DNA of 64,000 nucleotides from Flavobacteriales bacterium (lineage in GTDB: Bacteria; Bacteroidota; Bacteroidia; Flavobacteriales_F; PHOS-HE28), in assembly GCA_016788295.1 (NCBI GenBank), contig JAEUSY010000061.1, forward strand, positions 62,001 through 126,000. Reading direction: 5' to 3'. How positions within the stretch are numbered: the first letter of the stretch is position 1; each line of letters opens with the position of its first letter. Shown here piece after piece: positions 1-64,000 of this stretch. The translations under genes and the position numbers were made by a program. The notes below the pieces were generated by a model that had not been told where the DNA came from, ran no database searches, and worked only from the letters and a program-made list of their open reading frames with translations.

Positions 1-1793
1 ACCACCTCTTCCAGGGTGCGTTCGTCGGGCGCATGCTTCACCTTGGGCAGCACCAGTCGGCCGTTCTTCACCTGCACCACCTGCCCGGTGCCGCCGTCGC
101 CGATGTCCTCCAGCACGTGTTTGCCACGGGCCACCTGGTAATACAGGTCCATGGCCGAGGTGGCGCGGAAGTAGGCGATGAGCAGGTTCACGTTGGCGGC
201 GTCGATCTTGGCGCCCCACTTGCGCAGTTGGCGCTGCACGGCCTCGCGCCCCACCACGGCCAGCTTTTTCTTCTGGTCGCGAAGGGCCTGCTTGATCTTG
301 TGTCGGGCCTTGGCGGTGGCCACATAGTTCAGCCAGTCCTCTTTCGGCTGCTGTTTCTTGCTGGTGATGATCTCGATCTGGTCGCCACTGCGCAGCGGTT
401 GGCTCAGCGGCACCAGCTTGTGGTTCACCTTGGCGCCGATGCATTGGCGGCCCACATGGCTGTGGATGTCGAAGGCGAAATCGAGCGCGGTGGCCCCTGC
501 GGGCAGGCTGCGCATGTCGCCCTGCGGGGTGAACACCACGATCTCGTCACTGAAGAGGTTCAGCTTGAAATCATTGACGAAATCGAGGGCGTTGGTGCTG
601 GGGTCGTCGAGCACCTCGCGGATGCGGTTGAGCCACGCGTCGAGCGCCGATGCATGATCGCCTTCGTCCTTGTAGCGGTAATGCGCGGCCAGGCCCATCT
701 CGGCCACTTCGTCCATGCGCTTGCTGCGGATCTGCACTTCCACCCAGCGTCCACCGGGGCTCATCACCGTGGTGTGCAGGCTCTCGTAGCCGTTCGCCTT
801 CGGAATGCTGATCCAGTCGCGCAACCGATCGGGGTTGGGCTGGTAGTAGTCGGTCACCACGCTGTACACCTTCCAGCAGTCGGCCTTCTCCAGTTCGGCG
901 CGGGTGTCGAGGATGATGCGGATGGCGAACACGTCGTAGACCTCCTCGAAGGTCACGTGCTTCTTCAGCATCTTGTTGTAGATGCTGTGCACGCTCTTCG
1001 GCCGCCCCTTGATCTCATAGGCCAGTCCCTCGCGGTCCAGCGCCTGCTTGATGGGCAGGATGAAGCGGCTGATGAAGCGCTTGCGTACGGCCTCGCCCTT
1101 CTTCAGCTTCAGGCTGATCTCGTTGTACACCGCAGGCTCCTTGAACTTCAGCGAGAGGTCCTCCAGTTCGGTCTTGATGTTGTAGAGGCCCAGCCGGTGG
1201 GCCAGCGGGGCGTAGAGGAAGAGCGTCTCGCTGGCGATCTTCAGCTGCTTGTCGCGCGCCATGCTGTCCAGCGTGCGCATGTTGTGCAGGCGGTCGGCGA
1301 GCTTCACCAGGATCACGCGCACGTCCTGCGCCAGTGTCAGCAGCACCTTGCGGAAGTTCTCGGCCTGTATGCTGTCCGTGCCGAACTGCAGTCCGCTGAT
1401 CTTCGTGAGGCCATCGATGATGGTGGCCACCGTGGGACCGAACAGGTCCTTCACATCGTCGAGGGTGAGGTCGGTGTCCTCCACCGTATCGTGCAGCAGC
1501 GCCGCCACCACGCTGGTGGCTCCCAGCCCGATCTCCTCGGCACAGATGCGTGCCACGGCGATGGGGTGGTAGATGTAGGGCTCGCCGCTCTTGCGCCGTT
1601 GTTCCTTGTGCGCCTCCACCGCAATGTTGAAGGCCTTGCGGATCATGCGGTTCTCCTCCGCGGTGCGCTCGCCCTTGATGGCGCGCAACAAGCCACGGTA
1701 GCGACGCAGGATCTCGGCCCGCTCCTTTACCAGGTCGATCTCGGGGTGGGCGGCCACGGGCTTGTCCTTTCCTGCGTTCTGCACGGTGCTCAT
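1..1793 (-). CDS. rel: Bifunctional (p)ppGpp synthetase/hydrolase, RelA/SpoT family (3' partial)
   Basis: Makes and degrades the stringent-response alarmone (p)ppGpp in the cytoplasm. About 597 residues are visible from the ATG at 1793; the C-terminus lies beyond the left edge, and complete family members are usually 700-750 residues. The hydrolase HD signature HDTVEDTD is at about residues 101-108, so the hydrolase looks intact. The synthetase domain follows (RPKSVHSIYNKM near 264, then YDVFAIRII), and the TGS domain (GATALDFAFDIHSHVG) lies near 430. Presence of both halves favours a bifunctional Rel/SpoT over a synthetase-only RelA. A promoter-like box lies 7 bases before the start. It is not obviously in an operon with fumarylacetoacetase. 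Confidence 0.95.
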   Translation of the reverse strand, partial: MSTVQNAGKDKPVAAHPEIDLVKERAEILRRYRGLLRAIKGERTAEENRMIRKAFNIAVEAHKEQRRKSGEPYIYHPIAVARICAEEIGLGATSVVAALLHDTVEDTDLTLDDVKDLFGPTVATIIDGLTKISGLQFGTDSIQAENFRKVLLTLAQDVRVILVKLADRLHNMRTLDSMARDKQLKIASETLFLYAPLAHRLGLYNIKTELEDLSLKFKEPAVYNEISLKLKKGEAVRKRFISRFILPIKQALDREGLAYEIKGRPKSVHSIYNKMLKKHVTFEEVYDVFAIRIILDTRAELEKADCWKVYSVVTDYYQPNPDRLRDWISIPKANGYESLHTTVMSPGGRWVEVQIRSKRMDEVAEMGLAAHYRYKDEGDHASALDAWLNRIREVLDDPSTNALDFVNDFKLNLFSDEIVVFTPQGDMRSLPAGATALDFAFDIHSHVGRQCIGAKVNHKLVPLSQPLRSGDQIEIITSKKQQPKEDWLNYVATAKARHKIKQALRDQKKKLAVVGREAVQRQLRKWGAKIDAANVNLLIAYFRATSAMDLYYQVARGKHVLEDIGDGGTGQVVQVKNGRLVLPKVKHAPDERTLEEV

Positions 1794-1800
1794 TCTTCGC

Positions 1801-1808
1801 GAAAGTTA
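1801..1808 (-). promoter_or_regulatory. Promoter -7 box TAACTTTC for rel
   Basis: TAACTTTC followed by G, 7 bases from the rel start codon, so the transcript would be leaderless or nearly so. No clear TTG element was found at the usual upstream distance. Confidence 0.45.
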
Positions 1809-1817
1809 GGCCGCCTT

Positions 1818-3092
1818 CTAGATCGCAGGCAGCACCTTGCCGGTCACTTCACCAAAGCCGATGCGCACACCATCCTTCACGCAGTGGCCGCGCATCACAA
1901 GGGTGTCGCCGTCCTGCAGGAATTTCCGTTCGGTGCCGTCGTGCAGGGTGAGCGGCTTGGTGCCTTTCCAGGTCAGTTCCAGCAGGCTGCCATAGCTGTC
2001 GGGCGTGTCGCCGCTGATGGTGCCGCTGGCCATCACATCGCCACAGCGCACGTTGCAGCCGTTCACGGTGTGGTGCGCCAACTGCTGGGCCATGCTCCAG
2101 TACAGGTGCTTGAAGTTGCTGCGGCATATGGTGGTCTCGCGGCCATCGGGCGTGGCAATGCCCGCCTCCAGCGCAATGTCGATGTGGCGATCGCCGCTGT
2201 GCTGCAGGTAGGGCAGTACGGGCGGGTCCTGCACGGGCGATGCGGTGCGGAAAGGCTCCAGCGCATCCAGCGTCACCACCCAGGGGCTCATGCTGCTGCC
2301 GAAGTTCTTGCCAAGGAAGGGGCCCAGTGGTACGTATTCCCAGGCCTGGATGTCGCGCGCGCTCCAATCGTTGAAGAGCACCAGCCCGAAGATCTTCTCC
2401 TCGGCCTCGGCGGTGGTGATGTGCTGGCCCAAGGTGTTGCCCTCGAAGGTGATGAAGGCCACCTCCAGTTCCATGTCCAGTTGGCGCGTGGGGCCGAACT
2501 CGGGCGCAGCATCCGGCGCGGGTTTGTACTGGCCCTTGGGTCGGTGGATCGGCGTGCCGCTCACCACGATGCTGCTGGCGCGCCCATGGTAGCCCACGGG
2601 CAGGTGCAGCCAGTTGGGCAACAGGGCGTTGTTGGGGTCGCGGAACATGCAGCCCACGTTGTAGGCATGCTGGCGGCTGCTGTAGAAGTCGGTGTAGTCA
2701 CCAATGCGCACGGGCAGGTGCAGGGTCACCTGGTCGGCGGGCAGCAGGGCATCCTCGCGCAAGGTGTTGTTGTCGCGGAAGGAGGGGTTGTCGTGGCGCA
2801 GCAGTTCGCTCAGGCGTTGGCGCAGGGCGCGCACGGCCGTGCGTCCACCGGCCATCAGGTCGTTCAGTTGCGGTGCCATAAAGGCTTCGCGCGCAATGCC
2901 CAGGCCATCGAGCAGACCGGCCTCGGCCAGCACGCTCAGGTCCACCACGCGGTCGCCGATGCGCGTTACGGGCACGGGCGGTTCCCCGTTCCAGCTGCCC
3001 ATGCCGAAGGGCAGGTTCTGGATGGGGAAATCGCTGTCGGTGGCAACGGGGATCCAGGAGCGCAGTGCGGGGTCGTTGGCGGGCAGGTGCAT
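1818..3092 (-). CDS. fahA: Fumarylacetoacetase
   Basis: Hydrolyses fumarylacetoacetate to fumarate and acetoacetate, the last step of tyrosine/homogentisate breakdown in the cytosol. The protein has 424 residues, normal for the family. The N-terminal SH3-like part (IQNLPFGMGSWNG) is present. The catalytic/metal region starts with DYTDFYSSRQHA at about residue 132, followed by ELEVAFI and NDWSARDIQAWEY (near 241), then the C-terminal block SGTISGDTPDSYGSLLEL. All the family's strongest motifs are in order and unbroken. No other tyrosine-catabolic gene is adjacent. Start is the ATG at 3092, which gives the expected N-terminus. Confidence 0.95.
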   Translation of the reverse strand: MHLPANDPALRSWIPVATDSDFPIQNLPFGMGSWNGEPPVPVTRIGDRVVDLSVLAEAGLLDGLGIAREAFMAPQLNDLMAGGRTAVRALRQRLSELLRHDNPSFRDNNTLREDALLPADQVTLHLPVRIGDYTDFYSSRQHAYNVGCMFRDPNNALLPNWLHLPVGYHGRASSIVVSGTPIHRPKGQYKPAPDAAPEFGPTRQLDMELEVAFITFEGNTLGQHITTAEAEEKIFGLVLFNDWSARDIQAWEYVPLGPFLGKNFGSSMSPWVVTLDALEPFRTASPVQDPPVLPYLQHSGDRHIDIALEAGIATPDGRETTICRSNFKHLYWSMAQQLAHHTVNGCNVRCGDVMASGTISGDTPDSYGSLLELTWKGTKPLTLHDGTERKFLQDGDTLVMRGHCVKDGVRIGFGEVTGKVLPAI

Positions 3093-3117
3093 ACCGCAAA
3101 GGTGCGAAGACCCTCGC

Positions 3118-3627
3118 TCACGGACAGACCACCAGCAGATCGTTGGTGGGCAACAGCTCGCCGCAACGCCTTGGGTCGAGCATGTCCGGGCTTACCAGGG
3201 TGATGCCGGTGGGCAGGCAGTCCGTGCCGATGTGGCGCACCACGCGCAAAGGCGCCGTTAGTCGCAGGGTATTGCCCGATGTGGTGGTGGCCTGCACGCT
3301 TACCATGTAAATGCTGCTGGGCGCCATGGTGCCATCGGCCAGTCGTCCATCCCACCCACCGAAGCCCGTGTGGCTGTACACCGGCCGCAACTGCGCGTCG
3401 CGGATGCCATACTGCACAGAGGTCACGTTGTACACCACCGGGGCGAACTGGTCGTTGATGCCATCCCAATTGGTGGTGATCACGTTGGGCACCATCAGGC
3501 AGGCGCTGTCCACGCGCACATGCCAGGCATGGTCCGCGGCCATGGGGGAGGTGCGCTCCGGGAGGCAACCCACAAGGCCGGTCGCCAGCACGAGCAAGGC
3601 AGGAAGTGCGCCATGGACACGTAACAT
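3118..3627 (-). CDS. Small lipoprotein with a CHU_C/gliding-motility-like beta domain
   Basis: 169 residues. The N-terminus is a lipoprotein signal with lipobox LVGC, so it is probably anchored to a membrane by its acylated cysteine. Residues of about 45-130 resemble the gliding-motility-associated (CHU_C, T9SS type B) domain: VPNVITTNWDGINDQF, then GGWDGRLADGTMAPSSIYMV. Unlike a classical sorting domain this is not at the extreme C-terminus: about 40 further residues with two cysteines follow. The start at 3627 is chosen because it gives the signal peptide and sits 5 bases from a promoter-like box; a longer frame upstream has no meaningful sequence. Function unknown; a surface lipoprotein is the safe reading. 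Confidence 0.7.
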   Translation of the reverse strand: MLRVHGALPALLVLATGLVGCLPERTSPMAADHAWHVRVDSACLMVPNVITTNWDGINDQFAPVVYNVTSVQYGIRDAQLRPVYSHTGFGGWDGRLADGTMAPSSIYMVSVQATTTSGNTLRLTAPLRVVRHIGTDCLPTGITLVSPDMLDPRRCGELLPTNDLLVVCP

Positions 3628-3632
3628 GGTCC

Positions 3633-3640
3633 CGAAGCTA
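3633..3640 (-). promoter_or_regulatory. Promoter -7 box TAGCTTCG for the CHU_C-like lipoprotein
   Basis: TAGCTTCG, 5 bases before the ATG at 3627 and inside the 25-base gap behind the upstream barrel gene. It suggests the lipoprotein gene has its own start of transcription. Confidence 0.45.
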
Positions 3641-3652
3641 CGTGCAACGGCC

Positions 3653-4492
3653 TTACGGTGCGGGCGCGGCCTTGGCCTTTCCGCCGCCGAAGCCGAACTG
3701 CCCGCCCAGCACCAAGGCGTTCTGCACGAACCAGAAGTGCTGGCTGGCCTTGTCCTCGGTGGTGCCGGTGGTGAGCACGTGCGGCAGGTCGATCCAGCCG
3801 CCGCGCAGCGTGTTGCGGATGAAGAGGTGGCGCAGGAAGGTGAAGTGCAGGCCCAGTTGGGCACCCACGCCCACACCGGCCACGTTGAAGCGGTTGTTGA
3901 TGCCCTCACCGAAGAGGCGCACATCGGAGCGGGGGATCACCGGACCGGCGTGCAGGCCCTCGAACACACGCAACCGGAAACGCCCGTCGCTGGTGGACCA
4001 CAGCGCATCGTAATGGTCCACATCAATGCAGAGCAGGTTGAGGCCGTCGGTGTGCTCGTAGGTCAGGAAGTCCGTGGTCAGCTTCACGTCGTTGCTGCCT
4101 TCCTGGGTGGCGTACTGCGAGGAACAGCTTTCGTTCACGTAGCCGTCCATGCGCACGGTCTGGTCGGCCTGCATCACGTACTTCATATGATCGAGGCCCA
4201 ACGACACGCTCCAGTTGTCCTTGAAGTACCAGCCCAGTCGGTAGTTGTACTGGGGGAACCACATGGTCCGGGGCGAGAAATAAGTGGATGCCGAGAAGTC
4301 GGTTGGACGGTCGTTGGCCGTTACGTGGCGCAGCGTGAAGTCGTAGTCGGTGCCTTTCAGGTGGATGTCGCTCCAGCTGTACCACGCGCGGTTGTAGCCC
4401 CAGTAGGCGAAGAAGCGGCCCTTGTCATACTGGGCGTTCACATGGCCAGCAAGTGCGGTGATGACGAGCAGGAGGAGCAGCGAACGGCGCAT
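3653..4492 (-). CDS. Predicted outer-membrane beta-barrel protein
   Basis: 279 residues with a clear Sec signal peptide ending HVNAQ (about residue 21). The mature part is rich in aromatic, alternating strands (FFAYWGYNRAWYSWSDI, YNYRLGWYFKDNWSVSLGLDHMKY), typical of outer-membrane barrels of Bacteroidota, and ends in a low-complexity KAKAAPAP tail instead of the usual terminal aromatic residue. I do not recognise a named family. It begins 3 bases after the thioesterase stop, so the two are probably cotranscribed, but no functional link is evident. Confidence 0.7.
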   Translation of the reverse strand: MRRSLLLLLVITALAGHVNAQYDKGRFFAYWGYNRAWYSWSDIHLKGTDYDFTLRHVTANDRPTDFSASTYFSPRTMWFPQYNYRLGWYFKDNWSVSLGLDHMKYVMQADQTVRMDGYVNESCSSQYATQEGSNDVKLTTDFLTYEHTDGLNLLCIDVDHYDALWSTSDGRFRLRVFEGLHAGPVIPRSDVRLFGEGINNRFNVAGVGVGAQLGLHFTFLRHLFIRNTLRGGWIDLPHVLTTGTTEDKASQHFWFVQNALVLGGQFGFGGGKAKAAPAP

Positions 4493-4495
4493 GGC

Positions 4496-4939
4496 TCAGG
4501 TCCAGCTGAAATCGGCGGTGCGGGGCAGGTGGTCCAAAGCATCAACAGCAATGGCTGGCGGGGCGGTCAGCTTGCGCAACCGGGTATCGATCCACGCGCC
4601 CTCAATGATCAGTGTGGCGCAATAGGTGCCATCGGCCTTGCTGAAGGTGTGCGCGAAGGAGAAGCGGCCATGATCAAGCGACATGGAGCGCATGGCAAGG
4701 TCAAGGAACACTTCATCGTGCAGCGCGATCTCGCGGCGGAAGGTGCATTCCTCGCGGAAGATCACCGGACCGATGTGCTGTTCTTTCATCAGGCCCATGG
4801 TGATGCCAATGCTCGCCAGGGCCTCCATGCGTTGCTGGGCGCACAGGTCGTAGTACACGCTGTGGCGCAGGTGGAAGTTGGCATCGATATCGGCCCAGCG
4901 CAGCTGCACGCGGGTCCGGAAAGGGGAGTGGCCGTCCAT
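4496..4939 (-). CDS. Acyl-CoA thioesterase, hotdog fold (4HBT type)
   Basis: 147 residues, the size of a single hotdog domain. The motif RWADIDANFHLRHSVYYD near the N-terminus matches the 4-hydroxybenzoyl-CoA thioesterase-like group, where the Asp in DxNxHxxxxxY is the usual catalytic residue. It probably hydrolyses an acyl-CoA in the cytoplasm; the substrate cannot be told from sequence. It heads a two-gene unit with the barrel protein downstream and has a promoter-like box 7 bases ahead of the start. Confidence 0.8.
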   Translation of the reverse strand: MDGHSPFRTRVQLRWADIDANFHLRHSVYYDLCAQQRMEALASIGITMGLMKEQHIGPVIFREECTFRREIALHDEVFLDLAMRSMSLDHGRFSFAHTFSKADGTYCATLIIEGAWIDTRLRKLTAPPAIAVDALDHLPRTADFSWT

Positions 4940-4946
4940 GGGTGCG

Positions 4947-4954
4947 CGAAGGTA
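4947..4954 (-). promoter_or_regulatory. Promoter -7 box TACCTTCG for the thioesterase gene
   Basis: TACCTTCG, 7 bases before the ATG at 4939, in the 34-base gap that separates it from the YeeE/YedE pair. Confidence 0.45.
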
Positions 4955-4973
4955 CCGCTGATGGCCGGTGGGC

Positions 4974-5390
4974 TCAGTGTGGCAGGCGGTCCTTCAAGGC
5001 ACCATAGGCCCAGGTGCCGGCGATGGCACTGGCAATGGTCACCAGGAAAACGGGGTGCCCGGCGCCCACCAGCGTGAACATGGGTCCGGGACAGGCCCCG
5101 GTAAGCGCCCAGCCCAGCCCGAAGATGGTGCCACCGATGATGTAGCGCGGCCACGTACGCTGCTTGTCCTGGAACAGGATCGTGTTGCCGTACAGGTCCT
5201 TCATGCGCCAGTGCTTGATGATGGCCGTGCCGATGGCGCCCAGCACCACCGCGCTGCCGATCACCCCGTACATGTGGAAGCTCTCGAAGCGGAACATCTC
5301 CTGGATGCGGTACCAGCTGATCACTTCCGCCTTGGTGAACATGATGCCGAACACCACACCGAGCAAGATGAACTTGAGGTATTTCATCAT
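4974..5390 (-). CDS. YeeE/YedE-family membrane protein (second half of split pair)
   Basis: 138 residues, hydrophobic, about four membrane segments. The family signature TGACPGP carries a conserved cysteine (about residue 100). In YeeE/YedE (TsuA-type) transporters such cysteines line the path for thiosulfate or other sulfur compounds; here the transporter is split over two genes. It starts as MMKYLK one base after the stop of the first half (5392), so the two are made together. Uptake of a sulfur compound is inferred from the family, not shown. The ATG at 5387 could equally be used. Confidence 0.85.
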   Translation of the reverse strand: MMKYLKFILLGVVFGIMFTKAEVISWYRIQEMFRFESFHMYGVIGSAVVLGAIGTAIIKHWRMKDLYGNTILFQDKQRTWPRYIIGGTIFGLGWALTGACPGPMFTLVGAGHPVFLVTIASAIAGTWAYGALKDRLPH

Positions 5391-5391
5391 T

Positions 5392-5964
5392 CTACAGGGC
5401 GAGTATGTGCGGCAGCAACAGCCAGGTGACCGTAAGCCCGCCAATGAAGAAACCGATCACGGCCACCAACGATGGCAGTTGCAGGTTGCTGAGCCCGCTG
5501 ATGGCATGGCCGCTGGTGCATCCGCCGGCGTAGCGCGAGCCGAAGCCCACCAGGAAACCGCCGATCACCATCATCACCAGGCCACGTACCGTGAGCAGTT
5601 GTTCCCAGCCAAAGAGCTCGGTTGGCGCCATGCCCGTGGCCCAGCTCTGTATTCCGTTCGCGGCGGCCCACTCGGTGAATGCAGGCGCCAGTGCGGGTGG
5701 TGTGGGTGAAGAGAGCCATGTGCTGGCGATGAAACCGCCGATGAGCGCACCCAGCACGAACAGCAGGTTCCACAGTTGCGTGCGCCAGTCGAAGCGGAAG
5801 AAGGGGATGCGTTTACCAGCGCCCAGCATGCTGCATGCGGCGTGCAGCGTGGCACTGATGCCGAAGCTCTTGCCGAACCACAGCAGCATGAGGTAAACGG
5901 CCGCGATGATCGGTCCGGCCACATACCAGGGCCACGGTTGGCGCAGGAATTCCAGCAGGCTCAT
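5392..5964 (-). CDS. YeeE/YedE-family membrane protein (first half of split pair)
   Basis: 190 residues with about five membrane segments. The signature GGCTSGHAISG (cysteine near residue 149) identifies the YeeE/YedE family of sulfur-compound transporters. The start at 5964 is fixed by an ATGA overlap with the stop of the universal stress protein gene; a longer frame upstream lies inside that gene and looks non-coding. It pairs with the protein at 4974-5390, together making the full set of membrane segments and both conserved cysteines. Confidence 0.88.
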   Translation of the reverse strand: MSLLEFLRQPWPWYVAGPIIAAVYLMLLWFGKSFGISATLHAACSMLGAGKRIPFFRFDWRTQLWNLLFVLGALIGGFIASTWLSSPTPPALAPAFTEWAAANGIQSWATGMAPTELFGWEQLLTVRGLVMMVIGGFLVGFGSRYAGGCTSGHAISGLSNLQLPSLVAVIGFFIGGLTVTWLLLPHILAL

Positions 5965-6794
5965 TTCACGCGGATGGTGAGGATAGGCATCTTCAGGCTC
6001 TTCACCAGGTCCAGGCTGACACAGCCCTTGATCAAACGGCTGAACCCACTGCGGCCGTGGGTGCGCATGGCCAGCAGGTCGCCGCCATGCAGTTCGGTCC
6101 ATTGCAATATGCCTTCCTCCACACTGGGGGCTTTCACCACGTGCTTGCTGTAGTGGTGCAGGTGGTTCTCGGCGGCGAAACGGTCCATGTGGGCGCGAAC
6201 CTCTTCCACGGGCAGGGTGTCCTTGGGGGTGTTCACGCGCAACAGCTCAACGGTGCTGCCGGCAAGGTCGTGGAAGTCGCGCAGGATGTCGAAGTACTGG
6301 TGGTCCCGCGTGAAGGCATTGGCGAAGATGATGCGGTGTACGCCCTGTCCGGTGTGTTCTTTCTTCAGGGAGAGCACGGGGATGTCGGCGCGGCCGATGA
6401 GGTGTTCCACCAACAGGCCCACCAAACGGTCGCGCATGCTGTCGCCGCCCTTGGTGCCCATCACCAACAGGTCGATGGAGAGGTCGTTCACGGTCTCCAT
6501 GATGGCATCGGCAATGCCACCGTAGCGCAGTTGGGTCACCACCGGGATGTCCACCTGCGCGGCCCATTGTTCCAGCGCCTTGGTGTTACGCTCGCCGGCC
6601 CTCAGGTAAGGGCTTACGTCCAGGGTGCCGTCGTCCACGGGAACGCCCTCGGTGTTCACCGCCATGCCACCGGGCACCGGCACCACGTTCAGGCCGTACA
6701 CCGTGCCGCCGGTGTGTTTGGCCAGCCGCGCCGCCGCCTTCAGGGCATAGCTGGAAAGGGGACTGAGGTCCGTGGGGACGAGAATCCTTCGCAT
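5961..6794 (-). CDS. Universal stress protein, two tandem Usp domains
   Basis: 277 residues: an N-terminal Usp domain (MRRILVPTDLSPLSSYALKA to about residue 145) and a second (IIFANAFTRD onward). The second has a near-canonical nucleotide-loop signature, HGRSGFSRLIKGCVS; the first is looser (MGTKGGDSMRDRLVG). Cytoplasmic. Its stop overlaps the start of a YeeE/YedE subunit by ATGA, so stress protein and transporter are translationally coupled. That suggests, as inference only, a role in stress or sulfur/redox response. Confidence 0.9.
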   Translation of the reverse strand: MRRILVPTDLSPLSSYALKAAARLAKHTGGTVYGLNVVPVPGGMAVNTEGVPVDDGTLDVSPYLRAGERNTKALEQWAAQVDIPVVTQLRYGGIADAIMETVNDLSIDLLVMGTKGGDSMRDRLVGLLVEHLIGRADIPVLSLKKEHTGQGVHRIIFANAFTRDHQYFDILRDFHDLAGSTVELLRVNTPKDTLPVEEVRAHMDRFAAENHLHHYSKHVVKAPSVEEGILQWTELHGGDLLAMRTHGRSGFSRLIKGCVSLDLVKSLKMPILTIRVK

Positions 6795-6858
6795 GGGACC
6801 AAGTTGGCCACCATACGCGGAACGTGGATTGACCTCCGTCAGGAAAGAAGGACCGGTC

Positions 6859-8151
6859 TCAGGCCTTCACGCTCCAGCCGTACAGGGGCTTCAGGCGCAT
6901 CATGCCGTTCACTTGGAAACGGATGCGGCGCAGTTCCTCCTCGTCGTTGGGGTGGCGCAGGGCGTTGTCGATCAGCTCCACGATCTGGCGGCAATCGTTC
7001 TCCTTGAGGCCACGGGTGGTGATGGCGGCCGTGCCGATGCGGATGCCGCTCGTTACGAAGGGGCTCTTGTCGTCGAAGGGCACCATGTTCTTGTTCACGG
7101 TGATGTGCGCCTCGCCCAGCACGCGCTCGGCCTCTTTGCCGGTGATGCCCTTGTTGCGCAGGTCGATGAGCATGCAGTGGTTGTCGGTGCCGCCGCTCAC
7201 CACGTTGTAGCCTTTGTCCATCAGGGCCTTGGCCAGGGTCTGCGCATTGGCGATCACCTGCTTGCCATAGCCTTCGAAGGCGGGGTCGAGTGCTTCGCCG
7301 AAGGCCACGGCCTTGGCCGCGATCACATGCTCCAGCGGACCGCCCTGTGTGCCGGGGAACACGGCGCCGTCCAGCACCGCGCTCATCATGCGCACCTCGC
7401 CTTTTGGGGTGGTCAGGCCCCAGGGGTTGGGGAAGTCCTGGCCCATCATCATCAGGCCACCGCGCGGACCGCGCAGGGTCTTGTGCGTGGTGGTGGTCAC
7501 CACATGGCAGTGGGGCAGCGGATCGTTCAGCAGCTTGGCGGCAATGAGACCGGCAGGGTGGCTCACATCGGCCAGCAGCAGGGCGCCCACCTCGTCGGCA
7601 ATGGCGCGGAAGGCGGCGTAGTCCCAGTCGCGGCTGTAGGCGCTTGCCCCGCAAATGATCAGCTTCGGCTTTTCGGCCAGTGCCTTCTCGCGCACCTTGG
7701 CCATGTCCACGCGACCGGTGGCCTCTTCCACACCGTAGAAGGTGGCGCGGTACAGCTTGCCACTGAAGTTCACCGGGCTGCCGTGGGTGAGGTGGCCACC
7801 ATGGCTCAGGTCGAAGCCGAGGATGGTGTCGCCGGGTTTCAGGCAGGCCAGCATCACGGCCGCGTTGGCCTGTGCACCACTGTGGGGTTGCACGTTGGCC
7901 CAGGCCGCGCCGAACAGTTCCTTCACGCGCTCGATGGCCAGGTTCTCCACGGCGTCAACATGCTCGCAACCGCCGTAGTAGCGCTTGCCGGGCAGTCCTT
8001 CGGCGTACTTGTTGGTGAGCACCGAGCCCATGGCCTCCATCACCGCCTCGCTCACGTAGTTCTCACTGGCGATCAGTTCCAGCCCGATGGTCTGGCGCCA
8101 TTTCTCCTGCTCAATAATGTCGAAGACCGCGGTGTCGCGTTGGTTGCTCAT
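6859..8151 (-). CDS. glyA: Serine hydroxymethyltransferase
   Basis: Interconverts serine and glycine while loading one-carbon units on tetrahydrofolate; PLP-dependent, cytosolic. 430 residues, full length. ASENYVS near the N-terminus, the PLP-lysine motif [14 protein letters not shown] (Lys near residue 224) and a final helical domain are all present. The start at 8151 gives the usual N-terminus; in-frame sequence further upstream is not SHMT-like. A TACCTTTG box lies 37 bases before it, so it is probably a single-gene unit. Confidence 0.97.
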
Positions 8152-8188
8152 GGTGGTAAGGGATCGGGGCCGCTTGGTGCGGACCGCC

Positions 8189-8196
8189 CAAAGGTA
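8189..8196 (-). promoter_or_regulatory. Promoter -7 box TACCTTTG for glyA
   Basis: Full match to TAnnTTTG on the minus strand, 37 bases before the glyA ATG, in the 56-base gap after the XrtF-associated gene. Confidence 0.5.
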
Positions 8197-8207
8197 GCCG
8201 CGTGCAG

Positions 8208-8669
8208 CTATTCCGTGCGGCGGCCCGGCAACAGCGCGGCCGCCCACAGCAGGAAGAGCACCACCGGGTATTGCAGCAGGTGCAGCAGCTTCACCGAAAC
8301 GCCGTACAGTTGGGGTACCTGTGCAGAAAGCACCTGCAGCACCAAGGCCAGGAGCCCCACGGCCCCGAAGCCGATCACCAATACCATGCGGTACCGGTGG
8401 TCGCCAAAGACCAGGCGGGCCATGCCGAGGCACAACACCAGCATGCTGGCGCTCATGGCCACGGCCAATGCCCACTTCAGCCGCACCAACGCGCCCAGGC
8501 CCAGCCCTTCGGTCCACCCGCGGAACAGGGAGTGGGCGTAGGAGACGTGGCGGTGGTGTTCAACGAAATCGATCTGGTAGTTCAGGTTCACCAGCAGGAA
8601 GTCGCGGACGGCGCCCAGCGCCACGGCCACGGCCAGGATCAACAGGATGCCGATCCGACGGCGGTTCAT
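8208..8669 (-). CDS. Exosortase F system-associated membrane protein
   Basis: 153 residues, four or so hydrophobic segments, with an acidic/His-rich loop ([21 protein letters not shown]) after the first. Size, topology and position directly after an XrtF-type exosortase match the membrane protein that accompanies XrtF in Bacteroidota. Its start at 8669 overlaps the xrtF stop by ATGA. Role unknown; presumably assists sorting or processing of PID-CTERM proteins at the inner membrane. Confidence 0.75.
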
Positions 8670-9223
8670 GCGGGCCGCGCCTTCAAGGTGGTGGGGGCGA
8701 AGCGCTTCACCCAGATGGCCCACAGCAGGAACACCCAGCCATACACCACCACATAGAAGGTATAGTCGTGGTTGAAGGTGAGCAGCTCGTAGTCGTATCG
8801 CGCCACGATCACCAGCACCACGATGCGCAGCACGTTGATGAGGTGGATGGAGATCAAGCCCAGGCCTCCGAACCAGAGCTTGTGGCGCCACGGGCCGGGG
8901 TAGGCGGCCAGGAAGATGAGGTACACGGCAAAGAGGCTGACGCCATTGCAGGGATCGCCGATCCAGAGGTGGCTGCCGCCTTGGATGCCGATGTAGCGGT
9001 TGCTGTCGAATTGCGGCTCGGGTAGCAGGGAGTAACCCAAGGTCTCCAGCACACCACCGGAAAGCAGCATAAGGTTGTCGATCACCGCACGGTCAAGGGT
9101 GCCATGGGGGTGCAGGACGAACTCGTAGAGCAGATACCAGCCAAGGTAGAGAAGGCCGGCGATGAGGAAGAAGTGAACGACAGGGTCGCGCTTCGCCACC
9201 CCGGGGGTGGGAAGAGGCGACAT
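8666..9223 (-). CDS. xrtF: Exosortase family protein XrtF
   Basis: 185-residue polytopic membrane protein. The three exosortase active-site positions are visible in order: Cys near residue 92 in GDPCNGVSLFAVYL, Arg near 133 in INVLRIVVLV, and His near 152 in FNHDYTFYVVVY. Exosortases are transpeptidase-like enzymes that recognise a C-terminal sorting tail and process it outside the inner membrane. The ATG at 9223 is preferred over a GTG one codon upstream because it gives a TGATG overlap with the PID-CTERM gene. The likely substrate is that neighbour. Confidence 0.88.
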   Translation of the reverse strand: MSPLPTPGVAKRDPVVHFFLIAGLLYLGWYLLYEFVLHPHGTLDRAVIDNLMLLSGGVLETLGYSLLPEPQFDSNRYIGIQGGSHLWIGDPCNGVSLFAVYLIFLAAYPGPWRHKLWFGGLGLISIHLINVLRIVVLVIVARYDYELLTFNHDYTFYVVVYGWVFLLWAIWVKRFAPTTLKARPA

Positions 9224-9432
9224 CACTGATCGGTTTTGGCGGAGCGACGCAGCTCCACGGCTTTTCGGCCACCCAGCAGGGCACCGGCGACGATCAGTGC
9301 GCCAATGCCACCATCGATGGGGATACAGGGCGGGGGCCAGCAGGGGGGCGGACCTCCACCTGGCTGGGCCAGGGCGACCAACGGGCCGACCACGAGGGCC
9401 AAGGTCAGAAGGAGACGGAAGGGTCGAAGCAT
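9223..9432 (-). CDS. PID-CTERM mini-protein, predicted exosortase substrate
   Basis: 69 residues. Residues 1-22 form a signal peptide (ending VALA). Residues 23-37 are a short Pro/Cys-rich linker (PPPCWPPPC). The rest is a sorting tail: the PID motif (38-40), then GGIGALIVAGALLGG as a membrane segment, then a basic end (RKAVELRRSAK). This tripartite tail is the exosortase recognition layout. After removal of both ends almost nothing would remain, so there is no passenger domain. It overlaps xrtF by one base. It may be a structural peptide, a carrier or a dedicated cofactor; function unknown. Confidence 0.8.
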   Translation of the reverse strand: MLRPFRLLLTLALVVGPLVALAQPGGGPPPCWPPPCIPIDGGIGALIVAGALLGGRKAVELRRSAKTDQ

Positions 9433-9459
9433 GATCGGCTTTCCAAAGACAACTGCGGC

Positions 9460-9467
9460 CAAACTTA
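9460..9467 (-). promoter_or_regulatory. Promoter -7 box TAAGTTTG for the PID-CTERM/xrtF operon
   Basis: Exact TAnnTTTG on the minus strand, 27 bases before the ATG at 9432, in the 202-base divergent region shared with the polysaccharide locus. Confidence 0.5.
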
Positions 9468-9559
9468 ACATTATCGGTTGGAACGCGGGGAACTTCCTGT
9501 CCAACAAGTTATTCACCACCACGGACGCATTGTTCGGATCGCCTAACGAACGTGCCGCC

Positions 9560-9567
9560 TATATTTG
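9560..9567 (+). promoter_or_regulatory. Promoter -7 box TATATTTG for the polysaccharide operon
   Basis: Exact TAnnTTTG, 67 bases before the ATG at 9635. A TTG at 9530-9532 lies somewhat too far upstream to be a convincing partner. If used, the leader would be about 60 bases, longer than for most genes here. Confidence 0.45.
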
Positions 9568-9634
9568 CCCGGACCCCGGCCACAACGTTCAACTGCCGGG
9601 GCAGTGGGCCCGTACCCCCGTGGGGCCGATCTCC

Positions 9635-12058
9635 ATGGCCGCACCCAAACCCCAGCAGCGCAGCAACATCATCGACGCAAAGGACCTGCGTCAATACCTG
9701 CGCATCGCTTCGAAGAACTGGTATTTCGTGGCGGTGGCGTTGGTGCTCTCCGGGGTGCTCTCCTACCTGTACAGCTACAAACTACCCGATATCTACGGTG
9801 CCACCACACAGGTGCTCCTCAAGGATAACGAGGTCTACGACTACCAGGCATCGGTGTACAAGAACCTGGGCTATGTGGGGGCCTATGGCGACATTGTGAA
9901 CCAGAAGCGGGTGCTCACCTCCTATGATCTGGTGAACGCCACCCTCGAGCGCCTCGATTTCGATGTGTCCTACTTCATCGTGGGGCGCTTCAAGACCTCG
10001 CAGGTCTATGCCACCCAGCCCTTTACGGTGGAAATGGAGGTGTTCAACAACAAACTCTACGAACGCCCCATCGATCTCCGCATCATCGATACGAAGCGAT
10101 ACTCCATCAGCTACGACCTGGGCGGCGCCATCGTGACCAAGGAATACCCCTTCGATCAAGCTGTACAGGAGCAGGAATACACGTTGAAGGTCATCAGGTC
10201 ACCGTACGTGAACGAGCAGACCATTTCCACGCTGGCCCTTACCGATTATCAGTTCGTGCGCCACGAACGTTCGGCCCAGGTGAAGCGGTGCATAGAACGG
10301 ATGAAGGTGTTGAACCACGATTACACCACCATCCTTGAAGTGACCATGGAGGACGAGGTGGCCATCAGGGCCAAGATGTTCCTCGATACCTTATCCAAGG
10401 TCTACATCCAATACACGCTGCAGAGCGAGTTCGACATCAACGAGAACACCCTGGGCTACATCGACAAGCAGCTCGCCGAGGTGACCGTGATCCTGGAGGA
10501 GCACGAGGGTGAACTGCAGAACTACAAGGAGAGCAAGGACATCATCGACCTGCCGCGCGAAGAGACGCTCTTCTTCAACGAAATGGTGCGCTTCGATAAT
10601 CAGAAGCGCCGCATGGAGCTGGACATCCAATCGCTTGATGCGCTGGAGGACTATGTGCTGCACAGCGATGATGAGCGGCTGCTTCCCCCGGCCACCTTCA
10701 TCATGGACGATGAGTTCCTGCGCACCACGCTCAGCGAACTGTATGAGCGGCAGATGCAGCGCAATCGCATGCTCTTCCAGGGCACACCTTACAACATCAG
10801 CATCCAGCAGCTCGATTCAACGGTGCAATACATCCGGGGCAACCTGCTGGGCTATATCAAGAACTCACGGAACGCCCTGCGCAGCAAGATCGGCGATATC
10901 GATCAGCAGGTGAACGAGTACGAGGACATGTTGCGCAACCTGCCCAAGAGCCAGCGCGACATCCTGCGTATCCAGCGCCGCGTTCAGGTGAACGAGAAGA
11001 TGTACCTCTTCCTGCTCGAGAAGCGGGCCAGCACGGTCATCGCCAGGGCCGGTATCATTCCCCGTACCAAGGTGATCGAGAGCGCGCGGTCGTTGGGGGT
11101 GGTGCGGCCGGACAAGGCCCGGATCTTCTACACCTTCACCCTGGGCGGCCTTGTCATCTCCATGTTGGTGGTCTTCGTCCGTGTGATGTTCTACGACCGG
11201 ATCGAGAACATGGACCAGCTCAAGGAGCTCACCACGCTGCCCATCTACGGTGAGGTGATCGTGAGCGAGAAGGCCGAGGAGAACTACGTGGTGGTGGACA
11301 GCGACCCCAAGGCGGCCATCACCGAGAGCTTCCGTACGGTGCGCACCAACCTGGAGTACATCCCCAGCCCCGAAGGCCGCGGCAAGGTGGTGATGACCAC
11401 CAGCTACCGCCCCAACGAGGGCAAGACCTTCTGTTCGGTGAACCTGAGCGCCATCCTGGCCAAAGCAGGCAAGCGCGTGCTGTTGCTTGAGCTCGATCTG
11501 CATAAACCCAAGGTGGGTGCCGGTCTGGGCATGTCCAGTGCCGTTGGTCTCAGTAACGTGCTCATCGGAAAGGCCCAGTGGCGCGATTGTGTGCTGCACT
11601 CGCAGTTCGAGAATTTCGATGTGCTGCTCGCGGGCCCCACTCCTCCCAACGCCTCGGAGCTCATCCTCAGCAAGCACCTAGAGGCCCTGTTCCGCGAGGC
11701 CAGCCACGAGTATGATTATGTGATGGTGGACACCCCGCCCGTGGGCCTCATCACCGATGCCCTGCTGATGATGCGCAACGTGGACGCCACGCTCTTCGTG
11801 CTGAACACGCGTTTCGCCAACAAGGACCACGTGAACAATGCACTGGAAGCCTTGGCAGGCAATCCGGCCAAGAACACCGGCTTCATCCTGAACGGCGTAC
11901 GGATGAAGAAGAGCAAGTATTACTACAACACCAACTACGGCTATGGTTACCGGTATGCCTACGGCTATGGCACCGGCTATGGCTACGGCTACGGCTATGG
12001 CAAGCGCAGCAAGCGCGCCAAGGTGGATGGTGGAAAAGGGCCCGATACCCGGGCGTGA
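9635..12058 (+). CDS. Polysaccharide co-polymerase/tyrosine autokinase (Wzc-like BY-kinase)
   Basis: 807 residues, inner membrane. Wzz-type N-terminus with a first membrane segment near residue 30, a long helical periplasmic region, a GNVR-like stretch before the second membrane segment near 498, then a cytoplasmic BY-kinase. Walker A SYRPNEGKT is at about 590, a variant Walker A' (LELDLHKP) near 616, and Walker B YDYVMVDTPP near 693. The C-terminus (about 762-791) is an unusually long Tyr/Gly tract, the expected autophosphorylation cluster. Such proteins control chain length and export. The start at 9635 is chosen because in-frame sequence upstream runs through the divergent promoter region and is not protein-like. 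Heads the locus. Confidence 0.93.
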   Translation: MAAPKPQQRSNIIDAKDLRQYLRIASKNWYFVAVALVLSGVLSYLYSYKLPDIYGATTQVLLKDNEVYDYQASVYKNLGYVGAYGDIVNQKRVLTSYDLVNATLERLDFDVSYFIVGRFKTSQVYATQPFTVEMEVFNNKLYERPIDLRIIDTKRYSISYDLGGAIVTKEYPFDQAVQEQEYTLKVIRSPYVNEQTISTLALTDYQFVRHERSAQVKRCIERMKVLNHDYTTILEVTMEDEVAIRAKMFLDTLSKVYIQYTLQSEFDINENTLGYIDKQLAEVTVILEEHEGELQNYKESKDIIDLPREETLFFNEMVRFDNQKRRMELDIQSLDALEDYVLHSDDERLLPPATFIMDDEFLRTTLSELYERQMQRNRMLFQGTPYNISIQQLDSTVQYIRGNLLGYIKNSRNALRSKIGDIDQQVNEYEDMLRNLPKSQRDILRIQRRVQVNEKMYLFLLEKRASTVIARAGIIPRTKVIESARSLGVVRPDKARIFYTFTLGGLVISMLVVFVRVMFYDRIENMDQLKELTTLPIYGEVIVSEKAEENYVVVDSDPKAAITESFRTVRTNLEYIPSPEGRGKVVMTTSYRPNEGKTFCSVNLSAILAKAGKRVLLLELDLHKPKVGAGLGMSSAVGLSNVLIGKAQWRDCVLHSQFENFDVLLAGPTPPNASELILSKHLEALFREASHEYDYVMVDTPPVGLITDALLMMRNVDATLFVLNTRFANKDHVNNALEALAGNPAKNTGFILNGVRMKKSKYYYNTNYGYGYRYAYGYGTGYGYGYGYGKRSKRAKVDGGKGPDTRA
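11939..12001 (+). repeat. GGCTAYGG-type coding repeat (Tyr-Gly tract)
   Basis: Imperfect tandem hexamers of the type GGCTAT/GGCTAC at the end of the autokinase gene encode alternating Tyr-Gly. The repeat could expand or contract in multiples of six bases without a frameshift, changing the number of tyrosines available for phosphorylation. Confidence 0.8.
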
Positions 12059-12067
12059 TCCAAGGGG

Positions 12068-12964
12068 ATGAAGGATGGGGGCACTGATCGGGAGGGAAAG
12101 GCCGCGCGCACAGTGCTTGCGCATCGGGTCACCGTGTATTCGCCCGAGGCACTGATCCTTTCGCCGCGCCGCATGGTGCGCGATATGGTGGCCGACCTGC
12201 GCGCCGCACAAGGACTGGCACGCCGCCTCTCCGCAAGGGACATCAAGTCGCAGTACCGGGGCTCGTTGCTGGGTTACCTCTGGGCCTTCATCACACCACT
12301 GGTCAGCACGGCCATGTGGATCTTCCTCAGTGGCACTGGCATCGTCAAGATCTCCACCACGGACATTCCGTATCCGGCCTACGTGTTCACGGGCACCATG
12401 CTGTGGCAGCTCTTCACCGAGGCGCTCACCAGTCCGCTCACCCAGCTTGGCGCGGGCCGCAGCATGTTGGCCAAGCTCAATTTCCCGCGAGAGGCACTGG
12501 TGCTCAGCGGTCTCTACAAAGTGCTCTTCAGCGCGGCCGTGAAGTTGGTGATCCTCGTGCCCGCCATCATGTTCTTCGGCGTGTTCCCCGATCTGCACCT
12601 GCTGCTGTTCCCGCTGGGTGCGCTTGCGCTGATCCTCGCCGGGCTTTCCGTGGGGCTGGTGCTGGCGCCTGTTGGGATGCTTTACAAGGATGTGGGGCGC
12701 ACGCTGCCCATTGTGGCGCAGTTCCTCATGTACATCAGTCCGGTGGTGTTCGCCATGCCAACCGAGGGGTTCACAGCGCGCCTGTTCGCTGCCAACCCCA
12801 TGTCGCCATTGGTGCTCACGGCGCGCGCATGGCTCACCGGCTCGGCCAGCCCCATGCCGGGTGCCTGGGCGGTGGTCTTCCTCTCGTCCATCGCCCTGCT
12901 GCTGTTGGGCTGGGTCCTCTATCGTATCACCATGCCCGTTCTGGTGGAACGGATGAGCTCCTGA
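12068..12964 (+). CDS. Polysaccharide ABC transporter permease (Wzm type)
   Basis: 298 residues, ABC-2 family, about six membrane segments after an amphipathic N-terminus (SARDIKSQYRGSLLGYLWAF is the family's characteristic entry). It forms the channel that flips lipid-linked polysaccharide across the inner membrane. It lies 9 bases after the autokinase and 4 bases before its ATPase. The first roughly 20 residues are unusually hydrophilic; a later in-frame start cannot be excluded. Confidence 0.92.
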   Translation: MKDGGTDREGKAARTVLAHRVTVYSPEALILSPRRMVRDMVADLRAAQGLARRLSARDIKSQYRGSLLGYLWAFITPLVSTAMWIFLSGTGIVKISTTDIPYPAYVFTGTMLWQLFTEALTSPLTQLGAGRSMLAKLNFPREALVLSGLYKVLFSAAVKLVILVPAIMFFGVFPDLHLLLFPLGALALILAGLSVGLVLAPVGMLYKDVGRTLPIVAQFLMYISPVVFAMPTEGFTARLFAANPMSPLVLTARAWLTGSASPMPGAWAVVFLSSIALLLLGWVLYRITMPVLVERMSS

Positions 12965-12968
12965 TCCC

Positions 12969-14261
12969 ATGGCAGAGGAAGTGCTCATCCACGTTGAAGG
13001 GGTCTCCAAGAAATTCTGTCGGGACCTCAAGGCCTCCCTGCGTTACGGCATGGCCGACCTGGCCGGCGAGCTCATTGGCAGGCCCCGTACCGATCACCTG
13101 CGCAAGTCGGAGTTCTGGGCCGTGCAGGATGTGAGCTTCACCCTGCGGCGCGGCGAATGCCTGGGCCTGCTGGGTCACAATGGTGCCGGCAAGACCACCA
13201 TTCTGCGCATGCTCAACGGCCTCATAAAGCCGGACAAGGGCCGCGTGGAGATGCGTGGCCGCGTGGGCGCCCTCATTGCGCTCGGTGCCGGTTTCGACCC
13301 CATCCTCTCGGGGCGCGAGAACGTGTACGTGAACGCTTCGGTGCTTGGCCTCACCTCACGCGAGATCGACCGGCGTTTCGACGAGATCGTGGACTTCGCC
13401 GACATCAAGGACTTCATCGACATGCCCCTGCAGAGCTACAGCTCGGGCATGGCGGCGCGGTTGGGCTTTGCCGTGGCCTGCGCCGTGGAACCGGATATCC
13501 TGCTGGTGGACGAAGTGCTGGCCGTGGGCGACCACTCGTTCCGCTTGAAGGCCCAGCGCGCCCTGCGCGAGGCCTTGGAGCGCGGCACCACCGTGGTGAT
13601 CGTTTCGCATAACCTGCACGACATCAGCGGTACCGCCACACGCTGCATCTGGATGGACCACGGCACCATCCGCATGGACGGCGATACGAGCACCGTGAGC
13701 AGCGAGTACCTGCACGCACAAACGCAGGTGGCCTCGGGCACCAAGGCCGCGCTGTTCGAGTACAGCCCCAACCGACGTGGCCACGTGGTGCTTACCCGTG
13801 TGGAACAGGTGGGCCACCCCGGTACGCATGTGCGCCAGGTGCAGGTGGACGACCTCGCCAAAGGCATCGACCTGGAACTGCACTACACCGCCATGAACGA
13901 TGTGCACGACGAGGTGGTGCATGCCATCAACCTGGTCACACGCGGCACCATGTACATCGCTCGCGGAGCCATCAGCTCACGGATCGATGCACGGGCCAAC
14001 GAACCCTTCACCCTTCGGGTGCATGTGGACCTGCCGGACCTGCTGCCCGGCCGCTACCGGCTGGAGCATTTTACATGGATGCCCGGCGGCGATATGTTGG
14101 AAGGTGTGCTGGACCTGGTGGAGGTCGAAGTGGTGCCACAAGCCTCCCTGCAACGCCTGCGTACGGCCCACACGCCCTTCTTTCTGGAGAAGATGACCGA
14201 CAACGCGAAAGGGAGCGTGCCCCTTCGTATTTCAATGGCAAATTCAACGCAGACAGCATGA
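12969..14261 (+). CDS. Polysaccharide ABC transporter ATP-binding protein (Wzt type) with C-terminal glycan-binding domain
   Basis: 430 residues. ATPase: Walker A GHNGAGKTT (about 68), signature YSSGMAARLGFAVA (about 158), Walker B ILLVDEVLAVGD (about 171), H-loop SHN. Residues of about 260-430 form an extra beta domain (DDLAKGIDLELHYTAMND) like the Wzt C-terminal domain. In well-studied O-antigen exporters that domain reads a terminal modification on the finished chain. So export here may be gated by a chain-end cap. The stop overlaps the next gene's ATG (ATGA). Confidence 0.93.
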   Translation: MAEEVLIHVEGVSKKFCRDLKASLRYGMADLAGELIGRPRTDHLRKSEFWAVQDVSFTLRRGECLGLLGHNGAGKTTILRMLNGLIKPDKGRVEMRGRVGALIALGAGFDPILSGRENVYVNASVLGLTSREIDRRFDEIVDFADIKDFIDMPLQSYSSGMAARLGFAVACAVEPDILLVDEVLAVGDHSFRLKAQRALREALERGTTVVIVSHNLHDISGTATRCIWMDHGTIRMDGDTSTVSSEYLHAQTQVASGTKAALFEYSPNRRGHVVLTRVEQVGHPGTHVRQVQVDDLAKGIDLELHYTAMNDVHDEVVHAINLVTRGTMYIARGAISSRIDARANEPFTLRVHVDLPDLLPGRYRLEHFTWMPGGDMLEGVLDLVEVEVVPQASLQRLRTAHTPFFLEKMTDNAKGSVPLRISMANSTQTA

Positions 14262-15706
14262 AGCTCCTCGTGATCGGACTGGATGGTGTGGACCGCCGCT
14301 TGGTGGAACATTTCGACATGCCGTTCACCCGATCGTTGTTGGACCAGCTCGCGGTGCTTCCGGTGAAGGAGGACCTGTGGAGCCGTGGTTGGGTGAAGAT
14401 GCTCTCCGGTCTGCCGCCCACCACCACCGGGGCATACTATGAGCAGCCCGCCCTCAACGGCAAGCCTGCTTTCACGCAGTCCTACGGGTCGAAGAGCTAT
14501 CCGACGAACGCAGTGCGTAAACCACTTTGGGCCGAGGTGGATGCATTGGGCAAACGTGCGGCTTGGCTGAACCTGCCCACCATGATGCCCGCTCCGGCCT
14601 TGAACGGGGTTGTGCTGGGTGGAGCTGGCGGTGGCTTCAGTCCCGAGAACCGGATACCTCGTGCGGCCTGCCATCCGCCCGAACTACAGGACCTCTTCAT
14701 CAGCGAACGCATGGTGTGGGAGAACCGCTACATCGTTTCGGGCATCCGCCATACCGACCTGTTCTTCTCCAAATGCACCGAAGCGCTCTGGAGCCGTGCG
14801 CGGATCTATGCGGATCTTGTACGGAACAGAGGCCAGATGGACCTGGGCTTCTTCGTGCAGAAGGAACCCGTGGTCATCAGCAATATCTACATGTACTCCA
14901 TCGAACAACTGATGGAAGAGAAGCATCCACGTCTTGCCGTCCACTACCTGCTCAATCAGTTCTACAGCGCGTTGGACGACACGTTGAAGTATGTCTTCGA
15001 CCGTCTGCAGCCCGAGCAGGTGATGGTGGTCTCGGACCATGGTGCCGCGCCCTACCGCAAGAGCATGAACTTCAATGTGATGCTACAGGACCTGGGTTTC
15101 CTGAAGTATACCGCGGAGAAGACCGTGGCAAAAGGGAAGGGAGGACCGGTGGATAAACTGAAGGCCCGCTTCGCGCACGAGGTGCGGCAGGTGACCAACA
15201 GCCATCCCCGCGCCGATTTCCCATCCTTCACGCCCATCGACTTCGGGCACACCAAGGCCTTTACCAACTTCTACGTGCCGGGCATCTTCCTCTACGACCA
15301 ACGCTTTGGTGGGCAGGCCCTTGAGGCCGTTCAAGCACAGGCGCTCACCGATGCCATCGTACGCGACTTCAATGCCCACCCCGAGGCCAAGGAGAACAAG
15401 CTCGTGGCACGTCCCTTCCGCCGCGAACATGCCGGCACGCCGGCCTACGACCTGCTGCCCGAGGTGTGGGTGGACCACCCGGTGGACCTCTTCCCCGAGC
15501 AACGCGGACTGGCCGTACAGAAGAACCCCTATTACCGCGACTGGAGCGACCTCGCCGGACTGCCGCGCGACATTGGTAGTGGCAAGAAAAGCCCCGATGC
15601 CCTTTGTGTGGTGGATCCCCGCTTCCTGCGCGATGTGGACCCCGCCCGCCAAGGCCTCGACCTCACCGTGGTGCACGAACTGGTGTTGAACCACTTCCGG
15701 TCCTGA
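14258..15706 (+). CDS. Alkaline phosphatase-superfamily enzyme (type I phosphodiesterase/NPP-like)
   Basis: 482 residues, no signal peptide, so probably cytoplasmic. The N-terminus MKLLVIGLDGVD carries the first metal-binding Asp. Thr-rich SGLPPTTTG is the likely nucleophile region, VVSDHGAAP is a metal-binding block, and HTKAF and HAGTPAYD supply further ligand candidates. It most resembles nucleotide pyrophosphatase/phosphodiesterase-like proteins found near polysaccharide genes. The substrate is not evident: perhaps a nucleotide sugar or a phosphorylated glycan. The start is set by the ATGA overlap with the ATPase gene. Confidence 0.8.
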   Translation: MKLLVIGLDGVDRRLVEHFDMPFTRSLLDQLAVLPVKEDLWSRGWVKMLSGLPPTTTGAYYEQPALNGKPAFTQSYGSKSYPTNAVRKPLWAEVDALGKRAAWLNLPTMMPAPALNGVVLGGAGGGFSPENRIPRAACHPPELQDLFISERMVWENRYIVSGIRHTDLFFSKCTEALWSRARIYADLVRNRGQMDLGFFVQKEPVVISNIYMYSIEQLMEEKHPRLAVHYLLNQFYSALDDTLKYVFDRLQPEQVMVVSDHGAAPYRKSMNFNVMLQDLGFLKYTAEKTVAKGKGGPVDKLKARFAHEVRQVTNSHPRADFPSFTPIDFGHTKAFTNFYVPGIFLYDQRFGGQALEAVQAQALTDAIVRDFNAHPEAKENKLVARPFRREHAGTPAYDLLPEVWVDHPVDLFPEQRGLAVQKNPYYRDWSDLAGLPRDIGSGKKSPDALCVVDPRFLRDVDPARQGLDLTVVHELVLNHFRS

Positions 15707-15715
15707 CCCCTTCAC

Positions 15716-16894
15716 ATGCGTATCGGACTGCTCACTTATCACCACGTGGTCAACATCGGTTCGGTGTTGCAGGCGTATTGCGCGTGGCGACTGCTTACCC
15801 AACTGTACCCCAAGGCGCGGGTGGAGATCATCGATCACGTGCCTGCGGTGTCGGAGCAGTATAAACAGGGCTATCGTGCGCAGGGCGTGGCGAAGAAGGG
15901 CTGGTTCGGCAAGCCGGAACCCAATGCCTTCAGCCGCAACGAGGAGGCCTACCTGGGCTTCCTGCGTGCGCACTGCGACTTCAGCCCAGCGCTGCCCACC
16001 ACCGACGATGAGCGCGAAGTGGTGAAGGCCATAGCCGCACTGGGTTACGATGCCGTGTTCGTGGGCAGCGATACCGTGTTCCAACTGGGTGGCTACTTCG
16101 GGCACCCCATTGCCGCCAAGTTGCCACCCAACGCCTACTACCTGCCAGGCCTCGAAGGTGTGAAGAAAGTGGGCCTAGCGGCCTCCTTCGATCCGTACAT
16201 GGGTGGTGCCGAAGCGGAACGCCTGCGCCAAGTTGCGCCGCTGTTGCAGGCCTACGACCGCATCCTGTACCGCGATGCCACGGCCGAGGGCCTCTTGCGC
16301 GATGCCGGTGTGGACCCCGCGCGTATGGCCCACATCCCCGATCCCACCATCCTCATGGACATTACGCACTTGGTGCCGGGTGGTGGTGCCGATCTGGGTA
16401 CACGCACCAAACGAATGGCGGGTGTGGCCATTGCCGACCCCACCGTTACCAAGCAGGTGACCGGGTGGGTGAGCGAGGCCGGATATGAAGTGGTGGATTT
16501 CATGTATCCACCTCAGGACCTTACGCGGCGCGCGGGCATGGGCGGTGTCGTGGGCCAAGCCCTGGCGGGTTACCGCGAACTGGACCTGCTGGTCACCGAT
16601 CGCTTCCATGGTTCCATATTGGCCCTGCAGCTCAGTGCCGCCAACGTGGTGGGCATTGAGCACCACCGCACCTACGTGGAACCCAACAGTAAGCTCCGTG
16701 ATCTTTACGCACGGTTGGGCATTGGTGATCATTTGCTGCGGTCTGATGAAAGTGGATTGGATCGTCCAGCCTTCGATGCCTTGTTGAACGCTGAACACTG
16801 GACCCGTGCGGACATGATGCAGCGCATGGCGGCCTTGCGGACATCCGGCTTCACATCGATCAAGCGCATGCTCGATGATCTGATGGAGCCCTGA
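15716..16894 (+). CDS. Polysaccharide pyruvyl transferase family protein
   Basis: 392 residues. The N-terminus MRIGLLTYHHVVNIGSVLQA and the late motif VTDRFHGSILAL are the hallmarks of the pyruvyl transferase family, which puts ketal-linked pyruvate on sugars from phosphoenolpyruvate. VFVGSDTVFQLGG and LYRDATAEGLLRDAG also fit. Pyruvate would add negative charge to the exported glycan and could act as a chain cap. Cytoplasmic or membrane-associated. Begins 9 bases after the preceding gene. Confidence 0.88.
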   Translation: MRIGLLTYHHVVNIGSVLQAYCAWRLLTQLYPKARVEIIDHVPAVSEQYKQGYRAQGVAKKGWFGKPEPNAFSRNEEAYLGFLRAHCDFSPALPTTDDEREVVKAIAALGYDAVFVGSDTVFQLGGYFGHPIAAKLPPNAYYLPGLEGVKKVGLAASFDPYMGGAEAERLRQVAPLLQAYDRILYRDATAEGLLRDAGVDPARMAHIPDPTILMDITHLVPGGGADLGTRTKRMAGVAIADPTVTKQVTGWVSEAGYEVVDFMYPPQDLTRRAGMGGVVGQALAGYRELDLLVTDRFHGSILALQLSAANVVGIEHHRTYVEPNSKLRDLYARLGIGDHLLRSDESGLDRPAFDALLNAEHWTRADMMQRMAALRTSGFTSIKRMLDDLMEP

Positions 16895-16903
16895 TCTTCG
16901 GTT

Positions 16904-16911
16904 TACATTCG
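16904..16911 (+). promoter_or_regulatory. Promoter -7-like box TACATTCG before the methyltransferase gene
   Basis: TACATTCG in the 38-base gap after the pyruvyl transferase, 21 bases before the ATG at 16933. A possible internal promoter of the glycan operon. Confidence 0.4.
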
Positions 16912-16932
16912 CTCTACTTCAATAGGAACACC

Positions 16933-17709
16933 ATGGCACCAATCGCTGGCACCTATCACGCACCGGACGATCAGCTAACACTGGAACCCGGTTTTGACCT
17001 GCATTGGCAAATGACCAATTGCGAGCGCTTCGCACTGCAGGACCTCCTGCGCCGCACGAAGCCTGAAGTGGCCGTAGAGATCGGTACCTATCGGGGAGGT
17101 TCGTTGCAGGTGATCTCCCATTTCGCGCAGCGTGTGATCTCGGTGGACATCGACCCCACCGTGCCCGAGCGCTTGGCCGGTAAGTTCCCCAATGTGGAAT
17201 ACCGTGTGGGCGATTCCACCCGGTTGCTGCCCGATCTGATCGACGAGTTGAACCGGGAAGGCGCCAATGTGGGTTTCTTCCTCATCGATGGCGACCACTC
17301 CACCGCCGGTGTGAAACGCGATGTGGAAGCGGTGTTGAAGTATCGCCCCAAGGGTCGTTGTGTGATCATTATGCACGACAGTTTCAACCCCGCCTGTAGG
17401 CTGGGGATACGCACTGCGGAGTGGGCCGCATGTCCGCATGTGCAGTGGGTGGACCTGGACTTTGTGCCGGGCATTTACCATGAGCATGCGTACGACACCG
17501 CCGACGCCCGGTCCATGTGGGGGGGATTTGCCTGTGCGGTATTGGAGCCTGCACAACGGCAAGGACCGCTGGAGGTGCGCGAATCGCAGCGTGGGTTGTT
17601 CGATGCGGTGCGCATGGTCTCTTCGCATGCTGAAGTGATCAAGAAGACACCTCAACCGCCGCCATCGTTCGCCGACCGCGTGGTCCGGAAGATCCGCTCG
17701 CTGGTCTGA
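16933..17709 (+). CDS. Class I SAM-dependent methyltransferase (Methyltransf_24/CmcI-like)
   Basis: 258 residues. Rossmann motif I is AVEIGTYRGGS (about 48-58); the acidic end of strand 2 is VISVDID, and FFLIDGDHSTAGVKRDVE matches the CmcI/Methyltransf_24 pattern in which IDGDH binds metal or substrate. It probably O-methylates a sugar of the polysaccharide. One-base TGATG overlap with the following glycosyltransferase. The acceptor is unknown. Confidence 0.85.
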   Translation: MAPIAGTYHAPDDQLTLEPGFDLHWQMTNCERFALQDLLRRTKPEVAVEIGTYRGGSLQVISHFAQRVISVDIDPTVPERLAGKFPNVEYRVGDSTRLLPDLIDELNREGANVGFFLIDGDHSTAGVKRDVEAVLKYRPKGRCVIIMHDSFNPACRLGIRTAEWAACPHVQWVDLDFVPGIYHEHAYDTADARSMWGGFACAVLEPAQRQGPLEVRESQRGLFDAVRMVSSHAEVIKKTPQPPPSFADRVVRKIRSLV

Positions 17710-18986
17710 TGGACGCGATCAAACGACTTCGCAACGCCAAGCGCCCTATCGTTTTCTCCATCGATAGTGGCACACAGGTGATCAGTGGGGTCACCACATG
17801 GATGCAGGCCTTGGTGATGCGCTTGCATGCCGATGGTGTGCCGGTCCACGTGCTCCTGCATCATATTGGTCCGGACCCCGATCGTTCGTCCATCGGCATG
17901 CCCTTGCGCGCTGCGGGTGTTCCGGTGGAGATCATGCTCCGGGGTGCCGACATGGCCTCGGACGTTCGCGGGACCTTGGCCTATCTCAAACGCCAGCGGC
18001 CAGCGGTCTATCTGCCGCAATGCCTCTTCAGTATGTACTTCGCGGCGGGCATCGCCGGTGCGCAAGGCCTGCCGTGGGTGTTGGCCATGCATTCCGATGA
18101 CCCCGACTACTGGGCCTTGGCCGATGCGCTTAAGCCCGAGCAACGTACCGGCCGACTGGTGGCTGTATCCAAGCAATTGCGACACGATGTGGTGGAACGC
18201 GGCCTGGCAACAGCACCAGTGATGATCCCTTATGGCGTGCATGTGGGCGATCGACAGGCCGCATGGAAGGATGCGCCCTTCCTGATCGCATACAGCGGTC
18301 GGATGGTGGAGGAGCAGAAGCGGCTATCGCTCGTGGTGGATGTGCTGTTGGAGGCATGCCGCCGTAATGCACGGTTCCACGTGGTCCTTTTCGGGGATGG
18401 GCCCGAACGCCAACGTGCCGAGCAACGGGTGGGCGAAGCAGGGCTTGGCGATCGCATACGCTTCACCGGGCGCTTGACCCCCGAAGCCGTGCATGTGGAG
18501 CTGCAGCGTTGTCAGTGCATTCTGCTGATGTCCGACTACGAAGGATTGCCCGTGGCGCTCTTGGAGGCCATGGCCCAGGGCGTGGTGCCCGTGGTGCGGT
18601 CCATTCCCAGTGGCATCCCTGAACTGGTGGAGAACGAAGCCACAGGTCTGCTCGTCGGCAACGATGTGGAGAGCGCGGTGAACGCGTTGATACGGCTGTT
18701 GGGAGATCCCGCGCTCTGGGCGCAGTGTTCCAAAGGCGCCTATGAAAAGGTCCGCAAGGAGTACAACGCGGACATCAGTTATGCCGGCTGGGTCAGCATG
18801 TTGGCCGAACTGGCTGAACAATGTCCCGATGGGGTCGACCTGCAACTGCCGAAGGAGATCGTGCTCCCAACGCACGATCCCCGCTTGGACCGTGGTTATC
18901 CACCGCCACCGAAGCCACTGCCACCGCCGCCTTCGTTCATGGCGCGGTTGAAAGGCGCGGTGAAACGCCGCCTCTTGGGCCGCTAG
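17709..18986 (+). CDS. Glycosyltransferase family 4
   Basis: 425 residues, GT-B fold. The acceptor half begins with PIVFSIDSGTQVISGVTTWM. The donor half shows FLIAYSGRMVEEQKRLSLVV, VLFGDGPERQRAEQRV and the nucleotide-sugar motif LMSDYEGLPVALLEAMAQG (E-x7-E). A Pro-rich linker (YPPPPKPLPPPPS) precedes a basic tail, RLKGAVKRRLLGR, likely to hold the enzyme on the membrane. Retaining transfer from a nucleotide sugar is expected; the sugar is unknown. Confidence 0.92.
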   Translation: MDAIKRLRNAKRPIVFSIDSGTQVISGVTTWMQALVMRLHADGVPVHVLLHHIGPDPDRSSIGMPLRAAGVPVEIMLRGADMASDVRGTLAYLKRQRPAVYLPQCLFSMYFAAGIAGAQGLPWVLAMHSDDPDYWALADALKPEQRTGRLVAVSKQLRHDVVERGLATAPVMIPYGVHVGDRQAAWKDAPFLIAYSGRMVEEQKRLSLVVDVLLEACRRNARFHVVLFGDGPERQRAEQRVGEAGLGDRIRFTGRLTPEAVHVELQRCQCILLMSDYEGLPVALLEAMAQGVVPVVRSIPSGIPELVENEATGLLVGNDVESAVNALIRLLGDPALWAQCSKGAYEKVRKEYNADISYAGWVSMLAELAEQCPDGVDLQLPKEIVLPTHDPRLDRGYPPPPKPLPPPPSFMARLKGAVKRRLLGR

Positions 18987-19031
18987 CGCCATCGTGTTCG
19001 CCATCTTCGCGCTGCCGCACTGCTCCGCCCC

Positions 19032-20177
19032 ATGAACATCCTCTTCATCAGCACCAACGACCACATGCCCTGGGGGGGCAGTGAGGTGCTGTGGACGCGG
19101 GCGGCACTGGCCATGGCGAAGCGCGGGCACCGCGTAACGGCCAGCGTGCGCCGCTGGGACCCTCGGCACAAAGGCATCGAAGCCTTGGCGCAGGGCGGTG
19201 TGGTGCTGCACGAGCGCGAGCGCGTGGCACTGGATCATTCGCGCTGGCAGAAGGCCTGGGCCCAATGGCGCCAGGGCTTCGTGCGCCAGTTCGCCGACAA
19301 CCGCTGGAGCGTGCTGGACCAACAGCGGCCCGACCTGGCGGTGATCTCGCTCGGCGACCACCTGGACGAACCCTTCCTGCAGTACGCCGAACGCCTGCTA
19401 CGCATGCAGGTGCCCTATGTGGTGGTGGTGCAACTGGTGCATCCGTACGCGGACGTGACCGATGAATTGGCCGAGCGTTTCATCAAGGCCTACGCTGGTG
19501 CGCGGCAGGTGGTCTTCGTTTCGGAACAGAACAGGGCCATTGCTGAACTGCAATTGGGCCACATCTTCACCAATGCGGTGGTGGTGCCCAACCCGATCGA
19601 TGCCGAGCGCGCCGAAGCACCACTCGCTTTCCCTTCCACCGGGCAAGGCCATCGCCTGGCCATGGTGGGTGCGCTCACACCCTTTCACAAAGGACACGAT
19701 GTGGTGTTACAGGTAATGGCCCGCCCGAAGTGGAAACAGCGCGAGCTCTACGTGGATCTCTTTGGCGACGGACGTGCCAGGAATGTGATCGAGCGCAACA
19801 TCAAGGCATTGGGCATCGAGCGTGTGCGTCTTTGCGGTTACGAGCCGGACAAACAGGTGATCTGGGGCACACACCATGCGGCCCTGTTCGCCTCGCGCAT
19901 GGAAGGGCTGTCGTTGGCCTTGCTGGAGGCCATGGCCTTCGGACGTCCGGTGATCGCAACAACGGTGGGCGATGCACAACGCTTCATTCGCGACGGCGAG
20001 AACGGTTATCTGGCCACGCCCGGTGATGCCGACGCCTTGGACGCCGCCATGGAACGGGCTTGGGAGAACCGTTCTGCGTGGCAGACCATGGGGTCAGCTG
20101 CGTTCGAGACCTTCGCACGCATGCAACCGACGGATCCCGTGCAGGACCTTGTGCAACTATTGGAGCGTCCAGCATGA
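19032..20177 (+). CDS. Glycosyltransferase family 4
   Basis: 381 residues, GT-B. The N-terminal glycine-rich loop is MPWGGSEVLWTRAALAMAKRG; the donor side shows HRLAMVGALTPFHKGHDVVL and the E-x7-E motif in FASRMEGLSLALLEAMAFG. No membrane segment. Preceded by a 45-base gap without a clear promoter box; it overlaps the next glycosyltransferase by ATGA. Confidence 0.92.
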   Translation: MNILFISTNDHMPWGGSEVLWTRAALAMAKRGHRVTASVRRWDPRHKGIEALAQGGVVLHERERVALDHSRWQKAWAQWRQGFVRQFADNRWSVLDQQRPDLAVISLGDHLDEPFLQYAERLLRMQVPYVVVVQLVHPYADVTDELAERFIKAYAGARQVVFVSEQNRAIAELQLGHIFTNAVVVPNPIDAERAEAPLAFPSTGQGHRLAMVGALTPFHKGHDVVLQVMARPKWKQRELYVDLFGDGRARNVIERNIKALGIERVRLCGYEPDKQVIWGTHHAALFASRMEGLSLALLEAMAFGRPVIATTVGDAQRFIRDGENGYLATPGDADALDAAMERAWENRSAWQTMGSAAFETFARMQPTDPVQDLVQLLERPA

Positions 20178-21355
20178 AACGCATCCTCCTCATCACCCAC
20201 GATGCTTCGCGCACAGGAGCGCCCATGGTGGTGCTACACTTCGCCCGCTGGTTGCGCGCCCATCGGCCCGAAGTAGGGGTTGATGTGCTGGCCGTGAAAG
20301 GGGGTGCGCTGGCTGCGGAGTTCAGAGAGGTGTCCGACACGTACCGCGAGCTGGTGATGCCGCCTTTGCCCCAGTTCGGCCTGGTGCGGCGAGCGGTGAA
20401 CAAGGCCATGCGCATGGCGGGTCTGGTACGGATCCCCTCTGCAAGTGAATGGAAGGAAGAGTTGCTGCGTATCCTCTCAACGCAGGGGTATGACGTGATC
20501 CATGCGAACAGTCTGGCAAGCATTCCGGTAGGGATACGCATCAAGGAACTGGCTGGCGGCAAGCCCTTGCTGGTGGCGCACATCCATGAACTGAGCACGG
20601 TGATCAACCAAGTGCTTCCAGGACTTAGGGACCACATACCGAACGTCGATCGTTTCCTCGCTGCATCGGAAATGGTGCGCGATGAACTGGTGCGGTATTG
20701 GGGCATCCCTGCCGATCGAACGGAGGTGCAGTATGAGTTCGCCGAGGTGACACGTGGTGCGACGGAGCCGGGGGAGAGCAATGGCTCTCCAGTGTTCACA
20801 GTAGGTGGCTCGGGCACGGTGGTCATGCGGAAAGGTTGGGACCTGTTCATTCAGGTGGCCCAATGGGTGCACGCCCATGATCCGCAGATACCAGTTCGCT
20901 TTGTTTGGGCGGGCCGCATGGTGGAACATGATAGGCCGATGGTGGAGCGCGATATTGAACGCGCTGGGTTGAAGGACATCGTGTACTTCACAGGAGAGCT
21001 CAGTGACCCTTCGGCCCAGTACAGCACGTTCGACGTGTTCCTCCTCCCTTCCCGCGAGGATCCCTTTCCCTTGGTCTGCATTGAAGTGGGGGCCATGGGC
21101 AAGCCGATCATTTGTTTTGAGGGGGCTACCGGCACGGCAGAGGTGCTCCGCAGCGGCGGTGGTCGCATTGTGCCCTACCTGAACGTGGAGGCCATGGGCC
21201 AGGCCGTGGTGGACTACGCACGCGATGCCGCACGCCGCAAGGCAGACGGCGACCTGAACCGGACGCAATTCGCCAAATTTGGCCCCGATCAACAATGCCC
21301 CCTCATGCTGCAACGCATCGAGGAGGCCTTGAAGCGGAAGGCGTCGCACGCATGA
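20174..21355 (+). CDS. Glycosyltransferase family 4
   Basis: 393 residues. Starts MKRILLITHDASRTGAPMVV, a GT-B acceptor-side pattern in which TGAP replaces the usual glycine loop. The donor half has VVMRKGWDLFIQVAQWV, FVWAGRMVE and LLPSREDPFPLVCIEVGAMG (E-x7-E variant). The start at 20174 is fixed by the ATGA overlap with the preceding gene. A further transferase of the polysaccharide assembly line; specificity unknown. Confidence 0.9.
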   Translation: MKRILLITHDASRTGAPMVVLHFARWLRAHRPEVGVDVLAVKGGALAAEFREVSDTYRELVMPPLPQFGLVRRAVNKAMRMAGLVRIPSASEWKEELLRILSTQGYDVIHANSLASIPVGIRIKELAGGKPLLVAHIHELSTVINQVLPGLRDHIPNVDRFLAASEMVRDELVRYWGIPADRTEVQYEFAEVTRGATEPGESNGSPVFTVGGSGTVVMRKGWDLFIQVAQWVHAHDPQIPVRFVWAGRMVEHDRPMVERDIERAGLKDIVYFTGELSDPSAQYSTFDVFLLPSREDPFPLVCIEVGAMGKPIICFEGATGTAEVLRSGGGRIVPYLNVEAMGQAVVDYARDAARRKADGDLNRTQFAKFGPDQQCPLMLQRIEEALKRKASHA

Positions 21356-22266
21356 AGGTCCTCAGCATCATTGTTACCTATAACGGCCTGCAATGGATGG
21401 ACCGTTGCCTGGGCAGTTTGCGCGACAGTCTGCATCCCACCAGTGTGGTGGTGATCGACAACGGTTCCACGGACGGCACGGTGGAGCACATACGCACCCA
21501 CTTCCCCAGTGTGGAACTGGTGGTGGCCGAAAAGAACCTCGGCTTCGGGCAGGCCAACAATGTAGGGCTGCGCATGGCCCTGGAGCGCAACATGGACCAC
21601 GTGTTCCTGCTCAACCAGGATTCGTGGGTGCAGCCCGATACCATCGGCAGGCTGGTGGAAATGGCGGCAGCGCATACGGACTACGGCGTGATCAGTCCGC
21701 TGCACCTTACCGGCAAGGGCAATGCCTTGGACCGCGAGTTCGCCTATTACCTGGCACCGGACAAGTGCCCAGGGATCCTGTCGGACCTGGCCATGCGCAA
21801 GGGGCAGGGGCAGATCTACGAAGTGGATTTCGTGAATGCTGCGGCCTGGCTGGTAACGCGTGCCTGCCTGCTGCAGGTGGGCGGCTTCGATCCCACCTTC
21901 TTCCATTATTCCGAGGACGACAATTACCTGCACCGCGCCCACTTCCACGGGTTCCGCTCGGGCATTGTCACCGACGTGTACATGCACCACGACCGCGAGG
22001 ACCGCAAGAGCAATCCGTACTTCGACCAGTTGCGCGTGTACCGTGTGCGTGCGCTGCGGTTGCGCTACGCCGATCCGGGACGCTCCTTCAATGAGGCTGC
22101 CGAGCGCAGGGCTTTGTGGTGGAAACTGCTGCGTGGCCTGCTGGCCCTGCGGAAAAAGGAAGTGCTGATCGCACGCGACCACCTGAAGTTGTTCAACGAG
22201 GCCGATCTTGCGCCCGTGCTGCGCAACCGTGCACTGGCCCAACAGAAGGGCACCACCTTCCTCTGA
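21352..22266 (+). CDS. Glycosyltransferase family 2 (rhamnosyltransferase-like)
   Basis: 304 residues, GT-A fold. MKVLSIIVTYNGLQWMDRCL and VVVIDNGSTDGT open the nucleotide-binding region; NQDSW replaces the classical DXD; FFHYSEDDNYLHRAHFHGF resembles the catalytic-base block of rhamnosyltransferase-like GT2 enzymes. Translationally coupled to the preceding gene (ATGA at 21352). Inverting transfer is expected. Confidence 0.9.
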   Translation: MKVLSIIVTYNGLQWMDRCLGSLRDSLHPTSVVVIDNGSTDGTVEHIRTHFPSVELVVAEKNLGFGQANNVGLRMALERNMDHVFLLNQDSWVQPDTIGRLVEMAAAHTDYGVISPLHLTGKGNALDREFAYYLAPDKCPGILSDLAMRKGQGQIYEVDFVNAAAWLVTRACLLQVGGFDPTFFHYSEDDNYLHRAHFHGFRSGIVTDVYMHHDREDRKSNPYFDQLRVYRVRALRLRYADPGRSFNEAAERRALWWKLLRGLLALRKKEVLIARDHLKLFNEADLAPVLRNRALAQQKGTTFL

Positions 22267-22288
22267 ACCGGCGGCCTATACTTACCCC

Positions 22289-23305
22289 ATGGAACTGCAG
22301 ATCGCCGTCGTCATTCCGGTCTACAACGCCGGCCGCTTCGTGCGCGATGCCGTGGCCTCCGCCCTGCGGTTCGCCGAGGTGAAGGAAGTGGTGCTGGTGG
22401 AGGACGCCTCGCCGGACAACAGCTTGGAGGTTTGCCAGGCACTGGTGGGCACCGATCCGCGCATCCGCCTGCTGCGCCACCCCGATGGGCGCAACCACGG
22501 CGCCGGTGCCTCGCGCAACGTGGGCTTCAACAACAGCACATCGCCCCTCGTGGTCTTCCTCGACGCGGACGACTACTTCCTGCCGAACCGCTTCGATCGC
22601 GAGCGCATCATTTTCGCCGAGCACCCCGACGCCGATGGGGTGTATGGTGCCACGGGCTCGGTGTTCTACGACCCCGAGGCGCGCCGCAAGTTCATGGAGC
22701 AATGCCCCGAGGATGAACTGACCACGGTGGGCAAAGAGGTGCCACCGGAGCACCTGTTCAGTGCGTTGCTGGGCCGCGTGAAAGGCTTCGGATACTTCCA
22801 TCTCGATGCGTTCACCATTCGCCGCAGCGCGGTGGAGCGCCTGGGCCTTTCGTACCCCACGCGTGAAGAGGTGTGGCACGAGGACACCGAGTACTGCCTG
22901 AAACTGGCGCAGGGCGCGCGCTTGTATGCCGGCGATATTGTGCAGCCCGTGGCCATGCGTGGCGTTCACGACCTCAACCGCTACACCGCCATCGAGGATA
23001 TCGCCGCCACGCGGCATGTGCTGTACCAACGCCTGGAGCGGTGGTCATACACCGTGCGCATGCAGCGCAAGGACCGCCATGTGCTGATCGCGAAACGCGT
23101 GTTCTACGGCGTGTACGGTTGCCGCACGGCCGCGCAACGCTGGGCCCATGGGCGCCACTTCCTGCGCCATCCGTGGCTGTTCGGTTGGGTGCAACCCCGC
23201 GAGGCCTGGACCGATGCCCTCTTCGGCAAGGGAACGCGCATGGCCGGCAGGGCGCGGTCGCTGATGTGGCGCCTGTTCCCGTGCAACACCACCTCCATGG
23301 AGTGA
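22289..23305 (+). CDS. Glycosyltransferase family 2
   Basis: 338 residues. MELQIAVVIPVYNAGRFVRD, VLVEDASPDNSLEVC and VFLDADDYF (DXD) define a GT-A enzyme; YPTREEVWHEDTEYCLKLAQG is the acceptor-side block. The start at 22289 is the ATG immediately before the GT2 core; an in-frame extension upstream overlaps the previous gene and is not protein-like. Lies 22 bases behind the previous gene. Confidence 0.92.
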   Translation: MELQIAVVIPVYNAGRFVRDAVASALRFAEVKEVVLVEDASPDNSLEVCQALVGTDPRIRLLRHPDGRNHGAGASRNVGFNNSTSPLVVFLDADDYFLPNRFDRERIIFAEHPDADGVYGATGSVFYDPEARRKFMEQCPEDELTTVGKEVPPEHLFSALLGRVKGFGYFHLDAFTIRRSAVERLGLSYPTREEVWHEDTEYCLKLAQGARLYAGDIVQPVAMRGVHDLNRYTAIEDIAATRHVLYQRLERWSYTVRMQRKDRHVLIAKRVFYGVYGCRTAAQRWAHGRHFLRHPWLFGWVQPREAWTDALFGKGTRMAGRARSLMWRLFPCNTTSME

Positions 23306-23345
23306 GGGGGCGTGCGCCGGGCGCGAACGATAACTTGCCGCCCGT

Positions 23346-24476
23346 ATGACCAACACGCCGCTCCCCCGGATCGCGATCGCAACACCGAAGGCCGACGCCT
23401 ATAGCGAGACCTTCATCGCTGCGCACATCCAGCGCATACCCGGCGTGGTGCGTGTGCTGGTGGAGGGCAACCTGCCGCGCCAGGTGCTGAACGGTCCACG
23501 CCTGATCCGCGCGGGACGCACCGGACGCGCGCTGGACCTGGCCGAGGCCGTGGCGCACGGGACCACTGTGGAAGGCCTCATTGCCCGGCGCGTGGCCCGC
23601 GTGCTGCGTCGCGACCGCATTGACGTGGTGCTGGCCGAGTATGGCGATACCGGCAATGCCATGTTGGAGCCCTGCCGACGCGCGGGCTGTGCACTGGTGG
23701 TGCATTTCTTCGGCTACGATGCGCACCGCGGCGATGTGATCGCGGCCAACAACGGATACAAGCAGGTGTTCGCACAGGCCAAGGCGCTGGTGGTGGTGAG
23801 CCGCGCCATGGAGGAACAACTGGTCCGCTTGGGCGCACCGCGCGAGAAAGTGGTGTACAACAGCTGCGGCGCCGATGTGCAGCGCTTCTCTGCGGCACGC
23901 CCGGCCGATGCCCCTCCGCATTTCCTGGCCGTGGGCCGTTTCGTGGACAAGAAGGCGCCGCACCTGCTGCTGGAGGCCTTCCGCCAAGTGCTGGCGCAAC
24001 GGCCACAGGCCCGCCTGACCATGGTGGGCAAGGGGCCGCTTTGGGAAAGCTGTGCTGGCCTGGTGAAGGCACTTGGACTGCAGGAACAGGTAAGCCTGCC
24101 CGGTGTGCTGGCCCCCGAGGCCATCGCCGAGCGGTTGCGCAAGAGCAGGGCTTTTGTACAACACAGCGTACTGGCCCACAATGGTGACAGCGAAGGCACG
24201 CCGGTGGCCATACTGGAGGCCATGGCAGCGGGTGTGCCCGTGGTGGCCACTGCTCATGCGGGCATTGCCGATGTGGTGCCGCAGGGCGAATGCGGCCTGC
24301 TCTGTGCAGAGCACGACGTGTCCGCCATGGCCGCGCACATGATCGCCCTGGTCGATGATCCGCAACGTGCGGGTGCCATGGGCAGCGCGGCACGTGCGCA
24401 CGTGGAGGCCCACTACCGCATGGAGACCTCCATTGATGTGCTGCACGCGGTGCTGATGCGCGCTGCCGCCCAATAG
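23346..24476 (+). CDS. Glycosyltransferase family 4
   Basis: 376 residues, GT-B. KADAYSETFIAAHIQRIPG is the typical entry of colanic-acid-type GT4 enzymes. The donor half is well conserved: FLAVGRFVDKKAPHLLLEAF, MVGKGPLWESC, and HNGDSEGTPVAILEAMAAG (E-x7-E). Arg-rich in the linker (LIARRVARVLRRDRID). Followed after 8 bases by another GT4. Confidence 0.93.
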   Translation: MTNTPLPRIAIATPKADAYSETFIAAHIQRIPGVVRVLVEGNLPRQVLNGPRLIRAGRTGRALDLAEAVAHGTTVEGLIARRVARVLRRDRIDVVLAEYGDTGNAMLEPCRRAGCALVVHFFGYDAHRGDVIAANNGYKQVFAQAKALVVVSRAMEEQLVRLGAPREKVVYNSCGADVQRFSAARPADAPPHFLAVGRFVDKKAPHLLLEAFRQVLAQRPQARLTMVGKGPLWESCAGLVKALGLQEQVSLPGVLAPEAIAERLRKSRAFVQHSVLAHNGDSEGTPVAILEAMAAGVPVVATAHAGIADVVPQGECGLLCAEHDVSAMAAHMIALVDDPQRAGAMGSAARAHVEAHYRMETSIDVLHAVLMRAAAQ

Positions 24477-24484
24477 CCTTCGGT

Positions 24485-25666
24485 ATGCGTGCGGCCTACA
24501 TCACCCACTATGCCGACCTGCTCGGGGCCAATCGCTCGCTGCTGGAACTGGTGAAGGGCCTGCGCGAAGGCCACGGGGTAACGCCGCTGGTGATGGCACC
24601 GCGCGAAGGCGACCTCACCATTGCGCTGCGCGAGGCCGACATACCCGTGCAGGTGTTCCCCTTTGAGCCCTGGATGACCGAACGTTGGTACGGCGGCGGA
24701 CCGCACCACCGGTTGATGCAGTATTGGCGGGAGGAAAAGGCCGCACGGGCGCGGCTTCGCACCAACAGGCAATTGCTGCCGGCGATGGTGGGGGCGCTGC
24801 GGGCCGAAGGCGTGCAACTGGTACACGCCAACAGTGCCGTGGCAGGCATAGCGCCCATGGTGGCTGCACAGGCCGGAGTGCCGCTCGTATGGCATGTGCG
24901 CGAAATGCCCGAGCAGCACTACGGCATGCACCTCGATGCCGGCAGGCGCGGCTACGGTGATGCGCTCACCAAGGCCGATCGCGTGATCGCCATTTCACAT
25001 GCCGTGGAGGCGGATGTGCGCCGCTATGCGCCCAAGGCCCGTGTGCGCGTGGTATACAACGGCGTGCTCGCCGCCCATCGGTTCGCCGAACTGGCCGTGC
25101 GCACTGGGGAACGTTGGGCGGTGGATGCACCGTTCACCTTCGCCATGGTGGGGCTCATCCATCCCGGCAAGCACCAGGTGGAAGCAGTGGAGGCCCTGCG
25201 CGGGCTGCTTGACCGTGGCATTGAGGCCAGGCTGGTGATCGTGGGCGCTGGGCGCGAAGCTCCGGTGCGCGAACGCATTGCCCAACTGGGCCTGTCCGCC
25301 CACGTGGAACTGACCGGCTACCTCGCAGAGCCTTTCGATGTGTTGTTCCGCTCACATGCGCTGTTGATGTGCTCGCGCAACGAGGCCATGGGGCGCGCCA
25401 CGGTGGAGGCCATGGCCTGCGGTCTGTCGGTCATCGGCCATGCTTCGGGCGGCACACCGGAACTGGTGCAGCACGGGGTCTCGGGCCTATTGTACCCTGG
25501 CGGTGCCTTGCCGCTCGCGGAACAGATGGCTCTACTGGCGGCGGACGGGAACCTGGCGCGCAGGCTCGGCGAACAGGCCCGGCAGGATGCGGCGGCGCGC
25601 TTCTCGGTGGAACGCAGCTGCGCCGAGGTGAACGCTGTGTACACCGAAGTGCTCCACGGTAGGTAG
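24485..25666 (+). CDS. Glycosyltransferase family 4
   Basis: 393 residues, GT-B. YADLLGANRSLLELVKGL is the N-terminal loop, and LVHANSAVAGIAPMVAAQAG lies mid-domain. The donor half is FAMVGLIHPGKHQVEAVEAL, VIVGAGREAPVRERIAQLG and SRNEAMGRATVEAMACG (E-x7-E). One of four consecutive-type GT4 genes in this stretch, similar in length and layout, suggesting expansion by duplication. Confidence 0.93.
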   Translation: MRAAYITHYADLLGANRSLLELVKGLREGHGVTPLVMAPREGDLTIALREADIPVQVFPFEPWMTERWYGGGPHHRLMQYWREEKAARARLRTNRQLLPAMVGALRAEGVQLVHANSAVAGIAPMVAAQAGVPLVWHVREMPEQHYGMHLDAGRRGYGDALTKADRVIAISHAVEADVRRYAPKARVRVVYNGVLAAHRFAELAVRTGERWAVDAPFTFAMVGLIHPGKHQVEAVEALRGLLDRGIEARLVIVGAGREAPVRERIAQLGLSAHVELTGYLAEPFDVLFRSHALLMCSRNEAMGRATVEAMACGLSVIGHASGGTPELVQHGVSGLLYPGGALPLAEQMALLAADGNLARRLGEQARQDAAARFSVERSCAEVNAVYTEVLHGR

Positions 25667-25754
25667 GACCCTCGTCGGTTCTCCGCCGGAACAGCGACCT
25701 TTGACGCGTCTTTTTCATCCTGTTCTTCCACCGGAAGGCAGGCCGATATCGCCC

Positions 25755-26762
25755 ATGCTCCCGCGCATCACCATCATCACCCCCAGCTACCAGCAGGCCC
25801 CGTATTTGGAGGAATGCATCCGCTCCCTGCACGACCAGGGCTACCCCGATCTCGAGCACATCATCGTTGACGGGGGCAGCACCGATGGGTCCAAGGAGAT
25901 CATTGAGCGCTATGCGGACAAGTTGGCGTGGTGGTGCTGCGAGAAGGACAAGGGCCAGAGCGATGCCATCAACAAGGGATTGGCGCGTGCCACCGGGCAC
26001 GTGTTCGGTTGGCTGAACAGCGATGATCTGCTGCTGCCCGGGGCGTTGCACGCGGTGGGCGAGGCCTTCGAGGAACATCCGGACATGACCGTGTTCACTG
26101 GTGTGCGCATAGAGCGCGCCGCCGATGGCACCGACCGCACCATGGGGCAGGACGATCCGGGCGATCCCGACGGGTTCTTCATCCATCCGCGCATCAACCA
26201 GCAATCCACCTTCATGCGCATGGACCACGTGAAGGCCTTGCGAGGCGTGGACGAGAAGCTGCACTACGTGATGGACTATGAGCTGTGGTTGCAGCTGATG
26301 TTCCGCGCCGGTACCGAAGGGGTGTGGGTGGACCCAAGACCGCTCTCGATCTTCCGCCTGCATCCGGTGAGCAAGACCAGCACCGTGCACCACCGTTTCC
26401 TGGACGAGATCGCGAGCCTGTTGCACGGCCTTGCCATGGCCACTGGACAACCCGAACTGGCGCAGGTGCTGGCCAAGGGCCATGTGATCAGCGATGGACT
26501 GCGCGGCATTCCGGTGGGTCCGTCGGCAGCGCCCATGGTCAAGCGCATGGTCACCTGGTTCCTGTTGCGCTGGCACCACACCATTTACACGGAGGCCGAT
26601 CTGCGCATGATGAAGGCCTTCCGACAAGCGGTAGCGGTGGACGAACGGTCCTTGAACGCACAGCAACGGGAGTGGCTCGCTGAAGTGGATGCGTCCATTG
26701 ATGTGCCGGGCTGGTGGGCCTTCCGGTTGCGCCGCAAATGGACACATCTGCGCAGCAGGTAG
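25755..26762 (+). CDS. Glycosyltransferase family 2
   Basis: 335 residues. PRITIITPSYQQAPYLEECI, VDGGSTDGSKEIIERYADKL and FGWLNSDDLLLPGAL (NSDD as DXD) mark a GT-A enzyme of the type that lays down branched or repeat-unit sugars. NQQSTFMRMDHV and VMDYELWLQL form the acceptor region. The start at 25755 is preferred over an in-frame extension because it falls directly before the fold. Preceded by an 88-base gap with a GACCTTTG sequence that is one base off the promoter consensus. Confidence 0.92.
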   Translation: MLPRITIITPSYQQAPYLEECIRSLHDQGYPDLEHIIVDGGSTDGSKEIIERYADKLAWWCCEKDKGQSDAINKGLARATGHVFGWLNSDDLLLPGALHAVGEAFEEHPDMTVFTGVRIERAADGTDRTMGQDDPGDPDGFFIHPRINQQSTFMRMDHVKALRGVDEKLHYVMDYELWLQLMFRAGTEGVWVDPRPLSIFRLHPVSKTSTVHHRFLDEIASLLHGLAMATGQPELAQVLAKGHVISDGLRGIPVGPSAAPMVKRMVTWFLLRWHHTIYTEADLRMMKAFRQAVAVDERSLNAQQREWLAEVDASIDVPGWWAFRLRRKWTHLRSR

Positions 26763-26843
26763 GCGTCAAGGGCTGCACGGCACTTGGCTACCTTTACGGC
26801 CATGGCCGGCCGGTGCGGGCCAGCGATCGCGATACGACCAACT

Positions 26844-27848
26844 ATGAAGGTGAGCGTGGTGGTCCCGGTGTACAACAAGGGGCCTTTCCTGAAAGAGAGC
26901 TTCGACAGCATTTTCGCCCAGACCCACGGGGAACTGGAGGTGATCGCCATCGACGATCGCAGCACGGACGACAGCATGGATCAATTGCGGGCCATGACCG
27001 ACCCGCGCCTGCGCATCGAGCAGATGGACCGCAACATGGGGCACCCCATGGCTACCCAGCGCGGCTTCGATGTGGCCACGGGCACCTACATCGTGCGTGC
27101 CGATGCGGACGACATCCATTTGCCGCATCGCATTGCCGAGCAGGTGGCCTACATGGAGGCCCATCCAGAAGTGGGCGTCAGCAGTTCGTGGTTGAAGACC
27201 TTCGGGTCCGAGGATGTGACGTGGGAGATGCCGGAGACCGATCCCGATTGCCGCGCCGAGCTGTTGTTCGGCATGCCGGTGCTCGATCCGGCCAGCATCA
27301 TCCGCACGTCGGTGTTGCGGGCGAACGATATCCGCTACCACGAGGAATGGCCGCGCGTTGGTTCCGATCGGTTGTTCTTCGCGCAGTTCCTGCCCCACAC
27401 GCATTATGGCAACCTGCAGAAGGTGCTGGTGAACTACAGGTTGGGTGCACAGAACAGCAATCACGGGGACAGCATGCTGAAAAGGCGCGAGGAGGTGATG
27501 CGTCATGTGTTCCGCATCATCGGTCTGCCGCTCACCGAAGATCAGTTCACCTGCCACCTCATGTTGATGCGTGCCTTCCGCACACCACCGACGGCGGCTG
27601 ATATCCGCCGCCTGCGCAAATGGGTGGATGAGCTGATCGCGCTCAACGCAACACACCACCTGTTCCCGCAGGAGCAGTTCCGGCAGCGCACGCACAAGGC
27701 GTGGGACAAGCTCTTCCATTTCCTTCCCGCCCATGGCCTGGCACCTGCCATGGAACACATCCGCCAGAGCGATCGCCGTTCGGCGGCGCACATGAGCTAC
27801 CTCGCCAAATACACCATGGGCCGCTGGCTCGGACGCACAGGGGCATGA
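26844..27848 (+). CDS. Glycosyltransferase family 2 (tandem paralogue 1)
   Basis: 334 residues. MKVSVVVPVYNKGPFLKESF, AIDDRSTDDSMDQLRAM and VRADADDIHLPHRIAEQV (DXD) define a GT-A enzyme. It is closely similar, block by block, to the next gene (27845-28843), with the shared features DRSTD, QRGFD, AEQVAYME/ARQVAFMD and the PASI-RTSVLR block, so the two arose by tandem duplication. It overlaps that gene by ATGA. Confidence 0.92.
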   Translation: MKVSVVVPVYNKGPFLKESFDSIFAQTHGELEVIAIDDRSTDDSMDQLRAMTDPRLRIEQMDRNMGHPMATQRGFDVATGTYIVRADADDIHLPHRIAEQVAYMEAHPEVGVSSSWLKTFGSEDVTWEMPETDPDCRAELLFGMPVLDPASIIRTSVLRANDIRYHEEWPRVGSDRLFFAQFLPHTHYGNLQKVLVNYRLGAQNSNHGDSMLKRREEVMRHVFRIIGLPLTEDQFTCHLMLMRAFRTPPTAADIRRLRKWVDELIALNATHHLFPQEQFRQRTHKAWDKLFHFLPAHGLAPAMEHIRQSDRRSAAHMSYLAKYTMGRWLGRTGA

Positions 27849-28843
27849 GGGTGAGCGTGGTGCTTCCGGTCTTCAACAAGGCGCCCTTTCTGCAGGAGTG
27901 CCTTGACAGCATCTTCGCACAGACACACACGGAGTTCGAGCTGATCGCGGTGGACGATCGCAGTACCGACGAAAGCCTGGCCATGTTGCGGGCCATCACC
28001 GATCCGCGGATGAAGGTGATCGCATTGGATCGGAACCTCGGTCCGGCCGGCTGTGCGCAGCGCGGTTTCGATGCGGCCTCCGGCGAGTACATCGTGCGCA
28101 TGGATGCCGATGATGTGATGATGCCCCAGCGTATCGCACGCCAGGTGGCCTTCATGGACACGCATCCCGATATCGGCGCCAGTGGATCGCATATGCACGT
28201 GCTAGGTGCACCCTATGATCTGCGCAAGGCCTCGCTCACCGATGCGGAATGCCGCGCAGGCGTGCTCTTCCAGATCCCCGTCTACCAGCCCGCTTCCATT
28301 TATCGCACCTCCGTTCTGCGCGAACACGTATTGCGATTCAAGGACGATTGGCCGCGCTATGGCGAGGACTGGTTGTTTCAATTGCGATTGCTTCAAGTGA
28401 CACGTGTGGCCAACGTGGATGCCGTGTTGATGCAGTACCGGGTGGGGCCGCAGAACAGCACGCAGGGCCGTGATCGACGCGCCGACCTTGCGGCCTTGTT
28501 CGCCCAGGTGCTCGCGTGGTACCAACTGCCCGCTGATGACCGGCATGTGGCCCCTCACCTGCATGCGGTGAAGGTCTACGAAGGAGGGTTCGGCGCGAAA
28601 GAGGTCGGCGAACTTCGCGCCTATCTTGACGAGCTCGTGCGCAGGGTGAACGAACAAGGCACCTTCGACATGAAGGTCTTCGGGTCCCGGGTCCAGCGCG
28701 TTTGGGACGACCTGGCCTATCAGTTGCCCCGTTTCGACAAGGCCGCATGGTGGGCTTATTTGCGCAGTGATCGCTCCCTGTCCGTGGCCAAGTTGCGCTA
28801 CCTATTGTCATCGCTGCTTACCGGCACACGTTACGAAGCCTGA
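27845..28843 (+). CDS. Glycosyltransferase family 2 (tandem paralogue 2)
   Basis: 332 residues. MRVSVVLPVFNKAPFLQECL, AVDDRSTDESLAMLRAI and VRMDADDVMMPQRIARQV (DXD) parallel the preceding enzyme. The C-terminal half has diverged (YQLPADDRHVAPHLHAV against IGLPLTEDQFTCHLMLM), which suggests different acceptors. Start fixed by ATGA. Confidence 0.92.
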   Translation: MRVSVVLPVFNKAPFLQECLDSIFAQTHTEFELIAVDDRSTDESLAMLRAITDPRMKVIALDRNLGPAGCAQRGFDAASGEYIVRMDADDVMMPQRIARQVAFMDTHPDIGASGSHMHVLGAPYDLRKASLTDAECRAGVLFQIPVYQPASIYRTSVLREHVLRFKDDWPRYGEDWLFQLRLLQVTRVANVDAVLMQYRVGPQNSTQGRDRRADLAALFAQVLAWYQLPADDRHVAPHLHAVKVYEGGFGAKEVGELRAYLDELVRRVNEQGTFDMKVFGSRVQRVWDDLAYQLPRFDKAAWWAYLRSDRSLSVAKLRYLLSSLLTGTRYEA

Positions 28844-28882
28844 GCGCGAACCACTACTTTGTGTCGCATTGGTAGAGCAGGA

Positions 28883-29830
28883 GTGAAGGTCGCCGTCGTC
28901 ATACCGTGCTTCAACGTTGCCCATCATGTGGAGGCCGCGGTGCGGTCGGTGTGGGCGCAAACACATACGGACATCGATCTGGTGGCCGTGGACGATGGCA
29001 GCACGGACGATACGCTTGAAGTGCTTCGCCGATTGGAGCAGGAACGGCCCGATGCGTTGCGCGTGCTTTCAGTGCCCAATGGTGGTGCATGTGCGGCCCG
29101 GAACGAGGGGCTGCGCGCCACGCAGGGGGCCTATGTCCAGTTCCTCGATGCGGATGACACCTTGGTGCCGGAGAAGATCGCTGGCCAGGTGGCGCTCTGT
29201 GCCAATGGTCCCGATCTGATCGTGGGCGGTTTTGCGGACCGCATTGGAACGAATGTGACCCGTGAAGTAATGCCTCCCGGCGAGAGTGCCTGGATGGCCT
29301 TGATCCGCACACGGCTCGGTACCACATCCGCCAACTTGTGGAAACGCGAGGCCCTGGAGCGCGCCGGTGGATGGAACGAGGACCTTGCCAGCAGCCAGGA
29401 TTACGAGCTGGCGTTCAGGGTGCTGAAGGCGGGTGGACAAGTGTCCTGGGACATGCGGATCGTGGCGCACATCCTGAAGCGTTCCGAAGGGTCCATCAGT
29501 CGCACCGATGAGGTCGGCAACTGGCGGCGTTACATCGATCTGCGTGTTGCCGTACGCGAACACCTGCAGGCGTTGGATGCGGTGCGCTACAAGGCGGAGA
29601 TCGGCGAGGTGGACCAGTATCTGTTCAGGGCCATCCGGATGATAGGCCGCAACGGACCAGTGGAGGCCCGTGAACTTCATGGTCGCATCATGCCGAAGGG
29701 GTTCGTGCCATTGCCTGGCGAAGCGTTATCGGCGTCCTATGCACTGCTGTACCGCTGGTTCGGCTTCCGTACGGCCGAGGTCGCTGCGGGGGCATTGGGT
29801 AACTTGCGCCGCTTGTCCGGAAAGCGATGA
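28883..29830 (+). CDS. Glycosyltransferase family 2 (GTG start)
   Basis: 315 residues from a GTG at 28883, chosen because VKVAVVIPCFNVAHHVEAAV aligns with the starts of its relatives; an upstream in-frame TTG at 28859 would add eight unlikely residues. VDDGSTDDTLEVL and FLDADDTLVPEKIAGQ (DXD) mark GT-A. It is a clear paralogue of the opposite-strand gene at 33668-34600 (shared GGACAARN/QGACAARN, SANLWKREALERAGGWNEDL, SSQDYEL). Its stop overlaps the next start by ATGA. Confidence 0.9.
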   Translation: MKVAVVIPCFNVAHHVEAAVRSVWAQTHTDIDLVAVDDGSTDDTLEVLRRLEQERPDALRVLSVPNGGACAARNEGLRATQGAYVQFLDADDTLVPEKIAGQVALCANGPDLIVGGFADRIGTNVTREVMPPGESAWMALIRTRLGTTSANLWKREALERAGGWNEDLASSQDYELAFRVLKAGGQVSWDMRIVAHILKRSEGSISRTDEVGNWRRYIDLRVAVREHLQALDAVRYKAEIGEVDQYLFRAIRMIGRNGPVEARELHGRIMPKGFVPLPGEALSASYALLYRWFGFRTAEVAAGALGNLRRLSGKR

Positions 29831-30414
29831 TCCGCACCCACGAAGAGCTCCAGGCCTACCTCGAGGCCGACCGTATCGCCCTGAAGCGATCGGGCAAGGC
29901 TCCGCGCCTCTACGATGAAGTGTGGCGGTTCCAACGCTTGCTGCGGAAAGTGGAATTCCTGCTGAACACCATGGGCCAGCGCGGTCCGTTCGGGCTTCTG
30001 CGGCATAAGTTGCTATCGTTCGCTCTTCATCGTCAGGCGGTGCGCTGTGGCTTCGAGATCCCTCCGAACACCTGCGGTCCGGGCCTGTCCATTGCCCACC
30101 GGGGCACCATCATCATTCATCCCGAAGCACGTGTGGGCAGCAATTGCCGCCTGCATGTGGATGTGGTCATCGGCACACGGCCGGGGCCCGAGGAGCGCGT
30201 GCCGGTGATCGGCGACAACTGCTACATCGGTCCGGGGGCCAAGATCTTCGGCGACATCGTGCTCGGCAACAACATCGTTGTGGGCGCCAACTCCGTGGTG
30301 AACCGTTCCTTTCCCGAGGGACATATGACCATTGCGGGGGCTCCGGCGCAGAAAGTGAGCGACACGGCCAGTGACGAGTACATCATTGCCACGCGCAAAC
30401 GCACGACCACATGA
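29827..30414 (+). CDS. Hexapeptide-repeat acetyltransferase (serine acetyltransferase-like)
   Basis: 195 residues. After a helical N-terminus, a left-handed beta-helix built from isoleucine-patch repeats (GDNCYIGPGAKIFGDIVLG, NNIVVGANSVVNRSF) ends in the acyl-CoA-site motif IAGAPAQKV. IAHRGTIIIHPEARVG matches serine O-acetyltransferases and the sugar acetyltransferases derived from them. In this setting an O- or N-acetylase of a glycan building block is more likely than cysteine synthesis. Coupled by ATGA on both sides. Confidence 0.87.
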   Translation: MIRTHEELQAYLEADRIALKRSGKAPRLYDEVWRFQRLLRKVEFLLNTMGQRGPFGLLRHKLLSFALHRQAVRCGFEIPPNTCGPGLSIAHRGTIIIHPEARVGSNCRLHVDVVIGTRPGPEERVPVIGDNCYIGPGAKIFGDIVLGNNIVVGANSVVNRSFPEGHMTIAGAPAQKVSDTASDEYIIATRKRTTT

Positions 30415-31502
30415 AGAAGCTGCTCGTGGTGGTGGGCACCCGCCCCAATTTCATGAAAGTGACGCGCTTCAAGCAGGTGGCCGGAGCGCGGGGCGATGTG
30501 CAGGTGCGCCTGGTGCATACCGGTCAGCATTATGACGATCGGATGAGCACCGTGTTCTTCGAACAGTTCGGTCTTCGTCCGGACCATTGGCTGGGCATAC
30601 CCGCGGGTTCGCCGAACGCCCAGATGGCCCACATCATGTTGGCGCTGGAGCCGGTGGTGGAGCAGGAGCGACCCGATGCCATGGTGGTGGTGGGCGATGT
30701 GAACAGCACCCTCGCCGCCGCGCTCACCGCGAACAAAATGGGTGTGTCGCTCGCGCACCTCGAGAGCGGGCTGCGTAGTCGCGACATGGGCATGCCCGAG
30801 GAGATCAACCGCATCCTCACCGATCGCATCACACAACATTTCCTCGTCACCGAGCCCAGCGGCCGCACCAACCTTTTGGCCGAAGGCGCCGCTTCAGCAT
30901 CAGTACACATGGTGGGCAATACCATGATCGACACGCTGGTGGCCTTTGATGCGCGGATCCAGGCGGACCCCGTGCTTGACGAGCTGGGCCTCGGCACTGG
31001 TGGCCATGTGCTCATGACCATCCACCGCCCGGCCACCGTTGATGATGCGCAACAGCTGCAACGGCTGGTGGAACTGATCACCTTCGTGGCCTCGAAATAC
31101 CGGGTGGTGTTCCCTGTTCATCCACGCACCACGAACAACCTGCGCAAGGCCGGTCTGCTGGAACGATTGGAGGCCTTGCATGGCCTCATCCTTTGCGAGC
31201 CCATGGACTACTTTGCGTTCCAGCGCCTGGTGTCCACGAGTGTTTGTGTGATCACCGATAGCGGCGGAATTCAGGAGGAGACCACCTATCGGCGGATACC
31301 CTGCCTTACGCTGCGGCCCAATACCGAGCGTCCGGTCACCATCACCGAAGGCACGAACGAGCTCATTCCCTTCGATCTGGAGCATGTGGCCGATGCGTTG
31401 GCGCGTATTGCCGCTGGGACCTACAAGAAGGGCCGTGTTCCCGAACTGTGGGACGGCCACGCCACCGAGCGCGTGCTCGATGCCTTGTTGCGCGCGTTGT
31501 GA
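30411..31502 (+). CDS. wecB: UDP-N-acetylglucosamine 2-epimerase (non-hydrolysing)
   Basis: 363 residues. GTRPNFMKVTRF, HTGQHYDDRMS, VVGDVNSTLAAALTANK, HLESGLRSRDMGMPEEINR and ITDSGGIQEETTYRRIPCLT are the family's signature blocks. Converts UDP-GlcNAc to UDP-ManNAc for the polysaccharide. ATGA overlap upstream; its own stop overlaps a GTG start downstream. Confidence 0.95.
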   Translation: MKKLLVVVGTRPNFMKVTRFKQVAGARGDVQVRLVHTGQHYDDRMSTVFFEQFGLRPDHWLGIPAGSPNAQMAHIMLALEPVVEQERPDAMVVVGDVNSTLAAALTANKMGVSLAHLESGLRSRDMGMPEEINRILTDRITQHFLVTEPSGRTNLLAEGAASASVHMVGNTMIDTLVAFDARIQADPVLDELGLGTGGHVLMTIHRPATVDDAQQLQRLVELITFVASKYRVVFPVHPRTTNNLRKAGLLERLEALHGLILCEPMDYFAFQRLVSTSVCVITDSGGIQEETTYRRIPCLTLRPNTERPVTITEGTNELIPFDLEHVADALARIAAGTYKKGRVPELWDGHATERVLDALLRAL

Positions 31503-33652
31503 TCATCTACCTCACATACAACGATCAGCCTTCGGGCGTGTATTGGAGCCAGGTCACCGATGTGGTGGACCACCTGAACAGCATGGGGCCCGAGCGTGTG
31601 AAGCTGGTGGCGCTGGTCTCCCTCCGGGGCTATTGGGATACCCGGTCGGCGATCAGGCAGCGCATGCCGGATGCATTGGTGTTGCCAATGGTGCCGCGCG
31701 CCCACAATTGGCGGATCAATTGGTTCTGGCTATGGCTGGTCTGCCTGTTGCATGGTCCTACGGGTATCATTGGGCGGGGTGTTTTTGCCACGGCCCTTGC
31801 GCTGCGCATGCGGCGAGGCCGCCTTGTGCAGCGGGTGTGCCTCGACGGTCGAGGAGCTTATGGAGCGGAATGGGAGGAATACCGCATAGTGGATAATGAT
31901 CAGCTTATTGAGGAGTGTGCACGCATTGAGCACTTGGCCGTTAACGAGGCCGATATGCGGATCGCGGTCAGCAAGGCCTTGATACAGCACTGGCGCGATC
32001 GGTTCAACTACATGGGAGACGAACACGTGGTCATTCCTTGTACACTGGGGCATGACCTTGAACGTCCGGTCGAAGTGCGGAGCGATCTGCGCTCGCAGCT
32101 GGGCTGGGCGCCCAATGACCTTGTGCTGGTGTATTCGGGTAGCACGGTCGGTTGGCAATCGCTTCAATTACAGACCCGGATGTTAGCCGGCCTTCTGTCC
32201 GATGATGCCACCATCAGGGTCCTTTTCCTGAGCCAGGATGATCCTCATATCCGTTCGTTGGAAGAACGGTTCCCGGGCCGAGTGGCGCGAAGGTGGGTGC
32301 CACATGCGCGGGTGCATGAGGCGCTTTCCACTTGCGACATTGGTCTACTGGTGCGCGAACCTTCTGTGACGAACCAAGTGGCTTCGCCCACCAAGTTCGC
32401 CGAGTACCTCAGTGCCGGGCTGCAGGTATTGGTCTCCGAAGGCCTGGGTGATCTGGCCACCCTGGTTCGTTCCGAAAAGTTGGGATGGGTGTATGCGGAC
32501 GGCGTTGTCCCCCGACTTTCGCGGTCCACTGAAGCGGACAGGGAGCGCATGCAGCGTGTGGTGCGTGAACACTTCTCGAAATCGGCCTTCAACGCATCAT
32601 ACCATCAGCTGCTGCGTTGCATGGGTCCAGCTCGTGAACGCTACAATGGTCATGTTGCGGTAAAGGCCCACAGGCAGGCGACAAGCGCACATTTGGTCTC
32701 CATCATCGTGCCCAGCTACAACAAAGGCCGATATATCCGTGAAATGGTGGCCTCGGTGCAGGCACAGACCCATACGGACTGGGAAATGCTGTTCATCGAT
32801 GATGGCAGCACCGACGGAACACGTGCGGTGATCACAGAGCTCGCTGCGACGGACCAGCGGATCAAGCTGCATTTCCAAGCGGGCAACAAGGGCGCCAACC
32901 ATTGTCGTAACCTGGGCCTGCAATTGGCAGTTGGCGATCACATCATGTTCTTCGATGCGGACGATGTGCTGGCACCCCATTGTCTTGCAGGACGTTTGGC
33001 CGCCGACCCCAAGGGCGATTTCGATCTCGTCATCTCCACCATGGAGGTCTTCCGGAACGTGCCGGGTGAGGGTGGCAATCGCTGGGAACCGTCCGCCGCA
33101 GACCCGCTGGCCGAGTTCCTGCGACATCGTTTGCCTTGGTCGGTGATGCAACCGCTTTGGCGGGCACCCTTCCTTCGTTCGCTGGGTGGTTTCGACGAGA
33201 CGTTCCCCCGCCACCAGGACGTGGAGTTCCACACACGGGCCTTGTTCCATCCGTGCGTGCGCTACCTCACCATGGTCGGCGAGCCGGACTGTTTCTATCG
33301 AATTGCCGAGGAACGGAAAGTGCTTCGCCCTTATGCATTGTTGGAGGGCTTCACCACAGCGGCGCTGAAGTACTACTTCAAGTTCAAGGACCAGGCCCGT
33401 TCCACAGGAAGGCACCGCCTGCTACTGGGCATCATCTACCAGACCCACATCCAGTTGGTGCACAACCGCAAGCTCGGACTGATCACCTCGGAGCAACAGT
33501 CCACATTACGGACCAAGTTGCTTGATCCACAGGTAAAGAAGGACCTGGGCATGTTCAAGCGCTGGGTGCTAGCTGCTTCCGGTGTGTACAACGCGCTTCC
33601 AGTGCGCATCCCTGGCGTTAATCTGGTGTTCTACCGGTTGATCACGGTATAA
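31499..33652 (+). CDS. Bifunctional glycosyltransferase: N-terminal GT4 fused to C-terminal GT2
   Basis: 717 residues from a GTG at 31499 that overlaps the epimerase stop (GTGA). Residues of about 1-390 are GT-B: LVYSGSTVGWQSLQLQTRML, VRRLFL-like strand VRVLFLSQDDPHIR, then SPTKFAEYLSAGLQVLVSEG. Residues of about 401-717 are GT-A: SIIVPSYNKGRYIREMV, FIDDGSTDGTRAVI, FFDADDVLAPHCL (DXD) and FPRHQDVEFHTRALF. Two complete folds in one chain suggest two successive sugar additions without release. It ends 15 bases from a convergent gene. Confidence 0.88.
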   Translation: MIIYLTYNDQPSGVYWSQVTDVVDHLNSMGPERVKLVALVSLRGYWDTRSAIRQRMPDALVLPMVPRAHNWRINWFWLWLVCLLHGPTGIIGRGVFATALALRMRRGRLVQRVCLDGRGAYGAEWEEYRIVDNDQLIEECARIEHLAVNEADMRIAVSKALIQHWRDRFNYMGDEHVVIPCTLGHDLERPVEVRSDLRSQLGWAPNDLVLVYSGSTVGWQSLQLQTRMLAGLLSDDATIRVLFLSQDDPHIRSLEERFPGRVARRWVPHARVHEALSTCDIGLLVREPSVTNQVASPTKFAEYLSAGLQVLVSEGLGDLATLVRSEKLGWVYADGVVPRLSRSTEADRERMQRVVREHFSKSAFNASYHQLLRCMGPARERYNGHVAVKAHRQATSAHLVSIIVPSYNKGRYIREMVASVQAQTHTDWEMLFIDDGSTDGTRAVITELAATDQRIKLHFQAGNKGANHCRNLGLQLAVGDHIMFFDADDVLAPHCLAGRLAADPKGDFDLVISTMEVFRNVPGEGGNRWEPSAADPLAEFLRHRLPWSVMQPLWRAPFLRSLGGFDETFPRHQDVEFHTRALFHPCVRYLTMVGEPDCFYRIAEERKVLRPYALLEGFTTAALKYYFKFKDQARSTGRHRLLLGIIYQTHIQLVHNRKLGLITSEQQSTLRTKLLDPQVKKDLGMFKRWVLAASGVYNALPVRIPGVNLVFYRLITV

Positions 33653-33667
33653 GGAAACCCATCGCAT

Positions 33668-34600
33668 TCAACGCAGGAATGACCGCAACCTGTTCGCCAG
33701 CGTGAAGCCGAACAAGTGGTGCAGGATGAGATAACCCCGACCTGTGGCAGTTGATCGCTGTGGCACGTAGCCTTTTGGTAGCAAGCGGTGATAGAGATCG
33801 ATCGCCTTGGTCGGAGCGTGCAGATACAGCGTGCGGATGCTGTCGAACAACACTTGTTGGTAGGGGCGTAGGTCGAGGTCCGGTCGTTCGGTATGCAGGT
33901 GGTCGAGGATCCGGGCGCGTAGTTCCACGAAACGCACCCAGTTGCGGTCCACGGACGTTTGGGAGATCTGTCCACCGGGCCGTTGGTGGATCTCGGTCAG
34001 CACTTCAGGGTCATGCACCACACGCGCACCGTGTTGAAGCATGCGGAACATGAGGTCATATTCCTGGCTGCTGCCAAGGCCTTCGCTCCAACCGCCGGCC
34101 TGTTGCACGGCTTGGCGTTTCCACAAGTTGGTGGATGTGATGTTCAGTCCATGGGACATCAGGTCCATCCAAGGGTCGCGGTCACCGGCTGTTTGTACGA
34201 CCGTTCGAACGGTGGTTCCAGATGGATCCACAATGCGCGAACTGCCGATCACCAGTTCGGGAGAGCTGTTCTTTTCGGCGATGCTGAGCTGGTGGGCGAG
34301 CTTCAGGGGCAGCAGCACATCATCCGCATCGAGGAATTGCAGGTAGGTCCCATCAGCACGCTCCAGTCCGGCATTCCTCGCTGCACAGGCACCTTGGTTC
34401 TTTTGCTGAACAACGGTCAAACGCCCGGTATGGCGTGAGGCGAGTTCGAGCAACAGGGCAGGGGTGCCATCCGTGCTCCCATCATCCACCGTGATCACCT
34501 GTAGGTCCTGATGCGTTTGCGCGAAAACGCTCTCAACGGCGCGTTCCACGTAGCGCTCCACATTGTAGCAGGGAATGATCACCGAGATGCGCATCGCCAT
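33668..34600 (-). CDS. Glycosyltransferase family 2 (opposite strand)
   Basis: 310 residues. MRISVIIPCYNVERYVERAV, VDDGSTDGTPALLLEL and FLDADDVLLPLKLAHQL (DXD). Paralogue of the enzyme at 28883-29830, with the same C-terminal pattern (HRLLPKGYVPQRST against HGRIMPKGFVPLPGE), yet inverted relative to the whole cluster. The ATG at 34600 is taken; a second ATG two codons on is equally good. A promoter-like box 17 bases upstream indicates separate transcription. Confidence 0.9.
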   Translation of the reverse strand: MAMRISVIIPCYNVERYVERAVESVFAQTHQDLQVITVDDGSTDGTPALLLELASRHTGRLTVVQQKNQGACAARNAGLERADGTYLQFLDADDVLLPLKLAHQLSIAEKNSSPELVIGSSRIVDPSGTTVRTVVQTAGDRDPWMDLMSHGLNITSTNLWKRQAVQQAGGWSEGLGSSQEYDLMFRMLQHGARVVHDPEVLTEIHQRPGGQISQTSVDRNWVRFVELRARILDHLHTERPDLDLRPYQQVLFDSIRTLYLHAPTKAIDLYHRLLPKGYVPQRSTATGRGYLILHHLFGFTLANRLRSFLR

Positions 34601-34617
34601 GGTCTGCACCGAGCGTG

Positions 34618-34625
34618 CGAAGTTA
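34618..34625 (-). promoter_or_regulatory. Promoter -7 box TAACTTCG for the inverted GT2 gene
   Basis: TAACTTCG on the minus strand, 17 bases before the ATG at 34600. It shares the 86-base divergent spacer with the epimerase promoter. Confidence 0.45.
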
Positions 34626-34674
34626 GCAGGTGACCTGAAGGCGGTGCGTGGTCGCGTGCCAACGTCGTACGGGC

Positions 34675-34682
34675 TACTTTCG
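34675..34682 (+). promoter_or_regulatory. Promoter -7 box TACTTTCG for the SDR epimerase gene
   Basis: TACTTTCG ends only 4 bases before the ATG at 34687, so the message should be leaderless. Confidence 0.45.
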
Positions 34683-34686
34683 CACC

Positions 34687-35616
34687 ATGGGAAAGCGGGT
34701 GCTCATCACCGGCGGCGCGGGCTTCATCGGTTCGGCGCTCGGTGCACAGTTGGTGTCCAACGGGCATGAAGTGCATGTGTTGGATGATCTTTCCTTTGGA
34801 CGTCGCAATCTTGCCCCCGTACCCGACGAGCGTTTCCATCAAGTGGACATCCGCGACCGTGCCGCGGTGCGCACGACCGTGGAACGTATCGCTCCGCAGT
34901 GGACTCTCCACCTGGCCGCGGTGCACTTCATTCCCTACTGCAACGCACACCCCATAGAAGCTTCTGATATAAATGTCTGTGGAACCATCAACGTGCTTGA
35001 TGCCTGTGGTGCCATCGCCGGATGTGAGCAGATGTTCGTGGCCAGCACGGCGGCCGTATACCCCATTGCTGACCGCGCCGTGGATGAGAGGCATGACACT
35101 GGCCCGATGGACATCTACGGGATCACCAAACTGGCCACCGAGCGGCTGGCGGGAGAGTTCCAGATGCGCACCGGCATTCCCACGATCATCGGACGCTTTT
35201 TCAACGCATTTGGACCCAACGAGACCAACCCGCACTTGATCCCCGAGATCCAGCGACAGGTATTGGCCGGTGCACGTACGCTGAAGCTCGGCAACCTCGA
35301 CCCCAAACGCGATTTCATTCATACCCACGACATGGCCCGTGCCATGGATGCCTTGTTGAACGCAGGTCTGAAAGGGCTTGAGGTCTTCAACATCGGTCGT
35401 GGTATCGAATACAGCGTGCGTGAAGTGGTGGAGGCTTTTGAGCGCCAGCTCGGCGAGCCATTGAAGATCGAGGTTGACCCCGCACGTGTGCGCAAGGTGG
35501 AACGCATGCACCTGCTGGCCGATGTGTCCAAGCTGGAGCGTGTGACCGGCTGGAAGGCACAGTGGGACCTCGACAAGGGAATTCGCACGCTGCTCACCGA
35601 GGATGTCCCGCTCTGA
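34687..35616 (+). CDS. NAD-dependent epimerase/dehydratase (extended SDR, UDP-sugar epimerase-like)
   Basis: 309 residues. The cofactor motif GGAGFIGSALGAQLV opens the Rossmann fold. HLAAVHFIPYC, the Ser of VASTAAVYP and YGITK (the YxxxK catalytic pair) follow, then GRFFNAFGPNETNPHLIPE. This matches UDP-glucose 4-epimerase-type enzymes; whether it epimerises or dehydrates, and on which sugar, is open. Reads on into a GT4 one base after its stop. Confidence 0.88.
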   Translation: MGKRVLITGGAGFIGSALGAQLVSNGHEVHVLDDLSFGRRNLAPVPDERFHQVDIRDRAAVRTTVERIAPQWTLHLAAVHFIPYCNAHPIEASDINVCGTINVLDACGAIAGCEQMFVASTAAVYPIADRAVDERHDTGPMDIYGITKLATERLAGEFQMRTGIPTIIGRFFNAFGPNETNPHLIPEIQRQVLAGARTLKLGNLDPKRDFIHTHDMARAMDALLNAGLKGLEVFNIGRGIEYSVREVVEAFERQLGEPLKIEVDPARVRKVERMHLLADVSKLERVTGWKAQWDLDKGIRTLLTEDVPL

Positions 35617-35617
35617 G

Positions 35618-36721
35618 ATGCACATTGCCCTGTGTACCGACGGTGTGTTCCCACTGGCCATGGGCGGCATGCAGCGGCATTCAAGGCTTTTGGCCGAGGA
35701 ATTGGCACGCACGCCAGGTGTTCGGCTAACGGTCATCCATCCACATACGGCACCGATCTTCGACGCTCGGCTGGGCATCACAGAGGTAACGGTTGAGCCG
35801 ATCGATACAGCGCGATTCTACCTGCGCGAACTGTGGCGGTACAGCGAACGGGTGGCAAAGGTCCTGGACCGCATCTCGCCGGACGTCGTGCTATCGCAGG
35901 GTTACACCGTATGGAGCGGCATCGAGCGGTTCTCCCACAAGCTCATCGTTAATCCGCATGGTCTTGAGATGTTCCAGGGGATCACGCTGCGCGACCAGCT
36001 GATCGGTGCGCCGTTCCGGTTCACGCTTCGTCATATCCTTCGGCGTGCGGCGATCTGCATTTCGCTCGGTGGCCGCCTGACACCGATCCTTCAACAGCAG
36101 GTGAAAGGTGTGCACACACGGGTGATCACGGTGCCCAATGCCGTGCATGTGCCCGAGGTCATGCCGGCCTATCCCGTGGATGGTGGTCCGTTGCGATTGC
36201 TCTTCGTAGGGCGTTTTGCCTTCAACAAGGGATTGGACCTGTTGATCCAAGTGGCGCGTCGGTTGGAAGGTGAAGGCAAGGGTGATGTGGTGCACTTCCT
36301 GCTTGCTGGTGATGGGCCGCTCATGGCCGAGATCAAGGCCAACGGCGTTCCGGCCAACGTTGAACTACTGGGCAAGATCGATGATGAAGGTCTGTTCAAG
36401 GCCTATCACCACTGCCACGCCTTGGTACTACCCACGCGATTTGAGGGCATGCCCACCGTTGTGCTGGAGGCCATGGCACAGGCAAGGCCGGCCATCGTGA
36501 GCGATGTGGGCGCCACTGCAGAGCTTATTGATGGCTCCACTGGCCGCCTGCTGCCCAAGGGCGATGTGGATGCGCTCTACCAAGCGGTGATCGACCTGGC
36601 CAGCCTATCCGTGTCCGCACGTGCGAAGCTCGGCCGTGCGGCATGGGAGAAGGCACGTGCTCAGTATACCTGGTCGGCCGTGGCGGCAAGAACATTGGCG
36701 CTGGCGAAAGAGCTGCGTTAG
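35618..36721 (+). CDS. Glycosyltransferase family 4
   Basis: 367 residues. MHIALCTDGVFPLAMGGMQR starts the GT-B fold; the donor half reads RLLFVGRFAFNKGLDLLIQV, LLAGDGPLMAEIKANG and LPTRFEGMPTVVLEAMAQA (E-x7-E). ATG at 35618 is preferred over one at 35603, which would overlap the epimerase gene and add residues before the fold. Last gene before the convergent secreted-protein operon. Confidence 0.92.
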   Translation: MHIALCTDGVFPLAMGGMQRHSRLLAEELARTPGVRLTVIHPHTAPIFDARLGITEVTVEPIDTARFYLRELWRYSERVAKVLDRISPDVVLSQGYTVWSGIERFSHKLIVNPHGLEMFQGITLRDQLIGAPFRFTLRHILRRAAICISLGGRLTPILQQQVKGVHTRVITVPNAVHVPEVMPAYPVDGGPLRLLFVGRFAFNKGLDLLIQVARRLEGEGKGDVVHFLLAGDGPLMAEIKANGVPANVELLGKIDDEGLFKAYHHCHALVLPTRFEGMPTVVLEAMAQARPAIVSDVGATAELIDGSTGRLLPKGDVDALYQAVIDLASLSVSARAKLGRAAWEKARAQYTWSAVAARTLALAKELR

Positions 36722-36745
36722 TCAGGTGCCGGCCAAGGATCTTGG

Positions 36746-37531
36746 TCAGCGCGAATAACAGCACCGGGACACGATGGGGAGCGTGGTATCGGTGGCCAAT
36801 CGAGTGCTTGCGGCGGCGCAGCTGTTCTGCAAAGCCATACGGATATTGCCATCCTCGTTGGCCGAGTCGCGTGTCCATTCCCAATTGCCCACCATGTTGT
36901 TGAGCCCGAGCGAGCTCGCTGCCACGCATGCTGCGTAGAGCTCGCCCCAACTGCACAGCCTCCGGTCCGCTGAAATGCAGGCCAAACTTGCCTGAAAGTA
37001 GTTGGAGGCCCCTCGTTCATCGGGCTCGATACAATATTGCTCGTTCACGGCGACCATGCCATCCGGACAGGAGCGACGGGCATTGGCGCGTCCGTTCATC
37101 ACGTGATATGCGGCACCATCGTAGACCAACGAAAGGATCGTCCCCGCAGGGTAGGCATCTCCGGCCAGAGGCACTCCGGGTGCGGCAAGCACAGGCACGG
37201 CGGCCTGGTCGTTCACTTCGAGTGAGACGAGGCCACCAGAGGCCGAAGGTGTCGTTACCAATAATTGTGTGCCTGCTGTGGCGGGTCCGACCAATGCGGG
37301 TAGAACGGCGTGCCAATTGGCCCCGTTCAGCGTTGTGTTGGCATTGCGGTGCTGCCCGGTCTGTTCCGTTCCAGTGGCAAGCACGGCGCTTGGTGCGATA
37401 CTGGCGGGTAGCCCGGTGACCTGCCGCTGTTCAGGTCCGGTCCCCGTAAGCTGTACAGGGCGGTCAACGCTCACTTGGGCAAGTGTTGTGCAGGCAAGCA
37501 CCAACGTGAGTGATGTGCTAAAGGTCCTCAT
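36746..37531 (-). CDS. Secreted protein, tail-fibre-like plus FGE/C-type-lectin-like (paralogue C)
   Basis: 261 residues with a signal peptide (to about residue 19). N-terminal half: VDRPVQLTGTGPEQRQVTGL then SLVYDGAAYHVMNG, resembling phage tail-fibre domains that end in an LVYDGTxFxLL strand. C-terminal half: YCIEPDERG, RRLCSWGELYAAC, MVGNWEWTRDSAN and a final SRCCYSR. The cysteine spacing and the NWEW-x-D motif recall formylglycine-generating-enzyme/sulfatase-modifying domains, a C-type-lectin-like fold. Last of three paralogues, joined by ATGA. Probably a surface or secreted binding protein; enzyme activity is unlikely to be judged from this. Confidence 0.7.
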   Translation of the reverse strand: MRTFSTSLTLVLACTTLAQVSVDRPVQLTGTGPEQRQVTGLPASIAPSAVLATGTEQTGQHRNANTTLNGANWHAVLPALVGPATAGTQLLVTTPSASGGLVSLEVNDQAAVPVLAAPGVPLAGDAYPAGTILSLVYDGAAYHVMNGRANARRSCPDGMVAVNEQYCIEPDERGASNYFQASLACISADRRLCSWGELYAACVAASSLGLNNMVGNWEWTRDSANEDGNIRMALQNSCAAASTRLATDTTLPIVSRCCYSR

Positions 37532-38301
37532 CGCTTGTGGTAGCAGCAACGGGTTTCGGCCACACGGACCAACAGAACGCTTTCAGAGCGATGGCTTGTA
37601 CAGGTGAATCGGCCGGCCTGGTCAGCGGTGTGCGAATGGTTCGAGGTATCATCGATCCATTCCCATTCGTTGAACATGCCTGTGAGCTGCGTACCCACCA
37701 GGCTGCATGCTGCACTGTATTCGTCCAATGTGCACAGTTTGCCGCCACGCCTCGCGCAGCGGTCCATGGCCTGATAGATGAGCTGCCCTGCCACCGTGGT
37801 CTGGTCTATACAGAAATTGCTGTTCACCGATATTGTGGCCGGTGGGCATTCCGGTTCGGGCAGGTTCAACAGGGTATAGCGGCCAGCTGCCACCAGTACT
37901 TCGGCTATGCGGCCGGTGGTCATCTGCCCCCAGGTCGGGTTCACGCCATCGGTGCGCAACAAGGGCATGGCCGCCCCACCTTGTATCCGGGCCCACAAGC
38001 GGCCGCTCATGTCCTGCGGAACAGCGAAACGTAAGAGCAGCCCATCCCTGACAGGAACAACTGTAGGTGTGGTGCTGAGTTCCAACGTATCGGCAATGCG
38101 TTGTGCAGTGCACCAGCGCCAGCCATCGCGAACAGCGGCTTCAACGGTCACCGCGGCATCGCTTTGTGCAGGCTGTCCAATGCCATCGATCCGGCGCTGG
38201 TCCTCAGGACCGGTCAGTCGTATCGGAACGTTCAGGTCCACTTGTGCCATAGTGGCCATTGCGCAAAGGGTCACCAGGCAGGAGGTGAGGAGCTGCTTCA
38301 T
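37528..38301 (-). CDS. Secreted protein, tail-fibre-like plus FGE/C-type-lectin-like (paralogue B)
   Basis: 257 residues, signal peptide ending MATMAQ. The start VDLNVPIRLTGPEDQRRIDG matches the other two paralogues. The middle is the most divergent of the three: a DGLLLRFAVPQDMSGRLWAR block instead of the usual segment. The C-terminal half keeps FCIDQ, GGKLCTLDEYSAAC, NEWEWIDDTSN and the end TRCCYHKR. Coupled by ATGA to both neighbours. Function unknown; ligand binding is inferred from the fold. Confidence 0.68.
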   Translation of the reverse strand: MKQLLTSCLVTLCAMATMAQVDLNVPIRLTGPEDQRRIDGIGQPAQSDAAVTVEAAVRDGWRWCTAQRIADTLELSTTPTVVPVRDGLLLRFAVPQDMSGRLWARIQGGAAMPLLRTDGVNPTWGQMTTGRIAEVLVAAGRYTLLNLPEPECPPATISVNSNFCIDQTTVAGQLIYQAMDRCARRGGKLCTLDEYSAACSLVGTQLTGMFNEWEWIDDTSNHSHTADQAGRFTCTSHRSESVLLVRVAETRCCYHKR

Positions 38302-39083
38302 CGGTTGGTGCAGCATCGGTAACGCGCAGTGTTCGTGGGAAGACTGGTACCACCATAAGCACAGCCTGCGCTCTCTGGGTTCGTGGAACCGTCGCTTCCC
38401 TGGCCCACACGCTTGGCATCGGTGGCACTGTTGGCGGCGCTGTCCACCCACTCGAATGAAGGCACGGTGCCCATGAAGTCGGGAATGCTACGGCAGGCAT
38501 GGGTCCATTCAGAAAAAGTGCAGAGCCTTGCCCCCATCTGTGTACAGGCCTGTGCGGCGGAATAGAAGGTAAGTGCCGCACGCGAGGAGTCCTCAATGCA
38601 GAACTCCCGTGCCACCGCCCTGAACCCGGTACGGCAAGGCAGGTAGCTGTTCCCCAACAGCAGGAACATCGTGCCGTCGTAAACCAAACGGGCTGGAATG
38701 CCGGGGAACAGGTCCGCGCTGTCCAAGGGCAGACCGCCTTGTTTGGCCAGTGGGCGTGGTCCAAGTCCATTGAGGTCCAACTGTGCACCGGGTCGGTTGG
38801 CCTGTTGCGGAAGGATATGCACGACCATGCCGGCGGCATACGCATTCGGTGCTGGTGCCAGCGTTGCGGTCAGTACCGTGCTGCCGGTGGCCAGCGCATA
38901 GGTCGTGGCATTATCCCGGGCTGCGGCCAGGCTTACGGCGGCAGTGCTATCAACAGGGTCCGCCAAGCCGAGCACTTGTCTTTCGTCTTCGGTCCCGCCG
39001 TTCAGTACCAAGGGAACGGGAACATCCCATTGGCCTTGGGCAATGAACGCTGTGAAGAGGGTAAGTAGGGAGAGGGACCGCAT
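38298..39083 (-). CDS. Secreted protein, tail-fibre-like plus FGE/C-type-lectin-like (paralogue A)
   Basis: 261 residues, signal peptide to about residue 18. This paralogue shows the tail-fibre-like part best: LNGGTEDERQVLGLADPVDS, then LDLNGLGPRPLAKQGGLPLD and ARLVYDGTMFLLLG, a pattern common in phage collar and fibre proteins. The C-terminus has FCIEDSS, GARLCTFSEWTHAC, SFEWVDSAANSAT and the end YRCCTNR. The ATG at 39083 overlaps the upstream stop as TGATG; a GTG one codon earlier is also possible. Confidence 0.7.
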   Translation of the reverse strand: MRSLSLLTLFTAFIAQGQWDVPVPLVLNGGTEDERQVLGLADPVDSTAAVSLAAARDNATTYALATGSTVLTATLAPAPNAYAAGMVVHILPQQANRPGAQLDLNGLGPRPLAKQGGLPLDSADLFPGIPARLVYDGTMFLLLGNSYLPCRTGFRAVAREFCIEDSSRAALTFYSAAQACTQMGARLCTFSEWTHACRSIPDFMGTVPSFEWVDSAANSATDAKRVGQGSDGSTNPESAGCAYGGTSLPTNTARYRCCTNR

Positions 39084-39976
39084 CACGACTTAACAAAACG
39101 TTGGACATACATGGCGTTGATGCGCAGTAGATAGCAGCCAGACGGTAGGGTGCTGACATTGACGGTGAACGGTGCCTCAGCGAAAGCGCCGTTCTCTACC
39201 ACAGAGATGGTCCTTCCTGAAGCATCGAGCACCTCGATCCGGGTCAGATCGACCGGTGCGAGCGCTTGCACGTAGATCACCTCATGGGCAGCGGTGGGCC
39301 AAATGCGGAAGGGGCCGCTCGGCGCAATGCCAGCGAGCGCTGTTGTCTGGTCGGGGTCGAAGGCGGTGAGGTAGGTGCTGGTTCCTACAAGGCTTGTGGC
39401 AAGCGTTAGTGCCACCGCGTCGTTCACGGTGGGGATATCGGCCCACGGGCCGGCCAAGGAAGCGCTGATGTGGATGGATAGAACGTCAGGTGAAAGTCCG
39501 TTCAGTTCAGTGGCATCCAATCTGAGCGATACGCTGAATGGCACATCATCCAAGGTCGGGGCAGTAAGACCATACCATCGGGCAATGCTCTGTACCGGCC
39601 CACCTGCACTGCGCGGCATATGGCCACGCGTAAGCGTAAGGGTTCCGGAATTCGCTGGGATCGACACGGTGAGACCTAGTCCTCCTGGTTGCTGGTCCGT
39701 AACACCATTGGACAAAGGGAGCTCGCATCGTTCGGTGCCGATGCCGGTAATGGGACCGCCCACCGGTTCCTCCAGCCGCGCCTCTGTGCCCAGGTCCATG
39801 GAACCATTGTTCTCTAAGCTGGCTCCCGGGGCCAGGGTGTAGACGATAGGGCCTTGTATCACCACTGTGGTCCCGGGCAGTATGGTCATGCTACCATTGG
39901 CCAAGGACATGTTCGCGTCCTGTGCTCTCAGGGTCGGAATGATCAGTCCGGCGAGAAGTATGCTCAGTGACCGCAT
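39083..39976 (-). CDS. Secreted protein with T9SS type A C-terminal sorting domain
   Basis: 297 residues, signal peptide ending TLRAQ. The mature N-terminal part is a low-complexity beta region without a known family. The last roughly 80 residues form a type A sorting domain: FRIWPTAAHEVIYVQAL, RIEVLDASGRTISVVENG, VNVSTLPSGCYLLRI, ending KS. It should cross the outer membrane by type IX secretion. First gene of the four-gene operon; the three paralogues behind it lack a recognisable sorting domain, so it may be their surface partner. Confidence 0.8.
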   Translation of the reverse strand: MRSLSILLAGLIIPTLRAQDANMSLANGSMTILPGTTVVIQGPIVYTLAPGASLENNGSMDLGTEARLEEPVGGPITGIGTERCELPLSNGVTDQQPGGLGLTVSIPANSGTLTLTRGHMPRSAGGPVQSIARWYGLTAPTLDDVPFSVSLRLDATELNGLSPDVLSIHISASLAGPWADIPTVNDAVALTLATSLVGTSTYLTAFDPDQTTALAGIAPSGPFRIWPTAAHEVIYVQALAPVDLTRIEVLDASGRTISVVENGAFAEAPFTVNVSTLPSGCYLLRINAMYVQRFVKS

Positions 39977-39984
39977 GTGTGATG

Positions 39985-39992
39985 CGAAGTTA
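39985..39992 (-). promoter_or_regulatory. Promoter -7 box TAACTTCG for the secreted-protein operon
   Basis: TAACTTCG on the minus strand, 8 bases before the ATG at 39976. The same octamer precedes the inverted GT2 gene at 34600. Confidence 0.45.
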
Positions 39993-40034
39993 GTTGGCCA
40001 TGGGTTCCGTCACATGCCCTTTTGCAGGTCGTGT

Positions 40035-40042
40035 TAGCTTTG
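40035..40042 (+). promoter_or_regulatory. Promoter -7 box TAGCTTTG for the CotH-Wzy operon
   Basis: Exact TAnnTTTG, 19 bases before the ATG at 40062. Marks a second transcriptional start inside the glycan locus. Confidence 0.5.
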
Positions 40043-40061
40043 GCAACAAAGCTGAAGTAGC

Positions 40062-40460
40062 ATGGACCTGAAGGGGATCTTAGCCGACCACATGGGGCAT
40101 TTTACGCTGTACAATGTACCCAACATGTTGGTGGCCCTGCTGCTGTCAGCCGTTCTTGCCTACTATTTCAACACGTTGGGCATGCGCTCTACAGCCGTCC
40201 AAGCCCGCCAGATGGCCCTTTGGGCAGCAGTGACCGCATTGGGCGTTGGCTTTGTTCGCGCCCAGTTCCCCTTGGCCGTGGCCTTGCTTGCGTTGATCTT
40301 GTTGTTGCGCGCACCGGATATGCCGGCATCCGAGCGGTTGCCTTTGTTCGGTGCGTTGGTCATAGGAATGGGTTGTGGCAGTGGAGCCTCGTTGATCGTG
40401 GTGGCCCTGTTCGTGCCCTTTGTTCTGCTCGCAAGGTGGGCCACTGCCCTCAAGCACTGA
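40062..40460 (+). CDS. Small integral membrane protein, unknown function
   Basis: 132 residues with about four hydrophobic segments (MLVALLLSAVLAYYF, ALWAAVTALGVGFV, PLAVALLALILLLRA, GASLIVVALFVPFVLLA). No family recognised. It is the first gene of the unit that continues with CotH and the Wzy-like protein (14 bases to the next start), so it may be a membrane partner of one of these. Real-gene status rests on its promoter box, start and steady hydrophobic pattern. Confidence 0.65.
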   Translation: MDLKGILADHMGHFTLYNVPNMLVALLLSAVLAYYFNTLGMRSTAVQARQMALWAAVTALGVGFVRAQFPLAVALLALILLLRAPDMPASERLPLFGALVIGMGCGSGASLIVVALFVPFVLLARWATALKH

Positions 40461-40473
40461 GGTGGTCAGCACC

Positions 40474-42102
40474 ATGGCCATGAACACCCTTCTGCGCGGT
40501 CCGGGCTTGCTGCTTGCAGGCCTGTTCGTTGCGGTGTTGATGGCCCTTGCGTTCAGGGAGCCTGTCGTTGGTCTGGTTCCGGGTATCAATAATGACGGGC
40601 CGTTGTTCATCGTTGCGCCCAACGGAATGGTGGAGGTCCGCTCTCGGTCCGGTGAGCCTTTGCTTGTCTCTACACATGGCGACGGTTCGGCAGCTCGCAG
40701 GTATGGCGATCGGGCACAGGTTCGGGTGATTCCTGATAGGCGGGGCGCATCGGCACGGATCGCGGTTCCCACTTCACTGCAATGGCGTCATCCATTGTTC
40801 GGACTTCCGGCCGCAGGCGTGTTAGCGGCATCGGAGGATGGGGGGGCGTCCATGCGCATTCACACGGTGCCTGAGGTGGGCCACGGCGTGCTTCCCGTGC
40901 TTTCGCTCGTTGCGCCTGATGGGGCGTTCTTCGATCCGGACAGTGGTCTTCTCGTGGTCGGTCACACCATGCTGAATGCACCGCTGGAACTGGAGCGCAG
41001 CTATGCTCGCGATCCCCGGTTCTGGAAGTACCCTGGCAATTTTCACGGACGGGGTAAGGACTGGGAGCGAAGGGCCGTACTGCAGTGCTTGGGTGCGGAT
41101 GGAGGCGAAGAGTGGCAGGTCAAGGCCGGTGTCCGGATCAATGGTCAAATGACACGTGGGTTTCCGCAGCATGCGCTCCGTGTGCTGTTGGATGAACCGC
41201 TCCAAGCGGCTCCTTGGGGTGAAGGCTCGGCCGGGGCCACCTCCTTCGTGATCCGTGCTGCGGGTAACGATCAGGTAAAGGCCATGATGCGCGATGCCTA
41301 CCAACATGGCCTGTGTGATGGCCTGTTGTTCGAGGTGTCCAAGGCCATGCCCTGTGTGCTCTATATGAATGGGGCCTATTGGGGTGTGCATCACTTACGG
41401 CAGCGCATGGATGATGAGGAACTGGCACGCCGTTACAATGTAAAGGCGAAGAAGATCACCATTGTGGAGGATCTCGGAGTGCTGTACAAAGGCGATCCGA
41501 AGGCCCCGGACCAATTGTTGGGCCTAGTGGATAGCGTGGAACAATGGGATGGGCGTGCCCAGGAAGTGTGGCAGCACATCGAGGCGCAATTGGATGTGCC
41601 CGAGTTCCTGCAATACATGGCCGTCCAACTGGTGCTCGGTAATATGGATTGGCCACGGCAGAACGTGAAGTATTGGCGCTACGAGGGTAAGCCCATTGTG
41701 GGAACCAAGCTTGATGGCCGCTGGCACATGATCATGGGCGATAGCGACCTGGGCTTCGGAGCTGTGGCCCCCCCCGGCGGCGACATGTTCCAGAAACTGC
41801 GGCCCAAGGATTCCCCCACGGCGCGGCTCTTCATGGGGTTGATGCGTTCACCCGACATGCTGGCGCAGTTCAAGGTCATTGTGGAGGACCTGGTCTCAGG
41901 TCCGCTTTCAAGCAGCCGCTTGACCACCACACTGGACCACATGACCGGAACCATGGCGCCGGAAATGGAACGCCACACGGCACGCTGGCGAAAGCCGGTG
42001 GATGCTGCCCATTGGCAGCGTGAGGTGCAGGTGATGAGGGAATTCGCGGTCCAAAGACCCGGGGCGGTTCGCGCCCAGGTCCAAGAGTTCACCGGACAAT
42101 AG
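40474..42102 (+). CDS. CotH-type kinase family protein, membrane-anchored
   Basis: 542 residues. One N-terminal membrane segment (GLLLAGLFVAVLMALAF) places the body outside the cytoplasm. CotH blocks are present: GVRINGQMTRGFPQHALRV, LYMNGAYWGVHHLRQRMDDE and GRWHMIMGDSDLGFG, the last holding the acidic metal-binding residues. CotH proteins are atypical kinases; CotH of Bacillus phosphorylates spore-coat proteins. The substrate here is unknown, either a secreted protein or the polysaccharide. Upstream of the Wzy-like gene by 11 bases. Confidence 0.82.
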   Translation: MAMNTLLRGPGLLLAGLFVAVLMALAFREPVVGLVPGINNDGPLFIVAPNGMVEVRSRSGEPLLVSTHGDGSAARRYGDRAQVRVIPDRRGASARIAVPTSLQWRHPLFGLPAAGVLAASEDGGASMRIHTVPEVGHGVLPVLSLVAPDGAFFDPDSGLLVVGHTMLNAPLELERSYARDPRFWKYPGNFHGRGKDWERRAVLQCLGADGGEEWQVKAGVRINGQMTRGFPQHALRVLLDEPLQAAPWGEGSAGATSFVIRAAGNDQVKAMMRDAYQHGLCDGLLFEVSKAMPCVLYMNGAYWGVHHLRQRMDDEELARRYNVKAKKITIVEDLGVLYKGDPKAPDQLLGLVDSVEQWDGRAQEVWQHIEAQLDVPEFLQYMAVQLVLGNMDWPRQNVKYWRYEGKPIVGTKLDGRWHMIMGDSDLGFGAVAPPGGDMFQKLRPKDSPTARLFMGLMRSPDMLAQFKVIVEDLVSGPLSSSRLTTTLDHMTGTMAPEMERHTARWRKPVDAAHWQREVQVMREFAVQRPGAVRAQVQEFTGQ

Positions 42103-42113
42103 CCCGTACGGCC

Positions 42114-43472
42114 ATGCTGAAGATGCTCCGCGACGAATACCAGTTCATGGCCTTGGCCTTGATCTGGATCATGGCCGCTGTCTTCGCGGGCCCCATTGTA
42201 TTCGCGTTGCTGCCGCTCTCCATCCTCTTCATCCGCTCCCGCGAGATGTGGCCGGAGATGTTCTTTGGATTCCTGCTCGTGCTGGTGCTTTCCGATGTGG
42301 CCAAGGATGCCTTCGTGAGCATGAACGTGTTCAAGAGCGCGAAGAACACCTATATCGTTGTGCTTGCCGTGGTCTTCTTTCTGCACCGTGAACATTTTGC
42401 CCCATATGCCCGCGTGTTCGATCTGTTCCTGCCGTTCTTCCTGTTCAGCATCATACCGCTGATCTTCTCCAATACCATCCTGGTAGGCATCCAGAAGACG
42501 CTCTCCTACGCCCTGCTCTATCTCATTGTTCCCAATTTCGTTCTCTACAATTTCAGACGTAGCGGTTGGGAGTTCATACGGAACCTCATCTGGTTCATGG
42601 TCGTCATCCTTTTGGCCGGCCTTGTGACCTACTTGTATGGTGATTGGTACTCCCACGTGAACGGCCGGTTCCGCGGTCTCTTCGGCAATCCGAACGGGCT
42701 GGGGATCTTCTGTTATCTCACACTGGTGCTCGTGACCGTTGCGATCAGCATCAATCGCGGGCTCTTCGCGTTCTATGAAAAGGCGATCATCTACGGTGTG
42801 ATCCTTTACTTCCTTTTCTCTTCTGGTTCCCGGGCCTCTACCACTGCGGTTCTCATTTTCCTGGTCTTTCATCGCTTGGTGGCACGATCTCCATCGCTCG
42901 GGTTCGTTCTGTTCCTGGCCGCGTTGGGGGTAGGGGAGGTGGTCTCCTCCAACTTGCCTGCCATTGTTGAGGCCCTCGGTCTTGAGAAGTACTTCCGGTT
43001 GCGTACGTTGGAGAGCGGAAGCGGTCGATACTTCGCTTGGGAGTTCGCGTGGATCCACATCCAGGACTATTTCGTGCTCGGTGGTGGCTTCGGTAACGAC
43101 GAGTTCATTTTCCGTAAGCACCGTTTCTATCTGTGGCGCATGAACCACCAGGGCGGTGTACACAATTCCTACCTCTCCTTCTGGCTGGACGTGGGCATTG
43201 TTGGCCTGCTTATTTACCTCCGCAGTTTCCTGTTGATGTTCATCAAGGCCAGTAAGGCCGTTCCCATGAGCCTTGCTGTGATGTTCTCCACGTTGTTCTC
43301 CATCATGTACGAATCATGGCTCGTGGGTTCGCTCAATCCGTTCACCATTGTGCTACTTACCACCATGACCTTGGTCACCGAGGAGGAGATCTACGATTGG
43401 GAGCACCTCAGCGAGGCGGATGAGGCGACCCATGAAGCTTCCGACGGGGAGGTGGTCCCGGCCTTGGGCTGA
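42114..43472 (+). CDS. O-antigen ligase/polymerase-like membrane protein (Wzy/WaaL type)
   Basis: 452 residues, roughly eleven membrane segments. GRFRGLFGNPNGLGIFCYLT, SSGSRASTTAVL and the loop ending GGVHNSYLSFWLDVGIVGLL match the O-antigen ligase/polymerase family (large periplasmic loop with conserved Arg and His). A Wzy-like polymerase is unexpected beside a Wzm/Wzt exporter; a ligase role, joining finished chains to an acceptor, would fit better. The cytoplasmic tail is acidic (EEEIYDWEHLSEADE). Confidence 0.85.
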   Translation: MLKMLRDEYQFMALALIWIMAAVFAGPIVFALLPLSILFIRSREMWPEMFFGFLLVLVLSDVAKDAFVSMNVFKSAKNTYIVVLAVVFFLHREHFAPYARVFDLFLPFFLFSIIPLIFSNTILVGIQKTLSYALLYLIVPNFVLYNFRRSGWEFIRNLIWFMVVILLAGLVTYLYGDWYSHVNGRFRGLFGNPNGLGIFCYLTLVLVTVAISINRGLFAFYEKAIIYGVILYFLFSSGSRASTTAVLIFLVFHRLVARSPSLGFVLFLAALGVGEVVSSNLPAIVEALGLEKYFRLRTLESGSGRYFAWEFAWIHIQDYFVLGGGFGNDEFIFRKHRFYLWRMNHQGGVHNSYLSFWLDVGIVGLLIYLRSFLLMFIKASKAVPMSLAVMFSTLFSIMYESWLVGSLNPFTIVLLTTMTLVTEEEIYDWEHLSEADEATHEASDGEVVPALG

Positions 43473-43479
43473 AGCGGTT

Positions 43480-43486
43480 TACTTTG
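43480..43486 (+). promoter_or_regulatory. Promoter -7-like box TACTTTG before the CotH/beta-helix gene
   Basis: Seven-base version (TAnTTTG) one base shorter than the consensus, 6 bases before the ATG at 43493. Weak; the gene may simply be cotranscribed. Confidence 0.3.
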
Positions 43487-43492
43487 TCGGCC

Positions 43493-45970
43493 ATGGGAAG
43501 AAAGTGGCTTTTGGTGATCGGGTCGCTGATGGTCCTGCTTGCTGCAGGGGCCTGGTTCGGCGACAAACTGTTGAAGAAGCGGGAGCATCCGGGCCTGGTA
43601 ACCTTCATAAAGCAATGGGCGCGTAACTACCCGGCGTCATTCGCCGTGGAACCGATCGAACTGGCCATTACAGTGTCCGATAAGGATATGGCCGAGTTGG
43701 AGCGTATGGTGGAGGAGGCACGGGAAAGAGGCGTGATATTACCCGAAGGACGCGACTACGTTCCGGCAACATTGAGCAGCCCAGATGGCACCCTCAAGGC
43801 CAAGGTGCGCATCAAGGGCAAGATGACCGACCATGTGAAGGGCAGCAAATGGTCGTTCCGCGTGGTGGCCAAGAAGGACGGCGGATTCCTCGGAATGCAG
43901 CGCTTCTCCCTGCAACATCCTGGCACTCGCAACTACCTGTGCGACTGGTTCTATCACCGCCTCTCTGCCGGTGAAGGCATTGCGGCACTTCGTTACGGGT
44001 TCATCCGGGTCACCTTTAATGGCGAGGACCTTGGAGTGTACGCCTATGAGGAACATTTCGGACCGGAACTGCTCGCCCACAATGGCCGGGTGAAAGGGCC
44101 TTTGTTCCGTTTCGATCCGGCGCTGTTCTGGGTGCATCGTCTCAACGAGATGAACAAGGTGCGATACGATGAACCTTTTGAGGCCTACCAGGCGGCTGCG
44201 TTGGACGCCTTTGGTTCCAGCGATCTGGAGAAGGATGCGGAAGCAAGGGCACTTTTCGCAGAGGCATGCGGGCTTATGGATGGTTTCAGGCGTGGTGATC
44301 TGAAGGCCTCTGAAGTGTTCGACGTGGAGCTGATCGCCCGCAGGCACGCCTTGCTCGATCTTGTGGGCGGCCACCATAGCATGGATTGGAGCGATGTGAA
44401 GTTCTACTACGATCCTGTGCTCAAGCGCATCGAGCCGGTTTCCTACGAAAGCTTCAGCGCGCACCACATTGAAGCCCTTGCCGGATCGTGGCGCTTCGTG
44501 GGCCGTCAAGGCGCTGATCAGGACCTGCACGATGCTTACTTCAATGATCCCGATCTCTTCAGGGCCTATGTGCATGCTCTGGAGCGCATGGCCCGCCCAT
44601 CTTACCTGGATAGTGCGTTCGCAAAGCTGGCCCCTGCCTTGGACAGTGCTGCAGCGATCATCTACCGCGAATTCCCTTACAAGGAATTGGATCGTTCGAT
44701 CTACTACCACAATCAGGAGATCATACGCCGCTTGCTGGATGTGCCCAAGGGTTTCCACGCATACCAACAGCAACATGTAGGCGACACCCTGTTGGTGATG
44801 GCCGTTCCTGTGGAAGCCTTACCCATGGAAGTTCAGGGTGTGGTGCTCGCCGATGGCACGTTGGCACCTCCGGTGGGCCGTTCCATCGTGCCCAGCAGGA
44901 AGCCCAACAGCACGGGTGCGCCGATGGCACTACGCTTCGTGTTGCCGGCCGGGAAGCAATGGCCCGAAAAGGAACTGCTGTTGAAATACAGTGTACTAGG
45001 TGCTAGTGTCACCAAGGAACTGAGCATCTTCCCGCAGGCCTTGCCGTTGATCGCGAAACCGCTGCTCCCCGTGCCTATGACCGTGGCCCAACTACGCGCC
45101 GAACCGATGTTGGCAGTGGATGAAGCGCTGGCCACCATCACCATTCGCCCGGGCAACTGGGTCCTGGACCATGACCTCTCCTTACCACAAGGGTTCATCG
45201 TTTCAGCTACGGCCCCCCTTCGCATCGATCTGCGCAATGGTGCGCGGTTGATCAGCCGTTCGCCCACGAATATCAAGGGGTTGGAGGAGGCGAACGTGGT
45301 CATCTTCTCTTCGGACGGAACAGGTGGCGGTGTGCGTTTGCTCGATACAGGGCGACCATCTCAATGGAGCCACGTGCGTTTCGAAGGGTTCGGTGCTGTG
45401 GACACCCTGCCTGCCGTGGTGTTCAGCGCTGCTGATGTGACCATGGTGGACTGCCGGCTCGCAGAGAATGGTGCTCGCGACCTGCTCATGGTCGTTCGGG
45501 GCACCTTGCGCATGGAGCGGGTGACCATGGCCGGCGGCCGCGACCAATTGACACTTGCTTACGTGTATGCCACTTTAGGCAACGTGGTTCTGAACGCCGC
45601 CGCAGATGAGGCCATGGTGGTGCATGGCGGTCGCACCGAAATGAACAACGTGCGAACCCGAATGACGAAGGGAGTGGGGGTGAAGGCGGACAACGGTGCG
45701 GCATTGCAAATGGACCAATGCGAGGTCAATGCGGAAGGCGATGGGGTCGAACTGGAAAAGGGGAGCACGCTGAACGCAAAGGGCGGTTCGATCAGGTCGG
45801 GGTCCACCGGCATTCGTGCTGGTAAGGAGGAACAGCGGCATGGTCCGTGCAAAGTGGACATTAAGGGAACCGCGGTTGAAGGGGAGAAAGCACCCTTCTT
45901 TGTGGGCAAGGGCGCCGTGGTCAAGTTGAATGGTAACCCGGTACAGGCTGATATGGAACCATCGCTATGA
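43493..45970 (+). CDS. CotH kinase fused to a right-handed beta-helix domain
   Basis: 825 residues. N-terminal membrane anchor (WLLVIGSLMVLLAAGAWFG). CotH region from about 85 to 400: VRIKGKMTDHVKGSKWSFRV, RFSLQHPGTRNYLCDWFYH, VTFNGEDLGVYAYEEHFGPE and MDWSDVKFYYDPV. Beta-strand linker, then from about 600 a parallel beta-helix with short repeats (VVFSSDG-like strands, WSHVRFEGFG, TMVDCRLAENGARDL, QMDQCEVNAEGDGVELEKG), a fold typical of polysaccharide binding. A kinase joined to a likely carbohydrate-binding helix suggests a glycan or glycoprotein substrate. ATGA overlap with the phosphoesterase. Confidence 0.82.
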   Translation: MGRKWLLVIGSLMVLLAAGAWFGDKLLKKREHPGLVTFIKQWARNYPASFAVEPIELAITVSDKDMAELERMVEEARERGVILPEGRDYVPATLSSPDGTLKAKVRIKGKMTDHVKGSKWSFRVVAKKDGGFLGMQRFSLQHPGTRNYLCDWFYHRLSAGEGIAALRYGFIRVTFNGEDLGVYAYEEHFGPELLAHNGRVKGPLFRFDPALFWVHRLNEMNKVRYDEPFEAYQAAALDAFGSSDLEKDAEARALFAEACGLMDGFRRGDLKASEVFDVELIARRHALLDLVGGHHSMDWSDVKFYYDPVLKRIEPVSYESFSAHHIEALAGSWRFVGRQGADQDLHDAYFNDPDLFRAYVHALERMARPSYLDSAFAKLAPALDSAAAIIYREFPYKELDRSIYYHNQEIIRRLLDVPKGFHAYQQQHVGDTLLVMAVPVEALPMEVQGVVLADGTLAPPVGRSIVPSRKPNSTGAPMALRFVLPAGKQWPEKELLLKYSVLGASVTKELSIFPQALPLIAKPLLPVPMTVAQLRAEPMLAVDEALATITIRPGNWVLDHDLSLPQGFIVSATAPLRIDLRNGARLISRSPTNIKGLEEANVVIFSSDGTGGGVRLLDTGRPSQWSHVRFEGFGAVDTLPAVVFSAADVTMVDCRLAENGARDLLMVVRGTLRMERVTMAGGRDQLTLAYVYATLGNVVLNAAADEAMVVHGGRTEMNNVRTRMTKGVGVKADNGAALQMDQCEVNAEGDGVELEKGSTLNAKGGSIRSGSTGIRAGKEEQRHGPCKVDIKGTAVEGEKAPFFVGKGAVVKLNGNPVQADMEPSL

Positions 45971-47007
45971 GCCTTCTTTCCATATCGAGCATAGGCGCTG
46001 CATGGCTATGGGCGGCCACGGTGCTAGGCCAGACTTCACCCTTCACCTCCGTAGCGGTCCGTCCACCCGATAGTTCGGGGCACTACCGGTTGGTCATCAG
46101 TGGCCATTTCCACGGAAGCAGTTCCAATCGTTCGGGTTATCCGGCGGCCACACTGCTTGCTGGGTTGGATACCATCAATGCACTTCGCCCCAATGTATTG
46201 CTCAGCACCGGCGACCTGTTCCTCGATGCCGAGGCTGATATCCCGCGTTACAGGTCCGTATTGTTCAACAGGCTGAACGTGCCCCTGTTCAATGCGCCGG
46301 GCAATCACGATGCCGGCCCTGCATATTCCGAGGCGTTCGGCCCTGCATTACAGGTCGTTCGTATGGGTGCCGATCGCATCTTGATACTCGATACGGAGCG
46401 GGACAATGGCAGCATAAAGGGTGATCAGCTCGATACGTTGCGGGCACTGGTCCAGGGCCTGAATGGACGGTTGTTCATAGTCTCTCATCGCCCTGTATGG
46501 GCTGAGGATGACAGTAACTACAGCGAGCTTTTCGCAGGCAATACGCGCTCTCTGGTGCCGGGAAATTATCGTACGGAGGTCTGGCCATTGCTGAAGGACA
46601 TTGAAGCACCAGGGCAGCTGTTCTGGATCAGTGGAAGCATGGCCGGCCGGGCACCCACCAGCATCTTTTTCCAACAGCACACTCCACAGGTCACCTTCAT
46701 CCAGAGCGCCATACGCGATGAGTTGCGCGATGCTCTGCTTGTGGCCGACATAGGACCTGATGGGGTCGAATGGTCGGTCGTTTCATTGACCCACAGTGCT
46801 GTTGAGCGACCAGAGGTCTATAACGCTGCCTGGTGGAACGATCGGATCGCCCGCCCCGAACCCTTCAATTGGCGGCTGCTTCCATACATCGTTGGGGTGA
46901 CCATCACACGCATTGAGTTCTTCTATGGCCTGCTGGTCGGCGCATTGCTGGTCGGTCTGGTCGGTGGCCTTATCCGTCGTGCACGCCGCTCCGGATCGGG
47001 CGCTTAG
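45967..47007 (+). CDS. Calcineurin-like metallophosphoesterase-type protein, membrane-anchored, with degenerate motifs
   Basis: 346 residues: signal-like N-terminus (WLWAATVLGQT), phosphoesterase fold, and a C-terminal membrane segment (FYGLLVGALLVGLVGGLI) with a basic cytoplasmic end. Motifs STGDLF, PGNHDAG and VSHRPVW are present. The first motif, normally DxH, reads SGHFHG, and the last GHxH is replaced by SGSMAG, so metal binding may be altered. The body would face the periplasm, like the two CotH kinases. Coupled by ATGA to the CotH/beta-helix gene: a likely kinase-phosphatase pair. Confidence 0.78.
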   Translation: MSLLSISSIGAAWLWAATVLGQTSPFTSVAVRPPDSSGHYRLVISGHFHGSSSNRSGYPAATLLAGLDTINALRPNVLLSTGDLFLDAEADIPRYRSVLFNRLNVPLFNAPGNHDAGPAYSEAFGPALQVVRMGADRILILDTERDNGSIKGDQLDTLRALVQGLNGRLFIVSHRPVWAEDDSNYSELFAGNTRSLVPGNYRTEVWPLLKDIEAPGQLFWISGSMAGRAPTSIFFQQHTPQVTFIQSAIRDELRDALLVADIGPDGVEWSVVSLTHSAVERPEVYNAAWWNDRIARPEPFNWRLLPYIVGVTITRIEFFYGLLVGALLVGLVGGLIRRARRSGSGA

Positions 47008-47012
47008 CTTTG
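47005..47012 (+). promoter_or_regulatory. Promoter -7 box TAGCTTTG for the epimerase-asnB pair
   Basis: Exact TAnnTTTG overlapping the end of the phosphoesterase gene, 24 bases before the ATG at 47037. Confidence 0.45.
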
Positions 47013-47036
47013 GTCACTCTACGAAACGAGTAACGC

Positions 47037-47972
47037 ATGGCACGTATCCTTGTAACCGGTGGCGCTGGGTTCATTGCGAGCGAGCTCGCCATAAGGTTGG
47101 CGTCCGACCCGGGCAACGAGGTGGTAGTGGTGGATAACCTGCTCACCGGCGATGTGCGCAAGCTTCCACATGCGGCCTTCCCCAACCTCCATTTCATCAA
47201 GTGTGATGTGAATCGGTTCGAGGATATAAGCAGTGTGTTCTATGCCTATCGGTTCGAGCATGTGTTCCACTACGCCGCAGTGGTGGGAGTGAAGCGCACC
47301 ACGGATAATCCGGTGATGGTGTTGCGTGATATCGATGGCATCCGCAACGTGCTCGACCTGTCCAAGAACATGGGCGTGAAAAGGGTCCTGTTCAGCAGCA
47401 GCAGCGAGGTGTATGGAGAGCCGGTGGAGATACCTCAGAATGAACGGACCACTCCGCTCAACTCAAAGCTGCCCTATGCCATCGTGAAGAACATCGGAGA
47501 GGCCTTCCTGCGTTCCTACCAGAAGGAATATGGATTGAACTACACCGTGTTCCGCTTCTTCAACACATACGGCCCCAAACAGAGCCGCGATTTCGTGGTG
47601 TCGAAGTTCATCAATGCGGCCCTGGCCGGTGAGGATATTACGCTCTTTGGTGATGGTCTTCAGACGCGCACGTTCTGCTATATCGATGATAATATCGACG
47701 CCTGCCTTAGCGCCTTCCATGGGACGGATGTGATCAATGATGTGGTGAACATCGGGTCCGAAGTGGAGATCACGATCAAGGGCCTTGCGGAACTCATTGT
47801 CGAGCTCACCGGCAGTCGTTCACGCATCGTTCATCTGCCACCATTGGAAGAAGGGGACATGACCCGCCGCATGCCCGACGTAACGCGCATGCGCGCTTTG
47901 CTGGGTAGAGAGCCGCTGCCCCTGCGTCAAGGCCTTCAGCGCGTGATCGAAGCGTTCAAGCAGGGGAACTGA
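47037..47972 (+). CDS. NAD-dependent epimerase/dehydratase (extended SDR)
   Basis: 311 residues. GGAGFIASELAIRLAS is the cofactor loop (the last Gly of GxxGxxG is replaced by Ala in FIAS). FHYAAVVGVKR, SSSSEVYGEP and YAIVK (YxxxK) are catalytic blocks, followed by FRFFNTYGPKQSRDFVV and RTFCYIDD. Most like UDP-glucuronate decarboxylase/epimerase types. Probably makes a nucleotide-sugar precursor. One-base TGATG overlap with asnB. Confidence 0.88.
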   Translation: MARILVTGGAGFIASELAIRLASDPGNEVVVVDNLLTGDVRKLPHAAFPNLHFIKCDVNRFEDISSVFYAYRFEHVFHYAAVVGVKRTTDNPVMVLRDIDGIRNVLDLSKNMGVKRVLFSSSSEVYGEPVEIPQNERTTPLNSKLPYAIVKNIGEAFLRSYQKEYGLNYTVFRFFNTYGPKQSRDFVVSKFINAALAGEDITLFGDGLQTRTFCYIDDNIDACLSAFHGTDVINDVVNIGSEVEITIKGLAELIVELTGSRSRIVHLPPLEEGDMTRRMPDVTRMRALLGREPLPLRQGLQRVIEAFKQGN

Positions 47973-49864
47973 TGTGCGGAATAGCCGGTATTTACGGGCT
48001 TGAGGGGCTGAATGATCCCGGATCACTGGTTCGTCGAATGACCGATGCCATGGCGCACCGTGGCCCCGATGCCGATGGTGTTTACGTTGGGGGTAATGTC
48101 GCCCTTGGTCATCGTCGATTGAGCATCATCGATCTTTCACATTCGGCAGACCAACCGTTCCGCAGCCCCGACGGGCGACACACGATCATCTTCAACGGGG
48201 AGATCTACAATTACCGCGCGCTCCGTAGTGAACTGGAGGGCATGGGCCATTGGACCTTCCGCACATCTTCGGATACCGAGGTGCTCCTGGCCGCTTACCT
48301 TATCTGGGGGGCTGCCTGCCTTGACCGGTTGGAGGGAATGTTCGCTTTCGCCGTGCTTAATGAGGCTGAACAGGAACTCTTCATTGCACGCGATAGATTA
48401 GGTATCAAACCACTGTACTATCACCAGAGCGGTGGTCACGTGGTATTCGCGTCGGAGGTAAGGTCCCTGTTGGCCACAGGCTTGGTACCTCGGCTGGTGG
48501 ACCCCGATGGACTGGTGGACCATTTGCGCTATCAGACCGTGCACGCACCGGCCACTTTGGTAAAGGATGTATACATGCTCCGCCCGGGGCACTGGATGCG
48601 CATATCGGACCAGGAGGTGGCCATTCAGCAATGGTGGGGGCTCTCGTCCAACGTGCAAATGGAGACCGGTGATCTGCCGTTGGAGGAGGTACATAAGGGC
48701 ATTCGTGAGCGCCTGCGCCGTGCAGTGGAGAAGCGATTGATCAGCGACGTGCCATTTGGTGCCTTTCTATCGGGCGGTATTGATTCCAGTGCCATCGTAG
48801 GCCTGATGGCCGAGGTGAGCAATGCCCCGGTACATACGTTCTCTGTGGTCTTCGATGAGGAGGAGTTCAGTGAAGAGCGGTTCGCGGCCATCGTGGCCAA
48901 GCGGTTCAGAACCGAGCACACCACGCTTCGTCTGCGCGGAAAGGACCTGCTCGATTCGCTAGGGGATGTGTTGTCCTCCATGGACCATCCCAGCGGCGAT
49001 GGGGTGAATACCTGGATGGTGAGCAGGGCCACCAAACAGGCAGGCATTACAGTGGCCCTTAGCGGCCTTGGAAGCGACGAGATATTCGCAGGTTATCCCG
49101 TGTTCACGCGTTCCAAGGACCTTTTCGATCGGCGTTGGCTGGCACAGTTCCCCCGGTGGATGCGGCGTTATGCCTTGGCCGCATTGGTGCGGATAAAGCC
49201 TTCATTCGCACGGTCCAATTGGCCCCAAGTGCTCCTTATGGAGAGCATGTCCGCGGATGATACCTATCCGTTGTCCCGCCTGCTGGCCAATGATCAAGTG
49301 TTGCAAGGCCTTCTTTCCAGACCACGGTTCCCGAAGAATTCCGTGCGCGAGGCCATGCACCGGATGATCCGCTCTGAGCAAGGTCACCGCCTGCCGTTCT
49401 TCAGCCAGGTAAGTCTCGGAGAACTGGATACCTATCTGGCCAATGTGTTGTTGCGCGATACCGATCAGATGAGCATGGCGCACGCGCTGGAGGTGCGGGT
49501 GCCTTTCCTTGATCATGATCTGGTGGAATTCGTCCTAGGTGTCAATGACCGGTTCAAATATCCTCATACGCCCAAGCAATTGCTCACCGCTGCGCTCGGC
49601 GACCTTTTGCCACGCGAGATCATCGACCGGCCGAAGATGGGCTTCGTGCTGCCGTGGCCCCAATGGATGAGGAGTGAGTTGCGGACGTTCTGTGGCGAAC
49701 GTATGCACCGGTTGGGCCAGCGTCAAGCCTTTAAGCCTGGGGCCGTGGATGCCTTCTGGAATGCCTTTATACAAAAGGACCCTCGCGCGAATTGGTTCCG
49801 TATTTGGAGCATGGTCGTGCTTGAGGACTGGATGGAGCGCCACGGAATGGACATCGCTGAATGA
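47972..49864 (+). CDS. asnB: Asparagine synthetase B-type amidotransferase (glutamine-hydrolysing)
   Basis: 630 residues. The N-terminal Ntn glutaminase begins MCGIAGIYG with the nucleophile Cys2; the ATP-pyrophosphatase loop LSGGIDSSAIVG lies near residue 266. The start is exact because Cys2 must be exposed by removal of the methionine. As the last gene of a polysaccharide locus and coupled to an epimerase, it may amidate a uronic acid or another sugar carboxylate, as AsnB-like enzymes do in several O-antigen clusters. A plain asparagine synthetase cannot be excluded. Confidence 0.92.
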   Translation: MCGIAGIYGLEGLNDPGSLVRRMTDAMAHRGPDADGVYVGGNVALGHRRLSIIDLSHSADQPFRSPDGRHTIIFNGEIYNYRALRSELEGMGHWTFRTSSDTEVLLAAYLIWGAACLDRLEGMFAFAVLNEAEQELFIARDRLGIKPLYYHQSGGHVVFASEVRSLLATGLVPRLVDPDGLVDHLRYQTVHAPATLVKDVYMLRPGHWMRISDQEVAIQQWWGLSSNVQMETGDLPLEEVHKGIRERLRRAVEKRLISDVPFGAFLSGGIDSSAIVGLMAEVSNAPVHTFSVVFDEEEFSEERFAAIVAKRFRTEHTTLRLRGKDLLDSLGDVLSSMDHPSGDGVNTWMVSRATKQAGITVALSGLGSDEIFAGYPVFTRSKDLFDRRWLAQFPRWMRRYALAALVRIKPSFARSNWPQVLLMESMSADDTYPLSRLLANDQVLQGLLSRPRFPKNSVREAMHRMIRSEQGHRLPFFSQVSLGELDTYLANVLLRDTDQMSMAHALEVRVPFLDHDLVEFVLGVNDRFKYPHTPKQLLTAALGDLLPREIIDRPKMGFVLPWPQWMRSELRTFCGERMHRLGQRQAFKPGAVDAFWNAFIQKDPRANWFRIWSMVVLEDWMERHGMDIAE

Positions 49865-49870
49865 TGTGTG

Positions 49871-49908
49871 GAATGAAAGAAGGGGGCCGAGGCCCCCTTC
49901 TTTCATTC
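49871..49908. terminator. Bidirectional intrinsic terminator
   Basis: Two 18-base arms (49871-49888 and 49891-49908) are exact reverse complements separated by two bases. The GC-rich core (GGGGGCC/GGCCCCC) is flanked by A/T-rich ends that supply a T-rich run on either strand. It lies between the convergent stops at 49864 and 49923. Confidence 0.92.
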
Positions 49909-49922
49909 TTATATCCTCGCCA

Positions 49923-50849
49923 TTAGAACTTGGCGCGCGACTTCCGCCCCACCCGCTTGTTCCCGCGGATCCAGTTGTATCGCTGGCGGTAGAAGTTGGA
50001 CTGCCCACGCAGCACGTAGCTGTACGTGAAGGTCATTGTCAGGTAGCTGTCGTTGTGCGTGGCATCACCACGGATCGCTCCGGCATCATAGTTCCGTGGA
50101 TCCGGTAGGGTCGGGTCCAGCGCATAGGCATAGGCGGATTGATTGGCAAGGTCCACAGCCAGTTGGCTTGGAAGCAATGCAGGGTCCGCGTAGACCGTGC
50201 TGGCATCATCAAGATAATCGGTGAACGTTGTACGCCAGCCAAGGTCCCAACCGAATCGATGGCGACGACGCTGTGTAAAGTGGAAGCCGATACCGATCGG
50301 AACGCTGACACCGATCCTGGAATAATCGGCCAACTCGGTGTTCAAGGGCTGAAGGGCGTAAAAATCACCTTCACCATAGAGCTGGCCTTTGGGGTTGTGG
50401 TAGTACAGGCCCACACCGGCATAGCCGAACAAGCGGAAAGCCAACCGATAACGGCCGCGGCCCCCCATGTCATTGTCCTGATAGATGGTGAACTCAGGAC
50501 GTAGGTAAAGCTCGAACATGTCGTTCCTGAAATTCAGGTTACGGCCACGGCGAGGGCGGTAAGTGGAGAGCTCATCAGCGCCTTGGATGCGCATGTAGAG
50601 CAGTCCAGCGTTGATCGAGATCGAACGGTTGATCTTACGGCGTGCAAAACCACCAACGGCCCAGCGGGTCTGGCCCAGCTTCATGTCCCAAACGAAATCG
50701 CGGCGGGGTTGGTCCTTGCCGCCCATTTCGCCCAAGTAGTTGGCGCCACCTAGGTGGAATCCGAAGTCCCACGCATACTGAGCATTGGCCCAATGCCCAC
50801 TACCGATCAGTGCGAGGAGGAGAAGGAGCCGTTTTGCGGAAAGCATCAT
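49923..50849 (-). CDS. Outer-membrane beta-barrel, DUF6089/PorG-like
   Basis: 308 residues, signal peptide ending HWANAQ. The mature start YAWDFGFHLGGANYLGEMGG and the following KLGQTRWAVGGFARRKIN fit the DUF6089 family of Bacteroidota barrels, which includes proteins compared with T9SS PorG. Strands alternate through LRPEFTIYQDND, FGYAGVGLYYHN and VSVPIGIGFHFTQRRRHRFG; a basic tail (NKRVGRKSRAKF) ends it. The ATG at 50849 fits the signal peptide and the promoter box; a role in type IX secretion is possible but unproven. Confidence 0.75.
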   Translation of the reverse strand: MMLSAKRLLLLLALIGSGHWANAQYAWDFGFHLGGANYLGEMGGKDQPRRDFVWDMKLGQTRWAVGGFARRKINRSISINAGLLYMRIQGADELSTYRPRRGRNLNFRNDMFELYLRPEFTIYQDNDMGGRGRYRLAFRLFGYAGVGLYYHNPKGQLYGEGDFYALQPLNTELADYSRIGVSVPIGIGFHFTQRRRHRFGWDLGWRTTFTDYLDDASTVYADPALLPSQLAVDLANQSAYAYALDPTLPDPRNYDAGAIRGDATHNDSYLTMTFTYSYVLRGQSNFYRQRYNWIRGNKRVGRKSRAKF

Positions 50850-50887
50850 GAGGCCAGGTCGTCTACGAGGGTTGAACGGGTACCGGG

Positions 50888-50895
50888 CAAACATA
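50888..50895 (-). promoter_or_regulatory. Promoter -7 box TATGTTTG for the barrel gene
   Basis: Exact TAnnTTTG on the minus strand, 38 bases before the ATG at 50849. It supports that start over an in-frame ATG at 50894, which would lie inside the box. Confidence 0.5.
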
Positions 50896-50980
50896 AGAAA
50901 GATATCCGGGGTCTGGTCCGGCTGCAAGGCACTGATCATCAACAACCTGTGTGGGATCCCACGGACGTGGCGGTTACCGG

Positions 50981-50988
50981 TAGCTTTG
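50981..50988 (+). promoter_or_regulatory. Promoter -7 box TAGCTTTG for the nitronate monooxygenase gene
   Basis: Exact TAnnTTTG ending 6 bases before the ATG at 50995; a leaderless message is expected. Confidence 0.5.
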
Positions 50989-50994
50989 CACCGC

Positions 50995-51963
50995 ATGATC
51001 TTTACGGAGAATAGGCTGGTAAAGTTGTTCGGGGTGCGCTACCCCTTGGTTCAGGCCGGCATGATCTGGTGTTCTGGCTGGGAGCTTGCCGCGGCAGTAA
51101 GTAATGCCGGTGGGCTGGGCATCATAGGGGCGGGTTCCATGTACCCGGATGTGCTCCGGATGCACATCCGTAAGTGCAAAGCGGCCACTGTGCACCCGTT
51201 CGCGGTCAATGTCCCGATGCTCTACCCGAACATTGAGGAGCACATGTCCATCATCATGGAAGAGAAGGTGCCCGTGGTCTTCACTTCCGCTGGCAATCCT
51301 GCGGCATGGACAGCGCGCCTGAAAGCGAGCGGTATCATCGTGGTGCACGTGGTGAGCAGCGTGAAGTTCGCGCTGAAGGCGGAACAGGCCGGTGTGGACG
51401 CCATTGTGGCCGAGGGTTTTGAGGCCGGTGGGCACAACGGCCGCGAAGAGACCACCACCATGGTACTGGTGCCCATGGTCCGCGATGCCGTGAAAGTGCC
51501 AGTGATCGCGGCCGGTGGCATTGCCGATGGCAGGGCCATGTTGGCGGCCACGTGCCTCGGTGCAGACGGCGTGCAGGTGGGCAGCAGGTTCGTTTGCTCT
51601 TTGGAGTCTTCGGCCCACCAGGCGTTCAAGGAGCGTGTCGCAGCTGCAGGGGAAGGGGAGACCACGCTCACCCTCAAGGAATTGGCGCCTGTCCGGTTAT
51701 TGCATAATCCCTTCTTTGATCAAGTGAAGAGGGCCTACGCCCAGGGTGCTACACCAGAGGACTTGAAAGTGCTGTTGGGTCGAGCGAGGGCCAAGCGGGG
51801 CATGTTCGAGGGCGATCTGGTTGAGGGTGAACTGGAGATCGGCCAGGTGAGCGCCGCTTTCAACGAAATACTGCCGGCCAGGACGATCATTGAGCGCATT
51901 ATGAACGAGTTCGCCTCGGCACGAGAACGGCTGTGCAACCTTGGCGTGGCTACTGCGTCATGA
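50995..51963 (+). CDS. Nitronate monooxygenase family protein (2-nitropropane dioxygenase/FabK-like)
   Basis: 322 residues, FMN-dependent TIM barrel. RYPLVQAGMIWCSGWELAAAV, VDAIVAEGFEAGGHNG and VIAAGGIADGRAMLAA, then ADGVQVGSRFVCSLESSAH, are the standard FMN and phosphate-binding blocks of the family. It could oxidise nitronates or act as an enoyl-ACP reductase of the FabK type; the sequence alone does not separate these. Cytoplasmic, apparently monocistronic. Confidence 0.9.
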   Translation: MIFTENRLVKLFGVRYPLVQAGMIWCSGWELAAAVSNAGGLGIIGAGSMYPDVLRMHIRKCKAATVHPFAVNVPMLYPNIEEHMSIIMEEKVPVVFTSAGNPAAWTARLKASGIIVVHVVSSVKFALKAEQAGVDAIVAEGFEAGGHNGREETTTMVLVPMVRDAVKVPVIAAGGIADGRAMLAATCLGADGVQVGSRFVCSLESSAHQAFKERVAAAGEGETTLTLKELAPVRLLHNPFFDQVKRAYAQGATPEDLKVLLGRARAKRGMFEGDLVEGELEIGQVSAAFNEILPARTIIERIMNEFASARERLCNLGVATAS

Positions 51964-51994
51964 AAGTGGTAGGCAATACGCAACGTACATCCCT

Positions 51995-52013
51995 CGTCTT
52001 TACAGCAAAGACG
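51995..52013 (+). terminator. Possible weak terminator hairpin
   Basis: Arms CGTCTTT (51995-52001) and AAAGACG (52007-52013) with a five-base loop, followed by TTTCGTTT. It lies 31 bases after the nitronate monooxygenase stop and just ahead of the next ATG at 52023. The stem is short, so confidence is modest. Confidence 0.45.
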
Positions 52014-52022
52014 TTTCGTTTC

Positions 52023-55647
<3,625 letters not shown>

Positions 55648-55662
55648 TCCTTGGGAATGACA

Positions 55663-55707
55663 GACCGGCGGCAGGGGAGGGCTCCCTAGCCGCCGGTCGC
55701 TTTTTTT
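55663..55707 (+). terminator. Intrinsic terminator after guaB
   Basis: Ten-base arms GACCGGCGGC (55663-55672) and GCCGCCGGTC (55689-55698); the loop can fold further (GGGAG/CTCCC). Seven Ts follow at 55701-55707. A textbook Rho-independent terminator 15 bases behind the guaB stop. Confidence 0.93.
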
Positions 55708-55744
55708 AACGGCGGTCCTGCCGGGGCGCTGCCGCCCGATCGGT

Positions 55745-55752
55745 TACATTTG
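55745..55752 (+). promoter_or_regulatory. Promoter -7 box TACATTTG for the PPIase-moxR operon
   Basis: Exact TAnnTTTG between the guaB terminator and the PPIase start, 22 bases before the ATG at 55775. Confidence 0.5.
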
Positions 55753-55774
55753 CCACCCTTGTGAAAACACGGTA

Positions 55775-57934
55775 ATGATCATGGAAATGAGGAAGTTCGT
55801 AGTGATGTTCGTGGCGCTCTTCGCCGCGGTGCTGGTGAACGGGCAGAATGGCGCACAAGACCCGGTTCTGCTGACCGTGGACGGTAAGCCGGTGGTGCGC
55901 TCCGAATTCGAGGCCATCTACAAGAAGAACAACAAGGAGGCCAGCGTTACCAAGGAGGCCTTGGACGAATACCTGGAGCTCTTCATCAACTACAAGCTGA
56001 AGGTCCGCGAGGCCGAAGTACTGGGGATGGACACCATCTCCAAGTTCCGCACGGAGCTGGACGGCTATCGCAAACAGTTGGCCCGCCCATACCTCATTGA
56101 TCGCGAACTGAACGATGCCCTGATGCGCGAAGCCTATGACCGTATGCAGCAGGAAGTGCGCGCCAGCCACATCCTCATTCAGGTGGGTCCCGATGCATCT
56201 CCCGAGGATACGCTTGCTGCTTGGAAGCGTATCGTGGCCTTGCGCGACAGGGTGATGAAAGGCGAGGATTTCGCCGCCGTGGCCCAGGGTGTTGGTGGCT
56301 CAGAAGACCCTAGCGCTGCCAAGAATGGTGGAGACCTCGGCTATTTCAGCGCCCTGCAAATGGTATATCCCTTCGAGAACGGCGCGTTCAATACACCTGT
56401 TGGGCAGGTGAGCATGCCGGTGCGTACGCGCTTCGGCTATCACATCATCAAGGTCACGGACAAGCGTGCTGCCCGCGGCCAGATCAAAGTGGCGCACATC
56501 ATGCTCCGCAGCACGGACCAGGACCCTGCCGAGAAGCAGGCCAATGTGGAGGTCCGCATCCGCGAGATCCATCGCCAGGTGCTCCAAGGTGAGGTCGCCT
56601 TTTCGGACGCGGCATTGAAGTACAGCGATGATGAAAGCTCCAACACAAAAGGTGGTGAGCTCCCGATGTTCGGCACCGGCAAAATGATCGAAGAGTTCGA
56701 GGATGCGGCCTTTGCCCTGAAAAAGGATGGCGACATCAGTGCACCGGTCCGTACCCGTTACGGTTGGCATATCATCAAGCGCCTCGAATGGCAGGCTCCA
56801 CCGACGTATGATGCCGCCAAGACCGAATTGAAGACCAAGATCGCCCGCGACAGCCGCGCCGAGATCACGCGTAAGGCCTTTATTGAACGCTTGAAGACGG
56901 ACTATTCATACACGGCCTACCCCAAGAACCTGAAGGCCGTGCAGGCCTTGGTGGATACCACGATCTTCAAGAAAGGAACCTCCGTAACGGATACCCTCCT
57001 CCGCAAAGCCGTGAAGGAAGGGCCTGTGATGCGGGGCAAACTGGCTTACCGTCGGGAGATCACTGGCATGATCAGAGGTGGCAAGTTCATCGCCGTGCGT
57101 GGCCGTCAGTACGACGATGCCACTCAGACCTTGGACGATACGTTGGTCGTCCGTGATGTCATGGAGGGCTGGAAGTATGATCGAAAGAAGGCGGCCAAGT
57201 TGACGAAGCCTGTTTTCACCATCACGGGGAGGACCTACACCCAGCTGGAGTTCCTCGATTTCCTGGAGGCAAAACAGCGTCGTGAACGCACAGTGAAGGT
57301 GTCGGACCACGTACAGACCCGTTATGCCGAGTTCGTCGACGAAAGCTTGATGGCCTATGAGGACGAGCACTTGGAGGAAAAGCACGCCGACTTCCGGATG
57401 TTGATGAAGGAGTACCGCGATGGTATCCTGCTGTTCGAGCTCACCGACCAGAAGGTGTGGGGGCGTGCGGTGCGCGATACCACCGGTCTGGAGGCGTTCT
57501 ACAAGGCTCACGAGCAGGAGCACATGTGGCCTACGCGTTATGAGGCCGACCTCTACATCTGCCAGAACGCCAACGTGGCCAAACAGGTGCGTGGTCTACT
57601 TAAAAAGGGAAAGCGCGGCCAGGATCTTCTCGGCATTGTGAACAAAACGAACCCATTGGCGCTCGAACTGGATGGCGGCACGTACAGCACGGACCAGAAG
57701 GCTTACCTGAACGGCATCGCCGCCACGGGACTCTCGGCCGATCTGCCTGCCGATGGTCGGGTGGTCATTGCTGATGTGAAGAAGATCACTCCACCGACGC
57801 CCAAGACATTGGACGAGACCCGTGGCTCGGTCACGGCAGCCTATCAGGATTCGCTGGAGAAGGCTTGGATCCAGGAATTGCGTGCCAAGTATGTCGTGAA
57901 CGTCGATCGCAGCGTTCTCTATTCCATCAAGTGA
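55775..57934 (+). CDS. Periplasmic peptidyl-prolyl isomerase with two parvulin domains (SurA-like)
   Basis: 719 residues. Signal peptide to about residue 25 (AAVLVNGQ). A SurA-type N-terminal helical part (VDGKPVVRSEFEAIYKKN) is followed by two rotamase domains: VRASHILIQVG to FGYHIIKVTDK (about 125-235) and IKVAHIMLRSTDQD to YGWHIIKRLEW (about 240-345). A large C-terminal helical region (350-719) has no named fold. Probably helps outer-membrane and secreted proteins fold. Its stop overlaps the next GTG start (GTGA). The start could also be the ATG at 55787. Confidence 0.9.
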   Translation: MIMEMRKFVVMFVALFAAVLVNGQNGAQDPVLLTVDGKPVVRSEFEAIYKKNNKEASVTKEALDEYLELFINYKLKVREAEVLGMDTISKFRTELDGYRKQLARPYLIDRELNDALMREAYDRMQQEVRASHILIQVGPDASPEDTLAAWKRIVALRDRVMKGEDFAAVAQGVGGSEDPSAAKNGGDLGYFSALQMVYPFENGAFNTPVGQVSMPVRTRFGYHIIKVTDKRAARGQIKVAHIMLRSTDQDPAEKQANVEVRIREIHRQVLQGEVAFSDAALKYSDDESSNTKGGELPMFGTGKMIEEFEDAAFALKKDGDISAPVRTRYGWHIIKRLEWQAPPTYDAAKTELKTKIARDSRAEITRKAFIERLKTDYSYTAYPKNLKAVQALVDTTIFKKGTSVTDTLLRKAVKEGPVMRGKLAYRREITGMIRGGKFIAVRGRQYDDATQTLDDTLVVRDVMEGWKYDRKKAAKLTKPVFTITGRTYTQLEFLDFLEAKQRRERTVKVSDHVQTRYAEFVDESLMAYEDEHLEEKHADFRMLMKEYRDGILLFELTDQKVWGRAVRDTTGLEAFYKAHEQEHMWPTRYEADLYICQNANVAKQVRGLLKKGKRGQDLLGIVNKTNPLALELDGGTYSTDQKAYLNGIAATGLSADLPADGRVVIADVKKITPPTPKTLDETRGSVTAAYQDSLEKAWIQELRAKYVVNVDRSVLYSIK

Positions 57935-58794
57935 TAGGGAACAGGGACCGGGTCTGGCGGACCCACGCGGTAGTTCTGATGGGCTCCATGGTGGTCGCCT
58001 TTGCCGGCTGTGGCCCATCCGTGGACCAGGAAGACCCGGTCCTGGCCCGTGCCTTCGATCAGTACCTGCGTTGGAGCGACCTGCGCCAGTTGATCCCCAT
58101 GGGCATGGCCCCGGAGGACAGCGCAGTGATGGCCCAGGCACACATCAATAATTGGCTGCAACAGCAGGTGGTGCTTCACAAGGCCGAGGCCAACCTGGCA
58201 CCGGCCGAGAAGGATTTTGAGGCCCAGTTGCGCGATTATCGGAACTCGCTCGTCCTGTTCGCCTATGAGCAAGCCTTGGTGGACCAGAAGCTCGATACCG
58301 TTGTAACCGACGCCGATGTACAGGCTTATTACGAGGCCAATTCGGCCAATTTCGAACTGAAGGACCACGCCGTGCGTGCGCGATGGTTCATGGTGTCCGA
58401 ACCGGATAAGCGTGTCATGCGCCGTGTAGAGGAACAGTTCAATAGCGACAAGGAGGAAAAGCGCCGCGAACTGGAGATCTGGCTCGCCTCCAAAGGCGTT
58501 CCCATCATCGATAAGAGCTCGGTATGGACCTATTGGTCAGACCTTGGGGCAGAATTTCCAGTGGCATTGCCCGAACCCACTGGAACTGTCCGGACAGTGC
58601 TGCGGCAGGATACTGTGGCGTGGTTCATCGAGATACTGGAACTTCGTCCCCGCAAGAGCAGTGTCCCGGTTTCCTTGGTGAGGCGCGATATTCGTACAAT
58701 GATCATCAACCAGCGCAAGTTGCAGCTTGTGGCCCTGATGCGTGAAGACCTTTACCGTGAAGCATTACAGAACAAGGATGTGGAGGTACGCTGA
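57931..58794 (+). CDS. SurA/PPIase-like lipoprotein lacking a clear rotamase domain
   Basis: 287 residues from a GTG at 57931 coupled to the preceding stop. Signal with lipobox AFAGC, so a lipoprotein. The rest is helical and SurA_N-like (QYLRWSDLRQLIPMGM, INNWLQQQVVLHKAEANL, VQAYYEANSANFELKDHAVR) without the parvulin fold. Placed between two PPIase genes, as in many Bacteroidota. Likely a periplasmic chaperone. It overlaps the surA start by 17 bases. Confidence 0.8.
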   Translation: MIGNRDRVWRTHAVVLMGSMVVAFAGCGPSVDQEDPVLARAFDQYLRWSDLRQLIPMGMAPEDSAVMAQAHINNWLQQQVVLHKAEANLAPAEKDFEAQLRDYRNSLVLFAYEQALVDQKLDTVVTDADVQAYYEANSANFELKDHAVRARWFMVSEPDKRVMRRVEEQFNSDKEEKRRELEIWLASKGVPIIDKSSVWTYWSDLGAEFPVALPEPTGTVRTVLRQDTVAWFIEILELRPRKSSVPVSLVRRDIRTMIINQRKLQLVALMREDLYREALQNKDVEVR

Positions 58795-60148
58795 ACGCAT
58801 GTTGTTCGTCATGGTCACGCTCCTGAGCGCGTCCTGCATAGCTGCGCAACCGGCTGGTATGCTTATCGACCGTGTTGTGGCCGTTGTAGGCAGGGAGGCC
58901 ATCTACCATTCAGACCTTGTGCAACGGATAGAACAGGCTCGTTCTCAGGGCGCACCTGCGGATCTGGGTACGTCCTGTGGCGAGTTGGAGGACCTTCTTT
59001 ATGAAAAGCTCCTCCTCGAACAAGCGCGCATTGATAGTGTGGTGGTGGAAGAGGCCCAGGTCAATGGAGAGCTCGATCGCCGGATACGCTATTTCGCATC
59101 CCAACTCGGAGGCGAGAAGAAATTGGAAGAGTTCTACGGAAAGTCCGTGGCCGAGATCAAGGCCGATTTTCGAAAACAGGTCGAGGAACAGTTGCTGGTA
59201 CAATCCATGCAACAGAAGATCACCGCCGATGTGCGCCTCACGCCAAAGGATGTTGAACGGTTCTATCGGTCAATTCCCGAGGACAGTATTCCCTTGATCA
59301 ATGCGGAAGTGGAATATGCCATGATCCTGAAGCTACCCAAACCCAGTGAGGACGAGGATAGGCGGGTGCGTAGGCGCATGGAGGAGTACCGTGATGCCAT
59401 AGTCAAAGGCACCAAGGATTTCTGTACGGTGGCCATCCTCTATTCCGAGGACCCCGGTTCAGCCAAGGATTGCGGTCAGTTGGGCCTTGTGCCTCAAGGT
59501 GTGATGGTGCCTGAGTTCGATGCCGTTGCACTGAGTTTGAAGGAAGGGGAGGTCTCGCAAGTGTTCAAGACACAGTATGGATGGCACTTCATGCAATTGA
59601 TCGAACGCCGCGGTGAGCAGTACAACGCTCGTCATGTTCTCATGCGCCCGCAAGTGAACGCCACTGATCTTCAATTGGCACGACTCGTGCTCGACAGTCT
59701 GGTACGTGGCATACGCGCTGGCACTATTGAAATGGGGGCTGCCGCTCAAGAGCTTTCCGATGATGAGGAGAGCAAGGGGTTGGATGGTGTAATGATCGAA
59801 CCCTCCAGTAATTCCGCACGTTGGGACATGAGCGCGTTGGACCAGCAGACATTCTTTGTTCTTGACAAACTCAAGCCCGGTGAGGTCAGCGACCCGCAAT
59901 TGGTGATCATGCCTGACGGCACCAAGGCCTATCGTATCCTGCGGCTGATCCTGCGATCGGAGCCTCACCGGGCCAATCTGAAGGACGATTACCGGTTGAT
60001 CTCCCAAGCTGCCGAGGGCAAGGCACGCGCGGCCGCAGTTGATGCTTGGGTGGGCGAGCGCCTTGCGGGCACCTACATCAGGCTTTCACCCGAACACAAC
60101 AATTGTCCGTTCGAGCACGATTGGGCCAAGTTGCGCACCGACCGTTGA
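58778..60148 (+). CDS. surA: Periplasmic chaperone/peptidyl-prolyl isomerase SurA
   Basis: 456 residues. Start ATG at 58778, overlapping the lipoprotein gene, gives the signal peptide MWRYAERMLFVMVTLLSASC with a basic n-region; the ATG at 58799 would drop that basic end. SurA_N helical part IDRVVAVVGREAIYHSDLVQ to LLVQSMQQKITADVRLT. Two parvulin domains follow: VEYAMILKLPKP to YGWHFMQLIERRG and ARHVLMRPQVNATD onward, the second more degenerate. Delivers outer-membrane proteins through the periplasm. Confidence 0.92.
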   Translation: MWRYAERMLFVMVTLLSASCIAAQPAGMLIDRVVAVVGREAIYHSDLVQRIEQARSQGAPADLGTSCGELEDLLYEKLLLEQARIDSVVVEEAQVNGELDRRIRYFASQLGGEKKLEEFYGKSVAEIKADFRKQVEEQLLVQSMQQKITADVRLTPKDVERFYRSIPEDSIPLINAEVEYAMILKLPKPSEDEDRRVRRRMEEYRDAIVKGTKDFCTVAILYSEDPGSAKDCGQLGLVPQGVMVPEFDAVALSLKEGEVSQVFKTQYGWHFMQLIERRGEQYNARHVLMRPQVNATDLQLARLVLDSLVRGIRAGTIEMGAAAQELSDDEESKGLDGVMIEPSSNSARWDMSALDQQTFFVLDKLKPGEVSDPQLVIMPDGTKAYRILRLILRSEPHRANLKDDYRLISQAAEGKARAAAVDAWVGERLAGTYIRLSPEHNNCPFEHDWAKLRTDR

Positions 60149-60174
60149 GCGGAACACTTTAATCGAGCACGACC

Positions 60175-61140
60175 ATGAGCATTCCCGGTAGTGATGTACA
60201 GGCGGTGGAGCAGTTCGGAGAGCGGTATCGTCGCCTGAAGAGCGAGGTGGGAAAGGTCATCATCGGTCAGGACCAGGTGGTGGACCTTGTGCTGATGGGC
60301 ATTTTCAGCAAGGGCCATTGCCTATTGGTAGGCGTGCCCGGACTCGCCAAGACGTTATTGGTCAACACGGTGGCACGGTCGCTCGGGTTGAGCTTCAACC
60401 GTATCCAGTTCACCCCGGACTTGATGCCGAGCGACATCATCGGGTCGGAGATCCTGGATGAGAGCCGCCATTTCCGCTTTGTAAAGGGGCCCATTTTCGC
60501 GAACATCATTCTCGCGGACGAGATCAACCGCACACCACCTAAAACGCAGGCCGCCCTTTTGGAGGCCATGCAGGAAAAGGCCGTTACAGCGGCAGGCCAG
60601 ACCCATGTGCTGCCTGATCCGTTCTTCGTGCTGGCCACGCAGAACCCCATCGAACAAGAGGGTACCTACCCACTCCCAGAGGCACAGCTGGACCGTTTCA
60701 TGTTCAATATCTGGGTGGATTACCCGGCCTTCGCGGATGAACTTGCTGTTGTGAAGGCTACCACGGGTGACAAGCCGGTCTCTGTGCAGCCCGTGCTCAC
60801 TGCTGATGAGATCCTCTACTATCAAGGGCTTGTGCGGCGGATACCGGTGCCCGACAATGTGCTTGAGTACGCAGTGAGGTTGGTGGCTCGAACCCGTCCA
60901 GGCACGGAAGCCGCCCCTGCGATCATCAACGATCACGTAAGCTGGGGTGCCGGCCCACGTGCTTCACAGTACCTGGTCATTGGTGCCAAGGCCCACGCGC
61001 TTGCGAACGGCCGATTCTCGCCGGATATCGCCGATGTCCAGGCGGTCGCCCTGCCCATCCTCCGTCATCGACTGGTCAGGAATTACAAGGCCGAGGCCGA
61101 AGGCGTTACCATCGACCGGATCGTGAGCGGGATCCTCTGA
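60175..61140 (+). CDS. MoxR-family AAA+ ATPase
   Basis: 321 residues. Walker A GVPGLAKT (about 53-60), Walker B IILADEINR (about 112-119), sensor 1 ATQNPIEQEGTYPLPEAQLD with the MoxR fingerprint, and a C-terminal lid (GPRASQYLVIGAKAHAL). MoxR ATPases act as chaperones with von Willebrand factor A proteins; none is visible here, as only a T9SS protein follows. Probably cotranscribed with surA (26-base gap). Confidence 0.95.
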   Translation: MSIPGSDVQAVEQFGERYRRLKSEVGKVIIGQDQVVDLVLMGIFSKGHCLLVGVPGLAKTLLVNTVARSLGLSFNRIQFTPDLMPSDIIGSEILDESRHFRFVKGPIFANIILADEINRTPPKTQAALLEAMQEKAVTAAGQTHVLPDPFFVLATQNPIEQEGTYPLPEAQLDRFMFNIWVDYPAFADELAVVKATTGDKPVSVQPVLTADEILYYQGLVRRIPVPDNVLEYAVRLVARTRPGTEAAPAIINDHVSWGAGPRASQYLVIGAKAHALANGRFSPDIADVQAVALPILRHRLVRNYKAEAEGVTIDRIVSGIL

Positions 61141-61209
61141 ACAAGGGAGATTCATTGAAGGATGGCAATGATCCATGATCCTTGTCACCATTTATCATGC
61201 CCGATCCTC

Positions 61210-61217
61210 TACTTTTG
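61210..61217 (+). promoter_or_regulatory. Promoter -7 box TACTTTTG for the T9SS type A protein
   Basis: Exact TAnnTTTG, 26 bases before the ATG at 61244; a TTG at 61182-61184 lies 25 bases upstream of it. The 103-base gap separates this gene from moxR. Confidence 0.5.
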
Positions 61218-61243
61218 AATGATCACTATTGATCGTTCATCCC

Positions 61244-62041
61244 ATGAGGTATCTGGTCGCTCCCCGTGCATTGCTTGCCGGCTTCGGCATTTTCATCATG
61301 TCGATGGCCATGGCGCAGCCTACGGTCGATATCACCCTGGTGCAGACCGCCGAAGGTCCGGTTGAGGTAAGGTTGAGGCCTGATGGCCCCTTCGATGGTC
61401 TTTTCTCCAGCATTGTGTTCACCATTCGGTGGAGCGCCGGTGGTGCAGCGGGATTGGGGTCCGTTCAGCAGTTCTCCCCGGTCAATAGTTATTGCACGGT
61501 CACCAAATCCGGCCCGGAGCAAACTTCGAATGGGTTCCGTTATCAGGTTTTCGCCGGTTTTGGTTTTGTTCCGCTCACCGAGGTCCCTACGGCTTGGGCA
61601 GCAGGTGAAGAGATCGTGCTTTGCCGCGTGAACGTCATCAATGGTTCCGCGGCGTTCAGCATTGTTGATGATTCTTGGACGGGGGACATCAATAACAACG
61701 GTGATTTCTTTGTGTCGTTGAATGGCATTGATCGCACGGGTGAGATCTACACCATCAGCACCGTAACGAACGAACCTGAAATGGCCGTCTCCGGTCCTCA
61801 AGTGGTTCCCAATCCTGCCAATGACCAAGTGTTTGTTACGCTTCCCGAAGGCACGAGCGGACCGGTGTCACTTCAGCTGCTCGATGCGGCAGGCCGTATC
61901 GTTTGGAGCAAGGGATTGAATGCGGATGGTCCGTCACATCGCGCGTCTTTTGACGTGTCCGCGCTGAGCGCTGGCACCTATGTGCTAATGGTCGACTCCG
62001 GTTCGGGCCGTTCCTCTCATCGAGTGGTCATTAATCACTGA
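61244..62041 (+). CDS. Secreted protein with T9SS type A C-terminal sorting domain
   Basis: 265 residues. Signal peptide ends MAMAQ. The central part (about 27-175) is a cohesin-like beta sandwich: VDITLVQTAEGPVEVRLRPD, FTIRWSAGGAAG, a DINNNGDFF loop. The last 80 residues are a type A sorting domain: PQVVPNPANDQVFVTLPEG, LQLLDAAGRIVWSKGL, FDVSALSAGTYVLMVDSG, HRVVINH. Exported through the type IX system. The next gene, another exoprotein, starts 12 bases on. Confidence 0.87.
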   Translation: MRYLVAPRALLAGFGIFIMSMAMAQPTVDITLVQTAEGPVEVRLRPDGPFDGLFSSIVFTIRWSAGGAAGLGSVQQFSPVNSYCTVTKSGPEQTSNGFRYQVFAGFGFVPLTEVPTAWAAGEEIVLCRVNVINGSAAFSIVDDSWTGDINNNGDFFVSLNGIDRTGEIYTISTVTNEPEMAVSGPQVVPNPANDQVFVTLPEGTSGPVSLQLLDAAGRIVWSKGLNADGPSHRASFDVSALSAGTYVLMVDSGSGRSSHRVVINH

Positions 62042-62052
62042 ACGTAGTTCAC

Positions 62053-64000
62053 ATGCATCTTTTTACACATGCCGCTCGTGCGGTTTCGCTTGCTTCGATC
62101 TTCCTGTTCGCTGGTCAAGGTTTCACCCAAACCACTGGGCCATGGCGCTCGGCCGTTGAGGCAGAAGTGGCCGGCCGTGGCGTACGACGCATTTTTCCAT
62201 CTCAATACAGAGTGCTCGAGGTGGATGTTCCCTCCCTCGGTGCACAGATGGATCAGGTTCGTGCCATTCAGGGTGCATCAGGGACAATGATGGTACCCAC
62301 GCCCGAAGGAGGGCAGGAGCGCTTCCGCTACTGGGCGAACGAGGTGATGCATCCCGGGCTTGCGGAGCAGTTCCCGGAGATCCGCACCTTCAATGGTGAG
62401 AGCATCGATCGTCCGGGTGTGTTGGCGAAGTTCGACCTTACTCCGCATGGGTTTCATGGCATGGTCATGGACCCCACGGACGGCTGGTGGTTCATCGACC
62501 CATACTCCTTTGGTGATGCGTCGTCCTGTATCATTTACCGCAAGCAGCATTTCTCGAAGCAGCTACCAGAGGGGTTCAGCGCCTGTAGCTACGAGACCGT
62601 GAATGATATTGAGGCCGCTGCTGAACAGACGCGCCAATGGATACAGGAAATGGGTGAGGAACGGGTTGGTGATTGCCAACGACGGACCTACCGTTTGGCC
62701 TTGGCCTGCACAGGCGAATACGCCAACTTCCACGGCAGCAATACCACCAATAACAACAAGTCCTTTGCGCTCGCGGCAATGGTCACCACCATGAACCGCG
62801 TGAACGCCCAGTTCGAACGGGATGCAACGCTTACCATGGTGCTTGTCCCGAACACCGATCTGCTGATCTACCTGAACGGGGCGACCGACCCGTACACCAA
62901 CAACAATGGTGGCACCATGCTCGGTGAGAACCAGACCACGTGCAACAATGTGATCGGCTCCGCCAACTATGATATCGGTCACGTATTCAGCACAGGTGGT
63001 GGAGGCGTTGCTTATCTTAACAGCCCATGCAACAATAGCCTGAAGGCTGGTGGTGTAACGGGGTCCGGCGCACCTGTGGGCGACCCGTTCGATATTGACT
63101 ACGTGGCTCACGAGATGGGTCACCAGTACGGTGGCAACCATACCCAGAACAATAATTGCAACAGGGCAAGTGCCGCCGCATTCGAGCCCGGCAGCGCAAG
63201 TACCATCATGGGATATGCAGGTATTTGCTCTCCCAATGTGCAGAACAACTCCGACGCCTATTTCCATGGGTACAGTATGCAGGAGATGGCTGCGAACATC
63301 ACAACAGGCACCAGCAGTACCTGCCCCCAAGTGACTACATTGATCAATCAGGCACCCACTGCTAACGCTGGTGCCGACTATACTATTCCAAGGAGCACGC
63401 CATTCGTCCTCACCGCTGTTGGAAGCGACCCGAACAGTGGCAACGTGTTGACCTATTGCTGGGAGCAGATGAACAATCAGGTCTCTACCCAGCCCCCGGT
63501 AGCAACAGCCACCAGTGGTCCGAGCTTCCGGTCCTTCACTCCGTCCACGAGCCCGTTGCGTTATGTGCCGGCATTGAGCGCCGTCGTGGCTGGTACGACT
63601 CCGACCTGGGAAGTGCTCCCTAGTGTTGCTCGCACGTTGAACTTCCGGCTCACGGTTCGAGATAATGTGGCCGGTGGCGGTTGTAATGATCAGGACAATA
63701 TGGTTGTCACGGTCTCCGGAAGTGCAGGCCCCTTCCTGGTCACACAGCCCAATACGAACGTGTCCTGGCAAGGAACCTCTACGCAGACCATTACATGGGA
63801 CGTGGCCGCCACCAATGTTGCTCCGGTCAGCTGTGCGAATGTTGATATCCTGCTTTCCACGGATGGTGGGTTCACCTATCCTTTCACACTGATAACAGGC
63901 ACGCCCAACGATGGGACCCAGAACGTGGTGCTTCCTAACGTGGCCACCACCACTGCCCGCATCATGGTAAAGGCCAATGGCAATATTTTCTATGACATCT
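62053..64000 (+). CDS. Reprolysin-like zinc metalloprotease, secreted (3' partial)
   Basis: 649 complete codons are visible; the end is outside the window. Starts MHLFTHAARAVSLASIFLFA, a signal peptide. A propeptide of about 190 residues (VLEVDVPSLGAQMDQVRA, FDLTPHGFHGMVMDP) precedes the catalytic domain. The zinc site HEMGHQYGGNH is at about residues 353-363, with a SIMGYAG-type Met turn (STIMGYAG) about 40 residues later, as in reprolysin/metzincin peptidases. C-terminal Fn3/Ig-like domains begin near 430. The complete gene very likely ends in a T9SS sorting domain, which cannot be seen. Probably degrades extracellular protein. Confidence 0.88.
   Translation, partial: MHLFTHAARAVSLASIFLFAGQGFTQTTGPWRSAVEAEVAGRGVRRIFPSQYRVLEVDVPSLGAQMDQVRAIQGASGTMMVPTPEGGQERFRYWANEVMHPGLAEQFPEIRTFNGESIDRPGVLAKFDLTPHGFHGMVMDPTDGWWFIDPYSFGDASSCIIYRKQHFSKQLPEGFSACSYETVNDIEAAAEQTRQWIQEMGEERVGDCQRRTYRLALACTGEYANFHGSNTTNNNKSFALAAMVTTMNRVNAQFERDATLTMVLVPNTDLLIYLNGATDPYTNNNGGTMLGENQTTCNNVIGSANYDIGHVFSTGGGGVAYLNSPCNNSLKAGGVTGSGAPVGDPFDIDYVAHEMGHQYGGNHTQNNNCNRASAAAFEPGSASTIMGYAGICSPNVQNNSDAYFHGYSMQEMAANITTGTSSTCPQVTTLINQAPTANAGADYTIPRSTPFVLTAVGSDPNSGNVLTYCWEQMNNQVSTQPPVATATSGPSFRSFTPSTSPLRYVPALSAVVAGTTPTWEVLPSVARTLNFRLTVRDNVAGGGCNDQDNMVVTVSGSAGPFLVTQPNTNVSWQGTSTQTITWDVAATNVAPVSCANVDILLSTDGGFTYPFTLITGTPNDGTQNVVLPNVATTTARIMVKANGNIFYDI

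Follow-up and report, generated by a model that had tools for sequence, protein, structure and literature searches.

Three small secreted proteins as probable chains of one short lectin-tipped surface fibre in a Flavobacteriales polysaccharide locus

We describe a set of three secreted proteins, here called A, B and C, that is encoded behind a leader protein in a polysaccharide locus of a Flavobacteriales bacterium, and we find that the evidence as a whole is best explained if the three are chains of one short lectin-tipped surface fibre, a reading to which we assign a probability of roughly 0.6. The gene set is a real, conserved and well-defined module, and the novelty lies in this set itself. 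Four open reading frames occupy the minus strand of the window (the whole stretch of DNA analysed, 64,000 nucleotides), running virtually without gaps from position 39976 down to 36746 in the order leader, A, B, C (Table 1); the leader and A overlap by 1 nt (TGATG), and 4 nt (ATGA) are shared at both the A/B and the B/C junction. The chains are paralogues of 257-261 aa, with aligned identities to A of 26% for B and 32% for C, and a genome search found exactly three family members in the source genome. The original prediction, made from the letters of the DNA, had placed a trio of secreted paralogues behind a T9SS leader at 36746-39976, antisense within a polysaccharide locus; the reading frames, their overlaps and the signal peptides confirm the trio, and the neighbouring genes confirm its placement.

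Table 1. Position of the fibre gene set and its neighbours in the window, with the basis of each assignment
Feature	Coordinates	Strand	Basis
Group 1 glycosyltransferase, convergent neighbour of chain C	35603..36721	+	PF13692/PF00534
Chain C: architecture as A	36746..37531	-	AF2 model, profile, Foldseek, Z
B/C stop-start overlap ATGA	37528..37531	-	-4 overlap conserved in genus
Chain B: predicted architecture as A, without LVYDG strand	37528..38301	-	Profile matches, private residues
A/B stop-start overlap ATGA	38298..38301	-	-4 overlap conserved in genus
Chain A: signal peptide, fibre shaft bead (~57-146), C-type-lectin tip (~147-261)	38298..39083	-	AF2 model, profiles, Z
Leader: secreted, conserved N-terminal region and degenerate T9SS C-terminal sorting domain	39083..39976	-	Por_Secre_tail in orthologues
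CotH-like protein of polysaccharide locus	40420..42102	+	PF08757 5e-40; co-occurs with fibre set
Wzy/O-antigen-ligase-like membrane protein	42114..43472	+	PF04932
828-aa conserved protein	43484..45970	+	No family match; co-occurs with fibre set

Each chain begins with a signal peptide that ends right before a Gln found in 100% of the genus members of each chain, which fits the Bacteroidetes Q-rule, by which Gln is predicted at this place in signal peptidase I substrates (PMC5837995). Among ~120 genus members covering all three chains, eight cysteines, an E-W and one Ala are invariant. The motifs initially read from the paralogues (an N-terminal block, [RK]LC, an EW motif and a terminal RCC) are all real, as is the LVYDG strand reported for two of the three, which are A and C, B being without it; the motif written as RLC-x-x-E is likewise present, but its spacing was misread, three residues rather than two lying between the RLC cysteine and the E.

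Between the signal peptide and the tip, A, B and C consist of a short linker followed by a single bead of the phage-fibre type. Profiles built from 34-37 orthologues per chain matched the trimeric tail fibre Pa193 gp47 (9b45; E = 5.8e-8 for A, 3.5e-8 for B and 8.3e-8 for C) over query residues ~40-149, the shaft domain aligning to one gp47 bead (residues 233-333), and they also matched the lectin tip of Bd2740 (8oks; E = 3.4e-5, 2.2e-5 and 0.012, respectively). AF2 monomer models reached a mean pLDDT of 81 for A and 89 for C, with low confidence in the linker before the shaft, and Foldseek searches with these models recovered the same two relatives, 9b45 and 8oks (A vs. 9b45 gp47, E = 8.8e-6; C vs. 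8oks, E = 3.2e-5). VIA-align ranked 8oks first for both models (A, Z = 12.6 with 99 residues aligned at 2.2 Å; C, Z = 13.8 with 101 aligned at 2.2 Å), followed by snake-venom lectins and Legionella Lcl and, for C, also by Mtd and formylglycine-generating enzymes (FGE); more than 540 chains stood at Z >= 8 and, among the matches listed, these were C-type-lectin-like or of the FGE fold. Since the sequence and structure searches agree, we assign A and C a fibre bead plus a lectin tip. For B, the same architecture is predicted from its profile matches and from how it aligns with A and C; Pfam scans of single members of B and C returned nothing informative.

A beta-rich phage-fibre stalk carrying a C-terminus of C-type-lectin/FGE fold had been predicted, and profiles, AF2 models, Foldseek and VIA-align all show this to be right. 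Of the checks proposed with that prediction, structure prediction, run as monomers of A and C, gave a fibre bead plus a C-type-lectin fold, and profile searches gave a strong fibre match (gp47) and a weak FGE match. The label 'FGE-like' holds for kinship of fold and fails for membership in the enzyme family, PF03781 staying under its cut-off. We therefore reject the identification of A, B and C as formylglycine-generating-type enzymes, which is improbable in the extreme: the fold is shared and weak FGE-sulfatase matches do occur (0.04 in C; 3/36 A members, best 4e-4), but the best PF03781 score is 14 bits (C) against a cut-off of 23.3, the domain spans ~110 aa vs. ~280 in FGE, it is mounted on a fibre shaft and carries eight invariant cysteines, and the lectin tip is the better match. 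We also rejected the idea that the set is the remnant of a prophage tail-fibre region. The shaft does match the phage tail families phrog_4900 (tail protein; 12-18 members of each chain) and phrog_28171, and phage records gave one tblastn match, a 58-residue stretch of a Rhizobium phage fibre; however, the chains carry signal peptides and follow a T9SS leader, in 31 genomes they keep their place among polysaccharide genes, and the neighbours examined included no phage gene, all of which makes a prophage origin very hard to credit.

To define the set beyond its source, we searched 45 genomes of the genus, a group of uncultured Bacteroidota that is the sole representative of its order in the collection, and found the family in 31 of them, mostly in three or six copies, so that the set is conserved far outside the source genome. 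The two outcomes that would have told against the original prediction, namely unrelated folds and an operon confined to this genome, thus did not arise. Frames were called from the flanking DNA of the sets, and a tree of the members resolved three clades, one per gene position (support 0.995-1.0). All 35 complete sets (28 genomes) are ordered A-B-C; two complete sets are present in each of seven genomes, in several of them as ABCABC, and every six-gene run has that order. Partial sets lie at contig ends with the sole exception of genome G036 (72% complete), where leader-A-C stands with a second set, B-C, 11 kb off, and at least one of each chain is retained. Trees of the shaft only and of the lectin only returned exactly the same A, B and C clades (lectin-only support for C was just 0.57), indicating no domain exchange among the chains. 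Distances between sets co-vary between chains (Mantel r 0.76, 0.81 and 0.81; 0/2000 permutations), a signal that derives partly from shared ancestry. Each of the three chains is a fixed type conserved in its own right, and together they are inherited and duplicated as a unit.

This state of the three chains speaks for a single heteromeric fibre and against a collection of similar adhesins, and we put assembly as an A:B:C heterotrimer, judged from the genes, at about two in three. Complement C1q likewise has three different chains. Across the genus, the -4 overlap is present at 35/37 A/B junctions and 31/38 B/C junctions, and at the C/A junctions between sets an ATG at -4 occurs in 1/8; this pattern is what equal co-translation inside a set would require. 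Register-matched shaft columns covary slightly above shifted registers (A-B, z = 2.2; B-C, z = 1.6; A-C, z = 1.1), which taken alone is a weak signal, and the lectin domain showed no register covariation between chains. Private invariants mark B (W63, L75, R91, E134 and H222) and C (W73 and R231), and at one homologous lectin position A carries K224 (100%), B carries D, N or V, and C carries R231 (100%). At the position of shaft residue E134 of B, A has mostly R (16 sets read R/E/S for A/B/C), and a single clade pairs D in A with R in C (4 sets, D/E/R); this apparent charge switch would amount to one or two evolutionary events and is only suggestive.

Unit inheritance could equally hold together three homotrimers with a joint task, and we considered whether A, B and C are three separate homotrimeric fibres of differing specificities, kept together by joint action on, for example, three sugars of one glycan. 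The structurally solved relatives are homotrimers (Bd2740, PMC10769870; Pa193 gp47, PMC11042391), single-gene relatives with the same tip in other Bacteroidia are presumably homotrimers as well, and the covariation between registers is weak. Homotrimers would nevertheless be expected to be lost and duplicated one by one, yet complete sets are all A-B-C and duplicate as ABCABC; translational coupling mostly ends at set borders, and the sole damaged locus (G036) retains every chain. We thus regard three homotrimers as unlikely, at perhaps one chance in four, and the single heteromeric fibre as the preferred reading.

The T9SS nature claimed for the leading protein stood up: its Por_Secre_tail domain scored 26.2 bits in the single protein (cut-off 27) and 29.1 bits, above cut-off, in the genome search, and 11/13 leader orthologues matched it. 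The source genome has 129 matches to the T9SS tail and a GldJ homologue. Pfam scans that included genus members found no T9SS sorting tail in A, B or C; the C-terminal sorting domain that marks T9SS cargo belongs to the leader only, and the leader may therefore carry or anchor the three chains. In almost every genome whose flanks can be read, a leader orthologue immediately precedes A; in the flanks examined, no leader was found in G012, nor before the fragmentary set of G005, and G035 retains a leader but none of the three chains. What looks like a leader-A fusion in G006 (an 851-aa frame) is spurious: a reading frame happens to stay open that long, but leader and A are encoded in different frames.

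On one flank, the set is bordered by a glycosyltransferase and a sugar epimerase/dehydratase, and on the other by the CotH-like protein, the Wzy/ligase-like protein and the 828-aa protein; sets with readable flanks lie in this same polysaccharide region. Close orthologues of the CotH-like and 828-aa proteins were found in the set-bearing genomes, contig breaks aside, and ten set-less genomes at least 95% complete had no close orthologue of either. The exceptions are G004, with a broken 828-aa homologue elsewhere, and the incomplete genomes G010 and G035, with the 828-aa protein and no set. This co-occurrence of the set with polysaccharide genes may be mere physical linkage. The fibre most likely binds a glycan. 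Since the sets sit in one polysaccharide locus and come and go with it, the first candidate for the ligand is the polysaccharide that the cell itself makes; we would rank a foreign cell surface second. A fibre that serves as a foreign-cell adhesin, as in Bdellovibrio, with the polysaccharide locus as mere genomic housing, would be compatible with either assembly and is a possibility of some weight, although we favour it distinctly less: the tip and the overall plan resemble the MAT fibres of a predator (PMC10769870), and phage fibres and Mtd bind foreign surfaces, but sets with readable flanks share one polysaccharide locus, and they are absent where the markers of that locus are absent.

We propose that one translationally coupled message would yield equal amounts of A, B and C, that Sec would export each of them, and that each would add one strand to a shaft bead of the trimeric phage-fibre type and end in a disulfide-rich C-type-lectin tip; with one tip per chain, an A:B:C trimer would show three lectin heads, no two alike. 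The leader with its T9SS tail, whose gene comes immediately before A, would probably carry or anchor this fibre at the cell surface. The proposal in its fullest form, an obligate A:B:C lectin fibre built from phage-fibre parts, with three heads, exported or anchored by a T9SS leader and co-evolving with one polysaccharide, seems to us an even bet. The fibres of this build that have been solved, bacterial or phage, are homotrimers; if the proposal is true, a fixed three-chain fibre lets the cell unite three different heads on one spike and shows a route from homotrimer to obligate heterotrimer. Three 260-aa chains would also offer a compact model for fibre assembly and, possibly, a self-glycan lectin of environmental Bacteroidota that is tied to one polysaccharide locus.

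Outside the genus, a loose profile scan of ~350 other Bacteroidia genomes, with few candidates scored per genome, found no full-length relatives; shaft or tip occurred apart there, in single proteins of different build. A search of 394 further genomes from the phylum for a B-type protein, at 1e-12, likewise found none (sampled groups, few candidates scored per genome). The nearest in kind are single-gene Bacteroidia fibres (L104, 748 aa; L105, 214 aa; and L108), which have the same tip, close in sequence to the tips of A, B and C, but are long or differently stalked single proteins rather than triplets. Searches of the open-access literature, which leaves most subscription journals outside, found no description of a bacterial three-chain spike or of this exact composition.

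Among described systems, the shaft is closest to Pa193 gp47 (PDB 9B45), a 962-aa homotrimeric virion fibre (PMC11042391), one bead of which matches the shaft of A, B and C; unlike them, gp47 has no lectin tip match and no secretion signal. The virophage DSLV2 has a tail in which three consecutive fibre genes are reported, with co-expression data, to give one heterotrimer that binds a bacterial surface (PMC12724248). Likened here by description, it shares with A, B and C the three consecutive genes and the conserved positional groups, but it is a virus, its fibre resembles T4 gp37 and not a C-type lectin, and it is without a secretion leader. Legionella Lcl is a secreted adhesin whose trimeric tip of C-type-lectin fold binds glycosaminoglycans (PMC11162425); its C-terminal domain (PDB 8Q4E) aligned with the tips of A and C at Z = 11.6 and 12.7, whereas its collagen-like stalk, single gene and lack of disulfides set it apart. 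The closest comparison is with the mosaic adhesive trimers (MATs) of Bdellovibrio bacteriovorus, since the tip of the MAT surface fibre Bd2740 (8OKS), a trimeric, calcium-free C-type lectin fold (PMC10769870), is the best solved match of the A, B and C tips in sequence and, for A and C, in fold. MATs are exported surface fibres and trimers, while A, B and C have signal peptides and a putative trimeric state; in MATs, moreover, the signal peptide is directly followed by a conserved beta-rich domain of ~130 aa, and each fibre is encoded by a single gene, typically of ~600-1100 aa (PMC10769870), as opposed to three 260-aa chains in a fixed set with a T9SS leader. A, B and C thus have the C-type-lectin fold, a tip homologous to the Bd2740 lectin and, by sequence and fold, a shaft that matches a trimeric tail fibre, but they are not long single polypeptides, and because they differ in length and in gene number we call them MAT-like rather than members of the MATs.

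Across the genus, the CotH-type putative secretory kinase co-occurs with the fibre set, the three secreted paralogues A, B and C that each join a fibre shaft bead to a C-type-lectin tip (table). The 828-aa and 346-aa proteins had no sequence match in Pfam, NCBIfam or PDB; judged by eye, the former seems to consist of a divergent CotH-type region and, after it, a beta-helix-like tail.

Neighbours of the fibre set in the window
Feature	Position	Strand	Remark
CotH-type putative secretory kinase	40420-42102	+	adjoins fibre set
828-aa protein	43484-45970	+	conserved with fibre set across genus
346-aa protein	45967-47007	+	conserved with fibre set across genus

Congeneric genome G004 has two complete fibre sets and, on a different contig (C82:23145-24409), an 828-aa protein homologue that is broken into pieces and contains internal stops. 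A single contig of G036 (locus L038) bears two damaged sets, A-C and B-C (at 1787-3365 and 13569-15145), which between them keep A, B and C. The gene for the leader, the T9SS-tailed secreted protein, stands without A, B or C in G035 (L107, about 3012-3872), directly followed by a glycosyltransferase.

Single-gene fibre proteins of other Bacteroidia (L104, L105 and L108, in G067 and G085) end in the same C-type-lectin tip as A, B and C, on different stalks.
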